A DNA stretch of 64,000 bases, taken from Falsiroseomonas frigidaquae. Its GTDB lineage: Bacteria > Pseudomonadota > Alphaproteobacteria > Acetobacterales > Acetobacteraceae. A model generated the notes under the pieces. The model had not been told where the DNA came from. It searched no databases and saw only the letters and a program-made list of their open reading frames with translations. The translations under genes were made by a program, and so were the position numbers. Position 1 is the stretch's first letter. Every line of letters starts with the position of its first letter. The DNA lies in the NCBI RefSeq assembly GCF_012163145.1, contig NZ_JAAVTX010000010.1, positions 48,360-112,359 on the forward strand, in the 5' to 3' direction. This document shows positions 1-64,000 of the stretch, piece after piece.

Positions 1-1
1 C

Positions 2-580
2 TACCATCTGCCGGAGCTTCAAACACGGGGCCGCCGCCACTGGGACCGCCTGTTCGCCGAAGATGACCGCTTCCAAATCGGCGGGCTGGAGGTCGAGGTG
101 ATCTTCTCCTCGGGCCACACGGCGGCCTCCGTCACCTATCTCGTCAGGGACGCCGCCTTCATCCACGACACCCTGTTCATGCCAGACGCCGGCACGGCGC
201 GGGCCGATTTTCCCGGTGGTGACGCGCGGGCGCTGTACCGCAGCATCCAACGAATTCTCGCGCTGCCGCCGGAGACGCGCCTCTTCACTGGACACGACTA
301 CCGCCCAGGCGGGCGCGCGGCGCGCTGGGAGTCGACCGTGGCCGAGCAGCGGGCACACAATGTTCACCTCCGCGACGGCGTCGGCGAGGAGGAGTTCGTG
401 CGGCTGCGCGAGGAGCGCGACCGGACGCTGCCTCTGCCCGGGCTGATGCTCGCCGCGCTGCAGGTCAACCTCCGCGGCGGCCGCCTGCCGGAACCCGAGG
501 CGAACGGCACCTCCTACCTCAAGCTGCCGCTGAACCGCTTTGGCCCGACGACCGCGGAGCCGCGCCTTGATGCGGATTGA
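2..580 (+). CDS. MBL-fold metallo-hydrolase, persulfide-dioxygenase-like (5' end missing)
   Basis: The reading frame is open from base 2, so the N-terminus lies outside the window; about 192 residues remain. Visible motifs are SSGHTAASVTYL (family TPGHTPxS metal-ligand His), HDTLFMPDAGTARADFPGGD and the terminal metal ligand in LFTGHDY. These match the ETHE1/Blh group of glyoxalase-II-like hydrolases, which oxidise glutathione or protein persulfides in the cytoplasm. The internal ATG at 98 is not the natural start because conserved fold sequence continues upstream of it. The gene is followed by a decayed insertion sequence and is not clearly linked to the copper operon beyond. The exact substrate cannot be decided from this fragment. 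Confidence 0.8.
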   Translation, partial: YHLPELQTRGRRHWDRLFAEDDRFQIGGLEVEVIFSSGHTAASVTYLVRDAAFIHDTLFMPDAGTARADFPGGDARALYRSIQRILALPPETRLFTGHDYRPGGRAARWESTVAEQRAHNVHLRDGVGEEEFVRLREERDRTLPLPGLMLAALQVNLRGGRLPEPEANGTSYLKLPLNRFGPTTAEPRLDAD

Positions 581-633
581 ACGGGCGGGATTGGGCGCCG
601 GTATCCATGACAGTCTGCCCTGACGCCGCGGAC

Positions 634-988
634 GACACTGTCAAGTTGATGGCTGCTTGCGGGTGGCGTGCTGCTCCAGTAGCGGGCCGGGATGAACTCA
701 CCCGCCACCAAGTCGCTCTACGCGGGGACGAAGAGAGCGCCAGATGAAGCGTTTCAAATCGCCTCGACTGGCACAGCGCTTCCTCTCCGCTCACGACAAG
801 GTCAACAACCTCTTCAATCTCTGCCACGACCACGTCACCGCCTGAGAGTACCCGGGCCGCAAGGGCGCTTTGCGTTCAAGACGTGGGCCGACGTTTAGCG
901 GGTTTGCTACCGCAGCTTGAACATCATGCCCTTGTCGCAGTCCGCGCTACCATCAACTTCGGCCAAAGGCTGACAAGTTGACGGTGCC
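634..988 (+). mobile_element. Remnant of an IS6-family insertion sequence
   Basis: Imperfect terminal inverted repeats can be seen: 634-649 on the plus strand, and the reverse complement of 972-988 (about 12 of 16 positions agree, sharing the CAC-GTCAA-TTG pattern). They enclose the 3' end of an IS6-type transposase. At about 355 bp the element is much shorter than a usual IS6 member (about 0.8 kb), so the transposase N-terminus and DDE core are deleted. It separates the hydrolase fragment from the copper island and probably marks an old junction. Confidence 0.5.
726..898 (+). pseudogene. IS6-family transposase C-terminal fragment
   Basis: Frame 726 reads GRRERQMKRFKSPRLAQRFL and then SAHDKVNNLFNLCHDHV, the typical C-terminal segment of IS6-family transposases (RERxMKRFxSxxxAQRFLSxHxxVxNLF). 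A TGA follows at 843-845. The last family-like residues (RFAFKTWADV) lie in a second frame ending at 898, so the fragment carries both a stop and a frameshift. There is no upstream catalytic core. It is non-functional. Confidence 0.65.
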
Positions 989-1033
989 CCGTGAGGTTTT
1001 CATGGCCTGCAGCCCGCAACATCCCAACCGTCC

Positions 1034-1522
1034 TCAAGTCAATCCCGGGTGGCCAGCCCGTTCCCGGCGGCGGCGGTCGCCGCAAGCCGCGGTCGGTCGT
1101 CCGCCTCCCTCACCGCGGCGCTGCGGCGCGGCCGCCCCTTCGTCGGACGACGAGCAGTCGGGATAACCAGGTCGGCGGCCGCAGTCACACGCCTCAGCCA
1201 AGTTGTGCAGCGCGGCGGCCACGGCCCGGAGGGCCGCCGCCTTCGCCTCCAGTGCTGCCACGTGCTCGAGCGCCAACCTCTTCACCTCGCTGCCCGTGCG
1301 ATTTGGGTTGCGCCACAGCCCGAGAATTTCCCCGATCTTGTCCAACGGGAGGCCGAGGTCACGGGCATGGTGCACGAAGCGCAGCGTGCAAACGTCGGCC
1401 TTGTCGTAGATGCGATAACCTGCCTCGGTGCGGTCCGCCGTCGGGACGAGGCCGATGCTTTCGTAGTGGCGGATCATCTTGGCTGACACGCCAGATGCAG
1501 CAGAGGCCTCGCCAATGTTCAC
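1034..1522 (-). CDS. cueR: CueR-type MerR-family copper-responsive regulator
   Basis: 162 residues from a GTG start at 1522, chosen because AAAGGGGAG lies just upstream and the protein then begins VNIGEASAASGVSAKMIRHYE, the canonical MerR N-terminus. The winged helix-turn-helix covers residues 1-70 and a dimerisation helix about 75-115. The metal loop has the Cys pair of monovalent-metal sensors (ACDCGRRPGYPDC, about 117-129). CueR homologues bind Cu(I) and untwist promoters with 19-bp spacers. The gene lies 25 bp downstream of copA on the same strand, and a CueR-like promoter precedes copA, so autoregulation is likely. The C-terminal tail after the metal loop is longer than in E. coli CueR and rich in Gly/Arg. 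Confidence 0.88.
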   Translation of the reverse strand: MNIGEASAASGVSAKMIRHYESIGLVPTADRTEAGYRIYDKADVCTLRFVHHARDLGLPLDKIGEILGLWRNPNRTGSEVKRLALEHVAALEAKAAALRAVAAALHNLAEACDCGRRPGYPDCSSSDEGAAAPQRRGEGGGRPTAACGDRRRRERAGHPGLT

Positions 1523-1547
1523 GGCCCGCTCCCCTTTGCCTGTGCGG

Positions 1548-4127
<2,580 letters not shown>

Positions 4128-4159
4128 GAGCTTTCTCCGCGGTTTGGATCGTCGGACCT

Positions 4160-4190
4160 GAGGTGGTGATTCCCACCATGGTAAGGTCAA
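4160..4190 (-). promoter_or_regulatory. CueR-like promoter/operator of copA
   Basis: On the minus strand the sequence reads CTTGACCTTACCATGGTGGG then AATCACC. A good -35 (TTGACC, 4185-4190) is followed by an imperfect dyad of the ACCTTnCC...GGGAAnnT type seen at CueR-controlled promoters. The -10 at the long-spacer distance is weak. It lies 33-63 bp upstream of the copA ATG. The function is inferred from similarity and from the neighbouring cueR. Confidence 0.6.
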
Positions 4191-4340
4191 GGCGGCCGGC
4201 CTGCCGGCCCGGATTCGGGTGCCGGAGGTGGAAGCGTCGGGCGGCACCACGAGGTTTCGCGGTGCCGGTCCCTGACCTGCCTGCCGCTCTTCCAGCGCTG
4301 CGCTCACCCTGCCCTCTTCACCGCCGTTGCCCTGCTCGCC

Positions 4341-5006
4341 TCACCGCCGCGGCGTGGGGGCGACGACGGGTGCCACATCAGTACCCTCCGGCAGGTCAAG
4401 ATGCCGCCGGATGGCGCCGACCAGTTCCGGGCTGTCCCACTCGGCGGGGCCGATCTTCCGGGCAACCTCCCGCCCGTCTCGATCAATGAGCAGCGTCGTC
4501 GGAATACCAACCGCATTGAGCGCACGCGACGCCGCGCCAGTTGGATCCACATAGATGTTCAGGGAGCGGAGGCCGATTTCCTTGTAGAATGCCTCGACGG
4601 CTGGTGGGCCGCCGCGATCGATGGATAGCGCCACCACCTCGAATCCATCACCGCCGAGCGCGGCCTGTAGCCGGTCCAGCGCGGGCATTTCCACCCGGCA
4701 CGGGACGCACCAGGTCGCCCAGATGTTCAGCACGACTGCGCGGCCGCGGAAGTCCTCAAGGGTCAAAGTTCGTCCCTCGGCGGTGACGAAACGCAGGTCC
4801 GGCACCGGTCGCGGCGAGTCGAGCGGCACGAGCGTGAGGCGGTTCGCCAGGGTACCGGAGGTTGGGACCGCGGACTGTTCCGGCAGTCGCGTCGTCGTAG
4901 GGATCATGACGAAGGCCAGTACCAGCACGGCCGTGACGGTCCCCGCCACAGCTATCCCAAGCGCGAGCCGGCGCGCGCTGGTGCTGCCGCTGCGTGTGTG
5001 GATCAC
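4341..5006 (-). CDS. TlpA/ResA-like membrane-anchored thioredoxin
   Basis: 221 residues. An N-terminal membrane anchor (about 14-36, [20 protein letters not shown]) is followed by a thioredoxin-like domain with the redox motif WATWCVPC (about residues 92-99) and the cis-Pro region GIPTTLLID (about 165-173). TlpA/ResA proteins reduce periplasmic disulfides, for example on cytochrome c apoproteins or on CuA-site assembly factors. The start overlaps the stop of the preceding CcmG-like gene (ATGA at 5003-5006). Both sit behind ccdA, whose product passes electrons to such proteins, so a shared periplasmic reduction pathway tied to copper handling is plausible. Confidence 0.82.
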
Positions 5007-5659
5007 GACTCCATGCCCTCTCGACGGAGGCGCTCGACCAAGGACAGAATCGTGTCCTCCAACACCTGTGGCGTCACCGCACCGATGTGCTTGAAGGCGA
5101 TCAGGCTATCGGCGCCAACGACGTAGGTTTCGGGCACGCCGTACACGCCCCAATCAAGTGCAACCCGACCGTTCCGGTCCGCGCCCGTGCGGGTGTACGG
5201 GTCGCCCATCGCGTCCAGCCAGCCAGCCGCGTCGTCGGGCGCATTCTTGTAATTCGGCCCATGCACTGGCACGACGCCCCGCCGCGCGAGCCCCATCAAG
5301 TGCGGATGCTCCTCGCGGCAAGCGACACACCAGGAGCCGAAGACGTTGACCAGTGACACTTTTCCGCGCAGATCGGTGTCCGACAAGCCAAGGCGCCGTC
5401 CCTGGACAGGCGGCAGGTCAAATCTGGGTACAGTCTTGCCGATGAGGGGCGAGGGAACCAACCTCACATCGCGTCCAAGACTTACTGCGAAGCTTGCGGC
5501 GAGCCCGCCAAACACCGCAAGGGGCGCGAACAGGATGGCGCGCCGATGCCAGTAGCCCGGCCGTCGCCCAGCATCGGCGGGCGCACGGTGCGTGGCGCCG
5601 ACCGGCGCATCGTTCGGCATGATGCCAATGTCAGAGCTCGTATTGCGGGAGGCTGTCAT
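5003..5659 (-). CDS. CcmG/DsbE-family thiol:disulfide interchange protein
   Basis: 218 residues with a cytoplasmic N-terminal stretch rich in Arg, one transmembrane anchor (about 40-62) and a thioredoxin-like domain. Motifs are [10 protein letters not shown] (DsbE-type start of the fold), [14 protein letters not shown] (CxxC, about 112-115) and [13 protein letters not shown] (cis-Pro loop). CcmG/DsbE proteins reduce apocytochrome c cysteines before haem attachment. The gene lies between ccdA and a TlpA-like gene in one minus-strand run with overlaps. No other cytochrome maturation (ccm) genes are present, so the partner may instead be a copper protein of this island. Confidence 0.85.
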
Positions 5660-5683
5660 GCTGGAGTGCTCCTCTCCTGCCGT

Positions 5684-6418
5684 TCAACCAATCAATGCCA
5701 GGGCGGGGAAGGTGCGCAGCATCCAGGCCCCGAACCGGGTCAAGTCGCCAGTGATCATCGCCATGCCCATCGCCACCATCCCCGCGCCAGCTATCCGTTG
5801 CAGCCAGAGGCCAAAGCGTGCGGTGCGCCTGACGCGGGCGAGCAGCGCGGGCAGGTATAGCGCGGCGAGCAGGAAGGGCACGCCGAGCCCGGCGGCGTAG
5901 GCCGCGAGCAGGGCCACGCCGTCCGCCGCGCCGCGGGCCGCCGCCGCGGCCGCAAGCACCGCCGCCAGCACCGGACCGATGCAGGGCGTCCAGCCAAAGC
6001 CGAAGGCGACCCCCACCAGCACCGCCTGGGCGGGCGTACCGCCTTCGAGCGCAGGGCGGAAGCGGAGGTCGCGCAGCAGCGGCACGGGAAGGCGCAGAAG
6101 GCCCATTTGCATCAGGCCAAGGATTGCCACCAGGATTCCGCCGACGACCGCGGCCTCGGTACTCCAACGTCGCAGCAGGCCGGAGAGGCCGGTGGCACCG
6201 GCGCCAAGCGCCACGAAGACCGCCCCGAAGCCGAGCACGAAGAACAGGCCGAGGCGGAAGGTCCGGCCGCGCCGCGCCTGCGCTCCGGCGAGGTCGGTGC
6301 CAGCGACCCAAGCCAGGTAGCCCGGTACCAACGGCAGCACGCACGGCGAAAGGAAGGAGACGAGCCCCGCCCCAAAGGCCAGCGTCAGGCCAAGCGGGGA
6401 GAGGTCGATGTTCAGCAT
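5684..6418 (-). CDS. ccdA: CcdA-type thiol-disulfide electron carrier (copy 1)
   Basis: 244 residues, nearly all membrane. The N-terminus has LVSFLSPCVLPLVPGYLAWV and the second redox Cys is in FGFGWTPCIGPVLAAV. These two Cys in paired helices are the signature of CcdA / the DsbD membrane core, which moves reducing equivalents from cytoplasmic thioredoxin to periplasmic acceptors. The gene is followed within 25 bp by CcmG-like and TlpA-like genes, its likely acceptors. A second, diverged copy is at 19839-20561. Confidence 0.93.
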   Translation of the reverse strand: MLNIDLSPLGLTLAFGAGLVSFLSPCVLPLVPGYLAWVAGTDLAGAQARRGRTFRLGLFFVLGFGAVFVALGAGATGLSGLLRRWSTEAAVVGGILVAILGLMQMGLLRLPVPLLRDLRFRPALEGGTPAQAVLVGVAFGFGWTPCIGPVLAAVLAAAAAARGAADGVALLAAYAAGLGVPFLLAALYLPALLARVRRTARFGLWLQRIAGAGMVAMGMAMITGDLTRFGAWMLRTFPALALIG

Positions 6419-6549
6419 GCGCAGCGCCGGCCTTCAGTGATCGCGGGTGCGTGACTCCGCCGACGGCCTCCATTGCGGCCGTCGCCTTGAAGGGCGTGCG
6501 CCGCGGCTTCACCTGGGCCGTAGACAGCGACACCAGACGCGAGGTACCG

Positions 6550-6849
6550 ATGAGCACCAGCACAAGCGATGACACCCGGACCCGCCGGACTTTCCTTTCG
6601 GTCGAGGGCATGACCTGCGGCAGCTGCGTGCGCACCGTCGAGCGCGCGCTCGCCGGCGCCCCCGGCGTCGAGCGGGCCGTCGTGGATCTCGCGCGCAGCT
6701 ACGCCGTGATTGAGGGCTCCGCGCACCCCGAGGAACTCGCCGCGGCCGTCGAGGCCGCCGGCTACACCGCCCGGATCCTGCCGGAGGGCGAGGCCGAATG
6801 GCCCGACCTGCCGGCGAACGAGCGCCGCCGCGGCGGCTGCTGCGGTTGA
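6550..6849 (+). CDS. Small heavy-metal-associated (HMA) domain protein
   Basis: 99 residues from ATG 6550 (GAGGTACCG upstream), divergent from ccdA. An HMA fold starts at about residue 15 with SVEGMTCGSCVRTVERALAG (Cys 22 and 25) and ends around GYTARILPEG. The C-terminus is RRRGGCCG, giving a further possible thiol pair. CopZ-type chaperones are about 70 residues; the extra 20-residue tail is unusual. Likely role: cytoplasmic Cu(I) delivery to the CopA pump or to a membrane reductase. A mercury-type chaperone is less likely because no mer genes are present. Confidence 0.8.
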   Translation: MSTSTSDDTRTRRTFLSVEGMTCGSCVRTVERALAGAPGVERAVVDLARSYAVIEGSAHPEELAAAVEAAGYTARILPEGEAEWPDLPANERRRGGCCG

Positions 6850-6926
6850 ATTGCTTCCGGCGGCGCCCTGGGCGATCGGGTGCGCCGCTGTGGCCAATGC
6901 GCATCGCCGCGGCCATCCGGTGGCGG

Positions 6927-7658
6927 TCATAGCAGGCTCCGCAGCCGCTCCCAGAGGCCCTGCGGCGGAACCGGCCGAGGCAATGGTGGGGCTTGGGCGT
7001 CGCCGTCCTCGTCGTGGGTCAGCGCGTTCAGGTACAGGACGAGGTTCGTCGGGTTGAAGTCGAGCCCGTGGAATTTCGCCCTGAGCCGGCCCTCGCGGTC
7101 GATCACCTGCGTGACGACGGCGTGCATCTGCTGGCCGCCCCCCGTCGGCACGAAGACGAGGCCGAAGGCCTGGGCCAGCCTGACGGTTTCCTGCGGTCGT
7201 TCCGGCCCGCTCGTCAGGAAGGTCCAGTTGGCGGGTTTGAGGCCGTGCGTCTCGCCGAAGCCTCGCATCACCTCAGGCGTGTCGTGCTCCGGGTCGGTGG
7301 TGATGGTGACGAAGCGCACCTGCTCGCGCATGGGGGTGAGGTTCACCATCTCTTGGATGCGCGCGATCAGGTCCGCGTGCAGCGGGCAGGCGTCCGGGCA
7401 GCTTGCGTAGATGAAGTGGAGCACCACCACCTTGCCGCGCAGGTCGGCGAGGCCGACCGGCCGCCCTTCGGCGTCCTGCAGCGCGAAGTCCGGCGCGGGG
7501 CGCGCCTCGAAGGGCTGGAAGAACTGCTCGCGGTCGTGCAGCCGGCCTTCGACCTCCTTCATCGAGTGGGCCCCGGCCGGCCGCGGCGGCAGGGCCAGGA
7601 CGGCGGCGGCCGGAAGCGCCGCGCCCAAGGCGAGGAGGACCGCGCGCCGCCGCCTCAC
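6927..7658 (-). CDS. SCO1/SenC-family copper protein with hydrophobic export signal (copy 1)
   Basis: 243 residues. An Arg-rich N-terminus with a hydrophobic segment (RRRRAVLLALGAALPAAAVL) suggests Sec export. The thioredoxin-like SCO domain carries FIYASCPDACPLH (family CxxxC; Cys about 87 and 91) and the distal copper ligand His in QQMHAVVTQVID. SCO proteins deliver copper to CuA of cytochrome oxidase or reduce its cysteines. The gene overlaps the preceding membrane protein (ATGA at 7655-7658) and ends the minus-strand multicopper oxidase operon. A second SCO protein with the standard CPDVC motif is at 23324-23944. Confidence 0.86.
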   Translation of the reverse strand: MRRRRAVLLALGAALPAAAVLALPPRPAGAHSMKEVEGRLHDREQFFQPFEARPAPDFALQDAEGRPVGLADLRGKVVVLHFIYASCPDACPLHADLIARIQEMVNLTPMREQVRFVTITTDPEHDTPEVMRGFGETHGLKPANWTFLTSGPERPQETVRLAQAFGLVFVPTGGGQQMHAVVTQVIDREGRLRAKFHGLDFNPTNLVLYLNALTHDEDGDAQAPPLPRPVPPQGLWERLRSLL

Positions 7659-7993
7659 GCCACGCCCCGTTCCCGGCGGTGGATAGGCGCCGCCGCGGTA
7701 GCCGCCGCGTCCGCGGTCGCGTTGGCGGTCCCGCCGCCCGCCCCCTTACGCATCATGCAGAGGCCGAGGCCGCACATCACGAGGCAGGGCAGCACGCTCA
7801 GCAGAAGCGGGGCAAGGCCGGCAGCTACCAGCCAGCCCCAGCCGCCGAATGCCGCCGCGCCGCCCAGGGCCACGACCGCCACGGCGGCGAGCAGGATCTT
7901 GCGGTTGGCGAACCACCGCCTGGAGGACGAAGCGGCGCCGCAGCAGCCCGCGGACGAGGAAGGGGAAGGAGTGTTGGTCGCTGTTGTCTGCAT
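7655..7993 (-). CDS. Small Cys-containing membrane protein of the copper operon
   Basis: 112 residues and no family I can name. The N-terminus is Ser/Thr-rich with a CC pair (SAGCCGAASS). Two hydrophobic segments follow (about 32-50 and 53-76), the second containing PCLVMCGLGLCMM with three Cys and two Met, which are plausible Cu(I) ligands. The start overlaps no gene, but its stop overlaps the SCO start by ATGA, showing translational coupling. The AGGAGAT stretch before the ATG gives a good ribosome site. Its place between a cytochrome c and SCO suggests a membrane metal-handling role; this is inference. Confidence 0.7.
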   Translation of the reverse strand: MQTTATNTPSPSSSAGCCGAASSSRRWFANRKILLAAVAVVALGGAAAFGGWGWLVAAGLAPLLLSVLPCLVMCGLGLCMMRKGAGGGTANATADAAATAAAPIHRRERGVA

Positions 7994-8036
7994 GGTCGAT
8001 CTCCTTGGTAGGGGCAGGGGTGGACGTCGGGTGGTG

Positions 8037-8504
8037 TCAGGAGCGACCGGCAGCCGTGCCGAGGCGCTCCTCGCGCCGGCGACGTATGTCGGGCGGCCAG
8101 GTGCTCTTGATGAAGGCGATGACGGCTGCGATCTCGGCCTCCGTCAGCACGCCCTCGAAGGCGGGCATGTCGCTCTCGTAGCCGGGCAGGATCCCGGTCA
8201 GGCTCTTCCGCGTAAGCTCCATCAGCTGCGCGTCCGGGTGGTGCCAGGTGTGCCCGGTGGCGTCGTGGGGCGGGGCGGGCAGGCGCCCGTTGGGCCGGCG
8301 CGCCTGCCAGTTCGGCTGCCCCTCGAGGTTCGCGCCGTGGCAGGACGCGCAGCTCTCGGCGTAAACGCGCCGGCCAAGCGCTACCTGTGCAGGGTCGCCC
8401 GCGTCGGCAATGGCCGGTGCCGACGGTCCAAGCCAGCCGAACCCGAGCGCCGCCGCTCCGAGAGCGCCGGCGGCGCCGAACGCGAGCGCGCGGCCCTTGG
8501 TCAT
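8037..8504 (-). CDS. Periplasmic c-type cytochrome
   Basis: 155 residues from ATG 8504, which overlaps the stop of the 47-codon gene upstream (ATGA). A hydrophobic N-terminal segment (about 5-30) is a signal or anchor. One haem site is present, YAESCASCHGANLEG (Cys 52, Cys 55, His 56), and the likely axial Met is in SDMPAFEGVL (about residue 113). The pattern fits class I cytochromes c of the copper-resistance type, which pass electrons in the periplasm. In this operon it could serve the multicopper oxidase or the terminal oxidase supplied by SCO. Confidence 0.88.
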   Translation of the reverse strand: MTKGRALAFGAAGALGAAALGFGWLGPSAPAIADAGDPAQVALGRRVYAESCASCHGANLEGQPNWQARRPNGRLPAPPHDATGHTWHHPDAQLMELTRKSLTGILPGYESDMPAFEGVLTEAEIAAVIAFIKSTWPPDIRRRREERLGTAAGRS

Positions 8505-8644
8505 CCACCCCGCCGCCCGAACACATACTTGGCCAGAGCGGCGACCGCGAGGACGAGCAGGGCGAGGAGCAGGAGCCCAACCAGCCCCATGCCCCACATC
8601 ATCGCCGTTCCCATCGTTCCGCTGCCCATCATGCCGCACATCAT
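8501..8644 (-). CDS. 47-residue Met-rich membrane mini-protein
   Basis: The sequence is MMCGMMGSGTMGTAMMWGMG followed by one transmembrane helix (about 20-40) and a short basic tail. Nine Met and one Cys lie in the first 20 residues. GGGAGACATCG stands before ATG 8644, and its TGA overlaps the next ATG (8501-8504), so it is translated within the operon. Met clusters bind Cu(I) in CopC-, CusF- and SilE-like proteins, so periplasmic copper binding at the membrane is plausible. I know no named family for it. Confidence 0.72.
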   Translation of the reverse strand: MMCGMMGSGTMGTAMMWGMGLVGLLLLALLVLAVAALAKYVFGRRGG

Positions 8645-8689
8645 CGATGTCTCCCGCTGTGGAACGGCCGCGCCCGGCCCTCGGCAGCC

Positions 8690-9175
8690 CTACTCGACCG
8701 CATAGACCGCGGGCTCCGCCGCCGAATCCCGTTGGATCGTGTAGATCGTGAAGGGCGCGGCCTTCGGGCCGCCCATGCCCGGGGAGCCCATCGGCATGCC
8801 GGGTAGCGAGATGCCGCGGATGTCCGGGCGCTCGGCGAGCAGGCGGTTCACGGGGCCGATGGGCACATGGCCCACGACGGTGTACCCATCCACCATCGTG
8901 ATGTGGCAGCCTTCGAGCGCCGGCGGTACCTGCTGCTGTCGGCTGATCAGCGCGAGGTCGTGGCTGGGCACGACCCGTACCACGTAGCCGTTCTCGCGCA
9001 GGTAGGCTGCGTAGCCCTCGCAGCAGTCGCACTGCGGGTTCTTGTAAAGCGTGGCCTCGCGCGACGCGGCCGGGGGCTGAGCGGCGGCAGCGCGGACGGG
9101 CCGGGTCAGCGGGACGACGGCGGCGGTGGCGGCCAGGACGGCGCGGAAGGTGGCGCGGCGGGTGGTGGGCATCAT
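8690..9175 (-). CDS. DUF411-family periplasmic metal-binding protein (copy 1)
   Basis: 161 residues. The N-terminus resembles an export signal (TTRRATFRAVLAATAAVVPL). The mature domain has YKNPQCDCCEGY (CxCC), then EGCHITMVDGYTVVGHVP and a Met-rich GMPMGSPGMG segment, the conserved features of DUF411 proteins that recur beside copper-resistance genes. The role is probably metal binding in the periplasm; the reaction is unknown. It lies 28 bp downstream of the multicopper oxidase gene on the same strand. A paralogue is at 13967-14431. Confidence 0.87.
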   Translation of the reverse strand: MMPTTRRATFRAVLAATAAVVPLTRPVRAAAAQPPAASREATLYKNPQCDCCEGYAAYLRENGYVVRVVPSHDLALISRQQQVPPALEGCHITMVDGYTVVGHVPIGPVNRLLAERPDIRGISLPGMPMGSPGMGGPKAAPFTIYTIQRDSAAEPAVYAVE

Positions 9176-9202
9176 TCGCTGGTTCTCCTCTCTGGGTTTC
9201 GG

Positions 9203-10675
9203 TCAGGCCACACGGACCAGGCCCATCATCCCCGCGGCTTGGTGCTCGAGGACGTGGCAGTGGAACATCCAGTCGCCGGGATTATCGGCGACGAAGGCGA
9301 TCTCTGCGCTTTCGCGCCGCGGGATCAGGACGGTGTCCTGCCACTCGCGGTGGCGGGTCGGGACGCCGTTGCGGGCGATCACCCGGAAAGAGTGCCCGTG
9401 CAGGTGCATCGGGTGCGGCCAGGCCGTCTCGTTGCGGATCGCCAGCACGTAGGAGGCGTCGCGGCGCAGCACCGCCAGCGGCTCGTGCACATGGACACCG
9501 GGCGCCGCCGCAGTCCCGTTGACCGTCCAGGTCAGGCCCCGGCGCATCATCTCGCGCACGTCCAGCCAGTGCCCGTCCACGAGCGCGCCCTCGAGGGGAT
9601 TCATCATCCCGCCGCCGAGCACCACCGCATGTCGCTCGGCCCGCGCGAGGTCCGGCTCGGGGACCGGGTTGGCGGGCAGGCCGGGGATCGGCGCCGTGGG
9701 CGGACGATGGCGCAGCGGCTCCGCACCGTAGGCGATTTCGAGCAGCCTGTACTCAAGCTTGGCGTAGTAGGTGTCGAGCACGCGGGCACGCGCGCCCGGC
9801 TGGCCGGTCATGTCGAGCACCAGGTCCACGCGCATCCCTGGCCCGACCACGACGCGCCCGTCCTCGGGCACGTGCGGCGCGACCGGCTGGCCGTCGAGAG
9901 CAACGACCACAGGCTCGTGCCCTTCAAAGACCAGGCCGAAGATGCGCGCATTGGCGGCGTTGATCAGCCGCAGCCGCAGTCGCTCGCCGGACCGCACCGC
10001 GAAGCCCCCATGCGGGACGCGGCCGTTCACCGTGACGGTGTTGCCGATGCGGCCGGTCATCCCGGCCTCCATGGCGTTGCCGAAGCCGCCCGCAATCTGT
10101 GCGTCCTCCAGCAGACGCCAGTCGTCGAGCACCCAGGTGGCGTCGCGGTCGATCGTGGGTGGCGGCTCGGGCTCTTCGACGACAAGCGGGCCGTAGAGGC
10201 CCCGCGCCACCTGCTCGAAGCTCCGGACGTGGGGATGGTACCAGTAGGTACCGGCGTCCGTGGCATCGAACTCGTAGGCGAAGCTCTCTCCCGGTGCGAT
10301 CGGGGGCTGGGTCAGGTGCGGCACGCCGTCCATCGCGTTCGGCACCCGGAGCCCGTGCCAGTGGATCGTAGTCTCTTCCGACAGACGGTTCTCCAGCACC
10401 ACACGCAGCCGCTCGCCCTGGCGGACCCGGATTTCAGGGCCCGGGACCCGGCCGTCGTAACCCCAGACTGCGGTTTCGGGCCCGAAGTGAGGCGGGCCAG
10501 CAAGGGCCGCGCGCCCGGGGCGCGCGATGAGCCGGATGGTGCTGCCGCCTGAGACGGCGCTATCAGCGGCCCGGGCGACGGCGGGCACCGGGCGGAGGCC
10601 AGTCGCCGAGAAAGCGGCCGCGCCACCTAGCATGAGGAACCTGCGGCCGAGTATCGGCAGGCGGGAAATAGGCAT
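9203..10675 (-). CDS. Tat-exported multicopper oxidase (CueO/CopA type)
   Basis: 490 residues from ATG 10675 (GGAAGGAC upstream); a longer frame to 10927 lacks family sequence. The N-terminus contains GRRFLMLGGAAAFSATG, a twin-arginine signal. All copper sites are visible: TIHWHGLR, TYWYHPH, then near the C-terminus PHPMHLHGHSF and MFHCHVLEHQAAGMM, which supply the trinuclear centre and the type 1 copper. These enzymes oxidise Cu(I) or phenols with O2 in the periplasm. Unlike E. coli CueO there is no long Met-rich insert. It is the second gene of a minus-strand operon that continues to the SCO gene at 6927. Confidence 0.93.
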   Translation of the reverse strand: MPISRLPILGRRFLMLGGAAAFSATGLRPVPAVARAADSAVSGGSTIRLIARPGRAALAGPPHFGPETAVWGYDGRVPGPEIRVRQGERLRVVLENRLSEETTIHWHGLRVPNAMDGVPHLTQPPIAPGESFAYEFDATDAGTYWYHPHVRSFEQVARGLYGPLVVEEPEPPPTIDRDATWVLDDWRLLEDAQIAGGFGNAMEAGMTGRIGNTVTVNGRVPHGGFAVRSGERLRLRLINAANARIFGLVFEGHEPVVVALDGQPVAPHVPEDGRVVVGPGMRVDLVLDMTGQPGARARVLDTYYAKLEYRLLEIAYGAEPLRHRPPTAPIPGLPANPVPEPDLARAERHAVVLGGGMMNPLEGALVDGHWLDVREMMRRGLTWTVNGTAAAPGVHVHEPLAVLRRDASYVLAIRNETAWPHPMHLHGHSFRVIARNGVPTRHREWQDTVLIPRRESAEIAFVADNPGDWMFHCHVLEHQAAGMMGLVRVA

Positions 10676-10776
10676 GGTGATATGACGTCCTTCCGCGAGT
10701 GCGGATAGCCAGCCGCACGCACGAGCGGGCGGACAGGCGGCAGTGGAGGTCCGGCGCCGACACGCGGCGCGGTTCC

Positions 10777-11118
10777 TTAGCTCAGGACGATGACTCTGGG
10801 AGGATGAAGGTCGGGCGAACCAGTCAGCCCGGCCAGGGCGAGCACAGCTGGGATGGGCTCGGCCAGAGGTGGAACGAGGAACACCAAATGCGGGCCGGCG
10901 GGCGGCGCCACCGGAGGCACGGCACAAAGTGCCGCGCAGGAAGCTATGGCGGAGCCGGAGCCGTCGTCGCAGCCGTCGCAGCCAGGCATCTGCGTATCAG
11001 TGGATGGAGCCGCCGCCATGGCAAGATCCATGGCCGTCGCGCTGGCAACGTGCAGCACCGTCCCGGCCGCGAAAGCCAGAATCAGAGCAAGCAATATTGT
11101 GCGCAGAAAACCATGCAT
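10777..11118 (-). CDS. Small secreted Cys-containing protein, first gene of the oxidase operon
   Basis: 113 residues from ATG 11118. A signal peptide or anchor (about 3-27, FLRTILLALILAFAAGTVLH) is followed by MPGCDGCDDGS and SCAALCAV, two CxxC/CxxxC-type pairs, and then a Pro/Val-rich hydrophobic tail. Similar short proteins with a Cys pair between two hydrophobic parts occur beside copper genes (DUF2946-like layout), but I cannot assign the family firmly. The frame extends upstream to 11289 without recognisable sequence. It lies 101 bp before the multicopper oxidase gene. Confidence 0.6.
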   Translation of the reverse strand: MHGFLRTILLALILAFAAGTVLHVASATAMDLAMAAAPSTDTQMPGCDGCDDGSGSAIASCAALCAVPPVAPPAGPHLVFLVPPLAEPIPAVLALAGLTGSPDLHPPRVIVLS

Positions 11119-11590
11119 CGACTTTAGATAGTGCGGCGTTGGCGCCGCGTCGACCCCGAGTGCGAATTCCACGCGATTGTGGGCGATGATCCCACGATGC
11201 GCCGCCACAGTGACCACCTTTCGCAGCATCTGCTGCAGGACCGCGAGATCGTCGGGCGGCGTGTCGAGTTCGCTTCGGAGGCGCTGCACCCGGCGCCCGC
11301 CGACGCACTGCGGGAATGGCCGGTGTCAAGCGGAAGAACGTCTCCGGCGTGGACGACGATGACCCGGCGCTGCTCAAGCCGCTGGGAGCAACGTAGGGCA
11401 GCTTGTGCCGGTGAACTGTTGGCGCACCGCCTCCGACGGTGGCCAGTTGCTAAATTGGCCCAGGCTGTTGCCCGGCCTCGCTAACTTGCATCAGGGCAGA
11501 GATGCGTCGGAGCGGCAGTAGAATTTCCTTGCGTGATGAGCCGCGATTAAAGAACCGGGGAAGGAGGGGTGGCATACGGCAGGGCGCGGC
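11119..11590. other. 472-bp non-coding stretch between copper operon and IS element
   Basis: No frame here encodes a family I recognise. It must hold the promoter of the 11118-6927 operon, but I see no clear MerR-type dyad. The IS end at 11591 truncates it, so part of the original upstream DNA may be missing. Confidence 0.4.
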
Positions 11591-11619
11591 TGACCTGCCC
11601 CTGACCGGGGATCCACGAG

Positions 11620-12540
11620 CTATGAGAGACTTGGCCCGTGTTCTGGCCTGGCCGGCTGGCCCTGCCGGAGCGGAGCGTAGTCGGGGCCAGCCGGCCAGGG
11701 CAACACCGCTTCCGGCGCCGGCGGCCGATAGCCCAGCGCGCTGTGCGGCCTGACCGTGTTGTAGTGGCGCCGCCAGCGCTCGATCAGCACCTCAGCTTCC
11801 CGCAGCGAATAGAAGATCTCTCGGTCCAGCAGCTCGTCCCGCAGCTTGCCGTTGAAGCTCTCGTTGTAGCCGTTCTCCCAGGGGCTGCCGGGCTCGATGA
11901 ACAGCGTCGTCACCCCGACCCGGCCGAGCCAGCTGCACACCACCTTCGCCACGAACTCCGGCCCGTTGTCGGAGCGGATGTGCCCAGGCGGCCCACGTTC
12001 GACAAACAGATCCGTCAGCACCTGCAGCACGTCGTCCGACGTCAGCCGCCGCGCCACCACGATCGCCAGGCACTCCCGCGTGTATTCGTCGATCACCGTC
12101 AGCATGCGAAAGCGCCGCCCGTCATGCGTCCGGTCCTGCACGAAGTCATACGCCCAGACATGCCCCGGCCAGCACGGCCGCAGCCGAACGCAGGAGCCGT
12201 CGTTCAGCCACAGTCGGCCCCGCTTCGGCTGCCGCCGCGGCACCTTCAGCCCCTCGCGCCGCCAGATGCGCTCCACGCGCTTGGCGTTTACACGCCAGCC
12301 CTCGGCCCGCAGCAGCGCCGTGATCCGGCGATAGCCGTAGCGGCCGTACTTCGCCGCAAGCGACACCACCGCATCGGTCAGTGCAGTCTCATCGGCCGAC
12401 ACCGCCCGCACCTTGCGCTGCGTCGATCGCGGCTGGCCCAGCGTGCGGCAGGCGCGGCGCTCGGAAACCCCGAGCACCGACTGCACATGCCGCACCCCGA
12501 CCCGGCGGCGCTCGGGGCCTAGAAGTTTCCCTCCGCGGCT
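11620..12540 (-). CDS. IS3-family transposase OrfB (DDE integrase)
   Basis: The frame is open from 12666, but the first 40 or so residues only shadow orfA; meaningful sequence begins near 12540. An HTH_21-like segment ([20 protein letters not shown]) is followed by the rve integrase core. The catalytic residues are Asp in [13 protein letters not shown], Asp in [12 protein letters not shown] and Glu in [16 protein letters not shown]. The C-terminus [11 protein letters not shown] is standard for the family. Relative to orfA it is in the -1 frame, so OrfAB is expected from programmed frameshifting. No internal stop is seen; the element may be active. Confidence 0.9.
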
Positions 12541-12800
12541 TCTTTCAGAATCTGCTTGTCGAGCGTCAGCTCCGCCACCGCCCGCTTCAGCCGCGCATTC
12601 TCGCGCTCGAGCTCCTTCAGCCGACGCGCCTGGTCCACCTTCAGCCCGCCGTACTCTGATCGCCACCGATAGAAGCTCGCCTCCGAGACCGCGAGCCGGC
12701 GGCAGATCTCCCCCACCGTCTGGCCCTGCGCCAACTCCACCTCAGCCTGCCGCAGCAGCGCGATGATCTGCTCCGCCGTACGACGCTTCCTCGGCATCAC
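12519..12800 (-). CDS. IS3-family transposase OrfA (helix-turn-helix)
   Basis: 93 residues: [20 protein letters not shown], a helix-turn-helix with [20 protein letters not shown], then a leucine-zipper-like segment ([18 protein letters not shown]) and the end [10 protein letters not shown], typical of IS407-group OrfA. It binds the IS ends and provides the N-terminus of OrfAB. GGAAGGAGGCAGTG precedes the ATG. Confidence 0.92.
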
Positions 12801-12863
12801 TGCCTCCTTCCAAGGAAGCCAACTCTCTCATCACAGCTGGATCCCAGGCAGGGGGGAAGGTCA

Positions 12864-13768
12864 CCCCTGCTCTACGGGGTGATGCTGACGGCGCTCGACG
12901 CCTTCCTGATCCTATGGTTGCAGAACAAGGGCGTACGCTGGCTTGAGGCATTGGTCTTTGGGTTGATCGCGCTGATCTTTGGCTGCTTCGCGGTGCAGAT
13001 CGCGCTTTCGCAGCCGGAATGGGCGGCGGTCCTGAACGGCTACATCCCGGCCGCCTCGATCGTGACGAACCAGACGCAGCTCTACATTGCGATGGGAATC
13101 CTGGGTGCGACGGTGATGCCGCACAACCTGTATCTCCATACTGCCGTGGTGCAGTCGCGCGCCTGGAAGACCGATGAAGCGGGCAAGCGCGAGGCGATCA
13201 AGTTCGCGACCATCGACAGCTCCATCGCTCTGACGCTGGCGCTGTTCATCAACTCCGCCATCCTGATCACCGCGGCCGCCACCTTCAACACCACGGGCAA
13301 TACCGAGGTCGCAGAGATCGGCGACGCCTACCACCTGATCGCGCCGCTGCTCGGCAGCGGCTTGGCCGCAACCCTGTTCGCCCTGGCGCTGCTGTTCTGC
13401 GGGCTGAACGCCACGGTGACTGCGACGCTGGCCGGCCAGGTGGTGATGGAGGGCTTCCTGCGCTTCCGGCTGCACCCGGTGCTGCGCCGGCTCGTCACCC
13501 GGCTGGTGGCGATCGTGCCGGCGATCCTGGTCACCTGGTTCTACGGCACCAGCGGAACGGCGCAGCTGCTGATCCTGAGCCAGGTCATCCTCTCCATCCA
13601 GCTGCCCTTCGCGGTGATCCCGCTGATGCTCTTCGCGCAGGACAAGCGGAGGCTCGGGGTCTTCGTCGCGCCGACCTGGCAGCTGGTGCTGGGCTGGGCT
13701 GGGCAACGGCCGCGGTGATCCTCGGGCTGAACATGAAGCTGCTGTACGACGCAGCCTTCGGGGAGTGA
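12864..13768 (+). pseudogene. NRAMP metal transporter, truncated by the IS element and frameshifted
   Basis: The frame is open straight from the IS end and reads LLYGVMLTALDAFLILWLQ, which aligns to NRAMP helix 4-5. The helix 6 motif MPHNLYLHT is intact. The first third, including the DPGN metal-site helix, is missing, so the protein cannot transport. A second lesion is a run of GGGCT repeats near 13690: the frame ends early at 13718, while the frame holding the natural end (LGLNMKLLYDAAFGE) stops at 13768. The gene once encoded a proton-coupled Mn/Fe/divalent metal importer. Its 5' part is not on the other side of the IS. Confidence 0.88.
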
Positions 13769-13966
13769 GGTTCAGCGGGCTGGCGCGTGCAGCGCGTCGG
13801 CCATCGGCGGGTGGCATCCAATGCCACGGCTCCGGAAGCATAAGATCCTGCACTGCCTGCGCCGGTGGATGCACCGGCCGCCATTGCCGGGTGCCAATGG
13901 CGCGTTGCGGAGCACGTCCCATATGCTGCCAATCGCTCGGGAACCGACAGGACCAAGGAAATAGCC

Positions 13967-14431
13967 ATGTCCATGCACCGTCGCCATCTGTTGCTTGCCG
14001 CCGCAGCCACGCTTCCTGGTGCTGCGTGGGCGGCGGAGCCCGTCCGGGTCACCGTTTGGCGCGATCCGTCCTGCGGCTGCTGCACCGGCTGGGTGGCACA
14101 TCTGCGCGCCGAAGGGTTCATCGTGGACGACCAGGTGACGCAGGCGCTGGGCGCCGTGCGTCGGCGGCTCGGCACGCCTGCCGACCTGCTGTCCTGCCAT
14201 GCCGGCGCGGCGGAAGGTTTTGCGTTTGAGGGCCACGTTCCCGCGACAGCCATCCGCCGTCTCCTGGCCGAACGCCCGGCCGGGGTCCGCGGCCTGGCCG
14301 TTCCGGAGATGCCGGTGGGCTCGCCGGGCATGGAAGTGCCGGGGCAGCCCGCCGACAGCTACGACGTCATCGCCTTCGGTGAGGCGCCGCACCGCCCCTA
14401 CATGCGGTTCCACGGCACTCAGCCGGCCTAG
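13967..14431 (+). CDS. DUF411-family periplasmic metal-binding protein (copy 2)
   Basis: 154 residues from ATG 13967, preceded by AAGGAAATAGCC. Signal peptide about 1-23 (RRHLLLAAAATLPGAAWA). The mature domain carries WRDPSCGCCTGWV (CxCC), LSCHAGAAEGFAFEGHVP and EMPVGSPGME. It is clearly diverged from copy 1 at 8690. The family associates with copper and silver resistance loci; biochemical role unknown. It precedes a hydroxylase-like gene at 20 bp. Confidence 0.88.
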   Translation: MSMHRRHLLLAAAATLPGAAWAAEPVRVTVWRDPSCGCCTGWVAHLRAEGFIVDDQVTQALGAVRRRLGTPADLLSCHAGAAEGFAFEGHVPATAIRRLLAERPAGVRGLAVPEMPVGSPGMEVPGQPADSYDVIAFGEAPHRPYMRFHGTQPA

Positions 14432-14451
14432 GGGAGGGCACGTCCACCGCC

Positions 14452-15270
14452 ATGGCCGCCGAGGCGACGATCCGGCTCGCCGCGTTCATCGGCGTGTTGG
14501 CGGCCATGGTCCTTGCCGAGCGGACTTGGGCGCGCGGCCTGGTGCGGCCGCTCGGCTGGCGGCGATGGCCAGCCAACCTGGCGCTGCCGGTGATCGGCTC
14601 CGTCGTTCTGCGGCTGGTAGCGCCGGCCGGAGCGGTAGGCGTGGCGGTCTGGGCAGAGGCGCGGGGCCTTGGCCTGCTACCGGCCCTTGGCGCCCCCTTC
14701 TGGCTTGCCCTGCCGGTGGCTGTCCTGGTGCTGGACCTGTCGATCTACTGGCAGCATCGGGTGTTCCATTTCGTGCCGGCGCTGTGGCGGCTGCACCGGA
14801 TGCACCATGCGGACCCGGAGCTGGATGCCACGACGGGGCTGCGGTTCCATCCTGTCGAGATCCTGCTTTCGCTTGGCATCAAGGTGGCGGTTGTCGTGGC
14901 GCTCGGGGCGCCGCCCGTGGCGGTTTTGGCCTTCGAGGTGCTGCTGAACGCCACCAGCCTGTTCAACCATGCCGACATCCGCATCCCGGCTCGCATGGAG
15001 CGCTGGCTGCGGCGCTTGGTGGTGACGCCGGACATGCACCGGACCCATCATTCGGAGGTCCAGGCCGAGACTGATAGCTGCTTCGGCTTCTGCCTGCCCT
15101 GGTGGGATCACCTATTCGGCAGCTACAGGGCCGCCCCGGCGGCGGGGCTCAATGGCGCGGTGATCGGGGTGCCAGGCTGGCGCACCGCCAGGGAGCAAAG
15201 GTTGGACCGCCTCCTGCTGCAGCCCCTGGCCGGCACGCCCCCTGCCGGTTTTCCTCAGAAAGGGACTTGA
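14452..15270 (+). CDS. Sterol desaturase / fatty acid hydroxylase family membrane protein
   Basis: 272 residues, with transmembrane segments at about 8-26, 40-65, 75-95 and 145-170. The three His clusters of the di-iron hydroxylase superfamily are present: WQHRVFH, HRMHH and HRTHH. Members use O2 to hydroxylate or desaturate lipids in the membrane. In metal islands of this kind its substrate is unknown. It starts 20 bp after the DUF411 gene, and its stop codon lies inside the -35 of the promoter for the downstream ATPase. Confidence 0.87.
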   Translation: MAAEATIRLAAFIGVLAAMVLAERTWARGLVRPLGWRRWPANLALPVIGSVVLRLVAPAGAVGVAVWAEARGLGLLPALGAPFWLALPVAVLVLDLSIYWQHRVFHFVPALWRLHRMHHADPELDATTGLRFHPVEILLSLGIKVAVVVALGAPPVAVLAFEVLLNATSLFNHADIRIPARMERWLRRLVVTPDMHRTHHSEVQAETDSCFGFCLPWWDHLFGSYRAAPAAGLNGAVIGVPGWRTAREQRLDRLLLQPLAGTPPAGFPQKGT

Positions 15271-15297
15271 ACCTCTAGCCACTAGAAGTCCCATACC
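15267..15297 (+). promoter_or_regulatory. ZntR/CadR/PbrR-type promoter of the Zn/Cd/Pb ATPase gene
   Basis: A -35 TTGAAC (15267-15272) is separated by exactly 19 bp from CATACC (15292-15297). The spacer holds the near-perfect dyad CTCTAG-CC-ACTAGAAG. A long spacer with a central dyad is the hallmark of MerR-activated divalent-metal promoters. The upstream gene's TGA lies within the -35. No cognate ZntR-like gene is adjacent. Confidence 0.7.
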
Positions 15298-15314
15298 GTT
15301 CCCAGCGGGATGGG

Positions 15315-17534
15315 ATGACGCGGATGAACGCGACAACACGGCTGGCCTGGCGGGTCGAGGGCATGGATTGCGCCAGCTGCGTCACCAAGGTGACGCGGGC
15401 TGTCGAACGACTGCCCGGCGTGGGCGACGTCGAGGTGAACCTGATGGCGGAGCGGCTGTCGCTCTCGCTGGCCCCTGGCGCCACCACGCCTGAGGCTGTC
15501 GTGAAGCAGGTGGCGGCGCTCGGTTACACGGCGACGACCTTGGCGCCTGCGGCGGCCTCGGATCGGCAGGTGTCTGGACAGCACCATGCCGGGCACGACC
15601 ACGATGCGGCACCGGCCCCGCATGGTCACGGCCATGACCATGACGATCCCGCGGATGCCGAGAGGGCGTGGTGGGCCACGTCCAAAGCGAAGCTGGTATG
15701 GCTGCTCGGCGGCCTCGTCCTCGGCGCCTATGCGCTGTCTCTCGCCCTGCCGGAGCGCCTGACCTACCCGCTGTTCCTGGCCGCGACGCTGATCGCCCTG
15801 GTACCCTTCGGGCGCCGCGCCTGGGCACTCGCCCGGGCCGGAACGCCCTTCTCCATCGAAACCCTGATGGTAACGGCCGCCGCCGGCGCCACGGTCATCG
15901 GCGCGGCGGAGGAGGCCGCGGTCGTCGTGCTGCTCTTCGCCGTGGGCGAATTGCTGGAGAATGTCGCCGCCGGCCGCGCCCGCGCCGGCATCCGCGCCCT
16001 GGCCGACCTCATGCCGCGCGTGGCGCTGCGCCTGCGCGCGGATGGCAGCACCGAACAGTTGCCCGCCGACAGGCTGGCGGTCGGCGACCTCGTGCTGGTC
16101 CGGCCGGGCGACCGGGTACCCTGCGACGGCACCATCGAGGACGGCACCTCGGCCTTGGATGAAAGTGCGGTGACCGGCGAAAGCATCCCGGTTTCGCGCG
16201 GACCGGGCGAGGTGGTGGTTGCCGGGTCGATCAACGCCGATGGCGCGCTGCGGGTCTGCGTGACGCGCGCCGCCTCCGACAACACCATCGCCCGCATCAT
16301 CCGCATGGTGGAGGACGCGACCGCCTCACGTGCGCCGACCCAGCGTTTCATCGAGCGCTTCTCGGAGTGGTGGACTCCCGGGGCGATGATCGTCTCGGCC
16401 CTGGTGATCCTGGTGCCGCCCTTCCTGCTGGGCTGGGACTGGGGCACCAGCCTCTATCGCGGCCTGGCGGTGCTGCTGATCGCCTGCCCCTGCGCTCTGG
16501 TGATCTCGGTGCCGGCCGCCATGGCCTCCGGCCTCTCGGCCGGCGCCAGGCGCGGGCTCCTTGTCAAGGGAGGCGCGGCGCTGGAAGCCATCGGCGCCGC
16601 CCGCACCGTCGCCTTCGACAAGACTGGCACCCTGACCGAGGGCCGCCCGCGCGTGACGGACATCCTGCCGGCGCCCGGCCAGACGGAGCAGCAGGTTCTC
16701 GAACTCGCGGCGGCCGTCGAGCAGGGCTCGGCGCATCCGCTGGCCAAGGCCATTCTGGCCGAAGCCGAGGCGCGGGGCCTCGCCCTTCCGGTTGCAACCG
16801 ACCTCGCCGCCATTCCCGGCAAGGCGGTCACGGCCGCGATCGGCGGACGCCTCATCGGCGTCGGCAGCCCGCGCCATGCCCGCGAGGCCGGCGCCCAGCT
16901 TGGCGACCTCGACAAGGAGCTGGCGCGACTGGAGACCGAGGGCAAGACCGTCGCCGTCCTGCTCGCTGACAGCACCATGCTTGGGTTGATCGCGCTGCGC
17001 GACGAGCCGCGCGCGGATGCGCGCGAAGGTATCGCGGCTCTCTCGGCGCTTGGCGTGCGGCCGGTGATGCTGACGGGCGACAACCGCCGCACCGGCGAGG
17101 CCATCGCCGTCTCGCTCGGCCTGGACGTGAAGGCGGAACTGCTGCCGGACGACAAGCTGCGGGAGATCGGCCGCCTGATGGAGGGCGGCCCGGTCGTCAT
17201 GGTCGGCGACGGCATCAACGATGCGCCGGCGTTGGCGGCAGCCTCCGTCGGCGTGGCGATGGGCGGCGGCACCGACGTGGCGCTGGAGACGGCGGATGCC
17301 GCGGTGCTGAAGGACCGCGTAACGGGCGTGGCGGAGCTGGTCTCCTTGTCGCGGGCGACCATGGCCAACGTGAAGCAGAACGTGGCGGTGGCGGTCGGGC
17401 TGAAGGGCGTGTTCCTGGTGACGACGCTGATCGGCCTGACCGGCCTCTGGCCGGCGATCCTGGCCGATACCGGGGCCACCGTGCTGGTCACGCTGAATGC
17501 CTTGCGCCTGCTGGGGTGGCGGCCCCGAGCTTGA
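15315..17534 (+). CDS. zntA: Zn/Cd/Pb-exporting P1B-2 ATPase (ZntA/CadA type)
   Basis: 739 residues. One HMA domain with GMDCASC (about 17-23) is followed by a His-rich linker (HHAGHDHD and HGHGHDHDD, about 95-112) that can bind Zn. The membrane site is CPCALVISVP, the phosphorylation loop DKTGTLTEGRPR, and [10 protein letters not shown] follows. The last helices have NVKQNVAVAVGLK and ADTGATVLVTLNALRL, the K and DxG signature of divalent-metal P1B-2 pumps. It exports Zn(II), Cd(II) or Pb(II) from the cytoplasm. A MerR-type promoter lies directly upstream. The gene ends 73 bp before the PCuAC-lnt operon. Confidence 0.94.
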   Translation: MTRMNATTRLAWRVEGMDCASCVTKVTRAVERLPGVGDVEVNLMAERLSLSLAPGATTPEAVVKQVAALGYTATTLAPAAASDRQVSGQHHAGHDHDAAPAPHGHGHDHDDPADAERAWWATSKAKLVWLLGGLVLGAYALSLALPERLTYPLFLAATLIALVPFGRRAWALARAGTPFSIETLMVTAAAGATVIGAAEEAAVVVLLFAVGELLENVAAGRARAGIRALADLMPRVALRLRADGSTEQLPADRLAVGDLVLVRPGDRVPCDGTIEDGTSALDESAVTGESIPVSRGPGEVVVAGSINADGALRVCVTRAASDNTIARIIRMVEDATASRAPTQRFIERFSEWWTPGAMIVSALVILVPPFLLGWDWGTSLYRGLAVLLIACPCALVISVPAAMASGLSAGARRGLLVKGGAALEAIGAARTVAFDKTGTLTEGRPRVTDILPAPGQTEQQVLELAAAVEQGSAHPLAKAILAEAEARGLALPVATDLAAIPGKAVTAAIGGRLIGVGSPRHAREAGAQLGDLDKELARLETEGKTVAVLLADSTMLGLIALRDEPRADAREGIAALSALGVRPVMLTGDNRRTGEAIAVSLGLDVKAELLPDDKLREIGRLMEGGPVVMVGDGINDAPALAAASVGVAMGGGTDVALETADAAVLKDRVTGVAELVSLSRATMANVKQNVAVAVGLKGVFLVTTLIGLTGLWPAILADTGATVLVTLNALRLLGWRPRA

Positions 17535-17607
17535 TGGCGGCGGCCGGAAGGCGGGCTCCAGCGGGGCATGAGGAGCGGGGCGATCATAACCGCCGGAAAT
17601 CCTGATT

Positions 17608-18090
17608 GTGGGAGATGTTCGATTGAAGGACCAGCGTGAACCTCGACGCCGCTGGCTGGCGCTGGCAATCGCCATCGCCTGGCAGGCAGTCTCCTCCCGC
17701 CCGGCTGCCGCGCAGGATGGACAGGGCGGGTCGGTCGTCGTCAGCGGCGGCTGGGCGCAGGCCGTGCCGCCGGAAGCTCGCGAAAGCCGAGGATTCCTTG
17801 TTGTTCGGAATACCGGCTCGATGACAGCCCGTCTGGTCTCCGCCTGGTCGCCCGACGTCGAAGCTGTACGGATGCTGGAGCGCGATCCGGTCTCTGCCAC
17901 GGCATTCCGATCGCCGCCCGAGGGTTTTTCCATTCCGCCCGACGGCACCCTCACGATGGAACCCGGTGGACCACACCTTGCTCTGGACGGCTTGCGTCAG
18001 CCCCTTGGGCCAGGGGACGCGATCCGCGTGTTCCTCCGCTTCGAACGAGCCGGCGAAATCGCCGTTGAGCTTCGCGGTCACGATCATTGA
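17608..18090 (+). CDS. PCuAC-like copper chaperone with degraded ligand set
   Basis: 160 residues from GTG 17608; TTG 17623 with GGGAG eight bases upstream is an equally good start. A signal peptide (about 14-36) precedes a cupredoxin-like PCuAC domain (GGWAQAVPPEARESRGFLVV, and IPPDGTLTMEPGGPHLALDG near the end). In active members Cu(I) is held by His-Met-His-Met. Here the first His is absent (VRMLERD) and the last Met is Ala (HLALDG), so copper binding is doubtful. A normal PCuAC is at 22830. It overlaps the next small gene by TTGA. Confidence 0.78.
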   Translation: MGDVRLKDQREPRRRWLALAIAIAWQAVSSRPAAAQDGQGGSVVVSGGWAQAVPPEARESRGFLVVRNTGSMTARLVSAWSPDVEAVRMLERDPVSATAFRSPPEGFSIPPDGTLTMEPGGPHLALDGLRQPLGPGDAIRVFLRFERAGEIAVELRGHDH

Positions 18091-18257
18091 ACGGCAAGGC
18101 GCCTCCTGATGATCTGCGCAAGGCCGCCCAGAAGCGCCGTTCTCGCGCAATCCTTGCGGTGCTCCTCACCCTCGTAGCCGTGTTCTACGCCATCACCATC
18201 GCGCGGATGGACGAGCAGGGGGAGGCGCGGAGGACACGCGCGACGGAGCAGAGATGA
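18087..18257 (+). CDS. 56-residue single-helix membrane protein (CoxF-like)
   Basis: A TTG start at 18087 overlaps the upstream stop, and its TGA (18255-18257) overlaps the lnt ATG, so the frame is tightly packed between two genes. The sequence is LNGKAPPDDLRKAAQKRRSR, then one transmembrane helix (about 21-38, AILAVLLTLVAVFYAITIAR) and an acidic/basic tail. Short basic-then-hydrophobic proteins of this layout (CoxF-like) occur in cytochrome oxidase assembly loci next to SCO or PCuAC. The assignment is by layout only. Confidence 0.55.
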   Translation: MNGKAPPDDLRKAAQKRRSRAILAVLLTLVAVFYAITIARMDEQGEARRTRATEQR

Positions 18258-19849
18258 GGGCAGGCGTTCGGGACGCGTCTGCCTGCGCCGCCTCGGTGGA
18301 GAAGGCGAGGTTGTCGTCACTCCAGCTTGTGGTGCTGCCGAATGCCGCGGGCCTGGTCCTTGGGGCCGTAACGCCGCTCGCCTTCGCGCCGCTGTACCTT
18401 CTGCCGGCCTTCCTTCTCGGCTTCGGCGGATTGTTCCTGTTGCTGGAGCGGACACGTTCGGTCCGCGGCGCCTTCCTGCTTGGTTGGCTGTTCGGCCTCG
18501 GCAACTTCGCTGTCGGGCTCGGATGGATCACCAAGGCATTTGCCGTGGATGCCGAATCCTTCGGTGCACTCGCCCTGCCGTCCCTCGCGGCGTTGTCGGC
18601 AGGTCTTGCCCTGTTTCCCGCCTTGTCGCTGGCGGCTGCGCGCTGGGTCGCGGGTCCCAGGCGCGGTATGCGTCTCCTCGTCGCTCTCGCGATCTGCTGG
18701 ACGGCGGGGGAATGGCTGCGCGGGACGATCCTCACCGGCTTTCCGTGGAATCTCGCGGGGCATGTCTGGGGCTTCGCCGATGCGCCCTTACAGCTTGCCG
18801 CCTTCATCGGGATCCATGGCCTCGGTCTGGCGACCATCCTCCTCGCGGCGCTGCCGTCCTTCGCGCTTTCCGTTCGGCGGGTCTGGCCAATGGGCATCGC
18901 GGCCGCCTGCCTGGCGCTGCTGTGGGCCGGCGGCGCGGCGAGGCTCGTGGTCCCGCTGCCACCTGACCTGCCGGATGTTCGGCTGCGCCTGGTGCAGCCC
19001 GACGTGGCGCAATCCCTCAAATGGGAATCCTCCGAAAGGGCGCGCATCCTCGCCGATCTCCTCGCTCTCAGCCGCGTGCCGGGAGCATCGGGCGCAGAGC
19101 CGACGCACCTGCTTTGGCCCGAGACAGCGGTACCGTATCTGATCGCGGAGGAGGCTGCGGTCCGCGCGGCACTCTCGGATGTGGTGCCGCCGGACGGTGC
19201 CCTCGTTACCGGCGGGGTGCGGCGCAGCCTGGATGCGACCGGCCAGCCCTCAATGCGGAACAGCGTGCTCGTCCTTGATGGCGCGGCCCGGATCCTTTCG
19301 GCGTACGACAAGATACGGCTCGTGCCCTTCGGCGAATACGTGCCCTTCCGCGCGTGGCTGCCGGGGGTGCCGAAGCTGACGGACGGTGCGGTGGACTTCT
19401 CGCCGGGCACGGACCCGGCGCCATTGCCGGTTCCCGGCCTGCCCGCCGCCATGACGCTGATCTGCTACGAGGCGATCTTTCCCAGAGGAGGCGGAGGAAC
19501 GGCCCGCGACGCAGGATGGATCCTGACGCTCACCAATGACGCCTGGTTCGGCCGCTCCTGGGGACCGCATCAGCATGCGCTGGCGGCCAGGATCCGTGCG
19601 GTGGAACTGGGATTGCCCATGGTGCGCGTCGCGAATGGTGGAATTTCCTTCGTCGCCGATGCCTATGGGCGTGTACGGCGGAGCCTGGCACTCGGTACGC
19701 GCGGCGTGCTGGACGCGGCACTGCCCGCGGCATTGCCGGGCAAGACGCTCTATGCGCGCCTCGGAGATTGGCCGCTGCTGGCCGTCCTGTTCGCAGGACT
19801 GACCGGCCTGGCCGCGAACCGCAGGGAAAGCGAGCCGCATGACGCTTGA
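18254..19849 (+). CDS. lnt: Apolipoprotein N-acyltransferase
   Basis: 531 residues. The N-terminal half has several transmembrane helices, and the C-terminal half is a nitrilase-like domain. The catalytic triad is visible as Glu in LLWPETAVPYL (about 278), Lys in YDKIRLVPFGEYVPF (about 353) and Cys in LICYEAIFP (about 401). The enzyme transfers the third acyl chain to the N-terminal Cys of lipoproteins at the inner membrane. The start overlaps the small gene upstream (ATGA) and the end overlaps ccdA by 11 bp. An accessory lnt on a metal-resistance island beside lspA suggests dedicated maturation of plasmid lipoproteins. Confidence 0.93.
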   Translation: MRAGVRDASACAASVEKARLSSLQLVVLPNAAGLVLGAVTPLAFAPLYLLPAFLLGFGGLFLLLERTRSVRGAFLLGWLFGLGNFAVGLGWITKAFAVDAESFGALALPSLAALSAGLALFPALSLAAARWVAGPRRGMRLLVALAICWTAGEWLRGTILTGFPWNLAGHVWGFADAPLQLAAFIGIHGLGLATILLAALPSFALSVRRVWPMGIAAACLALLWAGGAARLVVPLPPDLPDVRLRLVQPDVAQSLKWESSERARILADLLALSRVPGASGAEPTHLLWPETAVPYLIAEEAAVRAALSDVVPPDGALVTGGVRRSLDATGQPSMRNSVLVLDGAARILSAYDKIRLVPFGEYVPFRAWLPGVPKLTDGAVDFSPGTDPAPLPVPGLPAAMTLICYEAIFPRGGGGTARDAGWILTLTNDAWFGRSWGPHQHALAARIRAVELGLPMVRVANGGISFVADAYGRVRRSLALGTRGVLDAALPAALPGKTLYARLGDWPLLAVLFAGLTGLAANRRESEPHDA

Positions 19850-20561
19850 ATTTTCGGCCCTCGGCCTGCTCCTGGCGTTCGGCGGCGGACTGGTCTCCTT
19901 CCTGTCGCCCTGCGTGCTGCCGCTGGTTCCGGGCTGGGTGGCCTATGCCTGCGGCACCGGCGTACGCGATGCGCCGCCGCGCGCCCGGGCCATGCTTCTG
20001 GGTGCCAGCTTCGTCCTGGGCTTCTCGCTGGTCTTCGTGCTGCTCGGGCTCGGTGCATCGGCGCTGTCGCAATGGCTGCGACGCTGGAGCCTGGAGTTCC
20101 AGATCGCGGGCGGGGCGCTGGTCCTGGCCTTCGGCCTGGTGCAGATCGGCGCGCTGCGCCCCTCCTGGCTGCTGCGTGACGTGCGGCTGCCGGCCTTCGC
20201 CGCGGGCGGCACGCCCGGCGGCGCGGCGCTGCTTGGCGTCTCCTTCGGATTCGCCTGGACGCCCTGCATCGGCCCTGTCCTGGGTGCCGTGCTGGCGGTC
20301 GCGGCCATCCAGGGTGATGGCGCGGGGGCGCCTCTGCTGCTTGCCTACTCGCTGGGGCTGGGCGTGCCCTTCCTGCTGGTCGCCTTCTACCTGCCGGCGG
20401 CCGCGGCGACGTTGCGGCGATGGCGTGGCTTCGGCCGCGGGGCGCAGGTCGCCTCCGGTCTCGTCATGGCCGCCATGGGCGTCCTGATGATGCTGGGCGA
20501 GATGACCAGAATTGCGGGCTGGTTTGTCCAGACCTTTCCCTTCCTGCTGAGGCTAGGCTGA
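19839..20561 (+). CDS. ccdA: CcdA-type thiol-disulfide electron carrier (copy 2)
   Basis: 240 residues with six predicted helices. The redox Cys are in SFLSPCVLPLVPGW and FGFAWTPCIGPVLGAV, in the same positions as in copy 1 at 5684. It passes electrons to periplasmic thioredoxin-like proteins; here the partner is probably the DsbA-like protein at 21064. It overlaps lnt by 11 bp and its TGA overlaps the lspA ATG. Confidence 0.93.
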   Translation: MTLEFSALGLLLAFGGGLVSFLSPCVLPLVPGWVAYACGTGVRDAPPRARAMLLGASFVLGFSLVFVLLGLGASALSQWLRRWSLEFQIAGGALVLAFGLVQIGALRPSWLLRDVRLPAFAAGGTPGGAALLGVSFGFAWTPCIGPVLGAVLAVAAIQGDGAGAPLLLAYSLGLGVPFLLVAFYLPAAAATLRRWRGFGRGAQVASGLVMAAMGVLMMLGEMTRIAGWFVQTFPFLLRLG

Positions 20562-21067
20562 TGCGCTCGATTGGAATCATGGCGGCCCTGGCCGCGGGCG
20601 CCGTGGACCAGGCCACCAAGCTTTGGGCGCTTTCCGCTCTCTGGCCGCCCTACAGCGGGGGCATCACGGTGCTGCCCGTGCTGAACCTGCGGCTCGGCTT
20701 CAACACTGGCGTGACCTTCGGCATGTTCGCCGACAGCGCAGCCGGCGCCGCCTGGGTCCTGGTGCTGGTCACCCTCGCCATCACCGCGTTCCTGCTGCAC
20801 TGGCTCTGGCGCACGACATCGAAGGTTGAGGCCCTGGCGCTTGGCCTCGTCATCGGCGGCGCCCTCGGCAATGCCGCCGACCGGCTGCGCATCGGGGCGG
20901 TCGTCGACTTCCTCGACGCGCATTACGCGGGCTGGCACTGGCCGACCTTCAACATGGCCGATGTCGCGATTGTCTGCGGTGTCGCCCTGCTCATCCTCAC
21001 TGGCCTGCGTCCCGCACCGGCCGCGAACCGCACTGCCCTACAAGACTCCGGGAGCGAAATCCGATGA
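20561..21067 (+). CDS. lspA: Prolipoprotein signal peptidase LspA
   Basis: 168 residues from ATG 20561 (TGATG overlap with ccdA). Four transmembrane helices are visible. Family blocks are LNLRLGFNTGVTFGMF, GGALGNAADRLR and VVDFLDAHYAGWHWPTFNMAD; the two catalytic Asp are those in AADR and NMAD. It cleaves the signal of diacylglyceryl prolipoproteins. lspA homologues are known companions of Pb/Zn/Cd ATPases (PbrC in the pbr system), which fits the ATPase at 15315. It overlaps the next gene by 4 bp. Confidence 0.93.
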   Translation: MRSIGIMAALAAGAVDQATKLWALSALWPPYSGGITVLPVLNLRLGFNTGVTFGMFADSAAGAAWVLVLVTLAITAFLLHWLWRTTSKVEALALGLVIGGALGNAADRLRIGAVVDFLDAHYAGWHWPTFNMADVAIVCGVALLILTGLRPAPAANRTALQDSGSEIR

Positions 21068-21759
21068 ACGAAGATCTGTCACGCCGCGGCACCCTGGCTG
21101 GCTTGGCCGTGCTCGCCTTGTCCGCTCCAGCCCTGGGGCAGCAGGCGGGTGCCCCGCCCTTCGCGGTCACCGAGCCTGGTCCGGAGACGCCGCGCCCGCT
21201 GCCTGGTGAGCGCGCGATCGGCCGAGAGGACGCCCCGGTGACGGTGATCGAGTTCCACTCGCTGACCTGTGGCAACTGCGCCAACTTCCACACCCAGCAT
21301 TTCCCCCGGATCAAGGTCGCCTATGTGGATCCTGGCCTGGTGCGCTTCGTGCTGCGCGACTATCCGCTCGACCGGGTTGCGGTCGATGCCGCCGCGCTCG
21401 TCCATTGTGCCGGGCCGGAGCGGTTCGAAGCCATGCTCTCCGTGCTCTACACCAACAAGGAGGCCTGGGCGCACAGCCCGGATGCCCGCGGCTGGCTGCG
21501 CCGTACGGCCGGGCTGGCGGGGGTTTCCGCCAGCCGCCTGGAAGCCTGCTGGACGGACCGCGGTTTCACCGATCCGATTATCCGGTCACGGCTGGAAGCG
21601 ACACGTGAGTTCAACGTCCAGGCGACGCCCACCTTCGTCATCGGCGGCAGGGTGCATCCTGGCGTCCTGACTTTCGAGCGCTTCGCCCAACTGGTGCAGC
21701 CGCTTCTGCCGCCAGGCTCAACCCCTACGCCGGCGCCCAGGGTGCTTCCGCGCCTGTGA
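21064..21759 (+). CDS. DsbA-family thioredoxin-fold oxidoreductase
   Basis: 231 residues with an N-terminal export signal (SRRGTLAGLAVLALSAPALG; the Arg pair may be a Tat motif). The thioredoxin fold with helical insert starts around residue 50. Redox motif is EFHSLTCGNCANFH (about 66-69) and the cis-Pro region VQATPTFVIGGR (about 183-194). It oxidises or isomerises periplasmic thiols and may be recharged or reduced by the adjacent CcdA. It overlaps both lspA and the M23 gene by 4 bp. Confidence 0.87.
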   Translation: MNEDLSRRGTLAGLAVLALSAPALGQQAGAPPFAVTEPGPETPRPLPGERAIGREDAPVTVIEFHSLTCGNCANFHTQHFPRIKVAYVDPGLVRFVLRDYPLDRVAVDAAALVHCAGPERFEAMLSVLYTNKEAWAHSPDARGWLRRTAGLAGVSASRLEACWTDRGFTDPIIRSRLEATREFNVQATPTFVIGGRVHPGVLTFERFAQLVQPLLPPGSTPTPAPRVLPRL

Positions 21760-22298
21760 GCCGGCTGAGGTTGCGCGCCTGGCTATCCTGCGCCACAGCC
21801 AAGCCGATGATGAAACCGCGTTCAGCATTCCTGGCCCTGGCCTTCGCCCTACCCGCGGAGGCCCTGGCAGCCCCCTGTCCAGTCGCCATGCCAGTTGCAG
21901 GAGAGTTTTCCTCAGGCTTCGGGCCGCGCCACGGCCGGATGCATTCGGGGGTCGATCTGCGGGCGCCGGTCGGCACGCCGGTTCGTGCGGTCTTGCCCGG
22001 CACCGTGATCTTCGCAGGGCGCTACTTCGACTACGGGCTCATGGTGGAGCTCCGTCACGAGGACGGGACGCGGTCGCGATATGCGCATCTCTCGCGCTTC
22101 GGGCCCGGCCTCGCCGTTGGAACGCGGCTCGATGTGGGCCAGGCCATCGGCGCCGTCGGCAGGACGGGTCGCACCACGGGGGCGAACCTCCATGTCGAGT
22201 TGCGGCGGGGCGGCCGTCCGGTCGATCCCTGGCCCTGGCTGACGCGTACCGCCTGCACGAGCCTGACCGAGATTGCAGAGGCAGCACCGGTGCGGTGA
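21756..22298 (+). CDS. M23-family metallopeptidase, short periplasmic form
   Basis: 180 residues from GTG 21756; ATG 21807 just before the signal peptide (RSAFLALAFALPAEALAA) is an alternative. The LytM domain covers the rest. Zn ligands are seen as HSGVD, YAHLS and LHVEL in the order His-x3-Asp, His, His-x-Glu. These enzymes cut peptidoglycan cross-bridges, or act as degenerate activators. Its position after lspA and DsbA-like recurs in metal-efflux islands; the link may be assembly of envelope-spanning parts. Confidence 0.87.
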   Translation: MSRLRLRAWLSCATAKPMMKPRSAFLALAFALPAEALAAPCPVAMPVAGEFSSGFGPRHGRMHSGVDLRAPVGTPVRAVLPGTVIFAGRYFDYGLMVELRHEDGTRSRYAHLSRFGPGLAVGTRLDVGQAIGAVGRTGRTTGANLHVELRRGGRPVDPWPWLTRTACTSLTEIAEAAPVR

Positions 22299-22381
22299 GG
22301 CAGGCAGCGATTTTCATCGCCGCGGCCATGGCAGAGATTGCCGGCTGCTACGCCTTCTGGGGCTGGCTGCGCAGCGCATGA
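22295..22381 (+). pseudogene. 5' fragment of a UPF0060 (YnfA) membrane protein gene
   Basis: From GTG 22295 (overlapping the M23 stop) the 28 codons read VRQAAIFIAAAMAEIAGCYA then FWGWLRSA and TGA. This matches the first helix of YnfA-family proteins (AEIAGCYxFWxWLR), which are normally about 108 residues with four helices. The remainder is absent; the next frame is unrelated. The fragment's stop overlaps the start of the following gene. Confidence 0.65.
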
Positions 22382-22767
22382 GGACACTCTGGGGCGAGTT
22401 GCGCGGCGCGATATCGGTCCTGGTCCTGCTGGGCCTCGTTGCGCGCCTGCTGATGCCGCTCGGGGCTTTCGCGGCCACGCAGAGGGCTGCCTTCGACCTC
22501 GCGTGGCAGGGACAGCTCTGCCTGAATTCGGGACTGCCTGCGCCCGACGACACGAAGGACGGACCCCGGTCCGCCCGGGGCAATCACTGCGCGCTGTGTC
22601 GGCTTCCTGACGCACTTGGCCTCCCGCCTCCCTTCGTCCGGCCACCGGAGCCGCGCTTCCTGGCGGTGCCCGCCGCCATGCCCCTGCGGGAGGCGTGGAC
22701 CCTGACGCCGCCGGCCTGCGGACCTCCGCCCGCGCGGGCACCCCCCATCCTTCCGACGCTCGCCTGA
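22378..22767 (+). CDS. Small membrane/secreted protein with HCALC motif (DUF2946-like)
   Basis: 129 residues from ATG 22378 (overlapping the YnfA-fragment stop). A hydrophobic segment at about 10-31 is followed by QGQLCLNSG and NHCALCRLPD. The CxxC preceded by His, placed before a Pro-rich tail, resembles DUF2946-type proteins found beside copper genes. It lies 62 bp before the PCuAC gene. The role is unknown; thiol-based metal binding in the periplasm is plausible. Confidence 0.6.
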   Translation: MRTLWGELRGAISVLVLLGLVARLLMPLGAFAATQRAAFDLAWQGQLCLNSGLPAPDDTKDGPRSARGNHCALCRLPDALGLPPPFVRPPEPRFLAVPAAMPLREAWTLTPPACGPPPARAPPILPTLA

Positions 22768-22829
22768 ACGGTCGTCATGCCGGCGCCGCTGCCGGTGCAT
22801 GCCTGTTTGCGTATTGGAAGGATCATCAC

Positions 22830-23321
22830 ATGCGTCGCCCACTCCTCCGTGCCGGTCTCCTGGCCTGCGTTGCCACGGCCTTGCCTGCTTTCCCAAGCTT
22901 TGCGCACGACTTCCGTGCCGGAGACCTCGTCATCAACCATCCCTGGTCCCGTGCCGTCGGAGCGCGGGCGCAGACCGCCGCCGGGTACATGTCGATCGTG
23001 AATCGCGGTTCCGCGCCAGACCGCCTCATTTCGGCCGAGACGCCGATGGCGGGGAGCGTCGAGGCCCACGAGATGAGCATGACGGATGGCGTGATGCGCA
23101 TGCGCCCGATGCCGGAGGGCATTCAGCTTCCGCCCGGCGGCACGGTATGGCTGCGCCCCGGGGGCATGCATCTCATGCTGGTCGGGCCGACCAGGGCCTT
23201 TGTGCCAGGCGAGCGCGTGCCCCTGACGCTGCGCTTTGAGCGCGCCGGCGCCGTGACGGTGGAACTGGAAGTGGCCACCGCGGGCGCCCGGGCGCCTGCC
23301 GGCGAACATCACGGAGACTGA
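22830..23321 (+). CDS. PCuAC periplasmic copper chaperone
   Basis: 163 residues from ATG 22830 (GGAAGG upstream). Signal peptide about 1-23, cleaved near SFAHDF. The domain has the full Cu(I) ligand set: His and Met in EAHEMSM, further Met in GVMRMRPM, and the HLM pair in GGMHLMLVG. PCuAC hands Cu(I) to CuA or CuB sites of cytochrome oxidase together with SCO. The SCO gene follows after 2 bp. The upstream paralogue at 17608 lacks several of these ligands. Confidence 0.9.
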   Translation: MRRPLLRAGLLACVATALPAFPSFAHDFRAGDLVINHPWSRAVGARAQTAAGYMSIVNRGSAPDRLISAETPMAGSVEAHEMSMTDGVMRMRPMPEGIQLPPGGTVWLRPGGMHLMLVGPTRAFVPGERVPLTLRFERAGAVTVELEVATAGARAPAGEHHGD

Positions 23322-23323
23322 GC

Positions 23324-23944
23324 ATGCTCCGCGCGATCCGCTGGGCGGCCTGGGGCGGCGTTGCTGTCCTGGGCCTGCTGCTGCTGGCGACCACCGGCGG
23401 CTGGCTCGTGACCGACGGGCCGCTGGGGCCCGAACGCGTCGCGACCGGGCCGGCGAGCCTGTCGATCGGCGGGCCCTTCAGCTTGACCGATCATCGTGGG
23501 CGAGCGGTCACGGAGCAGGATTTCCGCGGCAAGCCGATGGCGGTCTTCTTCGGGTTCACCCACTGCCCCGACGTCTGTCCCACCACCCTGGGCGACATGA
23601 CGAACTTCATCGCAGCACTCGGCGCCGATGCGGACCGGGTGCAGTGGATCTTCGTCAGCGTCGATGCGGAGCGCGACACGCCACAGGCGATGGCCGACTA
23701 TCTGACGGCTTTCGATCCGCGGATTGTCGGACTGAGCGGGTCCGAGGCGCAGATTAGCGACGTGGCGCGCGCCTTCCGGGTCTACTACCGGAAGGTCCCG
23801 CTCGAAGGCGGCAGCTATACGATGGATCACTCGGCGAGCGTGTTCCTGCTCGATGCCGCGGGGCGATTTGCCGGAACCCTCGACTACAAGGAAAGCGAGG
23901 ACGTGGCGGTTGAGAAGCTGCGGATGCTTGCTGCGTCTCGCTGA
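23324..23944 (+). CDS. SCO1/SenC-family copper protein (copy 2)
   Basis: 206 residues. An N-terminal membrane anchor (about 7-28) is followed by the SCO thioredoxin-like domain. Copper site: FGFTHCPDVCPTTL (CxxxC, about 86 and 90) and the distal His in YTMDHSASVFLLD (about 170). With the adjacent PCuAC it forms the usual pair for CuA metallation. No oxidase subunit genes are in the window, so it must serve a chromosomal enzyme or act in copper tolerance. It ends the plus-strand operon. Confidence 0.92.
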   Translation: MLRAIRWAAWGGVAVLGLLLLATTGGWLVTDGPLGPERVATGPASLSIGGPFSLTDHRGRAVTEQDFRGKPMAVFFGFTHCPDVCPTTLGDMTNFIAALGADADRVQWIFVSVDAERDTPQAMADYLTAFDPRIVGLSGSEAQISDVARAFRVYYRKVPLEGGSYTMDHSASVFLLDAAGRFAGTLDYKESEDVAVEKLRMLAASR

Positions 23945-23984
23945 GGCAGATCGCGAGACTTGCGTCGGTGGCGCTGAGCAGGCC

Positions 23985-24012
23985 GCCTTGCCCAGACCGC
24001 CGTGGGCAAGGC
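23985..24012. terminator. Hairpin between convergent genes
   Basis: GCCTTGCCC and GGGCAAGGC form a perfect 9-bp stem with a 10-base loop. It lies between the convergent SCO and DsbA-like genes and could stop transcription from both sides. No T-run follows, so Rho-independent function is uncertain. Confidence 0.5.
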
Positions 24013-24038
24013 AGCAACCCGAATCATGCGAGGCCCGG

Positions 24039-24677
24039 TTATGGGCGAAGTTCGCTGAGAATCAGATCATAGAGCTGCTGCGGCCCGAACGAGACCAGCG
24101 GCCGCCCGTTGACGAAGAAGGTTGGAGTCCTGGTCACTTGCAGCGCCTGGACGTCGGCCATGTCGACCGCGAGCACCTGGGCGACACCCGGCAGGCGCGC
24201 GTCCCGCCGCGCCTGATCCACGTCAAGGCCCGCAGCCCCCGCTATTCTCCAGGCATTTTCGAGGTTGGGGGCGCCATGAATGGCCCATTCGGGCTGGCGC
24301 TCATACAAGGCTTGAAGAACGACCTCGAACCGATCCTGTCGCCGGGCTGCCTCAAGAATGCGCACGGCCTCGTCCGAACCCTGGTGGAAGGCTGCGTAGC
24401 GCAGCACCAGTTTGACGTCGTTGGGGTGCCTGGCAAGGATTTGCTTGAGGATGGGGTGGAACGCGCGGCACGCCTCGCAGGAGGGGTCGAAAAACTCGAC
24501 GACCGTGACGCGGGCGTCCGATTCGCCGATGACAGGTGAATGCGGACGGACGAACGCATCGCTCGGTCCAGTCGCGGCCGGACCTCCGGCTTCGCCTCGG
24601 GAATAAAAAATGGCGGCGCCGCCGAATGCGGCTATCGCCGCGACGGTCGTCCCCAGTACGAGCACACGCCGGTTCAT
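24039..24677 (-). CDS. DsbA-family thiol:disulfide oxidoreductase
   Basis: 212 residues with an N-terminal membrane anchor (about 4-26). The thioredoxin-like domain holds EFFDPSCEACRAFHP (CxxC, about 67-70) and the cis-Pro region VTRTPTFFVNGRPL (about 180-193). It is followed by no other gene on this strand and overlaps the upstream DsbB gene by 4 bp, forming a DsbB-DsbA pair. The likely job is oxidising periplasmic proteins, in contrast to the reducing CcdA pathways elsewhere in the island. Confidence 0.88.
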   Translation of the reverse strand: MNRRVLVLGTTVAAIAAFGGAAIFYSRGEAGGPAATGPSDAFVRPHSPVIGESDARVTVVEFFDPSCEACRAFHPILKQILARHPNDVKLVLRYAAFHQGSDEAVRILEAARRQDRFEVVLQALYERQPEWAIHGAPNLENAWRIAGAAGLDVDQARRDARLPGVAQVLAVDMADVQALQVTRTPTFFVNGRPLVSFGPQQLYDLILSELRP

Positions 24678-25126
24678 GACCGTTCCTCCCGAATCAGGGC
24701 CAACATCAGGACAAGGATGGCCGTGAAGGCCAGCAACGAGAGAAGGGGAATGGGCACCGTACCCAGCAGCATCATGTTGCTTCCTGAGCAGGATGGTCCG
24801 GCACCGCAGGGCTGAATGGCCTCGGACACCACGCCGAAGTAAAGAAGACTATGCCAGGCGGCGAGCAACCAGCCGATTGCGGCGAGACCAGACACGTAGG
24901 GCCACACTGCGGCATCCGAGCGATAGCAGGCGATCGCCAGCAACACTGCCAGCGGGAACATGAAGATGCGCTGGTGCCAGCACAGCGTACAAGGCACCTG
25001 CCCCAGGACTTCACCGATGAAGAGGGCGCCCAAGGTGGATACCAGGGCAACCGTCCAAGCCGCGAAGAGGAAAATCCAGGCTTTCCCTTCGCGATTGGAT
25101 GCCTTGCTGGGCAAGGTCACCGCCAT
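24674..25126 (-). CDS. Disulfide bond formation protein DsbB-like
   Basis: 150 residues from ATG 25126, chosen because GTGAGG stands seven bases upstream; the frame extends to 25210. Four transmembrane helices. The first Cys pair is in QVPCTLCWHQRIFMFPLAV, with the nearby Arg that contacts ubiquinone, and the second is in QPCGAGPSCSG. DsbB reoxidises DsbA with quinone. The gene overlaps the DsbA gene by 4 bp. Confidence 0.88.
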   Translation of the reverse strand: MAVTLPSKASNREGKAWIFLFAAWTVALVSTLGALFIGEVLGQVPCTLCWHQRIFMFPLAVLLAIACYRSDAAVWPYVSGLAAIGWLLAAWHSLLYFGVVSEAIQPCGAGPSCSGSNMMLLGTVPIPLLSLLAFTAILVLMLALIREERS

Positions 25127-25307
25127 CACACGCCTCACTGCCATTGGACTGCTTGTTGCCTTGATCTTTGAACCATCTGGAGAGTGATGGCCATCGCCGC
25201 CGCGCTTCATAGTTGGCGTCGCAGGCTAGGTCATCAACGTCACCCTCGCCGCCGTCGGCCACAGCCTCCGCCTTCTCGCGACACCGCAACGCCTGCAAGC
25301 TGTACGT

Positions 25308-26054
25308 CTAGCCTCCGGCGACCGATTTGAGACCCGCCGAGACAAGGGTGAACAGGGCGAAGCCGCCGACGAAGGCCACTACGGAAAGGCGATTGTCTTC
25401 GCGAGCCTCGTGCGCCTCCTCCAGCATGTCCTCCACGGCCGCCACGGTAAGCAGTCCGGCGACAAAGGCGAGCGCTGCCATCCTGACTTCGTCCGACGCG
25501 CCTTTGAGCAGCAGGTAGGAGAGCAGCGCCGCGCTGGTCGCGAACAGGAAGAACGAGGCCGAGAGCAGGATTCGCCGGCGACGCGGTACCCCCTTGTTCC
25601 GAAAGTTTGCAACGGTCGCGTAGCCCTCGGGCAGGTCAGCCAGAACTTGCCCGGCTGCAAGCACCAGGCCGAGGCCTGAGGACACCGCCACGCCGGTCCC
25701 CAGCATAAGCCCGTCGCTTGTCAGGTCCACGGCAACCGCGACGTAGATCATCCACATGCCCGTCCGGCCGCCCTCTCCCCCGCCTCCTTGCAGACGCTCG
25801 ACCAGCGTCTCGGTCAGCAGGTAGGCCCCGCCGCCCGCAGCGAAGGCAGCGGCAAGCCACCAGGCGGGGAGCACGCCCAACGCTTCGGGGATGAGCTCAA
25901 CCGACACGATGGCGATGACGATGCCGGCGGCTGCGTGCAGGGCGAGGTTCAGCAGGCGCGGGGACGTCGTCAGGAATTCGGCTGCCATCCCTCCGGCGAA
26001 GTTGCCGGCACCGGGCAGGAGGGACAGCAAGAGGACGTACCAGATACCGTCCAT
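25308..26054 (-). CDS. ZIP-family metal transporter
   Basis: 248 residues from ATG 26054 with GGAGGGTCGAG in front. Seven or eight hydrophobic segments. The central helices carry AVAVDLTSDGLMLGTGVAV and AAGQVLADLPEGYATV, which align with ZIP helices 4 and 5. The usual His ligands there (HNxxDG / HNIPEG) are replaced by Asp-Leu-Thr-Ser-Asp and Ala-Asp-Leu-Pro-Glu, so metal choice may differ. ZIP proteins move Zn, Fe or Mn into the cytoplasm, which contrasts with the efflux CDF upstream at 26083. Confidence 0.8.
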   Translation of the reverse strand: MDGIWYVLLLSLLPGAGNFAGGMAAEFLTTSPRLLNLALHAAAGIVIAIVSVELIPEALGVLPAWWLAAAFAAGGGAYLLTETLVERLQGGGGEGGRTGMWMIYVAVAVDLTSDGLMLGTGVAVSSGLGLVLAAGQVLADLPEGYATVANFRNKGVPRRRRILLSASFFLFATSAALLSYLLLKGASDEVRMAALAFVAGLLTVAAVEDMLEEAHEAREDNRLSVVAFVGGFALFTLVSAGLKSVAGG

Positions 26055-26082
26055 CTCGACCCTCCGTCCTAAACAAAGGCCA

Positions 26083-26997
26083 TCAACCCTGCCCGACGAG
26101 CGACCGGTCGTGCCGGATCGCATCGGCGGGCTCCAGCTGCAGGGTGGCGTGCTCCACGCCGAAGTTCTCTCGAAGGCGTTGCTGGATGCGCCGGCGCAGG
26201 GCATCAGCCGCAGCAAGGTCGCTCTCCGTCACGGCGACATGCGCCTCAAGGGCGATGCGCTCCTCGTCCGGCTGCCAGACATGAAGGTGGTGCACGTCCT
26301 TGACGCCCTCCATCCCGCGCAGCTCGGCCTCGAGCCGTTCGTAGTCGAAATCCTTCGGCGCGCTCTCCATCAGTACGGCGATGGCTTTGCGGATCTCGTG
26401 CCAGGCGTGGATGAAGATATAGACCGAGATTGCCGCGGTGATCAGCGGATCCACCCAGGCGATGTCGTAGAGGAGGATCAGCACGCCGCCAACGATCACC
26501 CCGACTGTCGCGAGCGTGTCGGCGAACATGTGGAGGAAGGCCGACTTGATGTTCAGGCTGCCGCGGTCCTTCCACAGCAGCCAGGCCGAGATCGCGTCTT
26601 CGACGAAGGCGATGGCGCCGACGATCACCATCGTCCAGCCGCCGACCTGCGGCGGATCGAGCAGGCGTGAGACCGCTTCGTAGGCGAGGTAGATCGCGAT
26701 GACGAAGAGCGTGGTCAGGTTGATCAGGGCACCAACCGTCTCCGCGCGGGCATAGCCGAAGGTGCGGCGGCGGTCAGGCTTGCGTTTCGAGATACGCCAG
26801 GCAGCGTAGGAAATGCCGAGGGAAGCGGCGTCACTCGCATTGTGCGCGGCATCGGCGAGCAGCGACAGGCTGCCTGACACCAGCCCGCCCACTACCTGTG
26901 CAACGGTGATGCCCACATTGAGCGCCAACGCCCCTAGCAGGCGCTTGCCTTTGCCGCCTGGATTTTTGCTTTGCTCGGCGTGCCCGTGCGCATGCAT
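26083..26997 (-). CDS. CDF-family cation efflux protein (CzcD/ZitB type)
   Basis: 304 residues. A short His-containing N-terminus (HAHGHAEQ) is followed by six helices. The Zn site is formed by LADAAHNASDAASLG in helix 2 and LHMFADTLATVGVI in helix 5 (HxxxD pairs). The cytoplasmic domain ends with VHHLHVWQPDEERIALEAHV, the usual metal-sensing fold. It exports Zn, Cd or Co against protons. The ZIP gene follows 28 bp downstream on the same strand. Confidence 0.93.
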   Translation of the reverse strand: MHAHGHAEQSKNPGGKGKRLLGALALNVGITVAQVVGGLVSGSLSLLADAAHNASDAASLGISYAAWRISKRKPDRRRTFGYARAETVGALINLTTLFVIAIYLAYEAVSRLLDPPQVGGWTMVIVGAIAFVEDAISAWLLWKDRGSLNIKSAFLHMFADTLATVGVIVGGVLILLYDIAWVDPLITAAISVYIFIHAWHEIRKAIAVLMESAPKDFDYERLEAELRGMEGVKDVHHLHVWQPDEERIALEAHVAVTESDLAAADALRRRIQQRLRENFGVEHATLQLEPADAIRHDRSLVGQG

Positions 26998-27134
26998 GGC
27001 CTGCGGCCCTCCCTGCGCCTCGAACGTTGTTGAAGGTATTGAGGTTGCGACGATGTTTCGTCGCGAATGTCCGTAGTTTTACGTGGAGCTCGTCTCAAAG
27101 AGAGACGGAAAGACTATTAGCCGTTGAATACTGT

Positions 27135-27159
27135 CCGGCGGCGCGCCTGGCGCCGCCGG
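27135..27159 (-). terminator. Strong hairpin downstream of the ArdC-like gene
   Basis: CCGGCGGCGC and GCGCCGCCGG form a perfect 10-bp stem with a 5-base loop, 15 bp after the stop of the ArdC-like gene. There is no T-run on the minus strand after it, so it may act as a Rho-assisted or mRNA-stabilising structure. Confidence 0.45.
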
Positions 27160-27174
27160 GTGACTGAGCGCCGG

Positions 27175-28143
27175 CTACTCGGCTGCGGCAGCGCCTCCGT
27201 TTTGCTCGTTGCGGGCTTGGAAAATCCATAGAAAGTCGCAGGCGCGCTGGGCATGTGCCGCAGCCACGAAGATGAAGCGCTTGTCGCTGGCCAGCACGCG
27301 CAGCCAGGAGCCGATATAGGCGGCACTGTCCTCGCGCAGGTCGTGGTCGATGCCGAGGGAGGCGCAGGTGAAGGCGGCCGTGAGCTCCGCCAGGATCTCC
27401 TCCACCGCCCGCGCCTCCTCGCTGTGCCGGCGCGTGATCGTCTCCCGGTCCAGCCGCGAAGAGTGGCCGGTCCAGTGGCCCATCTCATGCGCTAGCGTCG
27501 CATAGTAGGCCTCCGGGTAGATGAAGTCGGCGATCGCCGGCATGCGGATGTAGTCGAGGTTGGGCGTGTAGATGGCCCGTTGCCCGCCCGGCCGGATGTC
27601 GGCGCCTGTGCTGGCGAAGAACCTCTCCGCCGCCTCGATCCGCTGCACCGGTGCGGCTTCGGCCGGGTTGCTGGCCGGGTGGAAGCGCTCCGGCAGCCCG
27701 TCGATCTGGTCCGCGTTGAACACGGCGTAGCTCTTGAGGAACCAGATGCGCCGCTCCTCCTCCTCGCCCTCCGGCGTCTCCTCCACCCGGCGCAGCGTGT
27801 CGCTGTAGCTGACGGTGGTCGCCTTCTCGCCGCGTCGGACCTGTCCGCCGAGTTCCTGCGCCTGTCGGTAGGTCATGAAGTAGGGGGAGGTGTAGCAGCG
27901 GGCGCATATGGCCATCCATAGCACCAGGGTGTTGATGCCGCGGTAGGGCTGGCCAGTGTGGCGTAGGGGGAGGCAGGCAGCGGCGGTGCGCCAGGGGCGG
28001 CGCCAGGGCTTCAGGCCGAGTTCCAGCTCGGTGAGGATGGCGTTTGTAACTGTCTGATAAAGGTCGGTGCGCCCGGTTTCCTCACACCCCGTGTTGCTGG
28101 TCTTGGTGTTGCCCGTGGTCGGCTCGGTGCTGATCTTCCTCAT
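27175..28143 (-). CDS. ardC: ArdC-like antirestriction / single-strand DNA-binding protein
   Basis: 322 residues from ATG 28143 (CGAGGAGAGACCAG upstream); the frame runs on to 28272 without family sequence. The N-terminal ArdC domain (about 25-135) reads DLYQTVTNAILTELELGLKP and PYRGINTLVLWMA. The C-terminal zincin-like domain has YYATLAHEMGHWTGHSSRLDR, giving the HExxH metallopeptidase motif. Family members protect incoming single-stranded plasmid DNA from host restriction during conjugation. It lies upstream of and divergent from the transfer region, where a leading-region gene would be expected. Confidence 0.88.
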   Translation of the reverse strand: MRKISTEPTTGNTKTSNTGCEETGRTDLYQTVTNAILTELELGLKPWRRPWRTAAACLPLRHTGQPYRGINTLVLWMAICARCYTSPYFMTYRQAQELGGQVRRGEKATTVSYSDTLRRVEETPEGEEEERRIWFLKSYAVFNADQIDGLPERFHPASNPAEAAPVQRIEAAERFFASTGADIRPGGQRAIYTPNLDYIRMPAIADFIYPEAYYATLAHEMGHWTGHSSRLDRETITRRHSEEARAVEEILAELTAAFTCASLGIDHDLREDSAAYIGSWLRVLASDKRFIFVAAAHAQRACDFLWIFQARNEQNGGAAAAE

Positions 28144-28448
28144 CTGGTCTCTCCTCGAAAAGCGACAGCTTTTCGGGGGCGAGGCCCGCGCCGGAGAGCG
28201 GAGGGAGGGGGTCCAGGTCAGCGGGGCCGGAGGGGTATCTCCCGGCATTCTGCTTCTGAATGTCGGGGACACTGGCCCGGCTGCCCGCAGGGTCGCCTGG
28301 ACGCCCGGGAGGCCGCAGGCCTCCAGACAAGGCCGCGTCCGCGGCCGAAATCAGGCTGCCGGTGAATTGGCAGGGCATCCTGGCATAGACACGGCGCCGG
28401 CCCCGAAATCCTGTTCCCTATATGTTCGGATGCCTGCATAGTGACCGC
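28144..28448. other. Divergent intergenic stretch upstream of ardC
   Basis: About 305 bp separate the ArdC-like gene from the first plus-strand plasmid gene. It should contain both promoters. I see no confident operator, RNA gene or further coding frame. Confidence 0.4.
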
Positions 28449-28835
28449 ATGCTGCCGCGCCACCTCCCCGCACTGTCTCGACCGTCCACCCTGGAGACCG
28501 CCGGCGCGACGGCTCCAGCAGGTTGGTTAAGTCGGGGGGCCAGCGAGGGAGGTCTGGACGAGGCGGAGGCGATGGCGACGGTGCGCGCGCTGCATCCGGC
28601 TTGGCCACTGACGCTGGCCCGCGAGGTGGCGGCGCGCCGGCTCAACCGCTCCCTCGCCGAGGAGGCGGCTCCTTCCCAGCGCTCGCCAGCCCCGCCTGCG
28701 GCCCTGCTCCGCCGCCTCGCCACGCCGGCTTTCCACGATTCCGCATCAAGCGAGCGGCATGCATCGTTTCACGTCGGTTTCGGGCCGGCGCCACCAAGTC
28801 CTGAGGAAGCGACTGGCACAGGCTCGCCGGCATGA
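28449..28835 (+). CDS. Hypothetical plasmid protein
   Basis: 128 residues from ATG 28449; ATG 28422 in the same frame is possible, and neither has a good ribosome site. I do not recognise the family. A helical segment (about 40-75, EAEAMATVRALHPAWPLTLA then REVAARRL) could be DNA-binding; the C-terminal third is Pro/Ser-rich and looks disordered. Support comes from the ATGA overlap with the next gene (28832-28835). The layout suggests a two-gene unit between the antirestriction and transfer genes. Confidence 0.45.
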   Translation: MLPRHLPALSRPSTLETAGATAPAGWLSRGASEGGLDEAEAMATVRALHPAWPLTLAREVAARRLNRSLAEEAAPSQRSPAPPAALLRRLATPAFHDSASSERHASFHVGFGPAPPSPEEATGTGSPA

Positions 28836-29263
28836 GCTTTGTTTCTGCGCTCGATCCCGAGGTACTCCGACGGATGCGCGAGATCCTTGCCGCCAGCATC
28901 GCTACCCGCTCCGCCAGCCTCCGCGAGGCGGCCGCCGAAGCCCGCGGCCTTGCGCGCGGCCTTTGCCCGAGGCAGCCCATCGCGGCGCTGGACGAGGCCG
29001 TGACAGCGCTGCTGATCGAGCTCGGCGCCCACGCGCCACCGGCACCTCTCGACCGGGATGGCCAGGGGCTGCGTCCGGCCGATCCCGCGGAGGTGGCCGA
29101 CAGCCTGGCGTTTGCCATGCGCTTCGACGCGCGCGGCAAGGCGCGGCGCACCGGCGTCGAATACGCCTCCAAGATCGCTGCCGAGCAGCTGGTCCAACGT
29201 CTGCTGGCCAGCGGCTTCGTACTGATGCGCCGGGCACCCACCGCCCCGCATCGGACGCCGTAG
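28832..29263 (+). CDS. Hypothetical helical plasmid protein
   Basis: 143 residues, starting inside the previous stop codon. Predicted almost entirely helical: an N-terminal part with regularly spaced Arg and Leu (DPEVLRRMREILAASIATRS), then ALDEAVTALLIELGAHAPPA, and a C-terminal basic part (GKARRTGVEYASKIAAEQLV). No known motif is seen. The fold and position would suit a small DNA-associated protein, but no function can be assigned. Confidence 0.55.
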   Translation: MSFVSALDPEVLRRMREILAASIATRSASLREAAAEARGLARGLCPRQPIAALDEAVTALLIELGAHAPPAPLDRDGQGLRPADPAEVADSLAFAMRFDARGKARRTGVEYASKIAAEQLVQRLLASGFVLMRRAPTAPHRTP

Positions 29264-29760
29264 ACAACCAGCGGCGGCACAATGCCCAGCGACCCCGCCT
29301 ACGGCTTCAACGTCGAGGGATCTCGCGCGACTAAGCGCTTTGCCTGCCTTGCGCCTACCGTGTCCGCACCTTCAGTCGGCGCGACCTGGTGGCGCTCGTC
29401 GGGCGTGACGCCGACTGCACCTGATCGGCCTACACGGGGAAATCTGGCGCAGCGACCGCCATGAGCCGCCGCTCACCGGCTGGGTGATTGATCAGCCGGC
29501 AGCAGATCAGCAACGCGGCAGAAGGCTGGTGGAGCCGTAGCACGAGGTAGGACCCGAGGATGCGCGACGCCAGAGCTGGCGGACGCGATTGCCCGGTTTG
29601 GTCGACCCGGCATCCCTTGATTGAGTTGTCACGACCGGTGAGGTGCGGTCCCGCGACCGCACTGCCGTATCGTTCCCGCCACCGCTGGAGGCCTCGGCTT
29701 GATCCACAGACGGCGCAGAGAGCGCGACGGGGACGTCAATTCTCGGCTATCCTGACCCCG
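29264..29760. other. Non-coding stretch of about 500 bp
   Basis: Short frames here show no family resemblance and no ribosome site. One reads VRTFSRRDLVALVGRDADC before a stop and might be a decayed gene, but I cannot identify it. No RNA gene or repeat was recognised. Confidence 0.35.
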
Positions 29761-30369
29761 ATGAACGACCAGGCCGAGCCACGGCGCCGGGACGCGCGCC
29801 TTCCGTGGGATCTGCACTCTGCGTTGACAGAGGAGCGGCTCTCGGCCTGCGCACGCCTCCTCGCTCGCGGGCGTGCCGACGCGGTGGCAATGGCCGATCC
29901 CTGGGCCGGCGACGACGCCTGGTCCATCGGCTGCCGCGCCTACTCTTTCTCACGCAACCGCCTGCGCCAGGCGGCCGAGGGCGGCCGCTATCGTTGGCTC
30001 GCCGTGCTCGATGCCACGCACCACTTCGTCTTTCTCATCGACGGCGTGCCGGTGCGCTTCTTCCGCGGTGACGCAGAGGAGCCGAGCAAGCGCACGCTGC
30101 GCCAACAGGAGAGCGAGGCACAGCAGCTGGCACTGGTCCTAGGAGACGCCGGCGGGGCGGACGGCCTGATGTTCCGGCTCGCTGTCGAAACGGGCGAAGG
30201 CGGGGAAGTGCGGCGCGTGGTCTTCCTGGCGCTGCGGGGCGAAGAGGGTGCAGTCGAGTGCTTTTGGCCGGTTCCGCTCGGTAACGACGACTTGTCGTCG
30301 GCGCGTCGCAATACGGCAGCTAACTTGGCTCCCCCACTTGCCACTGCTTCCTCGCGGCGCTTCTCCTGA
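29761..30369 (+). CDS. Hypothetical plasmid protein upstream of the transfer operon
   Basis: 202 residues from ATG 29761. I do not recognise it. The charged N-terminus with Arg clusters is followed by a compact alpha/beta region with many aromatic residues (RYRWLAVLDATHHFVFLIDG, VPVRFFRGDAEEP). A Gly/Ala-rich C-terminal tail begins after WPVPLGND. No signal peptide or transmembrane helix is seen, so it is probably cytoplasmic. It precedes the virB-type genes by about 0.3 kb and is on the same strand. Confidence 0.6.
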   Translation: MNDQAEPRRRDARLPWDLHSALTEERLSACARLLARGRADAVAMADPWAGDDAWSIGCRAYSFSRNRLRQAAEGGRYRWLAVLDATHHFVFLIDGVPVRFFRGDAEEPSKRTLRQQESEAQQLALVLGDAGGADGLMFRLAVETGEGGEVRRVVFLALRGEEGAVECFWPVPLGNDDLSSARRNTAANLAPPLATASSRRFS

Positions 30370-30656
30370 GTCTGGTCTCACGTTTCTGACCGTCTTTGCT
30401 AATCCGGTTTTGTTCCACACGCCGGAGTGACCGCATTTCAATGCTTTGCGCACGCAACGACAGATGATTGTCTCTTGAGAGACTTTTGCCACCAGTGGTA
30501 GCATTGCCTATCGCAACTCCACTGATGGCGTACCGAAGTGCAAAATTTGGTCATTTGCAGCGAGCCCGCCACCCGCGCCAGCCGAATGAACCAGTTCGCG
30601 TCGACGCCGGTGCGGTCTAGCCTCCCGGCCGATTCGGGACGAGGCGCGGGCGAACG

Positions 30657-31043
30657 GTGGGCGACACGCTCGGCGAGGCAGATCTACGCGGGGGCATTGC
30701 CCGCGGCGGCACAATCGAGAACGTCGTCGTCGTCGCCTACTGCGACGCGGGAGGCGGGGTCGAGCACGTCCCCTACATCCTTCCATCCTGGCGCCGCGGC
30801 TACGTCGCCATTGCCCTGTTCCGCGGCCCTGGCGTGCGCGCCTGGCGCGACCTGGACCGCTTGCGCCGCTTCCTTCGCGACGACCTGGGCTTCGCTCTGC
30901 CCATTCCCCTCTACGACGACGGCTGCCCGAAGCTCGCACGCTTCAAGTCGCTGCTGCCCGCCGGCGCCACGGACTCTCGCGTCCGCGCTACCAACACGCC
31001 TCAACCCGACGAGGACGACACCGGGTCGCCGCCACCAGACTGA
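30657..31043 (+). CDS. Hypothetical protein directly upstream of virB1
   Basis: 128 residues from GTG 30657, the first start after an in-frame TAG. The middle reads VEHVPYILPSWRRGYVAIAL and the following LDRLRRFLRDDLGFALPIPL suggests a mixed alpha/beta fold. The last 25 residues are acidic and Pro-rich. No signal peptide. It ends 30 bp before virB1 and is probably part of the transfer operon; function unknown. Confidence 0.55.
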   Translation: MGDTLGEADLRGGIARGGTIENVVVVAYCDAGGGVEHVPYILPSWRRGYVAIALFRGPGVRAWRDLDRLRRFLRDDLGFALPIPLYDDGCPKLARFKSLLPAGATDSRVRATNTPQPDEDDTGSPPPD

Positions 31044-31073
31044 CGCGGCGCGGCGCGGCCGGGCGGTGGCCGC

Positions 31074-31694
31074 GTGATCCTCGAACTCGCCGCTTTCCTC
31101 GAGCTTGCCGCGGCCTGCGCCCCCGGCGTCGCGCCCGAAACCCTCGCCGCGATCGCCCGCGTCGAGAGCGGGCTCGACCCGCTGATCATCGGCATCAATG
31201 AGCGAGGCGCCGCGCCGGTCCGCTCCGCGACGCCGGCCGAAGCCGCGACGCGGGCAACCGCGCTGATCGAGGCGGGCAAGTCCGTCGATCTCGGCCTCAT
31301 GCAGATCAACAGCCGCAACCTCGGCTGGCTCGGGCTCGCGGTCGAGGACGCCTTCGACCCCTGCCGCTCGATCGCCGCCGGCGCGCGCGTGCTGACCGCC
31401 TTCAGCGCCTACAACACCGGAAGCCCGAGCCGCGGCCTGGCCAATGGCTACGTCGCCCGGGTGGTGTCGGCACGGGCGGCCATGGCGGCGGCACCGGCAC
31501 GCCCCTCCCCTGCCCCGCTCCCCGGCCCGGCGCCGGCGGCCTGCGCCCCGTCCTGGGACGTCTGGGCGCGCTGCCCCGCCGCCGCGCCAGCACCGCGGAA
31601 CCCCGATCCGGCGGATGCCGACGAGCAGGCACCCCCGTCCGCCGAACCCGTCCGTCTCAGGGGCAGCCTCGCCATGGGAGCAGATACCCGATGA
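31074..31694 (+). CDS. virB1: VirB1-type lytic transglycosylase
   Basis: 206 residues from GTG 31074. The SLT-like domain covers about 10-140: catalytic Glu in IARVESGLDPLIIG, then VDLGLMQINSRNLGWLG and the AYNTGSPSRGLANGYV motif. No classical signal peptide is evident, though the N-terminus is hydrophobic (LELAAFLELAAACAPG). The C-terminal third is Pro/Ala-rich, as in VirB1, where it interacts with other subunits. It locally opens peptidoglycan for the transfer channel. Its stop overlaps virB2 by 4 bp. Confidence 0.9.
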   Translation: MILELAAFLELAAACAPGVAPETLAAIARVESGLDPLIIGINERGAAPVRSATPAEAATRATALIEAGKSVDLGLMQINSRNLGWLGLAVEDAFDPCRSIAAGARVLTAFSAYNTGSPSRGLANGYVARVVSARAAMAAAPARPSPAPLPGPAPAACAPSWDVWARCPAAAPAPRNPDPADADEQAPPSAEPVRLRGSLAMGADTR

Positions 31695-31975
31695 AGACCC
31701 GATCCTTTGCGACCGCATCCGCAGTGACGGCGGCCGCGCTTCTCCTCCTGCCCTCGCTGGCCTGGGCGCAGGCCGGCGGCGGTGCCGATCCCTTCTCGAC
31801 CGGCGTCCAGTGGTTCGTCTCCGGCCCCGCGCGCGGCGTGGCCATGCTGTCCGTCGCCGCCGCGGCGGTGCTGGTCTGGTTCCTGATGGGCTCGCTGCGG
31901 CTTGCCGGCTTCGTGCTCGGAGGCGGCCTGATCCTGGCCAACGCGCAGACCATCGTCGGCTGGATGGGGTTCTGA
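31691..31975 (+). CDS. virB2: VirB2/TrbC-type pilin
   Basis: 94 residues. A signal peptide (about 1-25, ending LAWAQA) is followed by two hydrophobic helices (about 42-66 and 68-90) with a short basic loop, the usual pilin layout of P-type type IV secretion systems. The mature product of about 69 residues would form the pilus. It overlaps virB1 and is followed at 2 bp by virB3. Confidence 0.87.
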   Translation: MKTRSFATASAVTAAALLLLPSLAWAQAGGGADPFSTGVQWFVSGPARGVAMLSVAAAAVLVWFLMGSLRLAGFVLGGGLILANAQTIVGWMGF

Positions 31976-31977
31976 CC

Positions 31978-32349
31978 GTGGACGCTGCCGAGGAACCGCG
32001 CGGCCCGCGCACCGGCCCCATCCCGCTCGGGGCGACCCGGCCGCCGATGGTGCCGTTCGTCGGGCTGCCCTTCTCGGCGGCGATCCCGCTGCTCTTCGCC
32101 GCGGCGGAGGTCCAGATGGCGGTCGGCGGGCTGAAGGGCGTCGGCTATGCGGCAATGCTGCTGGTCGCCATCGGCCTGCCGCTGAGGGCCTGGGTCAGCT
32201 TCGACTGGTACGCCATCGAGGTCCTGATGGCCTGGGGCCGCACCTCTGGCCCCGCGCTGGATTCCGCCCGCTGGGGCGGCGCCAGCGTCTCGCATTTCCC
32301 GCTCCATCCGCGCCATCGCCGGCGCGAGCCGCGGGGGATGGCGGGATGA
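31978..32349 (+). CDS. virB3: VirB3-type inner-membrane protein
   Basis: 123 residues from GTG 31978. After a short N-terminal tail come RPPMVPFVGLPFSAAIPLLF and a second hydrophobic segment (AAMLLVAIGLPLRAWVSFDW), the VirB3 pattern with two helices. The C-terminus is basic and His-rich. It assists assembly with VirB4, whose gene overlaps it by 4 bp. Confidence 0.87.
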   Translation: MDAAEEPRGPRTGPIPLGATRPPMVPFVGLPFSAAIPLLFAAAEVQMAVGGLKGVGYAAMLLVAIGLPLRAWVSFDWYAIEVLMAWGRTSGPALDSARWGGASVSHFPLHPRHRRREPRGMAG

Positions 32350-34784
32350 TGGAGTTCCGCAAGCTCGCGGCGCATGAGCGCGCCGGCACGACCTACGCCC
32401 GGCACCTCGGCCACATCTCCGACGGCGTCGGGCTGATGCGGGACGGCTCGGTGTTCGCCGTCATCGAGGTCGGCGGCTTCCCGCACGAGATGGCGGGCGA
32501 TGAGGCGGTGAACGCCCGGCACGCAGTCCGCGCCGCGCTGCTGCGCAACATCGCCGACGAGGACGTCGGGCTCGTCGAGCACTTGGTGCGGCACGACGAC
32601 GCACCCCGCTTCACCGGCCCGGCGCCCGCCGAGCACGCCACGCCCTACGGCGCCGAGCTCTCGCGCGATTACGCCGGCGCCTGCCTACGCGAATTGATGA
32701 CCACGACCTGGCTGCTGACGGTGCTGGTCCGGCCGACCTTCGCCGCCCGCGGCTGGCGCGCCATGCTCGGCCTCGAGCCGCGCGAGGAAGCCGCACGGCC
32801 TGGTCCCGGGCTGGACCGGCGTGTCACCCGCCTGGAGGACCGCGTCCGCGCTTGCATGGAGGCGCTGGCACCGCTCGCCCCGCGCCGGCTCGGCGTGCGG
32901 ATCGAGGGCGAAGTCGCCTTCTCCGAACTGGCCGAGGCACATCGGCTTGCGCTTTACGCGCGGCGGGCACGGGTGCCGATGGTGGCGCCGGGCTCGCTTG
33001 GCGCCTCGATCTACACCGACCGCGTCGTCTGCTCCTCCGCCTGCTTCCGCGTCGAAGCCGCCGGCGTGCCGGACGTGGAAAAGCCGCACGGGCTGATGCT
33101 GGGCTTCCGCGTCTATCCCAACCGCTGGCGGGTCGGGATGTTCGACGCGCTGCTCGCCCTGCCCTTCCGCTTCGTGCTGACCAACAGCTACGACTTCCAC
33201 GGGCGGACCAAGGCGGGCGACAAGCTCGCCGTCCGCGCGCAGCGCATGGAGAATGTCGGCGACCGCGCCGCCTCCCTGCGGGACGAGCTCGACGACGCCA
33301 TCGACGCGATCGACCGCGGCGAGCATGTCATGGGCTCGCATCACTGGTCGCTCGCCGTGCATGCAGATGGCGTGGCCGGGCTGGAAGCCAATGCCGCAGC
33401 AGCGCGGTCGGCCGTGACCGACGCCGGCGCCGTGCTGGCGGCCGAGGATGTCGGCATGGAGGCGGCCTATTGGGCGCAGCTGCCGGGCGCGCCCGCCTGG
33501 CTGCGGGCCCGCGCGGGCGCCCTGCCCTCCGTGGCCTTCGCTGCCATGTCCTCCCTCCACGCGCCACCGCGTGGCGATGCCCGGCACCACTGGGGCCGGC
33601 CCCTCTACCGCGCGCGCACCACGGCCGGCACGGCCTACGACGCGCCCTGGCACCTCCGCGACGTCGGCCATCGGCTTCGGATTGGCCCGACCGGCTCCGG
33701 CAAGACGCTGCACATGGCTTTCGAGACGGTGATGCTCGACCCGCTCGTGCGCGCGCGCGGCGGCCGGCAGATCGTCTTCGACAAGGATGGCGGCAATGAG
33801 ATCCTCGTCCGTGCCATGGGCGGAGCCGTTGCACGGCTACGCCGCGGCGAGGCCTCCGGTGCGGCGCCGCTCCGTGCTTTGCCTGATAGCGAGGCCTCGC
33901 GCGCTTGGCTGCACGAGTTCCTGACCGGCCTGATCATGGACGATGGCCGCGGCGCGCCGACGCCGGAGGACACCCGCCGCCTCGCGCTCGGCGTCGCCTT
34001 CGTCATGCGAATGCCGCTTGGCCTGCGGTCCATTGCCGGCGTCAGGGAGTTCCTCGGCCACACGGACCCCACGGGGGCAGGCGCAAGGCTGGAGAAGTGG
34101 TGCCGCGGGGGGCCGCTTGGATGGGCCTTCGACGGCGAGACAGACCTACTGGACTTTGGCGGGGCCATCGCCAGCGTCGACCCGACCGCGCTCCTTCCGG
34201 ACGGTGCCGTCATGCCGGCTATGGCGGCATACCTGCTGCATCGCGCCGGGCTGGTTGTGGACGGCCGACCGACTGTCCTCCACGCGGACGAGTTCCGCGC
34301 GTACCTGCCCGACCTCCGCCTGGTGGGCGGCCAGCGGCAGGCGCGGTTCGACAAGGGATTCGAGGATTTCGCGCTGACAGGCCGCAAGCAGGAGCTGTCG
34401 CTCGACATCGCCACGCAGCAGCCGGAACACATCCTCGACCACCCCGTTGGGCCATCACTGGTGGCTCAGTGCAAGACGCGGGCGCTCTACCGGAACCCGG
34501 ATGCGCGACGCGGCCCCTACCTTGACGGACTCGGCTGCACCGAGCGCGTATTCCAGGCGGTCAGCCGCGACATGCTCGCCGGGCCACATTCCTTCGTGCT
34601 GATGCGCGAGGAGACGTCGGTCCTCCTGCGGCTCGATCTCACCCCCCTGCCCGGCCACGTCGCCGTCCTCTCCGGCCGCGCCAGCACGCTGCGCGCCATG
34701 GCCGAGGCGGTCGGCGAGCACGGCACCGATCCCGCCCGCTGGCTACCGGCCTTCCGCCGGCAGCTCACCGCCCACGCAGCATGA
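32346..34784 (+). CDS. virB4: VirB4 secretion ATPase
   Basis: 812 residues, the usual size for VirB4/TrbE. The N-terminal domain (about 1-420) is of CagE/TrbE type. The ATPase core has Walker A GPTGSGKT (about 446-453) and Walker B TVLHADEFRAYL (about 640-650), followed by FALTGRKQELSLDIATQQPE. It energises pilus assembly and substrate transfer on the cytoplasmic face. Overlaps virB3 by 4 bp and precedes virB5 by 13 bp. Confidence 0.95.
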   Translation: MMEFRKLAAHERAGTTYARHLGHISDGVGLMRDGSVFAVIEVGGFPHEMAGDEAVNARHAVRAALLRNIADEDVGLVEHLVRHDDAPRFTGPAPAEHATPYGAELSRDYAGACLRELMTTTWLLTVLVRPTFAARGWRAMLGLEPREEAARPGPGLDRRVTRLEDRVRACMEALAPLAPRRLGVRIEGEVAFSELAEAHRLALYARRARVPMVAPGSLGASIYTDRVVCSSACFRVEAAGVPDVEKPHGLMLGFRVYPNRWRVGMFDALLALPFRFVLTNSYDFHGRTKAGDKLAVRAQRMENVGDRAASLRDELDDAIDAIDRGEHVMGSHHWSLAVHADGVAGLEANAAAARSAVTDAGAVLAAEDVGMEAAYWAQLPGAPAWLRARAGALPSVAFAAMSSLHAPPRGDARHHWGRPLYRARTTAGTAYDAPWHLRDVGHRLRIGPTGSGKTLHMAFETVMLDPLVRARGGRQIVFDKDGGNEILVRAMGGAVARLRRGEASGAAPLRALPDSEASRAWLHEFLTGLIMDDGRGAPTPEDTRRLALGVAFVMRMPLGLRSIAGVREFLGHTDPTGAGARLEKWCRGGPLGWAFDGETDLLDFGGAIASVDPTALLPDGAVMPAMAAYLLHRAGLVVDGRPTVLHADEFRAYLPDLRLVGGQRQARFDKGFEDFALTGRKQELSLDIATQQPEHILDHPVGPSLVAQCKTRALYRNPDARRGPYLDGLGCTERVFQAVSRDMLAGPHSFVLMREETSVLLRLDLTPLPGHVAVLSGRASTLRAMAEAVGEHGTDPARWLPAFRRQLTAHAA

Positions 34785-34797
34785 GGAGGACGCGCCC

Positions 34798-35493
34798 ATG
34801 AGCCTCACCAGGATGGCCCTTACCCTCGCGCTGGCAGTGGCCGCCGCCGCGCCGGCCTCCGCCCAGCTTGCCGTCATAGATGGCGCGAACCTGGCACAGA
34901 CGACGGTGACCGCAGCCCGCGCGCTCCAGCAGATCGAGCAGCTGCGGCAGCAATACGGCCAGCTCGTCCGCACCTACGACGCCATCGCCCATCCGACCTC
35001 GATCGGCGGCGTCGCCGGCGCGGTCCGCGGTTTGTCGCGCACGATCATGCCGCCTGCCACGCAGGTGCCGGACATGATGGCCGGCCGCAGCGGCGAATGG
35101 GGCCAAGCCAGCACCATGCTGAATGCCGACCGCCTCTACGCACCCGCGGAGCGCGATGAGTGGGCGCGCGAGATGGAACGGCGTGAGCGGGTCACCGCGA
35201 ATGCAAAGGCGATGGCCCAGGCCGCCATCGAGGACGCCGAAGCGGAGATTTCCTCGCTCGACGTGATGCAGGGCGAGGTGGAGGCGGCGCCAGACGGCAC
35301 GGCAGGCGTCGCCGTCGGAAACGGGCTCTCCCTGGCCCGGCAGCGGCTCGACGCATCGCGCCTCCAGCTGGAGCAGATCCGCCTCATGCTCGCGGCCGAC
35401 GACCGGGTGACGACGCAGCGCGGCGAGCAGGCCTGGCGCCGGGACGTGGACGACTGGATGACGCGGACCCGTCCCGCGCTGAACGGCTGGTGA
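34798..35493 (+). CDS. virB5: VirB5/TrbJ-type minor pilus protein
   Basis: 231 residues with a signal peptide (about 1-22, ending ASAQLAV). The mature part is largely helical with coiled-coil character: RALQQIEQLRQQYGQLVRTY at the start and VGNGLSLARQRLDASRLQLE near the end. This is the TrbJ/VirB5 pattern, a protein at the pilus tip or base. It overlaps the following Eex-like gene by 4 bp. Confidence 0.85.
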   Translation: MSLTRMALTLALAVAAAAPASAQLAVIDGANLAQTTVTAARALQQIEQLRQQYGQLVRTYDAIAHPTSIGGVAGAVRGLSRTIMPPATQVPDMMAGRSGEWGQASTMLNADRLYAPAERDEWAREMERRERVTANAKAMAQAAIEDAEAEISSLDVMQGEVEAAPDGTAGVAVGNGLSLARQRLDASRLQLEQIRLMLAADDRVTTQRGEQAWRRDVDDWMTRTRPALNGW

Positions 35494-35846
35494 CCGGCAT
35501 GCGCGCCGTTTTGCTCGCCCTGGCTCTCTCCTTTCTGGCCGGCGTGCCGGCCAGTGCGGCTGAGTTCGACATCCCTTGGTTCGAGGCCAATCCCTCGGCC
35601 CGCGCCCAGTGGCTGCGGGCGTGCCGTGACGACACGCGGATCGCCCGCGACGCGCGCTGCGGCAATGCCGAGATCGCCGAGAACCGCGTCCATGCAAGGC
35701 GCCTCGGCGCGCAGTCGGGCGTCCGCTCCGGGCAGCTTCCGCCGGCATTCGAGACGCCGATGCTGCTCGATGCCGCACGCGCTGCCTGCGCCAAGCCGCC
35801 TGCCGAGCGCGGGCTTCTCGGCCGCTACTGCCCGCGGGGGAGCTGA
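35490..35846 (+). CDS. EexN-like entry-exclusion candidate
   Basis: 118 residues from GTG 35490. A signal peptide (about 4-23) ends in VPASAAEF; there is no lipobox Cys. The mature part starts FDIPWFEANPSARAQWLRAC then RDD...ARCGNAE, close to the EexN pattern (Phe-Asn-Pro, then CxxD...CxNA). A second Cys pair follows. EexN proteins sit between virB5 and virB6 genes and block entry of related plasmids. Losing the lipid anchor would be unusual for the family. The assignment rests on this short motif and position. Confidence 0.6.
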   Translation: MTGMRAVLLALALSFLAGVPASAAEFDIPWFEANPSARAQWLRACRDDTRIARDARCGNAEIAENRVHARRLGAQSGVRSGQLPPAFETPMLLDAARAACAKPPAERGLLGRYCPRGS

Positions 35847-35852
35847 TACGGC

Positions 35853-36758
35853 GTGTACGAGCAGTTCGCCGCCTTCTCCGACCAGATGACGACGGCCTTC
35901 CTGGACAGAACGATCCAGGCTGGCATCCAGACGGCGCTCGGCTGGATGCGTGGTGCGCTGATGCTGATGGTCGCCGTCGCCGCCGTGCTGGTGTGGACGG
36001 GACGGCTGGACCTCTGGTGGGTGGTGCGGCGGGTGGCAATTGCGCTGATCATTATCGCCCTGTTGCAGACCGGCGCCTACAACCAATACGTCCGTGATTT
36101 CTTCTGGACGACGGTGCCGAACCTGGTCGCCACGGCCTTCGCCGGCGGTGGCGTCACGGTCACGGCGGCGCGCCGGTTCGACGTGATCTCCGACGCCGCG
36201 TCCCATGTGGTGGCCGCAGCCGACGCGCAAGCAGGCGGCCTATGGAACATCCGGGCGCAGTTCGGTATCGCGCTCGCACACGGCCTCATGCTCATCACAA
36301 TCGGCCTGTGCTTCGCGCTCTGGCTTGTCGCGCGCGTCGCAACGGCCCTGCTGATCTCGGTCGGGCCGTTCCTGCTGATCGCAGCGATCTTCGACGCAAC
36401 GCGCGGCTGGGTGATCGGCTGGGTGGGTAAGCTGGTCTCCCTGGCCGTCTGGTCGCTGTGCTCCACGGCGCTGGCCGAGATGATGCTCGCCGGCACCCTG
36501 ATGTGGGTCCAGCGCACCGCCGCCTACGCGGCCGGCCTGTCCGAGCGGGTCGATGCGCTCTGGAAGCTCTGCGTCTGGATCCTGATCGACTTCGCCGTGA
36601 TGCTGGCCCTGCCCTACTTCGCCTCCGTCGGATCGGGTGCCTCCAGCGGCGTCCATGCGGGCGCGTCCAACCTCGCTTCGGTCGCCAGTGCCGCCATGGG
36701 CCGGATTGGCCGGGCCGCCTCGGCCGTTTCGCGCGCCTCCAAACAGGGCCGCTCTTGA
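35853..36758 (+). CDS. virB6: VirB6/TrbL-type polytopic channel protein
   Basis: 301 residues from GTG 35853. About six hydrophobic helices are visible (for example 25-48, 55-75, 140-165, 170-195, 205-230 and 250-270). The region FGIALAHGLMLITIGLCFAL to LISVGPFLLIAAIFDATRGW fits the TrbL/VirB6 core domain. The Ala/Ser-rich C-terminus is probably disordered. It forms part of the inner-membrane channel. Confidence 0.88.
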   Translation: MYEQFAAFSDQMTTAFLDRTIQAGIQTALGWMRGALMLMVAVAAVLVWTGRLDLWWVVRRVAIALIIIALLQTGAYNQYVRDFFWTTVPNLVATAFAGGGVTVTAARRFDVISDAASHVVAAADAQAGGLWNIRAQFGIALAHGLMLITIGLCFALWLVARVATALLISVGPFLLIAAIFDATRGWVIGWVGKLVSLAVWSLCSTALAEMMLAGTLMWVQRTAAYAAGLSERVDALWKLCVWILIDFAVMLALPYFASVGSGASSGVHAGASNLASVASAAMGRIGRAASAVSRASKQGRS

Positions 36759-36802
36759 TGATGCACCCTCCCCTCCCCCCTGAAGGATCTGGAGCCGCCG
36801 CC

Positions 36803-36949
36803 ATGCGTAAAGCCCTGGCCGCGTTCATATTTGCCCTTTGCTTCACATCGGCATGTTCGTCAGACCGTGTGGCCGCGTCCTGTTCCGGGACGGCCTTCGC
36901 CCTCAATCCGGGGCTTTGGACGCCGGCACCCGGGGAACTGCCTGAGTGA
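36803..36949 (+). CDS. virB7: VirB7-type lipoprotein (48 residues)
   Basis: From ATG 36803, preceded by GGATCTGGAG. The signal peptide RKALAAFIFALCFTSAC ends in the lipobox FTSAC, with lipidation Cys 18. A second Cys (27) could make the disulfide with VirB9 seen in classical systems. Its TGA overlaps the GTG start of virB8 (GTGA at 36946-36949). The position between virB6 and virB8 and the small size fit VirB7, which anchors VirB9 at the outer membrane. Confidence 0.8.
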   Translation: MRKALAAFIFALCFTSACSSDRVAASCSGTAFALNPGLWTPAPGELPE

Positions 36950-37695
36950 GCGCCGCCACGGGTTTCCCGCCAGAGTCCAGTCGTGCGGCGCTCGTGCCGT
37001 CCGGCCAGCTTGCGGAGGACTATGCCCGCGTGCTGGCGGCGCACGAGGCCGAGTTGGCCCGCGACCGGCGCCGCCAGCGCGGCCACCTGGTGCTGGCCTC
37101 CACCTTCGGCCTCGCGACGCTGGCGCTTGCCGGCGCCCTCGTCGCCGCGATGCCCCTGAAGCGGGTCGTACCCGTCTTCGTGCACATAAACTCGGACGGC
37201 ACCTACACTACCACGGTCAACCAGTCCGACGTGCCGCAGTCCCTGCGCGAGGCGACGATGGCCTCGACGCTCTGGCTCTACGTGTCCGCCGTGGAGCGCT
37301 TCAACACCGCGACCCACGCGGACGACCAGCAGATCGTCTTCATGCTGTCGGACCGAGCGACGGGCGACACTTTCCAAGCCCGTACGGACGCCCGGAGCCC
37401 CGAAAGCCCGTGGCGGCGCTTTGGCTCCCGCACGACGGTGCGCATCGAGCGCATTTCCGAGGGTCTCGGCTGCGCATCGGGCGGGGCCTGCCTTGGCCGC
37501 GACCCGGACGCCTACGTGGTTCGCTTCCGGCGCATCGAGAAGACCGAGGGCCAGCGCGAGGTCGTCACCCAAAGGCAGGCCAGCATCCGCTTCCAACTGG
37601 TCCCCGAGATCCCGGCATGGCAGCGCGTGACCTACAACCCGCTCGGGCTCCAGGTGGTGGAGTACTCCTGGACCGACGAAGGGAGCATGCGATGA
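36946..37695 (+). CDS. virB8: VirB8 inner-membrane assembly factor
   Basis: 249 residues from GTG 36946. A cytoplasmic N-tail is followed by one transmembrane helix (about 46-66, HLVLASTFGLATLALAGALV) and the NTF2-like periplasmic domain (about 80-245). VirB8 nucleates the core complex and contacts VirB9 and VirB10. Codons 7-12 contain a 17-bp sequence identical to an iteron-like repeat beside repA. It overlaps virB7 and virB9 by 4 bp each. Confidence 0.92.
   Translation: MSAATGFPPESSRAALVPSGQLAEDYARVLAAHEAELARDRRRQRGHLVLASTFGLATLALAGALVAAMPLKRVVPVFVHINSDGTYTTTVNQSDVPQSLREATMASTLWLYVSAVERFNTATHADDQQIVFMLSDRATGDTFQARTDARSPESPWRRFGSRTTVRIERISEGLGCASGGACLGRDPDAYVVRFRRIEKTEGQREVVTQRQASIRFQLVPEIPAWQRVTYNPLGLQVVEYSWTDEGSMR
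36966..36980 (+). repeat. Iteron-like 15-mer inside virB8
   Basis: CCCGCCAGAGTCCAG. Together with the two preceding T it is identical over 17 bases to the reverse complement of 51384-51400 near repA. It lies 21 bp into virB8. A chance match of this length in the window is very unlikely. Confidence 0.6.
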
Positions 37696-38657
37696 TCCCG
37701 CGCTCCCGCGTCGCCGCTCTTGCCGCAGCCCTTTGCACCGGCACCGTCGCGCCCGCCCTGGCGCTGGAGGAACCGGCGCCGTGTTCCGCCCGCGCTGGGG
37801 CCGACCCGCGCGTCCGCTGCGCCAACGCGACCACGGACAAGGTGGTGCTGCTGCGCGCCGAGCGCGGCGCCGCCCTGCTCATCGAATTGCCGGACGGCGA
37901 GCGCGTCGTCGGTGTGCCGGTCAGTGACGACATGCTGATGCGCGGCGGCCGCGCCGGCTCGGTTCGTGTGGTGGCCGAGGGTCCCGGGCCAGCCGAGGAC
38001 CGACCGACAGTGGACGGAAATCTCTCGGTCGCGGTGCGCGGCAGCACCGTCGTCCTGAAGCCGCATGCGGACCTAGTACCCCAGCCCTTCTTCGTGCTCA
38101 CCGAGCGCGATGGCGGTCGCCCGACCCGCTACCGCTTCCAGCTGGAGACGGTCGGCACCGGTGCCGGCTTCTACAGCGTCAGGCTGCGCAACGTCGCCGC
38201 CGAGGAAGGCGACCGCCGGGCACGGTGGGAGACAACGGCGGCGGCGCGCCAGGAGCGCGCCGCGCGCGAGCGCCTCGCGCAGGCCAGCGCGGCACCGTGC
38301 AGCGCCGCAGCCGGGGTGCATCATCGCTTCGCCGGCCGCGGCGACGCCGCTTTGGCGCCGCAGGAGGCCTGCGACGACGGCCGGCAGACGCATCTCCGCT
38401 TCGCACCAGGTCAGCGCATCCCAGCCGTCGAGGCGTCGCTGCCAGACGGCCGCGACGGCGCGGTCGGCGTGACGCCTGGGCCGGGCGGTTGGGTCACGGT
38501 CCATGCCCGAGCGCCGCGGCTCACGCTGCGCGACGCCGGCCGGGCGCTCTGCATCCTGAACCTCGGCCTCGGGATGCCCGGGCGTGACGACCGGACCGGC
38601 ACCGTCACGCCAGGCGTTGTGCGTGAGGCCGTCCAGCCGCTGGAACGCCGATCATGA
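37692..38657 (+). CDS. virB9: VirB9/TrbG outer-membrane channel protein
   Basis: 321 residues from ATG 37692 (ATGA overlap with virB8). Signal peptide about 1-23 (ending APALALEE). The N-terminal domain (about 25-150) and a second beta domain near the C-terminus (about 200-310) follow the VirB9/CagX layout. The middle segment (RRARWETTAAARQERAARER) is helical. Several Cys (31, 42, 204, 223) could pair with VirB7. It forms the outer layer of the core complex with VirB7 and VirB10. Confidence 0.87.
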   Translation: MIPRSRVAALAAALCTGTVAPALALEEPAPCSARAGADPRVRCANATTDKVVLLRAERGAALLIELPDGERVVGVPVSDDMLMRGGRAGSVRVVAEGPGPAEDRPTVDGNLSVAVRGSTVVLKPHADLVPQPFFVLTERDGGRPTRYRFQLETVGTGAGFYSVRLRNVAAEEGDRRARWETTAAARQERAARERLAQASAAPCSAAAGVHHRFAGRGDAALAPQEACDDGRQTHLRFAPGQRIPAVEASLPDGRDGAVGVTPGPGGWVTVHARAPRLTLRDAGRALCILNLGLGMPGRDDRTGTVTPGVVREAVQPLERRS

Positions 38658-39736
38658 GCGGCTCCGCCGCCCCGCCGCCCGCCCCCGTCGGGGGCGCACG
38701 GGCGCCCCTTTCGGCTGGAAGCAAGCTCGGGCTGGTCGCCGGCGTCGCCGGCCTGCTCGTGGTGCTCTACTGGATGGGCGGCGGCGACGCGCCTCGTGCC
38801 CAGCGGGAGGACATCGGCGGCTCGGCCGGGCCGGCAGGGGCGCTTCGCAGCGTGGTCCTCCCGCCGCCGGACCCGCCGTCCCTCCCTGTGATGCCTGCCT
38901 CGATGCCGGCGTCCCTGCCCGCGCCGCAGCAGCCACCCCGCCCCTACCCGTCGCGCGCCGCCACGCAGCCCGCCCGCGCAGCGCCGATCATGGCGTGGGA
39001 AGCGGCACGGGACGTCGCGGACGGGCGCGGCGCTGCGGGGGGCGGCGATCCCCTGCGCGCGGAGGTCGCCGAGGACGCGCTGGCCACCCGGCTTCAGGCC
39101 ACCCGAACGCCGCCAACGCGCGCCCGGCGCCTTCGCGATCCGGACCTCACCATCACCATGGGGGCGGTCGTGCCCTGCACTCGGAACACGCCAGTGAACA
39201 CACAGCTTCCGGGCTTCGTCGCCTGCACGGTGCCTGTCGACGTCTACGGCACCTCCGGTCGCGTCGTCCTGCTCGGCGCCGGGACGCGCATGGTCGGCCA
39301 GATCCAACGATCCCTTGAGCACGGCACCAACCGTGCGTTCGTCCTGTGGACCCGGGCGGAAACGCCGGACCACGTCATCGTAGATCTGGCGAGCCCGGGC
39401 ACCGATGCCCTTGGCCAGAACGGCATTGCGGTGGATGCGCACACGAATTTCTGGGCCCGCTTCGGCGGCGCGGTGATGCTGTCGTTCATCGATGCCGGGC
39501 TCCAGGCCGGGGCCATCGCGGCCTCGAACGCGGCCGCCGGCAGCGACGGCAGCGGGCAGCGCCTGAACTTCTTCCAACTTCAGGCGGGCGGACGCGGAGC
39601 GGCTGCACAGGCGCTCGAGGCTACCGTGAACATCCCGCCTTGGGGCACCGCGCCGCAGGGTGAGGCCGAGGCGGTCTTCGTCGCCCGTGACCTCGACTTC
39701 AGCGACGTCTACCGCCTGCGGGCCACAGGCCAATGA
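38654..39736 (+). CDS. virB10: VirB10/TrbI energy-sensing channel protein
   Basis: 360 residues. A short cytoplasmic tail, one transmembrane helix (about 25-45), a Pro-rich periplasmic linker (about 70-110, with PPPDPPSLPVMPASMPASLP) and the TrbI domain (about 165-355). Conserved blocks include GAVVPCTRNTPVNTQLPGFV, YGTSGRVVLLGAGTRMVGQI and PWGTAPQGEAEAV. VirB10 spans both membranes and gates the outer pore. It overlaps virB9 and virB11 by 4 bp each. Confidence 0.95.
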   Translation: MSGSAAPPPAPVGGARAPLSAGSKLGLVAGVAGLLVVLYWMGGGDAPRAQREDIGGSAGPAGALRSVVLPPPDPPSLPVMPASMPASLPAPQQPPRPYPSRAATQPARAAPIMAWEAARDVADGRGAAGGGDPLRAEVAEDALATRLQATRTPPTRARRLRDPDLTITMGAVVPCTRNTPVNTQLPGFVACTVPVDVYGTSGRVVLLGAGTRMVGQIQRSLEHGTNRAFVLWTRAETPDHVIVDLASPGTDALGQNGIAVDAHTNFWARFGGAVMLSFIDAGLQAGAIAASNAAAGSDGSGQRLNFFQLQAGGRGAAAQALEATVNIPPWGTAPQGEAEAVFVARDLDFSDVYRLRATGQ

Positions 39737-40785
39737 CGAGCCCCGCCCTCCCTCTGCTGGCGCACGCCGCGGCTCCCTTGGCGCCCTTCTTCGAGGACCC
39801 GGAGACGGAGGACGTGGCGGTGAACGGACCGGGCGAAGCCTGGGTCCGCCGGCACGGCACCTGGGAGCGGCATGCCCTTCCCGAACTCGATTTCCCGACG
39901 CTCGAAGGCGTCGCGATTCTCTCGGCGGCGCTGCGCGGGCAGGACGTCGGCTGGTTCGCACCACTGCTGGCGACGGAGGCTCCTGGCCCGGGCGGCGCGT
40001 TGCTACGGCTCCAGGCCTGCCTGCCGCCCGCCGTGCCCACCGGCACCGTCAGTCTGACCTGGCGGCGGCCGGGCGACGGCGCGGCGCCGCTGGAGGATCT
40101 CTCCAAGCGCTATCGGACGGAGGGTTGGAATCTCTGGGATCGTCGGCATGACCGGCGGGCCGCTGCGTCGGGCCGGGTGCTTGCCGCCTTCGATGCGGGC
40201 GACGCGGCCGGCTTCCTCGCCGAGGCGATGCGGGCGCGGCTGAACGTCTGGATGTGCGCCGCCACCGGCGGCGGCAAGACAACGCTCTTCAAGTCCCTGA
40301 TGCGCGAGGTTCCGGAAGGCGAGCGGATCGTTACTGTCGAGGACGCCGCCGAATTGGTCGTGCCGCAGCCGAACAACGTCCGCCTGCTCTACAGCCACGG
40401 CGGCGCGGGCTCGGCGACAGCCGAGGACCTGATGGTCGCGGCGCTCCGGATGCGCCCCGACCGGATCCCCCTGCAGGAGGTCCGGACCGGCGAAGCGGCC
40501 TGGGTCTACCTCAACGGCATCATGACCGGGCATCCCGGCAGCCCAACCACGATCCACGGTCGCAACCCGGCGGAGGCGTTCCGCCGGATGTTCGCGCTCT
40601 GCAAGGGTACGCCCGGCGGCGGCGCCATGGATGATGCTCGCCTCGCCCGGATGATCGCCGACGCCGTGGACGTGATCATCCCACTGCGAACCGAAGCAGG
40701 CGCATTCCGCATCGGCGAGGTCTGGTTCAAGGACGACGCGGCCCGCCGCGGCGACACCGCCGCCGACCTCCTGGCGCAGGACTGA
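39733..40785 (+). CDS. virB11: VirB11 secretion ATPase
   Basis: 350 residues. The N-terminal domain shows FFEDPETEDVAVNGPGEAWV. The hexameric ATPase core has Walker A ATGGGKTT (about 176-183), the Asp box VTVEDAAELVVPQ, the RPDRIPLQEVRTGEAAWVYL segment and the His box GSPTTIHGRNP. It switches the machine between pilus assembly and DNA transfer. The Asp box and His box are intact; the usual ELR of the Walker B segment reads EVR. Confidence 0.95.
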   Translation: MTSPALPLLAHAAAPLAPFFEDPETEDVAVNGPGEAWVRRHGTWERHALPELDFPTLEGVAILSAALRGQDVGWFAPLLATEAPGPGGALLRLQACLPPAVPTGTVSLTWRRPGDGAAPLEDLSKRYRTEGWNLWDRRHDRRAAASGRVLAAFDAGDAAGFLAEAMRARLNVWMCAATGGGKTTLFKSLMREVPEGERIVTVEDAAELVVPQPNNVRLLYSHGGAGSATAEDLMVAALRMRPDRIPLQEVRTGEAAWVYLNGIMTGHPGSPTTIHGRNPAEAFRRMFALCKGTPGGGAMDDARLARMIADAVDVIIPLRTEAGAFRIGEVWFKDDAARRGDTAADLLAQD

Positions 40786-40790
40786 CCGCC

Positions 40791-42560
40791 ATGAAGGGGC
40801 TCCTCCTCGCCGGCACGTCCGCCCTCGCCATCGCCGCAGCCGGATGGACTGCGATCGCCAGCGCCACCACGCTCGTCCTGGCTGGCCTCTGGGAGCACCC
40901 GCACTTCGCCACCGGCCTGGGCTGGACCTGGGCCTGGTGGTCCTATGCGCTGGACGACCATCTCCGGCAGGCGCTCGGCAGCAGGCTTTGGAGTGGCGCC
41001 GCAGCCGGCCTTCTCGCCCCCGCGATCCTAGCGCGGGCCGGATGGCTTGGCCGGACGCGGCTGCGCCAAGCGTTTGGCCTGGCGCGGAAGCCGCGCCGCG
41101 GCGCGACCGCGAACCATGGCGCGGCGCGCTGGATGGACATGGCGGAGGCCCGCGAGCGCTTCCCGGGGCCGGACGCCGACGTCGGTGGCGTCGTGGTGGG
41201 CGAGGCCGCGCGGCTCGACCTCGGCGAGGCACCGGGGGCGGCAGCCCTGCTGGTGGATCCCTGCCGCGAGGGACCGACGCATTCGATCGTCCTTGCCGGC
41301 TCCGGCGCATTCAAGACGACGTCTCTCGTCGCCACGCTGCTGACCTGGCGGAAGTCGCGCGTCGTGATGGACCCGTCGGCAGAGCTTGGGCCGATGCTGG
41401 AAGGCGCGCTGTCCGACATGGGGCAGCAGGTCGTGCAGCTGCGGGTCGGGGATGGGTCTGGCTTCAACGTGCTGGCGGCGATCGACACAGGCGAGCCGCT
41501 GGCCGAGATGAAGGTCCGCGCGGTCGCGCAGCGGGTCGTCGGGCCCCTCCCCTCTCGCGCCGACGACAACGCGCAGCGCTGGAAGGCGGCGGGCCGGGAC
41601 ATCGTCACCGCGTTGCTGGCCCACATGATGTGGGACGACGCCGTGCCGCCGGAGGAGAAGACGCTGCGGCGCCTGCGTCGCGGCGTCGCCCTGCCGGAGC
41701 CCGAGCTGCGCGACGTGCTCGCCGGCATCCACGCCACCAGCAACAGCCCGATGGCACGCGACGTGGCTGGCACACTGATGAACCTGGTGCCGGAGACCTT
41801 CTCCGGCGCCTACTTCAACGCAACCGGCGACACAGCTTGGCTGTCGGCCGACGCTTACGCCGAGATGGTCAGCGGCGACGCCTTCGACGCGCGCGACCTG
41901 GCGCGCGGCGACCTCTCGGTCTTCCTCCAGGTGCCGCTCGACGCGCTGAAGGAGACGCCCGCGGTGGCGCGCGTCGTGGTCGGCTCGCTGCTCGACGCCG
42001 TGATGGCCGCCGACGGCGTGGTCGACGGGCGCGTGCTCTTCGCGATCGACGAGGCCGTGCTGCTCGGGCCGCTTGCCGCGCTCCAGGTCGCGCGGGACCA
42101 GGGCCGCAAGTACCGGATCACGCTGCAGCTCTTCTACCAGTCCGAGGGCCAGGTGGAGGAGGTCTGGGGCCGGCCGGGCCGGGAATCCTGGTTCGACGGC
42201 GTGTCCTGGCGCGCCTACGGCGGCGTGCAGTCGCTCGCCACGGCGAAGGACCTGTCGGCCGCGCTCGGCACCTTCGGCGCGGTCGCCGTCAGCCGCGGCT
42301 CCAACAGCGGCACGAGCGCGCGCGGCCTGGAACTGGGCTCCCGCTCGCGCGGGTCAAACCTCAACGAGCACGAGATCGGCCGGGAATTGGCGAAGCCCTT
42401 CGAGGTGCTGCAGGAGATCGCGCGCGACGAACGCATCGTCCTTGTCCCCGCCGGGCGGCCCCTGCGTTGCGGGGCGGCGGTCTACTTCCGCCGCCCCGCG
42501 CTGCAAGCGCTTGTCGCCGAGAACCGCTTCGCGCCGGCCATCGCGGGGGGCGCGCCATGA
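40791..42560 (+). CDS. virD4: VirD4/TraG coupling ATPase
   Basis: 589 residues. N-terminal helices (about 5-30 and 60-80) anchor it in the inner membrane. The P-loop is LAGSGAFKTTS (about 168-178), a variant in which Phe follows Ala instead of the usual GSGKG/GSGKT; Walker B is RVLFAIDEAVLLGP (about 408-421). Further blocks are VMDPSAELGPML and GRKYRITLQLFYQSEGQVEE. It recruits the relaxosome to the channel. The next gene starts inside its stop codon. Confidence 0.92.
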   Translation: MKGLLLAGTSALAIAAAGWTAIASATTLVLAGLWEHPHFATGLGWTWAWWSYALDDHLRQALGSRLWSGAAAGLLAPAILARAGWLGRTRLRQAFGLARKPRRGATANHGAARWMDMAEARERFPGPDADVGGVVVGEAARLDLGEAPGAAALLVDPCREGPTHSIVLAGSGAFKTTSLVATLLTWRKSRVVMDPSAELGPMLEGALSDMGQQVVQLRVGDGSGFNVLAAIDTGEPLAEMKVRAVAQRVVGPLPSRADDNAQRWKAAGRDIVTALLAHMMWDDAVPPEEKTLRRLRRGVALPEPELRDVLAGIHATSNSPMARDVAGTLMNLVPETFSGAYFNATGDTAWLSADAYAEMVSGDAFDARDLARGDLSVFLQVPLDALKETPAVARVVVGSLLDAVMAADGVVDGRVLFAIDEAVLLGPLAALQVARDQGRKYRITLQLFYQSEGQVEEVWGRPGRESWFDGVSWRAYGGVQSLATAKDLSAALGTFGAVAVSRGSNSGTSARGLELGSRSRGSNLNEHEIGRELAKPFEVLQEIARDERIVLVPAGRPLRCGAAVYFRRPALQALVAENRFAPAIAGGAP

Positions 42561-42922
42561 ACGAAGCGACGGATCTGCTGTCCCGCAAGCTGGATGCGCT
42601 GCTCACCGGCCAAGCTGAGGCCGCGACGCGGCTGGACGGAATCGAGGACGCGCTGCGTAGCGTGGTCGCCACCGTCGCTGGGCTCGTCCCGATCCTCGGC
42701 ACGCACCGCGAGATGCTACAGCGAATCCTTGAGGCTGCCGCCGCGGAGGACGCGGGCGGCTCCGAACTGGCCGAGGCGCTGCGCCAAGTCGAAGCCGCGC
42801 TAACCGCCATGACGGATGCCCAGGCGCGCACCACGCAGGCGCTCTCCGGCCTGCCGGAGGCAGTCGAGGAGGCGGCGGCGCGCGGCGCTCGTCAGGCCAT
42901 GTCGCGGGAGCCCGCGCGGTGA
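42557..42922 (+). CDS. Small coiled-coil protein between virD4 and the relaxase gene
   Basis: 121 residues starting in the virD4 stop (ATGA). It is predicted helical along its length with heptad-like hydrophobic spacing (LLSRKLDALLTGQAEAATRL, and SELAEALRQVEAALTAMTDA). No signal or transmembrane helix. The position suggests a relaxosome or coupling accessory factor; the function is not known to me. Confidence 0.65.
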   Translation: MNEATDLLSRKLDALLTGQAEAATRLDGIEDALRSVVATVAGLVPILGTHREMLQRILEAAAAEDAGGSELAEALRQVEAALTAMTDAQARTTQALSGLPEAVEEAAARGARQAMSREPAR

Positions 42923-42941
42923 ACGTCTGCGAGCCCTTTCC

Positions 42942-45900
42942 GTGCTGACCTACCGCACCTTCGTTGCGGGGGCGCCCTCCGCCGCCAATGCCTACGCGCT
43001 CCACCTGCTGGAGCGGACCGTGGACGAGGCCGAGCAGCGCATGGCCGCCTACTACGCCCGCGCCGGCAGCCCGGATGAGGCCCTCGCCGAAGGGCTCGGC
43101 TCGATCCCGATCGCGCGGGAGGACATCGATCCGGTCTCCGCCAGAGTCCTGGGGATAACTCCCGGCGAGACGCTCTCGAAGGAACGTCTAGCGAACCTTC
43201 TGGGCGGGCGCTCGGCGCTCGGGGAGGAGATGGAGGGTCATCAACGCGGCATCCGCCGCTACGAGGCCGAGGATGGCGGTGCCGAGCGGCACCGGATCGC
43301 CGGCGTCGACCTCTGCTTCTCTGCACCGAAGTCGGTCAGCGTGGCCTGGGCTTTTGCCGAAACTGACGCCGAGCGGAACAGCATCCTCCAAGCGCACCGC
43401 GATGCCCGCGATGAGGCGCTGGCCTATATCGAGCGGGAGATCGGCGTGGCCCGCGACGGTGAGCGCGGCAAGCTCGCCTGGATCACCGTGGACCACTTCA
43501 CTGCGCGGCCGACGGTAGAGGTGACGCGGCCGGACCCGGCGACCGGCGTCGTCGCCACGGAGCTCTACACCCTGCCCCGCGCTGGAGACCCGCAGCTGCA
43601 CTCGCACTGCGTCGTGCCGAACCTATTGGTGACCACCTCGGGGCGCGTTTTGTCGGTCAACCGGGATCTCATGCGGGACCGGATTCACGAGTTCGGCGCG
43701 GTCTACCAGGCGATGCTCGCACGCCGGCTGCGGGCCATCGGCGTCGAGGTCGAGCTCGACAAGCGCACCCTCGCCGCCCGCCTTCCCTGCATTCCCGAGG
43801 CGGTCTGCGAGGAGTTCAGCCAGCGCACGCGCGACGCGCAGTCTGCGGCGCGCGAGCACGCGGCGCGCGGCGGACGGGACTGGGATGCCATGCCGGAGGA
43901 GGCGCGCGTCGCCTTCCTCAAGGGCGGCGCAAAGGCGAGCCGTCAAGGCAAGGGCGACGACCTGGCCGACGCGGACGCGTGGCGCGCCCAGGCCGAGGCG
44001 CTGGGTTGGTCGCACCGGTCCGCCGTCCGGGCGGGACCGCCCTCCCCTGCCCTGCCGGATGCCGAACGGGTCGCCGCGGCGCGCGAGGTGGCCGGCGAGC
44101 TTCTCGGCCGGGACCTGGCAAAGCGGGCGGTCCTGGTCTCCGGCGACGTCCGAGCCGCGGCGGCGCGAGGACTGATCTCTACCGGGGCCGCCTCGGCCGG
44201 CGACGTACTGGCAGTGACGCGGGCAATAGCGCGCGACGGCGTCCAGCAGGACGGCAGGAGGACGTCGCTCATCTGGCGAGGAGGCGGGCCTGAGGATGGG
44301 CGCGCCCGCGTCACCACGGCGCTGCACCGCGACCAGGAGGAGGAGCTGGTGCGCCTCGCGCGCGCCGCTGGCGTCGATCGCCGCGGCGCGCTGTCGTCGG
44401 GGAAGCTGGCCGAGGCGGCACAGCGCAGCGGCATCGCCCTCTCCGATGAGCAGAAGGCCGCAGCGCGCGCCCTCGGCGAAGGCGGGAGGCTCGCCGTCAC
44501 CGTCGGTGCCGCCGGTGTCGGCAAGACGACCCTCCTGCGGCCTTTGGTCGAAGCCTGGACGTCGGAAGGGCGCGAGGTCTGGGGCGCGGCGCTCGCATGG
44601 CGGCAGGCCGGCGCGCTGGAGGAAGCGGGTATCGGGCGCGGGCGCCTCCGTGCGCTCCAGCCCCTTCTCGACGGGCTCGCGGATGGCTCGGTTACCCCTG
44701 ACCGCAACGCAGTGGTGGTAGTGGACGAACTCGGCCAGGTTGGCACCCGGCAGTTGCTCGACCTGCTGCGCTTCCAGGCGCGGGACGGCTTTAAGGTCGT
44801 CGCGGTCGGCGACGAGCGCCAGTGCCAGAGCATCGAGGCCGGGCCCGTGATCGACCTGCTGCGCGAGGCGCTCGGGCCGAAGGCGGTCCCAGAAGTTCTG
44901 ACGGCCGTTCGGCAGCGCGGCGAGCGGGAGCGCGAAATCGCGGGCCTGTTTCGCGGCACGGGCAACGAGAGCGCCGAGGCGCACGCGGCGAACGTCACCC
45001 GGGCGCTTGGCATGAAGCGCGAGGACGGCACAGCGGAGCTGGTGCCGGGTGGCTATCGCGAGGCCGTCGAGCGCGCGGCCGACCTCGTCCTTGCCCGCCG
45101 CGACGCCGGCGGCGCCGGCTACACGGTGACCATCTCGGCGCCGACCAATGCCGATGCGCTGGCGATCGGGCGGGCCATCCGTTCGCGCCGGCAGGCCCGT
45201 GGCGAAGTCGGGCCGGACCGGTTGGCGGTGCGCGCGACCGATGGCGCCGGCAACGCCTACACGCTGCAACTGGCGGCCGGCGACCGGGTACGGCTCTTTG
45301 CCCGGACCCGCGGCGTCTTCGCCGGTCCTGGCGGGCGCGGGAAGTCGGCGGCGATTGGAGACAACGGCTCGGTGCTGGAGGTGGCGGAGGTCCGGCCCGC
45401 GCACGGGCTCATGCTGCGCACCGCCGCCGGGAAAGAAGGCTTCGTCGCCTGGGAGAAGCTGCGCGACGAGGGCTCCGGCAGGGTGCGGCTCGCCTACGGC
45501 GACTGCCTCACCATCGACAGCAGCCAGGGCCTCACCTCGGACGAGCACGTCAACGCCCTCCCCGGCGGCTCGCGCGCCGTCACAGGCTTCAAGGCCTACG
45601 TGGCCGAGAGCCGGCACCGCGTGACGTCCTGGCTCGTCGGATCCGCCGGCGCGGAACTGCGCGACGCCGCGGAAAGACGGCCGATGAACGCACCGCCCCC
45701 GGCCGACGCGGCAGCCGAGGCGTGGGAGAACGTGGCGCGGAACCTGGCGCGGCAGCCGGTGCGAGAGACCGCGCTCGGCCTGCTCCGGGCCACGGTCGCG
45801 GAGGCGAAAGAGGGGGCGCGGGCGTTCCAGGGCGCGCTGCGCGGGACCGAGGCCCGCGAGGCGGCCGGCACGCCGGCGACGACCCTCCGCCGCGCGCTGG

Positions 45901-47123
45901 AGCGAGCCCAGGCAAACCGGGCGCTGCCGCGGCTGGCTGCGGCAATGGGCGGGGCCGCCCGCAGCCTCGTCGCCGTCGCAGCCCGCATCGAGACGGTTGC
46001 GCGCCGGAGCATAGGGGCCGCTGCCCCCTCCCCGGCCGCTTCGCCTCGGCCGGCATTCCGGCGAGTGAAGATCTCGGAGGCAGAGGCCCAGGCGCAGCTC
46101 ATGGAGGCGATGCGCCGCACAGGTCTCCGCCCGAGCGGCCCGCCGGCAATGGACGGCCAGCGGCACTACGTGCCGGTCGACGGTAACCAAGGGCGACGCA
46201 TGTCGGGCGCCTACATGGCTTTCTACGACGAGGGCGTCCCGAACGCCCTGCTCTGGAACTACAAGACGGGCGCCAAAGCGAAGTGGATCGCCTCCGGCGA
46301 GATGGTCACGTTGGGCGCGGAGGATGCGGCTCGCCTCGCTGCGGCGGCCGAGGCGCGCCGCGCAGGCCATGCCGCGGAACGGGTAAGACGGGAGGAGGCC
46401 GGCGCCGCAGTCGCGGCCTGGCTGCTCGAGGGCTGCCGACCGGCAGACCCGTCGCACCCCTATCTGGCGCGGAAGGCGGTCGCCTCGCACGGCCTGGTCC
46501 AGGACCTGAACGGCCGGCTCGTCATGCCGCTCCGGGACGGCGAAGGATATCTTTGGAACCTGCAGACCATAGGCGCGCGCGGCGAGAAGCTGCTCCTCCC
46601 CGGGGCTCGGAAGGTCGGGACCTTCTTCACCATTGGCCAGGACGCTGGGCCGCAGCGTCCGCTCTGGATTGCCGAGGGCTTCGCCACGGCGGCGACGGTG
46701 CATGCCGTCACGGGCCTTCAGGCCGTTGTGGCGTTGGACGCGTCGAACCTCACAGCGGTCGCCACAGCGGTCAGAGCGCGCGATCCGGCGCGACAGCTGC
46801 TCATCGCGGCCGACAACGACCACCACCTGCCCCGCCGGACGGACCCGCTGCCAAACGTCGGCCTCGAGCGCGCACGGGCCGCCGCTGCCGCCGTCGGCGG
46901 GCGCTTGGCGGCACCCGCCTTTGCGCCGGCCGACCGCGGCACAGATTGGAACGACTTCGCCGCTCGGCACGGCCTGGCAGCGGCGCGCGATGCGCTGCGC
47001 GCGGCGCTGCGGCGAGACACGGACGGCCAGGCCGAAGCGCCTCGGTCGGCGGAGGCGCCGCCCGTGCCGGCGCGAATTCGGGAACGGGCCGGCGCACGGC
47101 AAGGCCCGCGGATAGGAGCTTGA
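42942..47123 (+). CDS. traA: MobF-type relaxase-helicase with C-terminal primase/Toprim domain
   Basis: 1,393 residues from GTG 42942; the frame extends to 42816 only as a shadow of the previous gene. The N-terminus VLTYRTFVAG starts a TrwC-like relaxase domain (to about 300) with DLCFSAPKSVSVAWAF and the metal-binding QLHSHCVVPN (His about 220-222). A RecD-like helicase follows: Walker A GAAGVGKTT (about 524) and Walker B VVVVDELGQVG (about 590). The C-terminal 230 residues differ from standard TraA: a PADPSHPYLARKAV zinc-finger-like/primase segment (about 1,166), then a Toprim-type IAEGFATAATV and LLIAADNDHH (about 1,242-1,290). It nicks and unwinds the plasmid for transfer; the extra domain may prime the complementary strand. 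Confidence 0.92.
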   Translation: MLTYRTFVAGAPSAANAYALHLLERTVDEAEQRMAAYYARAGSPDEALAEGLGSIPIAREDIDPVSARVLGITPGETLSKERLANLLGGRSALGEEMEGHQRGIRRYEAEDGGAERHRIAGVDLCFSAPKSVSVAWAFAETDAERNSILQAHRDARDEALAYIEREIGVARDGERGKLAWITVDHFTARPTVEVTRPDPATGVVATELYTLPRAGDPQLHSHCVVPNLLVTTSGRVLSVNRDLMRDRIHEFGAVYQAMLARRLRAIGVEVELDKRTLAARLPCIPEAVCEEFSQRTRDAQSAAREHAARGGRDWDAMPEEARVAFLKGGAKASRQGKGDDLADADAWRAQAEALGWSHRSAVRAGPPSPALPDAERVAAAREVAGELLGRDLAKRAVLVSGDVRAAAARGLISTGAASAGDVLAVTRAIARDGVQQDGRRTSLIWRGGGPEDGRARVTTALHRDQEEELVRLARAAGVDRRGALSSGKLAEAAQRSGIALSDEQKAAARALGEGGRLAVTVGAAGVGKTTLLRPLVEAWTSEGREVWGAALAWRQAGALEEAGIGRGRLRALQPLLDGLADGSVTPDRNAVVVVDELGQVGTRQLLDLLRFQARDGFKVVAVGDERQCQSIEAGPVIDLLREALGPKAVPEVLTAVRQRGEREREIAGLFRGTGNESAEAHAANVTRALGMKREDGTAELVPGGYREAVERAADLVLARRDAGGAGYTVTISAPTNADALAIGRAIRSRRQARGEVGPDRLAVRATDGAGNAYTLQLAAGDRVRLFARTRGVFAGPGGRGKSAAIGDNGSVLEVAEVRPAHGLMLRTAAGKEGFVAWEKLRDEGSGRVRLAYGDCLTIDSSQGLTSDEHVNALPGGSRAVTGFKAYVAESRHRVTSWLVGSAGAELRDAAERRPMNAPPPADAAAEAWENVARNLARQPVRETALGLLRATVAEAKEGARAFQGALRGTEAREAAGTPATTLRRALERAQANRALPRLAAAMGGAARSLVAVAARIETVARRSIGAAAPSPAASPRPAFRRVKISEAEAQAQLMEAMRRTGLRPSGPPAMDGQRHYVPVDGNQGRRMSGAYMAFYDEGVPNALLWNYKTGAKAKWIASGEMVTLGAEDAARLAAAAEARRAGHAAERVRREEAGAAVAAWLLEGCRPADPSHPYLARKAVASHGLVQDLNGRLVMPLRDGEGYLWNLQTIGARGEKLLLPGARKVGTFFTIGQDAGPQRPLWIAEGFATAATVHAVTGLQAVVALDASNLTAVATAVRARDPARQLLIAADNDHHLPRRTDPLPNVGLERARAAAAAVGGRLAAPAFAPADRGTDWNDFAARHGLAAARDALRAALRRDTDGQAEAPRSAEAPPVPARIRERAGARQGPRIGA

Positions 47124-47125
47124 GG

Positions 47126-47332
47126 ATGGCCGAGGAACGCGAAGTGAAGCAGGCGCGGGTGAAGGTCCGCGAGCGTGAGGGCGCCTACTGGGGCCGCGTG
47201 GCGGAGGCGGGCAAGGCCGCCCGCCAGGGGCGCGGTGAGGCGGAAGCTGAGCACGCCTCCGCTGGCAAGGGCGGCGACGAGAGCGAGGAGCGCAAGCGAG
47301 CGGCGCGGCAGCGCCAGGCGCTAACCGGCTGA
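47126..47332 (+). CDS. Small highly charged protein after the relaxase gene
   Basis: 68 residues; CTTGAGG precedes ATG 47126 and overlaps the relaxase stop region. The sequence is rich in Arg, Lys and Glu (EEREVKQARVKVREREGAYW) with a Gly/Ala stretch, probably helical. Similar small charged proteins often follow TraA/TrwC genes as accessory factors, but I know no named family. Confidence 0.55.
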   Translation: MAEEREVKQARVKVREREGAYWGRVAEAGKAARQGRGEAEAEHASAGKGGDESEERKRAARQRQALTG

Positions 47333-47529
47333 TGGCGCCCGATGATGGCCCGGCAGTGCGGCCCAGCGGCACGCGAGAACCCGCGACGGAAGGCGCAGGC
47401 ACCCCGCTGAGGGGTGACTTGGTCTGTAAAAACCTATTCCCGCAGCGTGCCCCCGACAAAGTCCAGACGGTGTCTCGACATAAGCCCGACGAACCCCCGA
47501 CGGATCGTAGGCGTAAGCGGCGGAATGAG
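47333..47529. other. Non-coding stretch after the relaxase gene, possible oriT
   Basis: About 200 bp between relaxase-linked genes. It holds an iteron-like repeat (47452-47466), a run GTCTGTAAAAACCTATTCCC and a CGACG-aacccc-CGACG tandem near 47490. Origins of transfer commonly lie beside the relaxase gene, so this is a candidate, but no nic site could be recognised. Confidence 0.3.
47452..47466 (+). repeat. Iteron-like 15-mer downstream of the relaxase gene
   Basis: CCCGACAAAGTCCAG matches the consensus YCCGnnARAGTCCAG of the repA-flanking repeats, 4 kb away from them. Confidence 0.6.
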
Positions 47530-48015
47530 ATGGACGCCGATACCGGGCTGAACGATGTCCTCGCGGCCGCCCGGCGGCAGTCCGGGGCACGGGGCGGCGG
47601 CGGCCACAGTCCTCTCTACGAGTGGCTCTGGGCGCGATTCGACGCCTTATCGGCGGAGTTGAGCCCACCTCGGCGGCCGAATTGGCGGTCAGTTGCCGAT
47701 GCCGTGGCGGCCTTGGCTCAGTCTGGCGACACGTCCGTTCTCGACGGCTGGGGCGAAGTGCCAGGGTCCGAGACTGTGCGGCAGACCTGGTGGCGCGTCC
47801 GGAAGGACAAGGCTGCCACGAGCCGGCGCACGCCTGATGCCAGAGGGTCAGGCGGCGACGTCGCTTCCGTCTCGCGCGCAGTGCCTCCCGCAGCGGGTCC
47901 GAGCCCGCTCCCGGCAGATCCCAGCCCGATGCCCGGGCAGCGTTCAGCGCATCGGTTCGGCACCGGTATCCGTCCGAAAACGTGGACACCAGCTAGCGAT
48001 GATTTTGAGGAGTGA
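47530..48015 (+). CDS. Plasmid accessory protein with ETVRQTWWRVRKD motif
   Basis: 161 residues from ATG 47530; the frame extends to 47332, but the upstream part looks non-coding. The core (about 25-95) reads SPLYEWLWARFDALSAELSP, then PNWRSVADAVAAL and SETVRQTWWRVRKDK. This resembles small proteins coded near relaxases in alphaproteobacterial plasmids, with a helix-turn-helix-like end, so DNA binding is possible. The C-terminus is Pro/Ser-rich. GAGGAG at its end serves the next gene. Confidence 0.6.
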   Translation: MDADTGLNDVLAAARRQSGARGGGGHSPLYEWLWARFDALSAELSPPRRPNWRSVADAVAALAQSGDTSVLDGWGEVPGSETVRQTWWRVRKDKAATSRRTPDARGSGGDVASVSRAVPPAAGPSPLPADPSPMPGQRSAHRFGTGIRPKTWTPASDDFEE

Positions 48016-48020
48016 AGTTA

Positions 48021-48950
48021 ATGGGCAAGCCGTCCATGCGTGAGATGCCTGTAAGCGGAGAGGTTCCGGAGATCATTTCGCACCCCGAGAAAGTAGGTGT
48101 TCGATCGTTGTTTCGGAGGGGTCGAGAAAGCACGGATGAGGTTGAGGTCCGGGTCGGCCTGCCCCCGATGCGCACTTTGGCTGCGACGGACGCACCTATG
48201 GCTCGCCCACGGGTCGCGGATCTGGGCGGGAACCCGCCCGTATGGCTTTTGATCGGCCCAAACTACAGCGGCAAGACCACCTTCGCGCGCTGGGCAGCCG
48301 AACGGACGCTCGAAGCAAAGCGCTCGGCCCTCCTTGCGGCTCTCGATCCGCTGAACCGAACGCTCACTGACTTCTTCGAAGGTGTCGAACAGCCTGCTTC
48401 AGCGGACCCCAGCCTAACGCCCGGATGGTTGCGCGCCCTCGTCGAACACCTGATGCGTGAGCGCCTCCCGGCGATTGCTGATATGGGCGGCGGGGACACC
48501 TCGCTCGCCCGTCTGATCGGCGATCTCCCGGCGTTGGCGCAAACCATGGAGGAAGCCGGAATTTCGCCGGTTGCTGCCTACTTCCTTGGGCCACGAGTGG
48601 ACGACCTCAGTTCGCTGGCGACCTTCGAAGCGTCCGGCTTTCGGCCGCGCGCGACGGTCCTGGTCCTGAACCTGGCCCGAGTGGACGCCGGCCTCGACCC
48701 CGCCGAGGCTTTCGCCGCCGTTCGTCGTCATTCCGCATTCCGGGCCGCCGTCTCGCGTGGTGCACTCATAGTGGAGATGCCGCGCCTCGATCCGTCGGAA
48801 CTGGCGCTAGAAATCGAACGCAGGCGCCTTGGGTTTGGGGCCGCCCGCGACGGCGAAGGCGGACTTGGGCCACTCGACCGTGCAGGGGTGCGCGCATGGA
48901 TGGATCGCATGGAGCGCGCGTTCGCGTCCGTCGATCCCTGGCTGCCATGA
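48021..48950 (+). CDS. P-loop ATPase of the mobilisation region (TraL/MipZ-like layout)
   Basis: 309 residues from ATG 48021 (GAGGAG nine bases upstream; GTG 48012 is too close to it). After a variable N-tail of about 75 residues, WLLIGPNYSGKTTFARWAAE gives a P-loop. It is followed by IADMGGGDTSLARLIGDLPA and a conserved AAYFLGPRVDDLSSLATFEA region. This looks like a ParA/TraL-like NTPase fold with an atypical P-loop. Its job is unknown. The next gene starts inside its stop. Confidence 0.65.
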   Translation: MGKPSMREMPVSGEVPEIISHPEKVGVRSLFRRGRESTDEVEVRVGLPPMRTLAATDAPMARPRVADLGGNPPVWLLIGPNYSGKTTFARWAAERTLEAKRSALLAALDPLNRTLTDFFEGVEQPASADPSLTPGWLRALVEHLMRERLPAIADMGGGDTSLARLIGDLPALAQTMEEAGISPVAAYFLGPRVDDLSSLATFEASGFRPRATVLVLNLARVDAGLDPAEAFAAVRRHSAFRAAVSRGALIVEMPRLDPSELALEIERRRLGFGAARDGEGGLGPLDRAGVRAWMDRMERAFASVDPWLP

Positions 48951-49543
48951 GCGGCCAGGGCGCCACCTCGGCTGCACCGCCAGGGCTCGAAGAGGCCGTC
49001 GAAGCCGCAAGGTCTGAGTTGTCAGAGGCAATCGACGCAGGGGGCCTTCGCCGTGACCCGCTGCGATTCGTGCTGGCCGCCCTATCGTCCAGCCTAGTCG
49101 TGTTCCCAGCTGCCGTCCGGCGCGTAGAGGCGGCTTCGGAGACCGTGCGCCAACCGCTGTCGCCCAAGGCGGAGGCCGAGCTTCTGCGGCGGGTCGAGGA
49201 AGCTGCCAGGCGGGGAGCGGTCACTGCTGGGCCTATGCTAGCGCGGCGGACGGCAATTCTAGCCGGCGCGGCACTCTTTGCTGCTGCAATGCTGGGCGGG
49301 GTTGCGGGCTGGTGGGCCAGTCGCATCAGCCTGCCTGGCGAGGTAGCCATCGCCGAGCATCAGATTCGGGCATCATTGGCGGCTGCAGCAGCCTGGGTAC
49401 CAATTCTGCAGGCGAACCCGGACCCTCGGCCCGCGCTTGCCCGCAGCCAAGCCTTCCGCGATGAGCGGACCGGCTGGCGGGCAGGGACAATCACCCTCTA
49501 CCTCGAGCCGGGTGGTCTGGTAGCTACGCAACAGAGGCCTTGA
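48947..49543 (+). CDS. Membrane protein paired with the P-loop ATPase
   Basis: 198 residues (ATGA overlap). The N-terminal half is helical (EEAVEAARSELSEAIDAGGL). One transmembrane helix lies at about 105-127 (AILAGAALFAAAMLGGVAGW) and the C-terminal part would face the periplasm, ending near YLEPGGLVAT. The layout suggests a membrane anchor for the ATPase or a mobilisation accessory. I cannot name the family with confidence. Confidence 0.6.
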   Translation: MSGQGATSAAPPGLEEAVEAARSELSEAIDAGGLRRDPLRFVLAALSSSLVVFPAAVRRVEAASETVRQPLSPKAEAELLRRVEEAARRGAVTAGPMLARRTAILAGAALFAAAMLGGVAGWWASRISLPGEVAIAEHQIRASLAAAAAWVPILQANPDPRPALARSQAFRDERTGWRAGTITLYLEPGGLVATQQRP

Positions 49544-49897
49544 ACAGAAAGGCGAAGCCAATGTGGCGCCTCATTGGCACATGTCTTTTACGGTAAATGT
49601 GCTGGCTGCACCGTGGCGCGCCTGAGCATTTGGCTATGGGCAGTGCCACGACTTAGCCGCCCTTGGCGCCTGGCGCTTACCACCGAAGGAACACGTGCGG
49701 CGCGGAGGCAGGGCGCCATGTTTGCGCTTGCCGCCGCTGCCTAACTCTGGCTGAGATCGGTCATCCCCCACCGCCCTTGACGGTCAAGCCTATTAGACAT
49801 GTCTAATTTGGGCTTTCTTCCCCTGCCCCCTTGCGTCGTTGTAGACACGACGCGGAATAGAAAGGTATGGCCCTTTGGGGATTAAGGGAACCAGGAG
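49544..49897. other. Regulatory stretch before the partition/replication genes
   Basis: This 354-bp non-coding stretch holds a 16-bp palindrome (49792-49807), a GCGTCGT/ACGACGC inverted repeat (49833-49853) and GCACAT/ATGTGC arms (49577-49602). It is less GC-rich than its surroundings. It probably carries the par promoter and perhaps a centromere-like site. Confidence 0.45.
49792..49807. promoter_or_regulatory. Perfect 16-bp palindrome upstream of parA
   Basis: ATTAGACATGTCTAAT is its own reverse complement. It lies 91 bp upstream of the parA ATG. It could be an operator for autoregulation or a site bound by the partition proteins; no second copy was noticed. Confidence 0.5.
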
Positions 49898-50590
49898 ATG
49901 CCGCAGGCCGCCGCGCGCCAGCGCGCCGTTGAGGCGAAGGATGTTCGGTGCCGCATCTTGCTGATTAGCAGCCCTAAGGGCGGATCGGGCAAGTCCGTAC
50001 TCAGCCGGCATATTCTCGTGAGCGCTGCTCAAGCGGGCATCAAGGCAATTGGGCTCGACTTCGACCGCCAGCAGACCTTGTCGAAGTGGGCCGCGCGGCG
50101 CGCACGCACGCGCGAGGCGTTCCCAGATTTCGCCGAGGCGGTCGTAGAGTCGGTGTCACTGAGCGACTGGCGCGGAGCGCTCCGCCGGACCGAGGGCTAT
50201 AGCCTTGCTATCCTAGACACTCCGCCCAGCGTCGAGGACCACCTGCCAGCGATAGACGGTCTTGGCGAGGTTGCTGACCTGATTCTGGTGCCGGCCGTGT
50301 GCACGCAAGATGACGTTGAATCGGTCGCTCCCTGGGTGAAGGCGCTCGCCGCAAAGGGGTTCACCACATCGGTCGTCCTCAACCGCGCCAACAGGCGCAC
50401 AACGAGCTACGCCCGAATGCGGGGCGTCCTAGTGAAGGCCGGTTCCGTCTGCCCGACTGAGCTGCCGCAGCTGGAGGATATCCACGTGCCTTCCACGAAG
50501 GGGCTCACGCTGCTCGACTACTCCAAGTCGCGGGGAATCGAACCCTTCGAGGAGATCTGGGCCTACGTTCGCAGGGAGATCGGGCTGTGA
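49898..50590 (+). CDS. parA: ParA-family partition ATPase
   Basis: 230 residues. Deviant Walker A ISSPKGGSGKSVLSRHI (about 23-39), motif A' LDFDRQQTLSKWA, Walker B LAILDTPPSVEDH and the VVLNRAN segment are all ParA type. There is no N-terminal helix-turn-helix, so it belongs to the small (type Ib-like) ParA group, where the partner gene regulates the operon. It segregates the plasmid. The partner gene overlaps by 4 bp, and a palindrome lies upstream. Confidence 0.92.
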   Translation: MPQAAARQRAVEAKDVRCRILLISSPKGGSGKSVLSRHILVSAAQAGIKAIGLDFDRQQTLSKWAARRARTREAFPDFAEAVVESVSLSDWRGALRRTEGYSLAILDTPPSVEDHLPAIDGLGEVADLILVPAVCTQDDVESVAPWVKALAAKGFTTSVVLNRANRRTTSYARMRGVLVKAGSVCPTELPQLEDIHVPSTKGLTLLDYSKSRGIEPFEEIWAYVRREIGL

Positions 50591-51333
50591 GTGCTGCGTC
50601 CGGCAAACGCTCGAAGGCAGCGCTGAAGGCCTTCCTCGCGGCTGAGGACGATCCCCTCGGCGAAGTCCGCGATCCCCGTGCCAAGGAACTCCGCTCGCTC
50701 AGCGTCGAGGACCCTGCCGCGCTACAGGCGATCGGCGAAATATTCGCCGGCACTAGCCTGCCGGAGGATCAGGAGAAGGTCCGGCGTATTCTCCGCGCTC
50801 GGAGCGAGATCCAGAAGGAGTGGGGCGACGCTCGTGATTCGTTCTTGGCCATCGGCCGCGCACTGCTCGCGCTCGAAGGCGAACTGACGAAGGCCGAGTT
50901 CGCCCGCCTGCGCCAGGGTACAGAGCGTCTGTTTCCTTTCTCCGACGCGACAGCGACCCAATTCCGGCAGATTGCCCGCGCAGTCGATGGTGGCCGCATA
51001 CCGGCCGAGGCGTGCCCGGGGAGCTATGGCACCGCCTACCAGATCACGCTGCTCTCGGAACCTCAGCTCCGTGTTGCCCGCGAGAGGGGACTGATCCGTT
51101 CGGACGTGATGCGACGCGAAATCATGCAGCTCCGGCGGGAGGTGCCGGCCGATGGGCTTGAGCCGCTGCCGCCTGGGCGCCTTGACCGAGCTCGGCTGCG
51201 GGAGGAGCGCGCCAGGCTTGGTGAGAGGCGGGCTCGCTTGGTCGAGGAAATGGCTGTGGTGGATCGTCGGATAGCTCAGATCGACGAGCTCATGTCGCCA
51301 GTCATCGACGGCGAGGCCGAGGCTATTGCGTAG
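50587..51333 (+). CDS. ParA partner protein (ParB-like by position)
   Basis: 248 residues from GTG 50587 (GTGA overlap with parA). It has no classical ParB N-terminal motif. The middle part (about 75-185, DSFLAIGRALLALEGELTKA then GTERLFPFSDATATQFRQIA) looks helical and DNA-binding-like. The C-terminal 45 residues form a coiled coil (RARLREERARLGERRARLVE) suited to dimerisation. The position directly after parA and before repA suggests the centromere-binding partner. This is inference. Confidence 0.65.
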   Translation: MSAASGKRSKAALKAFLAAEDDPLGEVRDPRAKELRSLSVEDPAALQAIGEIFAGTSLPEDQEKVRRILRARSEIQKEWGDARDSFLAIGRALLALEGELTKAEFARLRQGTERLFPFSDATATQFRQIARAVDGGRIPAEACPGSYGTAYQITLLSEPQLRVARERGLIRSDVMRREIMQLRREVPADGLEPLPPGRLDRARLREERARLGERRARLVEEMAVVDRRIAQIDELMSPVIDGEAEAIA

Positions 51334-51383
51334 GGGGGCTAAGGAAAGGGTACGGGAGAGGCCGCGCTTCGCCCTGAACGACC

Positions 51384-51514
51384 CTGGACTCTGGCGGGAA
51401 GCGCCGCTGCGGGACTCGCGAGGATCCCTGATGATTCGTGTAGCTACGGACTACGCTGGATAACCCTCGCCTGGACTTTCCCGGGGCTTCGTTCCGGATT
51501 TGGACTCTACCGGA
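51384..51514 (-). repeat. Iteron-like repeats downstream of repA (3 copies)
   Basis: On the minus strand there are CCCGCCAGAGTCCAG (51384-51398), CCCGGGAAAGTCCAG (51471-51485) and TCCGGTAGAGTCCAA (51500-51514), with consensus YCCGnnARAGTCCAG. The last ends directly before the repA stop codon. They are probably binding sites for RepA used in copy-number control or handcuffing. Confidence 0.65.
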
Positions 51515-51515
51515 A

Positions 51516-52472
51516 TCAGCCGCCGGCTAAGCGCCGTGGTCCGCGACCGCTTAAAGCCACAACCCGAGGCGTGCTTGGTGCCACCGGCGGGCGAGACGGA
51601 CGCAGTGTAATGCCGCGCTCGTGCACATCGACAGCAGCGTCGGGGTAGACGGCAGTCGCCAGGTTAAGCGTGTCTTTGAACTGGTCCTTGAAGTGGTCGA
51701 GCCGCTTCACGCCACGGCCGAACTGCTGATGCAATGCTCGCCAGCCGATCGGCGTGGGTTCTGACAGTGCGTGGAGACGGTAGGCAAGCCAGCAGTAGAC
51801 GTCGAGCGCCATGCTGTTGTTGGCGATCTGGCGGACTGCTGATTCTTCGATTGGCACAGGGTGCTTCTTCAGCTGCTGAAAGAACATGTCCGACAGCGTC
51901 GCCGTCTCGATGAAGAGGCTTCCCTGAGCGTTGTCTTCCTCTACGAACATCGAGGTGTCCAAGATGTTCTGATTTACCAAGCCGGTGCGGTTACCTTGCT
52001 TAATAGTGAAGGTCATCCGGCAGCGGCTGAGCCGCTCTGCTTGGTCGCGCACGTCCTTCATGGACTTGCCGCCGATCGGTATCCCCAGGCGGCGGAGCCA
52101 AGCGTGTAGGCTCTTCCCGAGCTCGATCTCGCGGCTATTCGTACGTAGCGCCTCGGACTGTAAATAGAGCAAAATGAGGCGTGCACGGCTGCCGTAGGGG
52201 ACGCCGACGCTAACCGGCTCCCCGCCTGGTACGGCGCGGAGGCCAGGCTGAACGATGAGAGTGACCCGTTCCGTGGTAACCTGCCAGGGAGCATCGTCTG
52301 GAAGGCGCTTATGGGGGAGGGCGGCCTGCGACCAGCCTGAGTAGAGAAAGCCGATCTCGACGTCTTCGCTGGCAAGGTAAGCAGCCGCTGCCTCGATGAC
52401 CCGACGGTCAAAATCTGACCGCAGCGCGGCCTCACGGCCTGCTTCCTTCAATAGCCTGTGGACTTCACCCAT
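51516..52472 (-). CDS. repA: Plasmid replication initiator RepA
   Basis: 318 residues from ATG 52472 (GTG 52481 is possible). The family core reads VGVPYGSRARLILLYLQSEA, TNSREIELGKSLHAWLRRLG and IGGKSMKDVRDQAERLSRCR, the RepA_C pattern of broad alphaproteobacterial plasmids. A further winged-helix region contains SMALDVYCWLAYRLHAL. It binds iterons and opens the origin. Nine 15-mer repeats flank the gene on both sides. It is convergent with the parA operon, 182 bp from its end. Confidence 0.92.
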   Translation of the reverse strand: MGEVHRLLKEAGREAALRSDFDRRVIEAAAAYLASEDVEIGFLYSGWSQAALPHKRLPDDAPWQVTTERVTLIVQPGLRAVPGGEPVSVGVPYGSRARLILLYLQSEALRTNSREIELGKSLHAWLRRLGIPIGGKSMKDVRDQAERLSRCRMTFTIKQGNRTGLVNQNILDTSMFVEEDNAQGSLFIETATLSDMFFQQLKKHPVPIEESAVRQIANNSMALDVYCWLAYRLHALSEPTPIGWRALHQQFGRGVKRLDHFKDQFKDTLNLATAVYPDAAVDVHERGITLRPSRPPVAPSTPRVVALSGRGPRRLAGG

Positions 52473-52528
52473 GGCGGTCACTCATCGGAATGGCTGCCAA
52501 TGTGCCAACACTGCTAAGATTCGTCATG

Positions 52529-52976
52529 CTGGACTCTATCGGGTCTTGCCAGAACTATTTGTAGATATTCTTGTAGAGGGCGGACAAAGTCCAGGGGATA
52601 ACCTCGTAAGACGTTCATTTTGCTTCAGAACGTCATCTGACGCACTGCCCGGCAAAGTCCAGCTTTTCCCCGGAAAAGATCAGCTTCAGTGTTTCGGCAA
52701 TCACTGCCAATTCGTCGGGTAGGAAGACGAGCGCCTTAAGCGACTCGCACGACGCTCCCGCAAGAGTCCAGTTTCTTGCCCCTACCGCCCGGGCTGAGTT
52801 CAATGTGATCGCTTTGGTAAGACGGCGACTTGGCAGCCCACCGAAGCACAATACGCACTCCTTGCAGTGCCCAGATCTCCAGCCCAACACAAGGCGCTCA
52901 CCATCACCCGCGATAAGTCCCGCTTACCGCGTGTGAGGAGAGGCTTGCCGCAATGGCGGTTCTCCGCCAGAGTCCA
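52529..52976. repeat. Iteron-like repeats upstream of repA, probable origin (6 copies)
   Basis: Matches to YCCGnnARAGTCCAG are at 52529-52543 (minus strand) and, on the plus strand, at 52581-52595, 52648-52662, 52669-52683 (degenerate, 21 bp after the previous copy), 52757-52771 and 52962-52976. The intervening sequence includes an A/T-richer part (52545-52625). This 0.5-kb stretch has no convincing gene and is the best candidate for the replication origin. Confidence 0.65.
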
Positions 52977-53002
52977 GCCGACAGGGGCGGGGGCCTCGCT
53001 CA

Positions 53003-53055
53003 TTGACCAAGCTTGACCAAGCGCGGTACTGGAAGAGAAAGACCAACCTTGGTCA
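53003..53055 (+). promoter_or_regulatory. Operator/promoter of the toxin-antitoxin operon
   Basis: TTGACCAAGC occurs twice in tandem (53003-53012 and 53013-53022). GACCAACCTTGGTC (53041-53054) is an inverted pair of the same core. Such repeats before a Phd/YefM-type antitoxin gene are normally its own binding sites. Confidence 0.6.
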
Positions 53056-53066
53056 GGAGGCCGCGT

Positions 53067-53309
53067 ATGTCCCAGGTCAATCTGTACGAGGCCAAAACCC
53101 AACTCTCCCGCCTGGTCGACCGCGCCGCCGCCGGCGAGGAGATCGTCATCGCCAAGGGCGGCCGCCCGCTGGCCCGCCTGGTGCCGCTGGCGGTGCGGAC
53201 CCGGCCGCGCGAGCTCGGCTTCCTCGGCAACGAGGTCTGGGTCGGGCCCGACTTCGACGCGCCGCTCCCCCACGATCTGGCGCGCGCCTTCGATGGCAAG
53301 GATCCGTGA
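53067..53309 (+). CDS. Phd/YefM-family antitoxin
   Basis: 80 residues from ATG 53067 (GGTCAGGAGG upstream). The N-terminus MSQVNLYEAKTQLSRLVDRA and EEIVIAKGGRPLARLVPL are the Phd/YefM DNA-binding fold. The C-terminal third (FDAPLPHDLARAFDGKD) would bind and block the toxin. The toxin gene starts within its stop codon. Confidence 0.92.
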   Translation: MSQVNLYEAKTQLSRLVDRAAAGEEIVIAKGGRPLARLVPLAVRTRPRELGFLGNEVWVGPDFDAPLPHDLARAFDGKDP

Positions 53310-53698
53310 GGCTCCTCCTCGACACTCAGATCCTCATCTGGGCCGTCACTGACACCGCGCGCCTGCCCGCGGCCGTCGTGGCTGCCGTCGCGGCACCCGG
53401 CAACGAGGTCTTGGTCAGTGCGGCCTCCGTCTGGGAAATCTCCATCAAGGCCGCGCTCGGGCGGCTGCGTTTCCCGCTCGAACGGATCGACGCGATCCTC
53501 GAGCGGGCCGGGATGGAGCACCTGCCGATCCGGGCCGCCCATGGCGTCGCCGCCGGCGCCCTGCCGCGCCACCACGGCGATCCCTTCGACCGCATGCTCG
53601 TGGCGCAGGCGCGGGTGGAGGACCTCACCCTGGTCAGCATCGACGCCGCCCTGTCCGCCTATGACGTCCGCCTGTTCGGGGCGGAGCCGGCGCGATGA
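53306..53698 (+). CDS. vapC: PIN-domain toxin (VapC-like)
   Basis: 130 residues from GTG 53306 (GTGA overlap). Acidic catalytic residues are seen in LLLDTQILIWAV, ASVWEISIKAALGRL and HHGDPFDRMLVAQA, the pattern of the Sll0205-like PIN group normally paired with Phd-type antitoxins. It is an Mg-dependent RNase that arrests growth if the plasmid is lost. It overlaps the recombinase gene by 4 bp, so it may be co-transcribed with it. Confidence 0.9.
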   Translation: MRLLLDTQILIWAVTDTARLPAAVVAAVAAPGNEVLVSAASVWEISIKAALGRLRFPLERIDAILERAGMEHLPIRAAHGVAAGALPRHHGDPFDRMLVAQARVEDLTLVSIDAALSAYDVRLFGAEPAR

Positions 53699-54690
53699 GT
53701 GAGGCGCTGGCGCCCTTGATGGCCCGGGAACCGGCCACCGCCACGATGCCGACCGCCGTTGCGACGGAGGCCCTGGCCGCCGCCCGCGCCTATGCCCGCG
53801 ACGCGCTGGCGCCCGAGACGCTGCGCGCTTACGCGACCGACTGGGCCCACTTCACAGCCTGGTGCCAGGCCGCCGGCTGCGCCCCGCTGCCGGCCGAGCC
53901 GGCGGCGGTGGCCGCCTATCTTGCCGCGCAGGCGCCGCTCTACGGCCGCTCCGCCCTCGAGCGCCGGCTGGCCGCGATCGGCCATGCCCATCGCCTGCGC
54001 GGGTTTGACTGGTCCGCCGGCCATCCCGTCCTCCGCACCACGCTGCGCGGCATCTTTCGGACCCATGGCAGTCGCAGGCGCCAGGCAGCCGCCCTGACCT
54101 CGGCCGAGCTGAAGAAGCTTGTCGCCGCCTGTGGTGGCGACCTCGCCGGCCTGCGCGACCGGGCACTGCTGCTGCTGGGCTTCGCCGGGGCGCTGCGCCG
54201 CTCCGAACTGGTGGCGGTGGAGCGCGAACACCTGCGCTTCACCGAGGCCGGGCTGCGGCTGCTGATCCCCACCTCCAAGACCGACGGGGAGGGCAGGGGG
54301 GTCGAGCTCGGCATCACCCGTGGCAAGCGCCCCGAGACCTGCCCGGTGCGCGCCCTTGAGGCCTGGCTCGAGATCTCGGACTGCCGCTACGGCCCGGTCT
54401 TTCGCAAGATCGACCGCTGGGGGACGATCGAGCACCGGGCGCTGGGCGGCGATGCCGTGCGCGACATCCTGCGCAAGCGCGCTTCAGCCGCCCGAATCAC
54501 GGTGGAAGGCGGCGAGCGCCTGTCGCCGCACGGGTTGCGGGCGGGCTTCGTTACCGAGGCCTATATGGCCGGCGCCCGTGACGAGCAGGTCATGGACCAC
54601 ACCCGCCACCGCGACCTCAAGACCATGCGTGGCTATGTCCGACGCGCGAAGCTGGTGACGGAGAGCGCGACGAAGCTGCTCGACCTGTGA
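53695..54690 (+). CDS. Tyrosine recombinase
   Basis: 331 residues. A SAM-like N-terminal domain (about 25-115) and a catalytic domain with Arg in GFAGALRRSELVAVE, Lys in LIPTSKTDGEG, His-x-x-Arg in LSPHGLRAGFVTEA, His in VMDHTRHRDLK and the nucleophile in MRGYVRRAKL (about 315). Xer/phage-type enzymes of this size resolve multimers or move cassettes. It overlaps both neighbours, an arrangement that ties it to the TA pair and the ScpA-like gene. Confidence 0.92.
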   Translation: MSEALAPLMAREPATATMPTAVATEALAAARAYARDALAPETLRAYATDWAHFTAWCQAAGCAPLPAEPAAVAAYLAAQAPLYGRSALERRLAAIGHAHRLRGFDWSAGHPVLRTTLRGIFRTHGSRRRQAAALTSAELKKLVAACGGDLAGLRDRALLLLGFAGALRRSELVAVEREHLRFTEAGLRLLIPTSKTDGEGRGVELGITRGKRPETCPVRALEAWLEISDCRYGPVFRKIDRWGTIEHRALGGDAVRDILRKRASAARITVEGGERLSPHGLRAGFVTEAYMAGARDEQVMDHTRHRDLKTMRGYVRRAKLVTESATKLLDL

Positions 54691-55319
54691 CCGCGGCGAC
54701 GGTGGGCGAAGCGCGGGCAGGGGAGGGGGCGGCCGCGCCCCTTGTGCCGGCTGACACCGACTGGCTCTACCACCACCTGAGGGTTACGGGCGCGCCGGAG
54801 ACGGTGGCGCTGTTCCGGGCTGCCGCCGCCGGCGCGGGCGTGATCCCCTGGACCCATGACCACGGTGCCGCAGCCGAGGGCTGGTTTCACCTGCTGCTCG
54901 CCCCGCCGCCGCCGGCCCGTCGCACCATCAGCCTGGAGGGCGCGCGGATTCTCGCAGGCCAGCTCCGCGATGCGGTGGAGGCGCGGAGCCAGCTGGTGGC
55001 CGAGCGGGCGCCGCAGAGCCGGGACTGCCCGCTCGACTTGCACCGGCTGCTGCCGGTGCCCGACCGCCTGCTGCGGCTTGGGCCGGACCACCGGGACAGC
55101 CGCGCCTGGCTCTGGTCGCACTGGGGCACGGCGGAGGCGCTGCGCGGCGTGGTGGAGCTGCCGATCGGCGGACGCGGCGGGGCGCGGCGGCGCGACCCGG
55201 GTCTGTTCTGGGCGGGGTTCTGGTCGGCGGACTGGACCCCTTGGCCGGCGCTGTTGGCGCTGCGCACCCGTTGGCCCGGGCTGCGCCTCGACCTGCGGCC
55301 ACTCTACGATGGCCCCTGA
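54687..55319 (+). CDS. Unknown protein between recombinase and ScpA
   Basis: 210 residues from GTG 54687 (GTGA overlap). I do not recognise a family. The part DTDWLYHHLRVTGAPETVAL, GVIPWTHDHGAAAEGWFHLL and the Trp-rich RAWLWSHWGTAEAL then FWAGFWSADWTPWPALLALR suggest a compact soluble domain. Its end overlaps the scpA start by 11 bp. It probably works with the recombinase or ScpA, since all are in one overlapping run. Confidence 0.6.
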   Translation: MTAATVGEARAGEGAAAPLVPADTDWLYHHLRVTGAPETVALFRAAAAGAGVIPWTHDHGAAAEGWFHLLLAPPPPARRTISLEGARILAGQLRDAVEARSQLVAERAPQSRDCPLDLHRLLPVPDRLLRLGPDHRDSRAWLWSHWGTAEALRGVVELPIGGRGGARRRDPGLFWAGFWSADWTPWPALLALRTRWPGLRLDLRPLYDGP

Positions 55320-56109
55320 CGGCGATGCCTCCCTCCTCGACACGCCCCGGCGCGCCGAGCTGGGCAACTCCGGCGCGCCGGCGCTGCGGCTCGGCAGCTA
55401 TGAGGGACCGCTCGACCTGCTGCTGGAGCTCGCCCGGGCGCAGCGGGTCGACCTCGCCGCGATCTCGGTCGTGGCGCTGGCGGAGGCCTTCGGCGCGGCG
55501 GTGGAGCGCGCCATCGCCGGCCGGCGCGTGCCGCTGTCGCAGATGGCGGACTGGCTGGTCATGGCCGCCTGGCTGCTGCTGCTGCGCTCGCGGCTGCTGC
55601 TGCCGCCGGGCTCCGAGGCGGACCGGGCGGCGCAGGCGGAGGCGGCCGCGCTGCGGCGGCGGCTGGCCGACCGCGCGGCGGTGCGGGCGATGGCGGACTG
55701 GCTCGAGCGGCGGCCGCAGCTGGGCCGAGAGGTCTTCGGGCAGGGGGCGCCGGTGGTAGAGCCGCAGCCGATGCCGCTGGCCGACATCACCGAGATGCTG
55801 CGCGCCTGCCTGCGGCTGATCGCCCTGCCGATGCGCCAGCGCGTCTACCGGCCGAACCCGCCGCCGCTCTGGCGCGTACCGGACGCGCTGGCGAGGATCC
55901 GCGACATGCTGGCCGCGCTGCCCGGGCAGCGCGCGCCGCTCGCCCACTTCGTTCCGCGTGGCGGTTACAGGACGCGGACACTCCTGCAGCGGCGGGCGGC
56001 GCTGGCCAGCACACTGGTGGCGGCACTTGAACTCGGGCGTCACGGGGCGGTCACGCTCGAGCAGGACAGCGCCTTTGGCGAGATCAGCTTGCATACTCGC
56101 AGCCGATAG
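55309..56109 (+). CDS. scpA: ScpA-like kleisin (segregation and condensation protein A)
   Basis: 266 residues from ATG 55309; the frame extends upstream only as a shadow. The kleisin N-terminus LGSYEGPLDLLLELARAQRV DLAA is clear, followed by LSQMADWLVMAAWLLLLRSR and an Arg/Ala-rich helical region. The C-terminal winged-helix contains GAVTLEQDSAFGEI. ScpA bridges SMC heads; ScpB and SMC are not in the window, so it must use host partners or act apart. Plasmid copies next to a tyrosine recombinase suggest a maintenance role. Confidence 0.85.
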   Translation: MAPDGDASLLDTPRRAELGNSGAPALRLGSYEGPLDLLLELARAQRVDLAAISVVALAEAFGAAVERAIAGRRVPLSQMADWLVMAAWLLLLRSRLLLPPGSEADRAAQAEAAALRRRLADRAAVRAMADWLERRPQLGREVFGQGAPVVEPQPMPLADITEMLRACLRLIALPMRQRVYRPNPPPLWRVPDALARIRDMLAALPGQRAPLAHFVPRGGYRTRTLLQRRAALASTLVAALELGRHGAVTLEQDSAFGEISLHTRSR

Positions 56110-56178
56110 CTCTCTGAAGCGCCCGGGCCAGAGCGTGGGGCGGTGGCGGGCTACCAGCTATGCATAAGCGCTGAAACG

Positions 56179-56322
56179 GGACCCCGCCCAGAATGGCCGT
56201 AGACATCTGATTTTAGATAGAAAACAGGCAAGTAGATGGGATCTCGAGCGGCGCCGATTGAGACCCTCTCGCGCCTTTTTGGTTGCGTATCCGAAGCGAC
56301 AAAACCAATCTGGGCGGGGTCC
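56179..56322. repeat. 144-bp element with perfect 14-bp inverted ends
   Basis: GGACCCCGCCCAGA at 56179-56192 is repeated in inverse at 56309-56322; the next four inward bases (ATGG/TTGG) nearly match too. The 116-bp interior has no gene and is A/T-richer than its surroundings. This is the layout of a miniature inverted-repeat element or of transposon ends. It lies exactly at the border between the plasmid-maintenance genes and the defence-like island. Confidence 0.55.
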
Positions 56323-56380
56323 TGGTTCGGCGTAACGCGCTACCAACCTATTCGATATTGTGCCTTCTTACCGGGTCGGC

Positions 56381-58015
56381 ATGAACTCGGATCGATTGGA
56401 GCTGGCTGTTATCATGGCGCATCGCGCATTCGTTGCTTTCGCGGGGGGTGGAGCGAAGGGCGTGGTGCATGTCGGCGCCTTGAAGGCGCTCGAGGCGCGC
56501 GATGTCGCGCTGAAGGGCGTTGCGGGAACGTCCGCGGGCGCCATTGTGGCCGCGCTCGTGGCGTCAGGGTTTCGCGCAGACGACCTGATAGATGGCGCAA
56601 TTGGACGTACAATCCTGGAGCGCCTGTCCGCGATCGATCCCAAGGTGAGCCGCGCGACGGACCTTTTCGGCAAAGCCGGCTGGCTCAGGGTGCGGGTCTT
56701 TCGATGGCTGCTCCGGCAGCGCCTGCCGTTTCCCATGTTGGCAGGGGCTTTCTGGGCGATCCCCCTGCTGTTAGCGCTTCTCATCGTCTGGCTGGCCCCG
56801 GGGCATACGCTCTGGTGGGCCATTGGTGCGTGGGCGGCCACCGGCGCTGCCCTATGGCTTTCCTATCGACAGGTGATGGGCGGGCTGGCGGACGTGCGCC
56901 GTTTTCGTGATGCGTTGGCCGAATTGCTGAGGCGTCAACTCTTCCCGCACGAACCGGACCGCGTGGTTCGCATGGGCGACTTCGGGCGAGACGGCCGACC
57001 GGAGCTGAAGATCGTCAGTGCAAATCTCTCTTTGCGCGCTCTGCACTTATTCTCGGCCGATCGAACGCCGGACACCCCGGTCGCTGATGCGGTTGCCGCT
57101 TCAATCTGCCTGCCGGTGATCTTCCGGCCCTGGACGATCGATGGCGAACTCCATGTCGATGGCGGGATCGTCTCGAACCTTCCGGCTTGGCCCTTCGATG
57201 AGGAACGGGAGCTGGACCCCGAAGCGCTGACGATCGCCGTGGAGATCGAAGATCGCACGCCGGGTCGGACGCTCGGCCGTTACAGCTGGCTGCCGGCCGC
57301 GGTCCGAACGGCGTTGTTTGGGTCGGGAGAGCTTAACCTGCGGGTTGCGGGGCCCGCCGAGCAGCTAGCGCTGCCGACAAGCTTCGATTTGCTCGACTTC
57401 GACAAGTCGGGCATCCAAGCCGCGGCCGAAGTTCGCCAGGTCGCGGAGGCAGCGGGCGTGCGGCTCGACAAGCGTCTATTTCGACTTCCCGAAATCTATC
57501 GGAACGCGTGCCAAGTGGCGCAGGCGCTCGCTGTCGACGGGCTCGGCCTTCCAGCAGGCGGCCGTCCGGGCGGGCCTCGCGTCCGGGTCGCAGTAGGCCG
57601 CCTTGAGCGCGGCTATATGCACTCGCTCAGACTTTCGCACAGCGTCGGGTTCGAGGATGACCCTGACGAGTCCATGCTCGTACCGCTGGAGGGATCGGTA
57701 GCAGGCGCGGCCTGGGGGGAGCGAGAAAGCCGAGTAGAGACCTATCCGCTCGCGCCCGAGCGCGACCTTCCGGGCGACGCGAACCGCCTGCGCCGGAAGG
57801 CGCGCTGGGCGGACGTGAAATGGGTGATGTGCATCCCCATCTTGGACGAGGCGTCGAGTGAGCCGCGCCTGCTGGTTCAGCTCGATGGGAACATCGCGCT
57901 GCCCCAGAGCGCTGAGACGGCGAGCGCGCTTGAGGCCGTAGAAGAGGCTGTCAAGGACTTCTTCGATTTGGTATTACATGAGCTGAAGGAGCTGGAAGAC
58001 GATCATGGCCCTTAA
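56381..58015 (+). CDS. Patatin-like phospholipase with internal membrane hairpin
   Basis: 544 residues from ATG 56381; GTG 56360 and ATG 56414 are alternatives. Patatin motifs: oxyanion loop GGGAKG (22-27), nucleophile in GTSAGA (Ser 51) and the catalytic Asp in DGGIVSN (about 260). Between them a hydrophobic double segment (about 117-162, AGAFWAIPLLLALLIVWLAP and WWAIGAWAATGAALWLSY) looks like a membrane hairpin inserted into the lipase domain. The C-terminal 170 residues are soluble and unknown. It likely cleaves membrane lipids. It overlaps the next gene by 11 bp. No CD-NTase is nearby. Confidence 0.87.
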   Translation: MNSDRLELAVIMAHRAFVAFAGGGAKGVVHVGALKALEARDVALKGVAGTSAGAIVAALVASGFRADDLIDGAIGRTILERLSAIDPKVSRATDLFGKAGWLRVRVFRWLLRQRLPFPMLAGAFWAIPLLLALLIVWLAPGHTLWWAIGAWAATGAALWLSYRQVMGGLADVRRFRDALAELLRRQLFPHEPDRVVRMGDFGRDGRPELKIVSANLSLRALHLFSADRTPDTPVADAVAASICLPVIFRPWTIDGELHVDGGIVSNLPAWPFDEERELDPEALTIAVEIEDRTPGRTLGRYSWLPAAVRTALFGSGELNLRVAGPAEQLALPTSFDLLDFDKSGIQAAAEVRQVAEAAGVRLDKRLFRLPEIYRNACQVAQALAVDGLGLPAGGRPGGPRVRVAVGRLERGYMHSLRLSHSVGFEDDPDESMLVPLEGSVAGAAWGERESRVETYPLAPERDLPGDANRLRRKARWADVKWVMCIPILDEASSEPRLLVQLDGNIALPQSAETASALEAVEEAVKDFFDLVLHELKELEDDHGP

Positions 58016-58202
58016 AAGCAGCACGTTCGCCATCCAGGCCGGCAGCAGCGTCAAGGCTGACGCCAAGAAAAAGGCGTTGCTTGCGCGGCATGGTAAGTCG
58101 GTCGAGAAGGTTGTGGCGGACGCCAAATCGTTCTCTGATGACCGGAAGCGCAAGCTAAGCCAGATCAGCGACCTGCAATTGCGCGAAAGCGCCGCCCGCT
58201 AA
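58005..58202 (+). CDS. 65-residue Lys-rich protein in the patatin operon
   Basis: From ATG 58005, 11 bp inside the patatin gene. The sequence (VKADAKKKALLARHGKSVEK, then VVADAKSFSDDRKRKLSQIS) is basic, helical and without signal or transmembrane segment. I recognise no family. It could be an antidote, an adaptor or a small acylation target for the neighbouring transferase. The next gene starts 18 bp downstream. Confidence 0.6.
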   Translation: MALKSSTFAIQAGSSVKADAKKKALLARHGKSVEKVVADAKSFSDDRKRKLSQISDLQLRESAAR

Positions 58203-58220
58203 GTCTTGCCAGGGCTAGGG

Positions 58221-58610
58221 ATGAGCGTTCTGATCGGGCTCGGCCTTGACCTTATCGATCTTACGCATTTCCGCGTCCACTATGGGGATGAGGATCCCGA
58301 GCTCCTAGCGCGCTGTTTCACTGAACGTGAGATTGAAACTGCTGGTACAGGCGCCGATCGGTTGGCCCGCCTAGCGGCGCGTTTCGCCGTTAAGGAAGCA
58401 ACGTTTAAGGCGCTCGGCGGGGGCGAGGGCGTGGGGCTTCCGGAGATCGAGACGGTCGCGGGTGAGGACGGGGTGCCGGTCGTTGTTCTCCATGGATCGG
58501 CCAAAGAACTTGCTCACGCACGTGGCGTCACCAGCTTCCTCGTGAGCCTGACTCACTCGGCGACGTCGGCCGCAGCCGTCGTGATCGCGCTGTCGGGCGG
58601 CCCGAGGTAA
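58221..58610 (+). CDS. acpS: AcpS-type 4'-phosphopantetheinyl transferase
   Basis: 129 residues from ATG 58221 (CTAGGG upstream). Mg-binding Asp in IGLGLDLIDL (Asp 10) and the Glu in ARFAVKEATFKALGGG (Glu 59) match holo-ACP synthases, as do CFTEREI and VSLTHSATSAAAVVIA. It moves phosphopantetheine from CoA to a carrier-protein Ser. On a plasmid a dedicated copy implies a dedicated carrier; a candidate is coded at 62517-62819. Its last 58 bp overlap the convergent MazG-domain gene. Confidence 0.92.
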   Translation: MSVLIGLGLDLIDLTHFRVHYGDEDPELLARCFTEREIETAGTGADRLARLAARFAVKEATFKALGGGEGVGLPEIETVAGEDGVPVVVLHGSAKELAHARGVTSFLVSLTHSATSAAAVVIALSGGPR

Positions 58611-59473
58611 CGGATCGTGCGGCGGTCGAGATCGGCTTCGACCTTGCCCCCACCATTCTTCATCAACGCGCGCCACGTGGCGAAGCCGTCGAGCACGGCT
58701 TGCCGCCAGGCGGAAGGAGGCTGCGAGGCGACTTCCAGATGGGCGCCCATGCCACGAAGCGTAGTGAGGAGCGCCTCGTCGACATCGGGAACGCCATCCA
58801 GGAACTGGTGCTTGCGCGCATAGTCGAACGCCACGGCGGCGATGCCTTCTTCGATCACCGCTGCGCGTCCCCCATCCTCGACTTCATCGATCAACGGCCG
58901 GCTGCGGCGCTTGAGCCGCATCAGGCTGCGAAGAACCGGTGACCAGCCGAGAATCGCGGCATAGGCCATGTGGAAGATGTCGTGGAAACGATAGCCGTCG
59001 TCTTCATAGGCGTTATCGGTGAGCGCCGACCCGACGAGGCGGCCGTCGATTTCTGTCCACACCTCCACGCGCGCGCCTTCACGGATCTCGCGGAAGGTCG
59101 CAATGAAGCGGCGTGGAAAACGTTCGCTCTCGCTGTAATCGGCATCGAAGCGGTGGGGGGCGTCGTGGTCAAGATAGAGCGAGGCGACCTTGAGGAGATT
59201 CTGCCGGGCAATGTCTTCGAGATCGAGGTCGTACTTGCTAGCGAGATTGGCAACATACCAAAGGATATCGCCGAGTTCCTCGCTGACGCGATCGACAAAC
59301 AGGACATGGCCGGGTCCGTCACGCAGGCGCTTCTTGTACTCGGCGAGCAGCTGTCCAGCTTCCCCGGCGAGCCCGAGAAGCGGGATCAGCCGGGCGGCAT
59401 CGGCCGACATGTTGGTTGAGGCGGGCGTGCGATCAGTAAGCAGAGCCTGCTTCTGAAAATCGGAAAGCTTCAT
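58553..59473 (-). CDS. MazG-domain nucleotide pyrophosphohydrolase with unknown C-terminal domain
   Basis: 306 residues from ATG 59473 (ATGA overlap with the upstream gene). The MazG-like domain (about 25-100) has LLGLAGEAGQLLAEYKKRLR and VSEELGDILWYVANLASKYD. The ExxD pair (Glu 66, Asp 69) is intact; in the first metal motif Gln 41 takes the usual Glu place. The C-terminal 190 residues contain GYRFHDIFHMAYAAILGWSP and RRSRPLIDEVEDGGRAAVIE and are unassigned. MazG enzymes cut (d)NTPs to NMP and pyrophosphate, so it could clear or prepare a modified nucleotide. Confidence 0.85.
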   Translation of the reverse strand: MKLSDFQKQALLTDRTPASTNMSADAARLIPLLGLAGEAGQLLAEYKKRLRDGPGHVLFVDRVSEELGDILWYVANLASKYDLDLEDIARQNLLKVASLYLDHDAPHRFDADYSESERFPRRFIATFREIREGARVEVWTEIDGRLVGSALTDNAYEDDGYRFHDIFHMAYAAILGWSPVLRSLMRLKRRSRPLIDEVEDGGRAAVIEEGIAAVAFDYARKHQFLDGVPDVDEALLTTLRGMGAHLEVASQPPSAWRQAVLDGFATWRALMKNGGGKVEADLDRRTIRYLGPPDSAITTAAADVAE

Positions 59474-60516
59474 AGCGCATCGCCAAAAAGGTCGGAGGAA
59501 GGAGTCGAGGCGTAGGTCGGAATCTTGCCGTTCAGGCCCCATTTGGGCGGAAACCAGGGTTGCGTCGGCGCGCCCTGCGGCCGGAACATTTGCTTGATCC
59601 GCGTCCGGCCCGAAAGACCCGCAATTTCGGGATGCGAGACGCGCGTGTATTTGCTGATCTCGCAGAACAGGTTCTGGCAATCGATCAGCTGCAAAGGCCG
59701 ACCCCAGAGTGAGCGGAACGAGAGCCCAAGCCGGGCGAGTTCGCTCCCTTGCTCCTCCATCATGTGCGCGATCAGCGCGTCGGCGGGAACGGCCTCCGCA
59801 TTTAAGAACGTCTTGGCGAGCCCGTCGCGCGCGCCGGGACCCGCAACAACGAAGCTGGCCTCGTCATGGTCGATCACGCTCGTGTAGTTGAGGTCGATCG
59901 CGAGCTGAAAGGCGAGGAAGTCTCCGAGCGAGGGAAAGCTCTTTAGGAGTTCAAAGACTTCTTGGAGGTCGCGGCTCTGCTGCAGACGCGGCACAAAGCT
60001 GCTTTCGAGCATGAGGCCGAGCAGTTTCAGGTGCCCCCGATGTTTCGTGCGGGTTTGATCGAGTGACACGGGCGGAATGATGTAGGCGGCCGAGTAGAGC
60101 CGCCGGCCGGACGTCAACGCCTCGGCCAGCACCTGATCATAAGCGTAGGGATCGAAGGACTGCCAGGTCAGGAGCCCAAAGCGGTGCTCGAGCAGCTCCC
60201 ATGTCGAGATCTTGTTGAAGAACTTGAATAGGAGCGTGCGGAAAACGACCTCCGCCGGTGCATCGGGGTAGCGCTCATCGTAGATGACGCGCCGGATCAG
60301 ATATTGGCTGACCCGGTCGGCGGCGCGATAAGCATTGGTAAACTTGAAGCTCTGGAGGATCGGGTCCTCAGTCCAGGGCGGTCCTTTGCCTTCAAGACGG
60401 CGAAAATAGATCGCCTGGCGTTCGCAAGCAAAGCGCCAGTAGAGATCGAACACGGGCGTCCGCTGAAGGCCGCGGATGCGGGACGGCCCGGAAAGAAATA
60501 GACGTCTGGTCCTCAC
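59470..60516 (-). CDS. Putative DNA-base hypermodification protein (5-hmdU kinase helical / thymine pyrophosphorylase-like family)
   Basis: 348 residues from GTG 60516, overlapping the upstream stop (GTGA). The characteristic helical blocks are FKFTNAYRAADRVSQYLIRR, EVVFRTLLFKFFNKISTWEL and, later, DLNYTSVIDHDEASFVVAGP with GPGARDGLAKTF (about 226-237), like the glycosylase-type GPG loop. They resemble proteins annotated as 5-hmdU DNA kinase helical domain or alpha-glutamyl/putrescinyl thymine pyrophosphorylase, which act in phage thymine hypermodification. No kinase domain is fused. It probably acts on a modified base or nucleotide; the assignment is by motif memory. Confidence 0.65.
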   Translation of the reverse strand: MRTRRLFLSGPSRIRGLQRTPVFDLYWRFACERQAIYFRRLEGKGPPWTEDPILQSFKFTNAYRAADRVSQYLIRRVIYDERYPDAPAEVVFRTLLFKFFNKISTWELLEHRFGLLTWQSFDPYAYDQVLAEALTSGRRLYSAAYIIPPVSLDQTRTKHRGHLKLLGLMLESSFVPRLQQSRDLQEVFELLKSFPSLGDFLAFQLAIDLNYTSVIDHDEASFVVAGPGARDGLAKTFLNAEAVPADALIAHMMEEQGSELARLGLSFRSLWGRPLQLIDCQNLFCEISKYTRVSHPEIAGLSGRTRIKQMFRPQGAPTQPWFPPKWGLNGKIPTYASTPSSDLFGDAL

Positions 60517-61322
60517 GCGTCGACCGGCACCGTTCGAGCTCCATCGACGTGCTGCTTCACCACCGTCATCAGTTCCAGCACGTCCGGATGCGATTTCGTC
60601 ACGTCCATCTGCGCCATGCCGACGAAGACGTTCAGCTGCTCGAAGCGAAGCTTCATCTGGTTCGCCATGAAGGCGCCCAGGCGCGCAAGGCCAAGGTAGT
60701 TGCCGTACGCCTTCCGGGCGATCTGTTGGGTCGCGTAGAAGGCGTTCAGGTGGAGCGCACTGCCGTCGAAGGTGAAGCTCACCTGCTGGAGACAGGGGAA
60801 CTCCAATAGGCTTGCAGAGCTGTGGTCCCGCGCGGGGTCGAAGGTGGTCGCTTGAAATTTCGACGTACGGCGCGCCCTGGGGTGCGCCTCGTAGTCGTCA
60901 AGCATCCACTTCAATTGGTTCGGGCCCTTGCCGTTGCCGTTCAGATCGACGAGCCGCTGGAAGTAGGACCCCCGCCTGTTGTTGCGCGGGTTAAACTCTT
61001 GCACGCGCTCGAAGCTTTCGATGAAGAGTTCGAAAAACGCTTCGCGGTCGCCGCCTGAGATATCCCAGTAGCGTTGAGGAAAGATCGTCCAGGCGACGTT
61101 CTCGGTGTCCCGCTTTTCCTGCGCCTTAAGGAACGCGTCGACCGCGGTGCGGATCTGCGGGACTTCGGCGGCAACGCCGGCCGCGTCGAAGCCGCGGATC
61201 ACTAGCGTCAAAGGCGTGATGCGCGTGATGCCGGGCCGGGTCAGTTCCAGCATCACCTCCGCCCAACCGAGCGAGAGATTGTCGGCGACGATCCTTACGG
61301 ATTTTCCGTCAGTCTTGCTCAT
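60513..61322 (-). CDS. Thymidylate synthase / dCMP hydroxymethylase homologue
   Basis: 269 residues from ATG 61322, which overlaps the end of the ImmA/IrrE gene by 14 bp. The C-terminal half aligns with the TS core: LLEFPCLQQVSFTFDGSALH places a Pro-Cys at the catalytic position (Cys 177). It is followed by LNAFYATQQIARKAYGNYLG, corresponding to the RSxDxxLGxPFN substrate region but without the Asp and with Tyr-Leu-Gly. The N-terminal half is diverged. Relatives make dTMP or 5-hydroxymethylpyrimidines; the changed substrate loop suggests another nucleotide or base. Not a housekeeping thyA. Confidence 0.8.
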   Translation of the reverse strand: MSKTDGKSVRIVADNLSLGWAEVMLELTRPGITRITPLTLVIRGFDAAGVAAEVPQIRTAVDAFLKAQEKRDTENVAWTIFPQRYWDISGGDREAFFELFIESFERVQEFNPRNNRRGSYFQRLVDLNGNGKGPNQLKWMLDDYEAHPRARRTSKFQATTFDPARDHSSASLLEFPCLQQVSFTFDGSALHLNAFYATQQIARKAYGNYLGLARLGAFMANQMKLRFEQLNVFVGMAQMDVTKSHPDVLELMTVVKQHVDGARTVPVDA

Positions 61323-62160
61323 CGGGATCCTCCAGGAAGCGGTTGGCGGCGGGGCCGACATAATCTTTGGGCATGACACGAACCTCGAACGGCTCGCTCG
61401 AGCCTGTCACAGTGGCGATGCCGCGCCTCACGGCGCGGTAGAGGTCGAACTCGTCTAACGAGCGCACATGTTCGATCGCGGTACCTTCGGCGTCGACTCC
61501 TAAGGGAAGCAGAACAGCCGCACCCTTTTCGACATCGACGGTGGCCGCTTCGTTCTGATCATCGACCACCATGAAGGAGTCGTAGTCGTGGTCGAGAATT
61601 TCACGGCGGATGCGTTGCGGGGTCCAGCGCCCAAGCTCCGTCCGGCGAGCGGCGCTGATTCCCTGCAGCGTGTAGCTCAGATGGTTGATTAAAGTGACGT
61701 AGCCGACGCCGAACTGGCAGGCCACGATGAAGATCTGAAGCGGCGAGGCTGTCGCAGGGCTCCAGCCGCGCCGGGCGAACGCGCCGCGCAGTCCCACCGA
61801 GGGCATCAGGAAAAATGCGGCGAAGGCGTTGGCCAGAACCTCTTCCGGTTTGCCTGAGTCCGGCCTCTCGTCCTCTTGCAGCTGGTCGATGGTCGAGCCG
61901 TGACCGAAGCAGTGGTGGCCGAGTTCGTGCGCGCAGGTGAAGGCGCGCCGGGGAACCGGTCGGAGCGACGACAGGAGGATGCGGCCAGGACCCTGCTTGA
62001 AGTAGAAGCCTTCCATGCTGGTATCGAGGAAGCGGACCGTCACGCCGAGACGCTCGGCCGCCGCATAGGGGTCTGCCGGCCCGAACTGATCAAGGTCGAG
62101 CCGGTCGCGCAGGTCGGTCGCAGCCTGCATCCCTTGTCGGAGAAGGTCCTTCCGGTCCAT
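61309..62160 (-). CDS. ImmA/IrrE-family metallopeptidase
   Basis: 283 residues from ATG 62160. The zinc site is AFTCAHELGHHCFGHG (HExxH at 78-82), followed by EVLANAFAAFFLMPSVGLRG with the third ligand Glu/Asn region. The C-terminal 130 residues (about 155-283) are family-variable. These peptidases cleave a paired XRE repressor and switch on the operon after DNA damage or phage signals. The XRE gene lies 4 bp upstream, so together they form a sensing switch for the downstream genes. Confidence 0.9.
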   Translation of the reverse strand: MDRKDLLRQGMQAATDLRDRLDLDQFGPADPYAAAERLGVTVRFLDTSMEGFYFKQGPGRILLSSLRPVPRRAFTCAHELGHHCFGHGSTIDQLQEDERPDSGKPEEVLANAFAAFFLMPSVGLRGAFARRGWSPATASPLQIFIVACQFGVGYVTLINHLSYTLQGISAARRTELGRWTPQRIRREILDHDYDSFMVVDDQNEAATVDVEKGAAVLLPLGVDAEGTAIEHVRSLDEFDLYRAVRRGIATVTGSSEPFEVRVMPKDYVGPAANRFLEDPDEQD

Positions 62161-62164
62161 GCCG

Positions 62165-62515
62165 TCAGCCCCCTTCCTCGTCGTCCGACCGCATTGCGGC
62201 GAGTGCCTGGAGCAGCTTATCCAGCGACTCCTTCGGCAGCTTCTGGAGCTCGCGGGCGGCAAGCTGAAGGCGGGGATCGTCAAGGGCCATCGCCTTGGGC
62301 GACTCGCCCGTGAGATAGCTCGTCGAAACCTCGTAGAGGGTGGCGAAGCGGCTGAGCTCTTCGGCGCTGACGCGCCGGTTCCCGGCCTCGATCTCGCTGA
62401 CCGTGGGTCGGTGCATGTTCATACGCTGAGCCGCCTGGCCTTGGCTGAGACCAGACAGGCGGCGCGCCTCGCGGAGCCGAGCAGCGATGGCGCGGCGGCG
62501 TTCGACATCGTCCAT
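62165..62515 (-). CDS. XRE-family transcriptional regulator
   Basis: 116 residues. A helix-turn-helix at about 13-65 (RLREARRLSGLSQGQAAQRM and HRPTVSEIEAGNRR) is followed by a helical tail with leucines (LQLAARELQKLPKESLDKLL). It is the likely target of the neighbouring ImmA/IrrE peptidase. It probably binds the CTTAC repeats at 62831-62857. It begins 1 bp after the ACP-like gene. Confidence 0.93.
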   Translation of the reverse strand: MDDVERRRAIAARLREARRLSGLSQGQAAQRMNMHRPTVSEIEAGNRRVSAEELSRFATLYEVSTSYLTGESPKAMALDDPRLQLAARELQKLPKESLDKLLQALAAMRSDDEEGG

Positions 62516-62516
62516 C

Positions 62517-62819
62517 TCAGGCGGCCGCCTTAACGGCGTTTTTGGCCCGCGACTTGTCGCAGATGAGCTTGGCCGATTGGTCGATCGTCAAAAGCGGTCC
62601 TCCCTTTTCGCCGCCGAAGATGTGGACGTCGGGCGGTATCTTCACGCCGAGCTTGCGGGCAACCAAAGTTGTGGCCGCCGGCCAGACGGTGCTGTCGAAC
62701 TTTTCGAGCGCCTTCGGCGGCACGACCGAGCCGTCGAGCTGCGGGCAGCCGAGTCCGCTACGGGCCTGGATGTCTTTAAGAACCTCGATCAGGGCTTTCC
62801 TGGCGTCATCGAGCGTCAT
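62517..62819 (-). CDS. Acyl-carrier-protein-like protein
   Basis: 100 residues, first gene of the minus-strand operon. It is not annotated by an obvious full-length family, but its middle aligns without gaps to E. coli ACP: FDSTVWPAATTLVARKLGVK IP against [20 protein letters not shown] IP, with the same 21-residue spacing from Asp-Ser to Ile-Pro. Ser 43 would be the phosphopantetheine site. The first helix (DDARKALIEVLKDIQARSG) and last helix (TIDQSAKLICDK) also fit the four-helix fold. A dedicated AcpS is coded at 58221. An ACP role is inferred but well supported by this pairing. Confidence 0.65.
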   Translation of the reverse strand: MTLDDARKALIEVLKDIQARSGLGCPQLDGSVVPPKALEKFDSTVWPAATTLVARKLGVKIPPDVHIFGGEKGGPLLTIDQSAKLICDKSRAKNAVKAAA

Positions 62820-62830
62820 GCCACCCTCTC

Positions 62831-62857
62831 CTTACGGTCGGTAAGATATTCTTACGG
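62831..62857. promoter_or_regulatory. CTTACGG operator repeats between divergent genes
   Basis: CTTAC-ggtcg-GTAAG (62831-62845) is an inverted repeat, and CTTACGG recurs at 62851-62857, 20 bp after the first copy. They sit 12-38 bp upstream of the minus-strand operon start and 94 bp before the divergent gene at 62951. They are probably bound by the XRE protein. Confidence 0.6.
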
Positions 62858-62950
62858 ATCACGGAGTTCAAGGGGGAGCTGCGGAAAAGTGGGGGCGGCT
62901 GGATTGCGCGCCCGGCGGACGCTACAGGAATGGTCTGCGAGGAGAGCGGA

Positions 62951-63850
62951 ATGGCGTTCTGGAGCAGTCAAAAGCTGGAAGCGCACCTTGCGCGGTTGAC
63001 TGATAACCCGGACCCCGGGATGGTCGACTGCAACGCGCTGACGCTACGGGTCGGGCCCGAATATTATGTGACCCCTGGCCTGGAGCATCCGTCGCCGCGA
63101 ACGCACACCAAGCAGCCGCTCGACATCGGTCAAGGGATGACGATCCCGCCAGGACAGTTCGCTTTTCTCCTGACCGAAGAGAAGATCACGATTCCGCCGG
63201 AGGTGATGGGGTTCATCTCCGTCAAGGCGACTTACAAGCTGAAGGGCCTCGTCAACGTATCGGGCTTCCACGTTGATCCGGGCTGGAGCGGTCGGCTGAT
63301 CTTCACGGTCTTCAACGCGGGCCCGAGCACGATACACTTGGAGCGGAGGCTCCCTGTCTTCCTGTTGTGGATCGCCGACCTTGATGCGCCCTCGGAGAAG
63401 CGTAAGCGCGCCCCAGGTCACGAGGGCATTCCTCCTGCGATTATTAGTACCATCACGGGCGTGGTCGACTCTATCTATGCACTCGAAAAGCGTGTCGAGA
63501 AGAACATCGCCGACGTTTCTGTGAAGCAGGACGCTGAGATCAAGAAGATCGCGAACAAGCAGGATGACTTTCGGGACGAGGTCGTAGAGCTCAAGGAGCG
63601 ACAGAACAAGATCCTGCTGGGCTTCGGCATTGCGGCGGTCGTGGCCGGCGCCATTGTCGGAGCCGGCGTCAAGATGCTCGGTGACCGTCTGTTTCCTGCT
63701 GCACCTGTCGCCATCACCGCACCGCCTCCTGCGACTGGGAGGACGGACGATGAGCAGGCAACCCCGGCGGCAAGAAATGGCGTGGCACCGGTGGTGCCGC
63801 GGCCACCCGAACGGAACGCCGCCGACTCGCGAGATAAAACTGACAACTAA
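62951..63850 (+). CDS. Membrane-anchored dCTP-deaminase/dUTPase-fold protein
   Basis: 299 residues from ATG 62951, chosen for GAGGAGAGCGGA upstream (ATG 62930 lacks such a site). The N-terminal 145 residues follow the Dcd fold: PPGQFAFLLTEEKITIPPEV, VKATYKLKGL and HVDPGWSGRLIFTVFNAGPS. In E. coli Dcd (DPGWSGCIVLEF) the catalytic Glu lies where this protein has Thr 119. The RSSxxR segment is also changed. A coiled coil (about 165-220) and one transmembrane helix (about 220-244, LLGFGIAAVVAGAIVGAGVK) follow, then a Pro-rich tail. It looks like a nucleotide-binding sensor or effector tethered to the membrane, not a normal deaminase. Confidence 0.78.
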   Translation: MAFWSSQKLEAHLARLTDNPDPGMVDCNALTLRVGPEYYVTPGLEHPSPRTHTKQPLDIGQGMTIPPGQFAFLLTEEKITIPPEVMGFISVKATYKLKGLVNVSGFHVDPGWSGRLIFTVFNAGPSTIHLERRLPVFLLWIADLDAPSEKRKRAPGHEGIPPAIISTITGVVDSIYALEKRVEKNIADVSVKQDAEIKKIANKQDDFRDEVVELKERQNKILLGFGIAAVVAGAIVGAGVKMLGDRLFPAAPVAITAPPPATGRTDDEQATPAARNGVAPVVPRPPERNAADSRDKTDN

Positions 63851-63901
63851 TTGTCTGGCCAGGATTGATCGGCGGGCATGGTTTCGTGGAGCGGACTATT
63901 A

Positions 63902-64000
63902 CTACTGTGTCATATAATAGTGGCGCTGGGTGAGGCGGTGGCAGCAAGGACATCGCGGCATACTGCGGGCGAGTTCGCGGGCGATGCGAAGGCGCATGGT
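63902..64000 (-). CDS. C-terminal end of a gene running in from the right edge
   Basis: The minus-strand frame is open from the window edge and ends at TAG 63902-63904. The last 32 codons read RLRIARELARSMPRCPCCHR then LTQRHYYMTQ. A CPCC-H pattern could be part of a zinc-binding tail. Too short to identify, and it may not be coding. Confidence 0.3.
   Translation of the reverse strand, partial: TMRLRIARELARSMPRCPCCHRLTQRHYYMTQ

Follow-up and report, generated by a model that had tools for sequence, protein, structure and literature searches.

In the CapH/CapP mechanism, which is shared by some CBASS operons, a protease removes an XRE-type repressor. Neighbourhoods that combine TIR, SLOG, Nmad2, MazG and HMUDK_hel domains were reportedly predicted by Burroughs et al. 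in 2015. Among named defence systems, we know of none with a protein of the acyl-carrier type, and a full-text literature search of open-licence papers found none. Domains related to nucleotide modification are named in the text and legends of the DefensePredictor study (Science 2026, PMC13092281): thymidylate synthase and 5-hydroxymethyluracil kinase as newly validated defence domains; dNMP kinase, nucleotide-modification-associated and metallophosphatase domains (Fig. 3 legend); aGPT-Pplase, MazG, MazG-C and dUTPase in predicted, unvalidated systems; and uracil-DNA glycosylase (UDG; Fig. 6 legend). The M6-like phage cassette for thymidine hypermodification, as listed in PMC9476957, comprises pyrimidine hydroxymethylase, aGPT-Pplase1 and a nucleotide kinase.

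The window (the whole stretch of 64,000 nucleotides that was analysed) carries a block of ten genes at 56,414-63,850, as delimited by the ORF list and family scans:

56,414-58,015, + strand: patatin-like phospholipase (PF01734, 2e-31)
58,005-58,202, + strand: 65-aa protein, overlapping the patatin end, no convincing family match
58,221-58,610, + strand: AcpS-type holo-ACP synthase (ACPS, PF01648, 1.7e-12)
58,553-59,473, - strand: MazG pyrophosphohydrolase domain with MazG_C (PF18722, 9e-75; PF03819, 6.5e-5)
59,470-60,516, - strand: HMUDK_hel protein (5-hmdU DNA kinase helical domain; PF18723, 1.8e-103)
60,513-61,322, - strand: thymidylate-synthase-like (TS-like) protein (TIGR03283, 2.3e-10, below cut-off)
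61,309-62,160, - strand: ImmA/IrrE (M78) metallopeptidase, CapP-like (PF06114, 2e-15; capP, 8e-14)
62,165-62,515, - strand: XRE repressor, CapH-like (HTH_31, 7e-14; capH, 1e-13)
62,517-62,819, - strand: acyl-carrier-like (ACP-like) protein, first gene of its run (FDS attachment motif, Ser43)
62,930-63,850, + strand: dCTP-deaminase-fold (Dcd-fold) domain with a membrane helix (DCD, PF22769, 5e-13)

The ORFs and family scans bear out the layout given in a preliminary description of this DNA, namely two convergent, overlapping runs plus one divergent gene: patatin, 65-aa protein and AcpS on the + strand meet, tail to tail, the - run that leads from the ACP-like protein to MazG (AcpS ends at 58,610 and MazG at 58,553), and the Dcd-fold gene diverges from the - run. 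The likely starts at 56,414 (patatin), 58,221 (AcpS), 61,322 (TS) and 62,160 (ImmA) were chosen by eye and correct earlier ones. The contig ends where the window ends, 150 bp past the Dcd-fold gene, so the block may extend further. A terminal overlap of the contig was looked for and none was found; in G015, the relative with the best synteny, the sequence stops 253 bp beyond the matching part, and no empty site was seen.

Like CBASS with CapH/CapP, the window has an XRE and M78 protease pair and a patatin, the latter matching CBASS phospholipase models weakly; unlike CBASS, it shows no CD-NTase among the ten genes with Pfam, NCBIfam or PADLOC models, and it is therefore not classed as CBASS. 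Of the phage pathway for thymidine hypermodification (pyrimidine hydroxymethylase, aGPT-Pplase/HMUDK and a DNA or nucleotide kinase), the first two have candidate counterparts here by homology; the window lacks a dTMP-kinase-like domain, which occurs in 15 of the 63 relatives with TS among the best 80 of at least 541 loci, and the cassette has no rSAM or PLP gene. Neither ACP nor PPTase figures in the M6-like phage cassette as listed (PMC9476957), and the words "acyl carrier" are absent from the DefensePredictor text (PMC13092281), with which the comparison was made by domain names in text and legends and not by gene composition per system. The TIR, SLOG and Nmad2 neighbourhoods share HMUDK_hel, and usually MazG, with the window.

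The genes form a conserved, co-diverging and sporadically distributed unit. A protein scan with HMUDK_hel gave at least 541 confirmed loci, of which the best 80 are described here; the scan leans towards the query's own group, a lean that was offset by TS-first and ACP-first genome searches. Among these best 80 of at least 541 loci, the TS-like gene was present in 63 (TS-positive) and missing from 17 (TS-negative), most of the latter being TIR, SLOG or Nmad2 neighbourhoods. The ACP-like gene was found in 58 of the 63 TS-positive loci (60 when the carriers of L056 and L072 are read by eye) and ImmA in 62, while, unlike the window cassette, none of the 17 TS-negative loci had either. The preliminary description had staked its reading on the co-occurrence of the ACP-like, TS-like and helical-domain genes, and within this set they do co-occur (58/63 vs 0/17). 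Moreover, the order and strand of ACP-XRE-ImmA-TS were conserved in 57 of 58 of these best-80 loci. In the TS-first search, the gene was found at seven places in 6 of 385 genomes; the carrier adjoins XRE in six, and the seventh is cut by a contig end. Divergence was correlated between ACP and TS (r 0.88) and between TS and HMUDK (r 0.83), with 0 of 999 permutations as high (54 loci). The cassette occurs under ten phylum labels, one of them doubtful, and also in one archaeon.

The TS-like gene was found on 18 of 72,556 plasmids, 13 of them conjugative. The ACP-like, TS-like and helical-domain genes recur together in unrelated genomes and also on conjugative plasmids. A haloarchaeal plasmid carries a copy of the cassette, and the host contig of the window has plasmid replication and mobilisation genes. 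Presence is sporadic: HMUDK_hel was found in one of 16 genomes of the genus (the window's own) and in 8 of 385 in the class. As regards the proposed check for defence islands, many flanking genes match PADLOC models of known defence, with few matches in a small control. Judged from gene content and context, the cassette probably serves defence against viruses, as a kind of system that has no name yet.

The window carrier itself matched nothing in the family-library scans, Pfam included, and was assigned via its relatives. Across 45 aligned carriers (the window and the 44 of 49 listed relatives of suitable length), Ser43 and Pro34 are the sole invariant columns, Ser43 (45/45) being the phosphopantetheine-attachment serine expected of acyl carrier proteins. 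A Micromonospora carrier (L060) at the equivalent place in its cassette matches PF00550, and its small family aligned with the window family in hhalign (P 1.8e-4, probability 48%). In the PDB profile search with the carrier, ACPs came up only at E 0.06 or worse, among hits to unrelated chains. For two models of divergent carriers (A7 and A8), the member sequences were picked by eye.

The cassette AcpS matches PF01648 and has the KE..K motif, which is kept in 49 of 50 family copies; the host genome has two further PF01648 genes. That the carrier has its own AcpS, as first proposed, holds for the window and less generally for its relatives: among the best 80 of at least 541 loci, a PPTase was present in 48 of 63 TS-positive loci against one of 17 TS-negative ones (L018, cut by a contig end), and none was found in the other 15 TS-positive loci, of which L034, L037, L050 and L052 lie on contigs ending there. 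Two cassette copies without AcpS have an Sfp-like transferase, and in the haloarchaeal plasmid copy an Sfp-like PPTase replaces AcpS.

The TS-like protein had no Pfam match over cut-off and scored 40 bits with the TS model TIGR03283, against a model cut-off of 175 bits. Profile-profile comparison (hhalign) nevertheless aligned it with PF00303-type TS proteins (91%, E 1.2e-6, 197 columns), and its solved relatives are CMP 5-hydroxymethylase and TS (E 2e-3). In the TS superfamily, the Cys is catalytic and the Asn binds the pyrimidine. The PC cysteine and GN are invariant in 48 of 48 TS-like sequences, and this Cys and Asn align with those of solved TS and, by hhalign, of PF00303-type TS, which places the protein in the superfamily. 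Since the host has ThyX, the TS-like gene was dropped as host thymidylate source; PF00303 (housekeeping ThyA) had no match in the host genome. A single-sequence tblastn of the TS-like protein against 50,697 phage records gave no match.

HMUDK_hel homologues, on the other hand, were found in 487 phage records, 97 of which cover at least 80% of the HMUDK_hel length; some of the phage homologues bear the label aGPT-Pplase1. The alignment of 49 sequences has 72 invariant columns. Fusions join HMUDK_hel to MazG in three ORFs (L035, L052 and L064) and a kinase to HMUDK in eight TS-positive loci of the best 80 of at least 541. A simple E..E/E..D pattern of MazG was present in only 22 of 53 sequences. 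The helical-domain protein of the preliminary description was not found in L122, L126, L127 and L140-L142, which have TS and carrier, and in some copies that lack it a uracil-DNA glycosylase takes its place.

The XRE/ImmA pair of the proposed switch is CapH/CapP-like by the capH and capP models: the two genes are adjacent, the predicted M78 protease has HExxH, and this motif is kept in 61 of 63 family copies of ImmA.

We tentatively propose, with a probability of about 0.38, that the locus is a mobile, inducible conflict cassette, most likely anti-phage, which would use a phosphopantetheine carrier to make a pyrimidine nucleotide modified at C5. The preliminary interpretation is upheld in part, for set recurrence, flanking matches to defence models and the CapH/CapP-like pair, and refined for the patatin, Dcd-fold, AcpS and HMUDK_hel proteins. 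By homology to CapH/CapP, XRE would repress the cassette until the ImmA-like protease, on sensing infection or DNA damage, removes it. Loading of the phosphopantetheine arm onto the ACP-like protein by AcpS is strongly implied by the intact transferase motif, the invariant serine and the Sfp-like transferase in two AcpS-less copies. Given the conserved Cys and Asn, the TS-like Cys would attack C6 of a pyrimidine (deoxy)nucleotide, and a one-carbon or carrier-borne group would be placed onto C5. HMUDK_hel, which in some relatives comes with a dTMP-kinase-like domain, may process this group, the role proposed for its homologues when phages hypermodify thymidine, and MazG/MazG_C may split the triphosphate form. 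The modified nucleotide could then poison replication and/or be read by an accessory output. In the window this would be the Dcd-fold membrane protein, as a sensor, together with the patatin; other loci have different proteins in this role, or none that was found. Several lines of evidence favour this proposal: i) set recurrence, order and correlated divergence; ii) the fusions and kept motifs; iii) a host with ThyX and without PF00303; iv) the archaeal Sfp-like copy; and v) plasmids, PADLOC matches in the flanks and sporadic presence. Counted against it are the lack of a loading enzyme in the core and of a common effector, the L117 genome with ACP and XRE, the PPTase gaps, the rare kinase domain, the partial MazG pattern and the copies without HMUDK_hel.

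A broader claim, which we hold with more doubt, is that nucleotide modification on a dedicated phosphopantetheine carrier would be a new immune chemistry. In its boldest form, the holo-carrier thiol (or its group) would capture the C5-methylene intermediate of the TS-like enzyme; the resulting C5-substituted pyrimidine nucleotide, tethered to the carrier or derived from it and finished by HMUDK_hel and MazG, would be the poison or signal. There is a precedent in TS mutants, where thiols trap the C5-methylene intermediate. If the carrier joins in nucleotide chemistry, immunity would bring together carrier-protein biochemistry (fatty-acid, polyketide and peptide synthesis) and nucleotide signalling. 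If true, bacterial HMUDK_hel/aGPT-Pplase genes would gain a testable pathway. With about six to eight genes the cassette is compact; it is also widespread and readily cloned into laboratory strains.

Alternatively, the carrier may be a sensor or regulator through which XRE/ImmA would learn of the cell's acyl/CoA or phosphopantetheine status (or of a shut-off of host fatty-acid synthesis), with TS, HMUDK and MazG acting independently. The ACP gene comes first, adjoins XRE and would be translated together with it (34 of 58 ACP genes overlap XRE by 4 nt among the best 80 of at least 541 loci); its divergence tracks that of ImmA (r 0.87) as closely as that of TS; no carrier-loading enzyme was found in the cassette core; and the L117 genome keeps ACP and XRE without TS, HMUDK or ImmA, which speaks for a possible regulatory role of the carrier in place of a chemical one. 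This reading is nonetheless unlikely in our view. Against it, divergence of ACP correlates less well with that of XRE (r 0.59) than with that of any other of the four partners compared, and, among the same best 80 loci, ACP is missing from all 17 TS-negative loci though three have XRE somewhere. More improbable still is self-DNA marking, in which hypermodified thymine in host or plasmid DNA would serve self/foreign discrimination or restriction escape. It would fit the many phages with HMUDK_hel and the place of aGPT-Pplase1 beside pyrimidine hydroxymethylase in the listed M6-like thymidine cassette (PMC9476957), but no nuclease was found among the conserved members, XRE/ImmA control is more in keeping with a toxin made on induction than with a mark that is always present, and the UDG in some copies that lack HMUDK_hel would be odd for marking.

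A metabolic or plasmid-maintenance function, e.g., thymidylate salvage with toxin-like control, would suit the plasmid-like location and the TS and kinase homologies, yet it is hard to square with the sporadic presence (1/16 in genus, 8/385 in class), the PADLOC matches in the flanks, the effector-like partners that vary between loci and the ThyX of the host, and we give it little credence. That unrelated genes were merely packed together on a plasmid might be supposed from a block of ten genes that lies at a contig end; for the core, this is refuted by set co-occurrence and conserved order, as dozens of genomes, assigned to ten phylum labels, share the core genes with their order and strand, and chance is now scarcely credible.

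Outputs of the preferred cassette reading differ between loci, and in 29 of the 63 TS-positive loci (best 80 of at least 541) no Dcd, patatin, C1 peptidase, TIR, TIR-SLOG or Nmad2 was found. The Dcd-fold protein, described earlier as Dcd-like and membrane-bound, keeps the fold and the membrane stretch but not the catalytic Glu of dCTP deaminases: aligned to E. coli Dcd (1xs1), it has Thr where the E. coli enzyme has this Glu (Glu138), and the 31 Dcd-family ORFs have S (18), A (11), T (1) or R (1) there and no Glu. It is a probable nucleotide sensor or effector. GTSAG and DGG motifs are present in the patatin, and its hydropathy plot shows two hydrophobic stretches, of which one is strong; no GxSxG was found in the L021 patatin ORF. 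Its proposed effector role is narrowed to that of a putative clade-specific accessory: the idea of a universal effector was dropped, since patatin, 65-aa gene and AcpS share a strand in eight loci of one clade (best 80 of at least 541). The 65-aa protein was also dropped as the ACP-like protein, which is encoded at 62,517-62,819. Its gene accompanies the patatin in 8 of 8 loci among the best 80 of at least 541, and its C-terminal half is conserved.

The ten-gene layout set out in the preliminary description was borne out, all ten ORFs being present as placed:

56,414-58,015, + strand: patatin (ORF and library match)
58,005-58,202, + strand: 65-aa protein (ORF)
58,221-58,610, + strand: AcpS, a phosphopantetheinyl transferase (PPTase; ORF and library match)
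62,819 down to 58,553, - strand: ACP-like carrier, XRE, ImmA, thymidylate-synthase-like (TS-like) protein, HMUDK_hel and MazG+MazG_C, in that order
62,930-63,850, divergent to both runs: Dcd-fold (dCTP-deaminase-fold) protein with one membrane stretch

Upstream of the block, window 42816-56109 encodes a TrwC relaxase, a ParA-type ATPase, RepA (RepA_C protein) and an integrase (tyrosine recombinase), indicating by gene content that the contig carrying the block is plasmid-like; an ScpA-like ORF, recognized by eye, lies in the same interval. The final four 2-kb windows have a G+C of 62-64%, versus 64-75% earlier. The contig ends 150 bp past the Dcd gene, and a 15-bp word occurs at window 63900-63914 and, inverted, at G000:C1:85-99, near both contig ends; three further exact copies lie on other contigs, and the word may mark the termini of an insertion element at which the assembly broke.

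Recurrence of the cassette was analyzed via an HMUDK_hel scan (alignment A1) of one genome per species, which yielded at least 541 confirmed relatives; all ORFs of the best 80 loci were then searched with models built on the ten proteins of the window. Among these best 80 of at least 541, the TS-like gene was present in 63. The expectation that the ACP-like, TS-like and helical-domain genes co-occur in unrelated genomes survived this test: the carrier was found in 58/63 loci with the TS-like gene (49 from the main model and nine from two divergent models) versus 0/17 without it. Corresponding counts were 62/63 versus 0/17 for ImmA, 60/63 versus 3/17 for XRE, 52/63 versus 13/17 for MazG, 48/63 versus 1/17 for PPTase, 21/63 versus 4/17 for Dcd and 6/63 versus 1/17 for patatin. 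The sole PPTase and sole patatin without a TS-like gene both come from L018, whose contig ends ahead of the TS position. Where a TS-like gene was accompanied by no modelled carrier, the carrier was seen by eye in another frame immediately before TS (L056 and L072), the locus was truncated by the contig end (L037 and L045) or ImmA was shortened (L083).

Moreover, the order ACP-XRE-ImmA-TS on a single strand was kept in 57 of the 58 loci with all four modelled (the exception, L096, has TS between carrier and XRE), and in 34 of the 58 the carrier gene has a 4-nt overlap with XRE. Across 54 loci the sequence divergence of ACP, ImmA, TS and HMUDK_hel showed strong mutual correlation (r 0.71-0.89; 0/999 permutations as high); that of XRE was less correlated with all the others (r 0.46-0.60). 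Loci with the TS-like gene bear ten phylum labels, one of them doubtful: L059, a single record named Bacillus sp., is nested in Sphingomonadales on the TS tree, reflecting either contamination or recent transfer.

Recurrence was also examined by searches started independently from TS and from the carrier. A TS profile run on 385 genomes of the window organism's class hit seven places in six genomes; at six the carrier directly adjoins XRE, and the seventh (L013) starts within TS at a contig edge. HMUDK_hel was found in eight of the 385 genomes, four genomes having both it and the TS-like gene. At three of the TS places (L140-L142) TS faces a convergent gene for a UDG (uracil-DNA glycosylase) family protein, and between ImmA and TS sits a C1 peptidase; Bradyrhizobium and Sphingobium plasmids show the same arrangement. 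This variant, with the peptidase between ImmA and TS and the UDG family protein beside TS, was seen in L126, L127 and L140-L142, and a model scan of the ORFs of these five loci found no HMUDK_hel. On putatively viral contigs the TS profile recovered three relatives, each with carrier, XRE, ImmA and TS.

The window carrier had no family match in library scans. An alignment of 45 carrier sequences, the window's plus 44 of 49 listed relatives, has two invariant positions: Pro34 and Ser43, of which Ser43 lies in an FDS motif. Four Actinomycetota loci have, at the carrier position beside XRE, a protein of another group, A7, whose one scanned member (from L060) has a match to PF00550 (phosphopantetheine-attachment family); hhalign of A7 against the window carrier family gave P 1.8e-4 and a probability of 48%. 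A third and more divergent group, A8, keeps a DS motif and aligns weakly to A7 (hhalign, 29%). As for the transferase, 49 of 50 AcpS copies retain the KE..K motif, and the window's host genome has two additional PF01648 genes. An archaeal plasmid from Haloarcula marina (L128) encodes an REase, dTMP kinase, HMUDK_hel, Sfp-like PPTase, carrier-like protein, XRE, ImmA, C1 peptidase and TS-like protein; the Sfp-like PPTase, a type also present in L012, matches PF01648 above and PF17837 below cut-off. Haloarchaea are not generally known to have ACP-based fatty-acid synthesis. Because a PPTase of a different type fills the same role as AcpS, these loci offer the best sign that phosphopantetheinylation itself would be needed by the cassette. 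A purely catalytic role of the carrier, on the other hand, has one chief result against it. A carrier profile built on two sequences matched three of 398 genomes of the phylum, including the window's own: G661 has ACP-XRE-ImmA-TS-HMUDK-MazG, but G575 (L117, 9411-10078 and following) has ACP and XRE only, without TS, HMUDK or ImmA. The two ORFs that follow appear effector-like by eye, one phosphatase/nuclease-type and the other protease-nuclease-type.

Comparison of the TS-like protein with PF00303-type TS by hhalign gave an alignment of 197 columns (91%, E 1.2e-6); the protein's Cys and Asn are invariant (48/48), and the Asn is aligned with TS's pyrimidine-binding Asn. Among proteins of solved structure, its nearest relatives are a TS and a CMP 5-hydroxymethylase (each E 2e-3). 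The host genome has ThyX and no PF00303 gene. With the single window sequence as query, tblastn of 50,697 phage records gave no match to the TS-like protein. HMUDK_hel homologues occur in 487 phage records (162 Salmonella, 67 Pseudomonas and 61 Vibrio by host), every one below 60% identity, and a handful bear the annotation aGPT-Pplase1 or pyrophosphorylase; passages of PMC9476957 place an aGPT-Pplase1 in the thymidine cassette of M6-like phages. A dTMP-kinase-like domain, absent from the window, was found in 15 of the 63 loci with TS (best 80 of at least 541), in eight fused to HMUDK_hel; three loci have a single-ORF HMUDK_hel-MazG fusion. In L026 (11532-13715) a metallophosphatase shows a weak second thymidylate-synthase match below Pfam cut-off (L026 being the one scanned). 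Its relatives occur in L023, L024, L027, L028 and L036; these loci have another PF00303-type TS close by, and most of them a dTMP-kinase-like gene as well.

Among the output genes, patatin is encoded on one strand with the 65-aa protein and AcpS, opposite HMUDK_hel, in all eight patatin loci (the window and L018-L024), a Dcd gene intervening in L019 and L021. On the TS tree a single clade (support 100/100) unites seven of these loci; the eighth, L018, has no TS on its contig. Window-type patatin was absent from the other 73 scan loci (best 80 of at least 541). The Dcd-fold protein retains the NVSGFHVDPG core, but at the position of the E. coli Dcd glutamate has Thr in the window; among 30 other family ORFs this residue is Ser in 18, Ala in 11 and Arg in one; a hydrophobic stretch is present in 29 of 31, and we read the protein as a putative membrane nucleotide sensor. 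Since 29 of the 63 loci with TS (best 80 of at least 541) contained none of Dcd, patatin, C1 peptidase, TIR, TIR-SLOG and Nmad2, the cassette core may act by itself.

Judging from the relevant passages and legends, the closest parallels in the literature are phage hypermodification and the DefensePredictor systems (PMC13092281). In PMC13092281, TS, 5-hmdU-kinase-type and MazG proteins had already been linked to defence, by test or prediction. For the carrier module, no published description was found in open-licence full texts; Iyer 2013 or Burroughs 2015 may mention it.

The genomic setting was surveyed in 134 flanking ORFs of TS-containing loci up to L068 (at most two per side, at least 150 aa, a few long ORFs left out). 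PADLOC models of 238 families matched them at E 1e-8, including Gabija, AbiE, PARIS and AbiL parts, each family in at most two ORFs and with overlapping models, so that matching genes are fewer than 238; a small, single-replicon control of 44 ORFs of the same plasmid matched two families. Integrases, resolvases, transposases and conjugation genes are among the Pfam matches to the flanking ORFs. The TS-like gene is on 18 of 72,556 plasmids, 13 of them typed conjugative; seven annotated plasmid regions were inspected. On a Rhizobium plasmid (L121) the cassette adjoins caspase and pYEATS genes, and on a Gloeothece plasmid (L120) HMUDK_hel adjoins MazG, TIR proteins and a patatin annotated as CBASS phospholipase. 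A second type of HMUDK_hel neighbourhood, without TS or ACP, contains MazG, Nmad2, a ThsB-type TIR and a TIR-SLOG protein (L058, L061, L062, L074, L081, L091, L093 and others).
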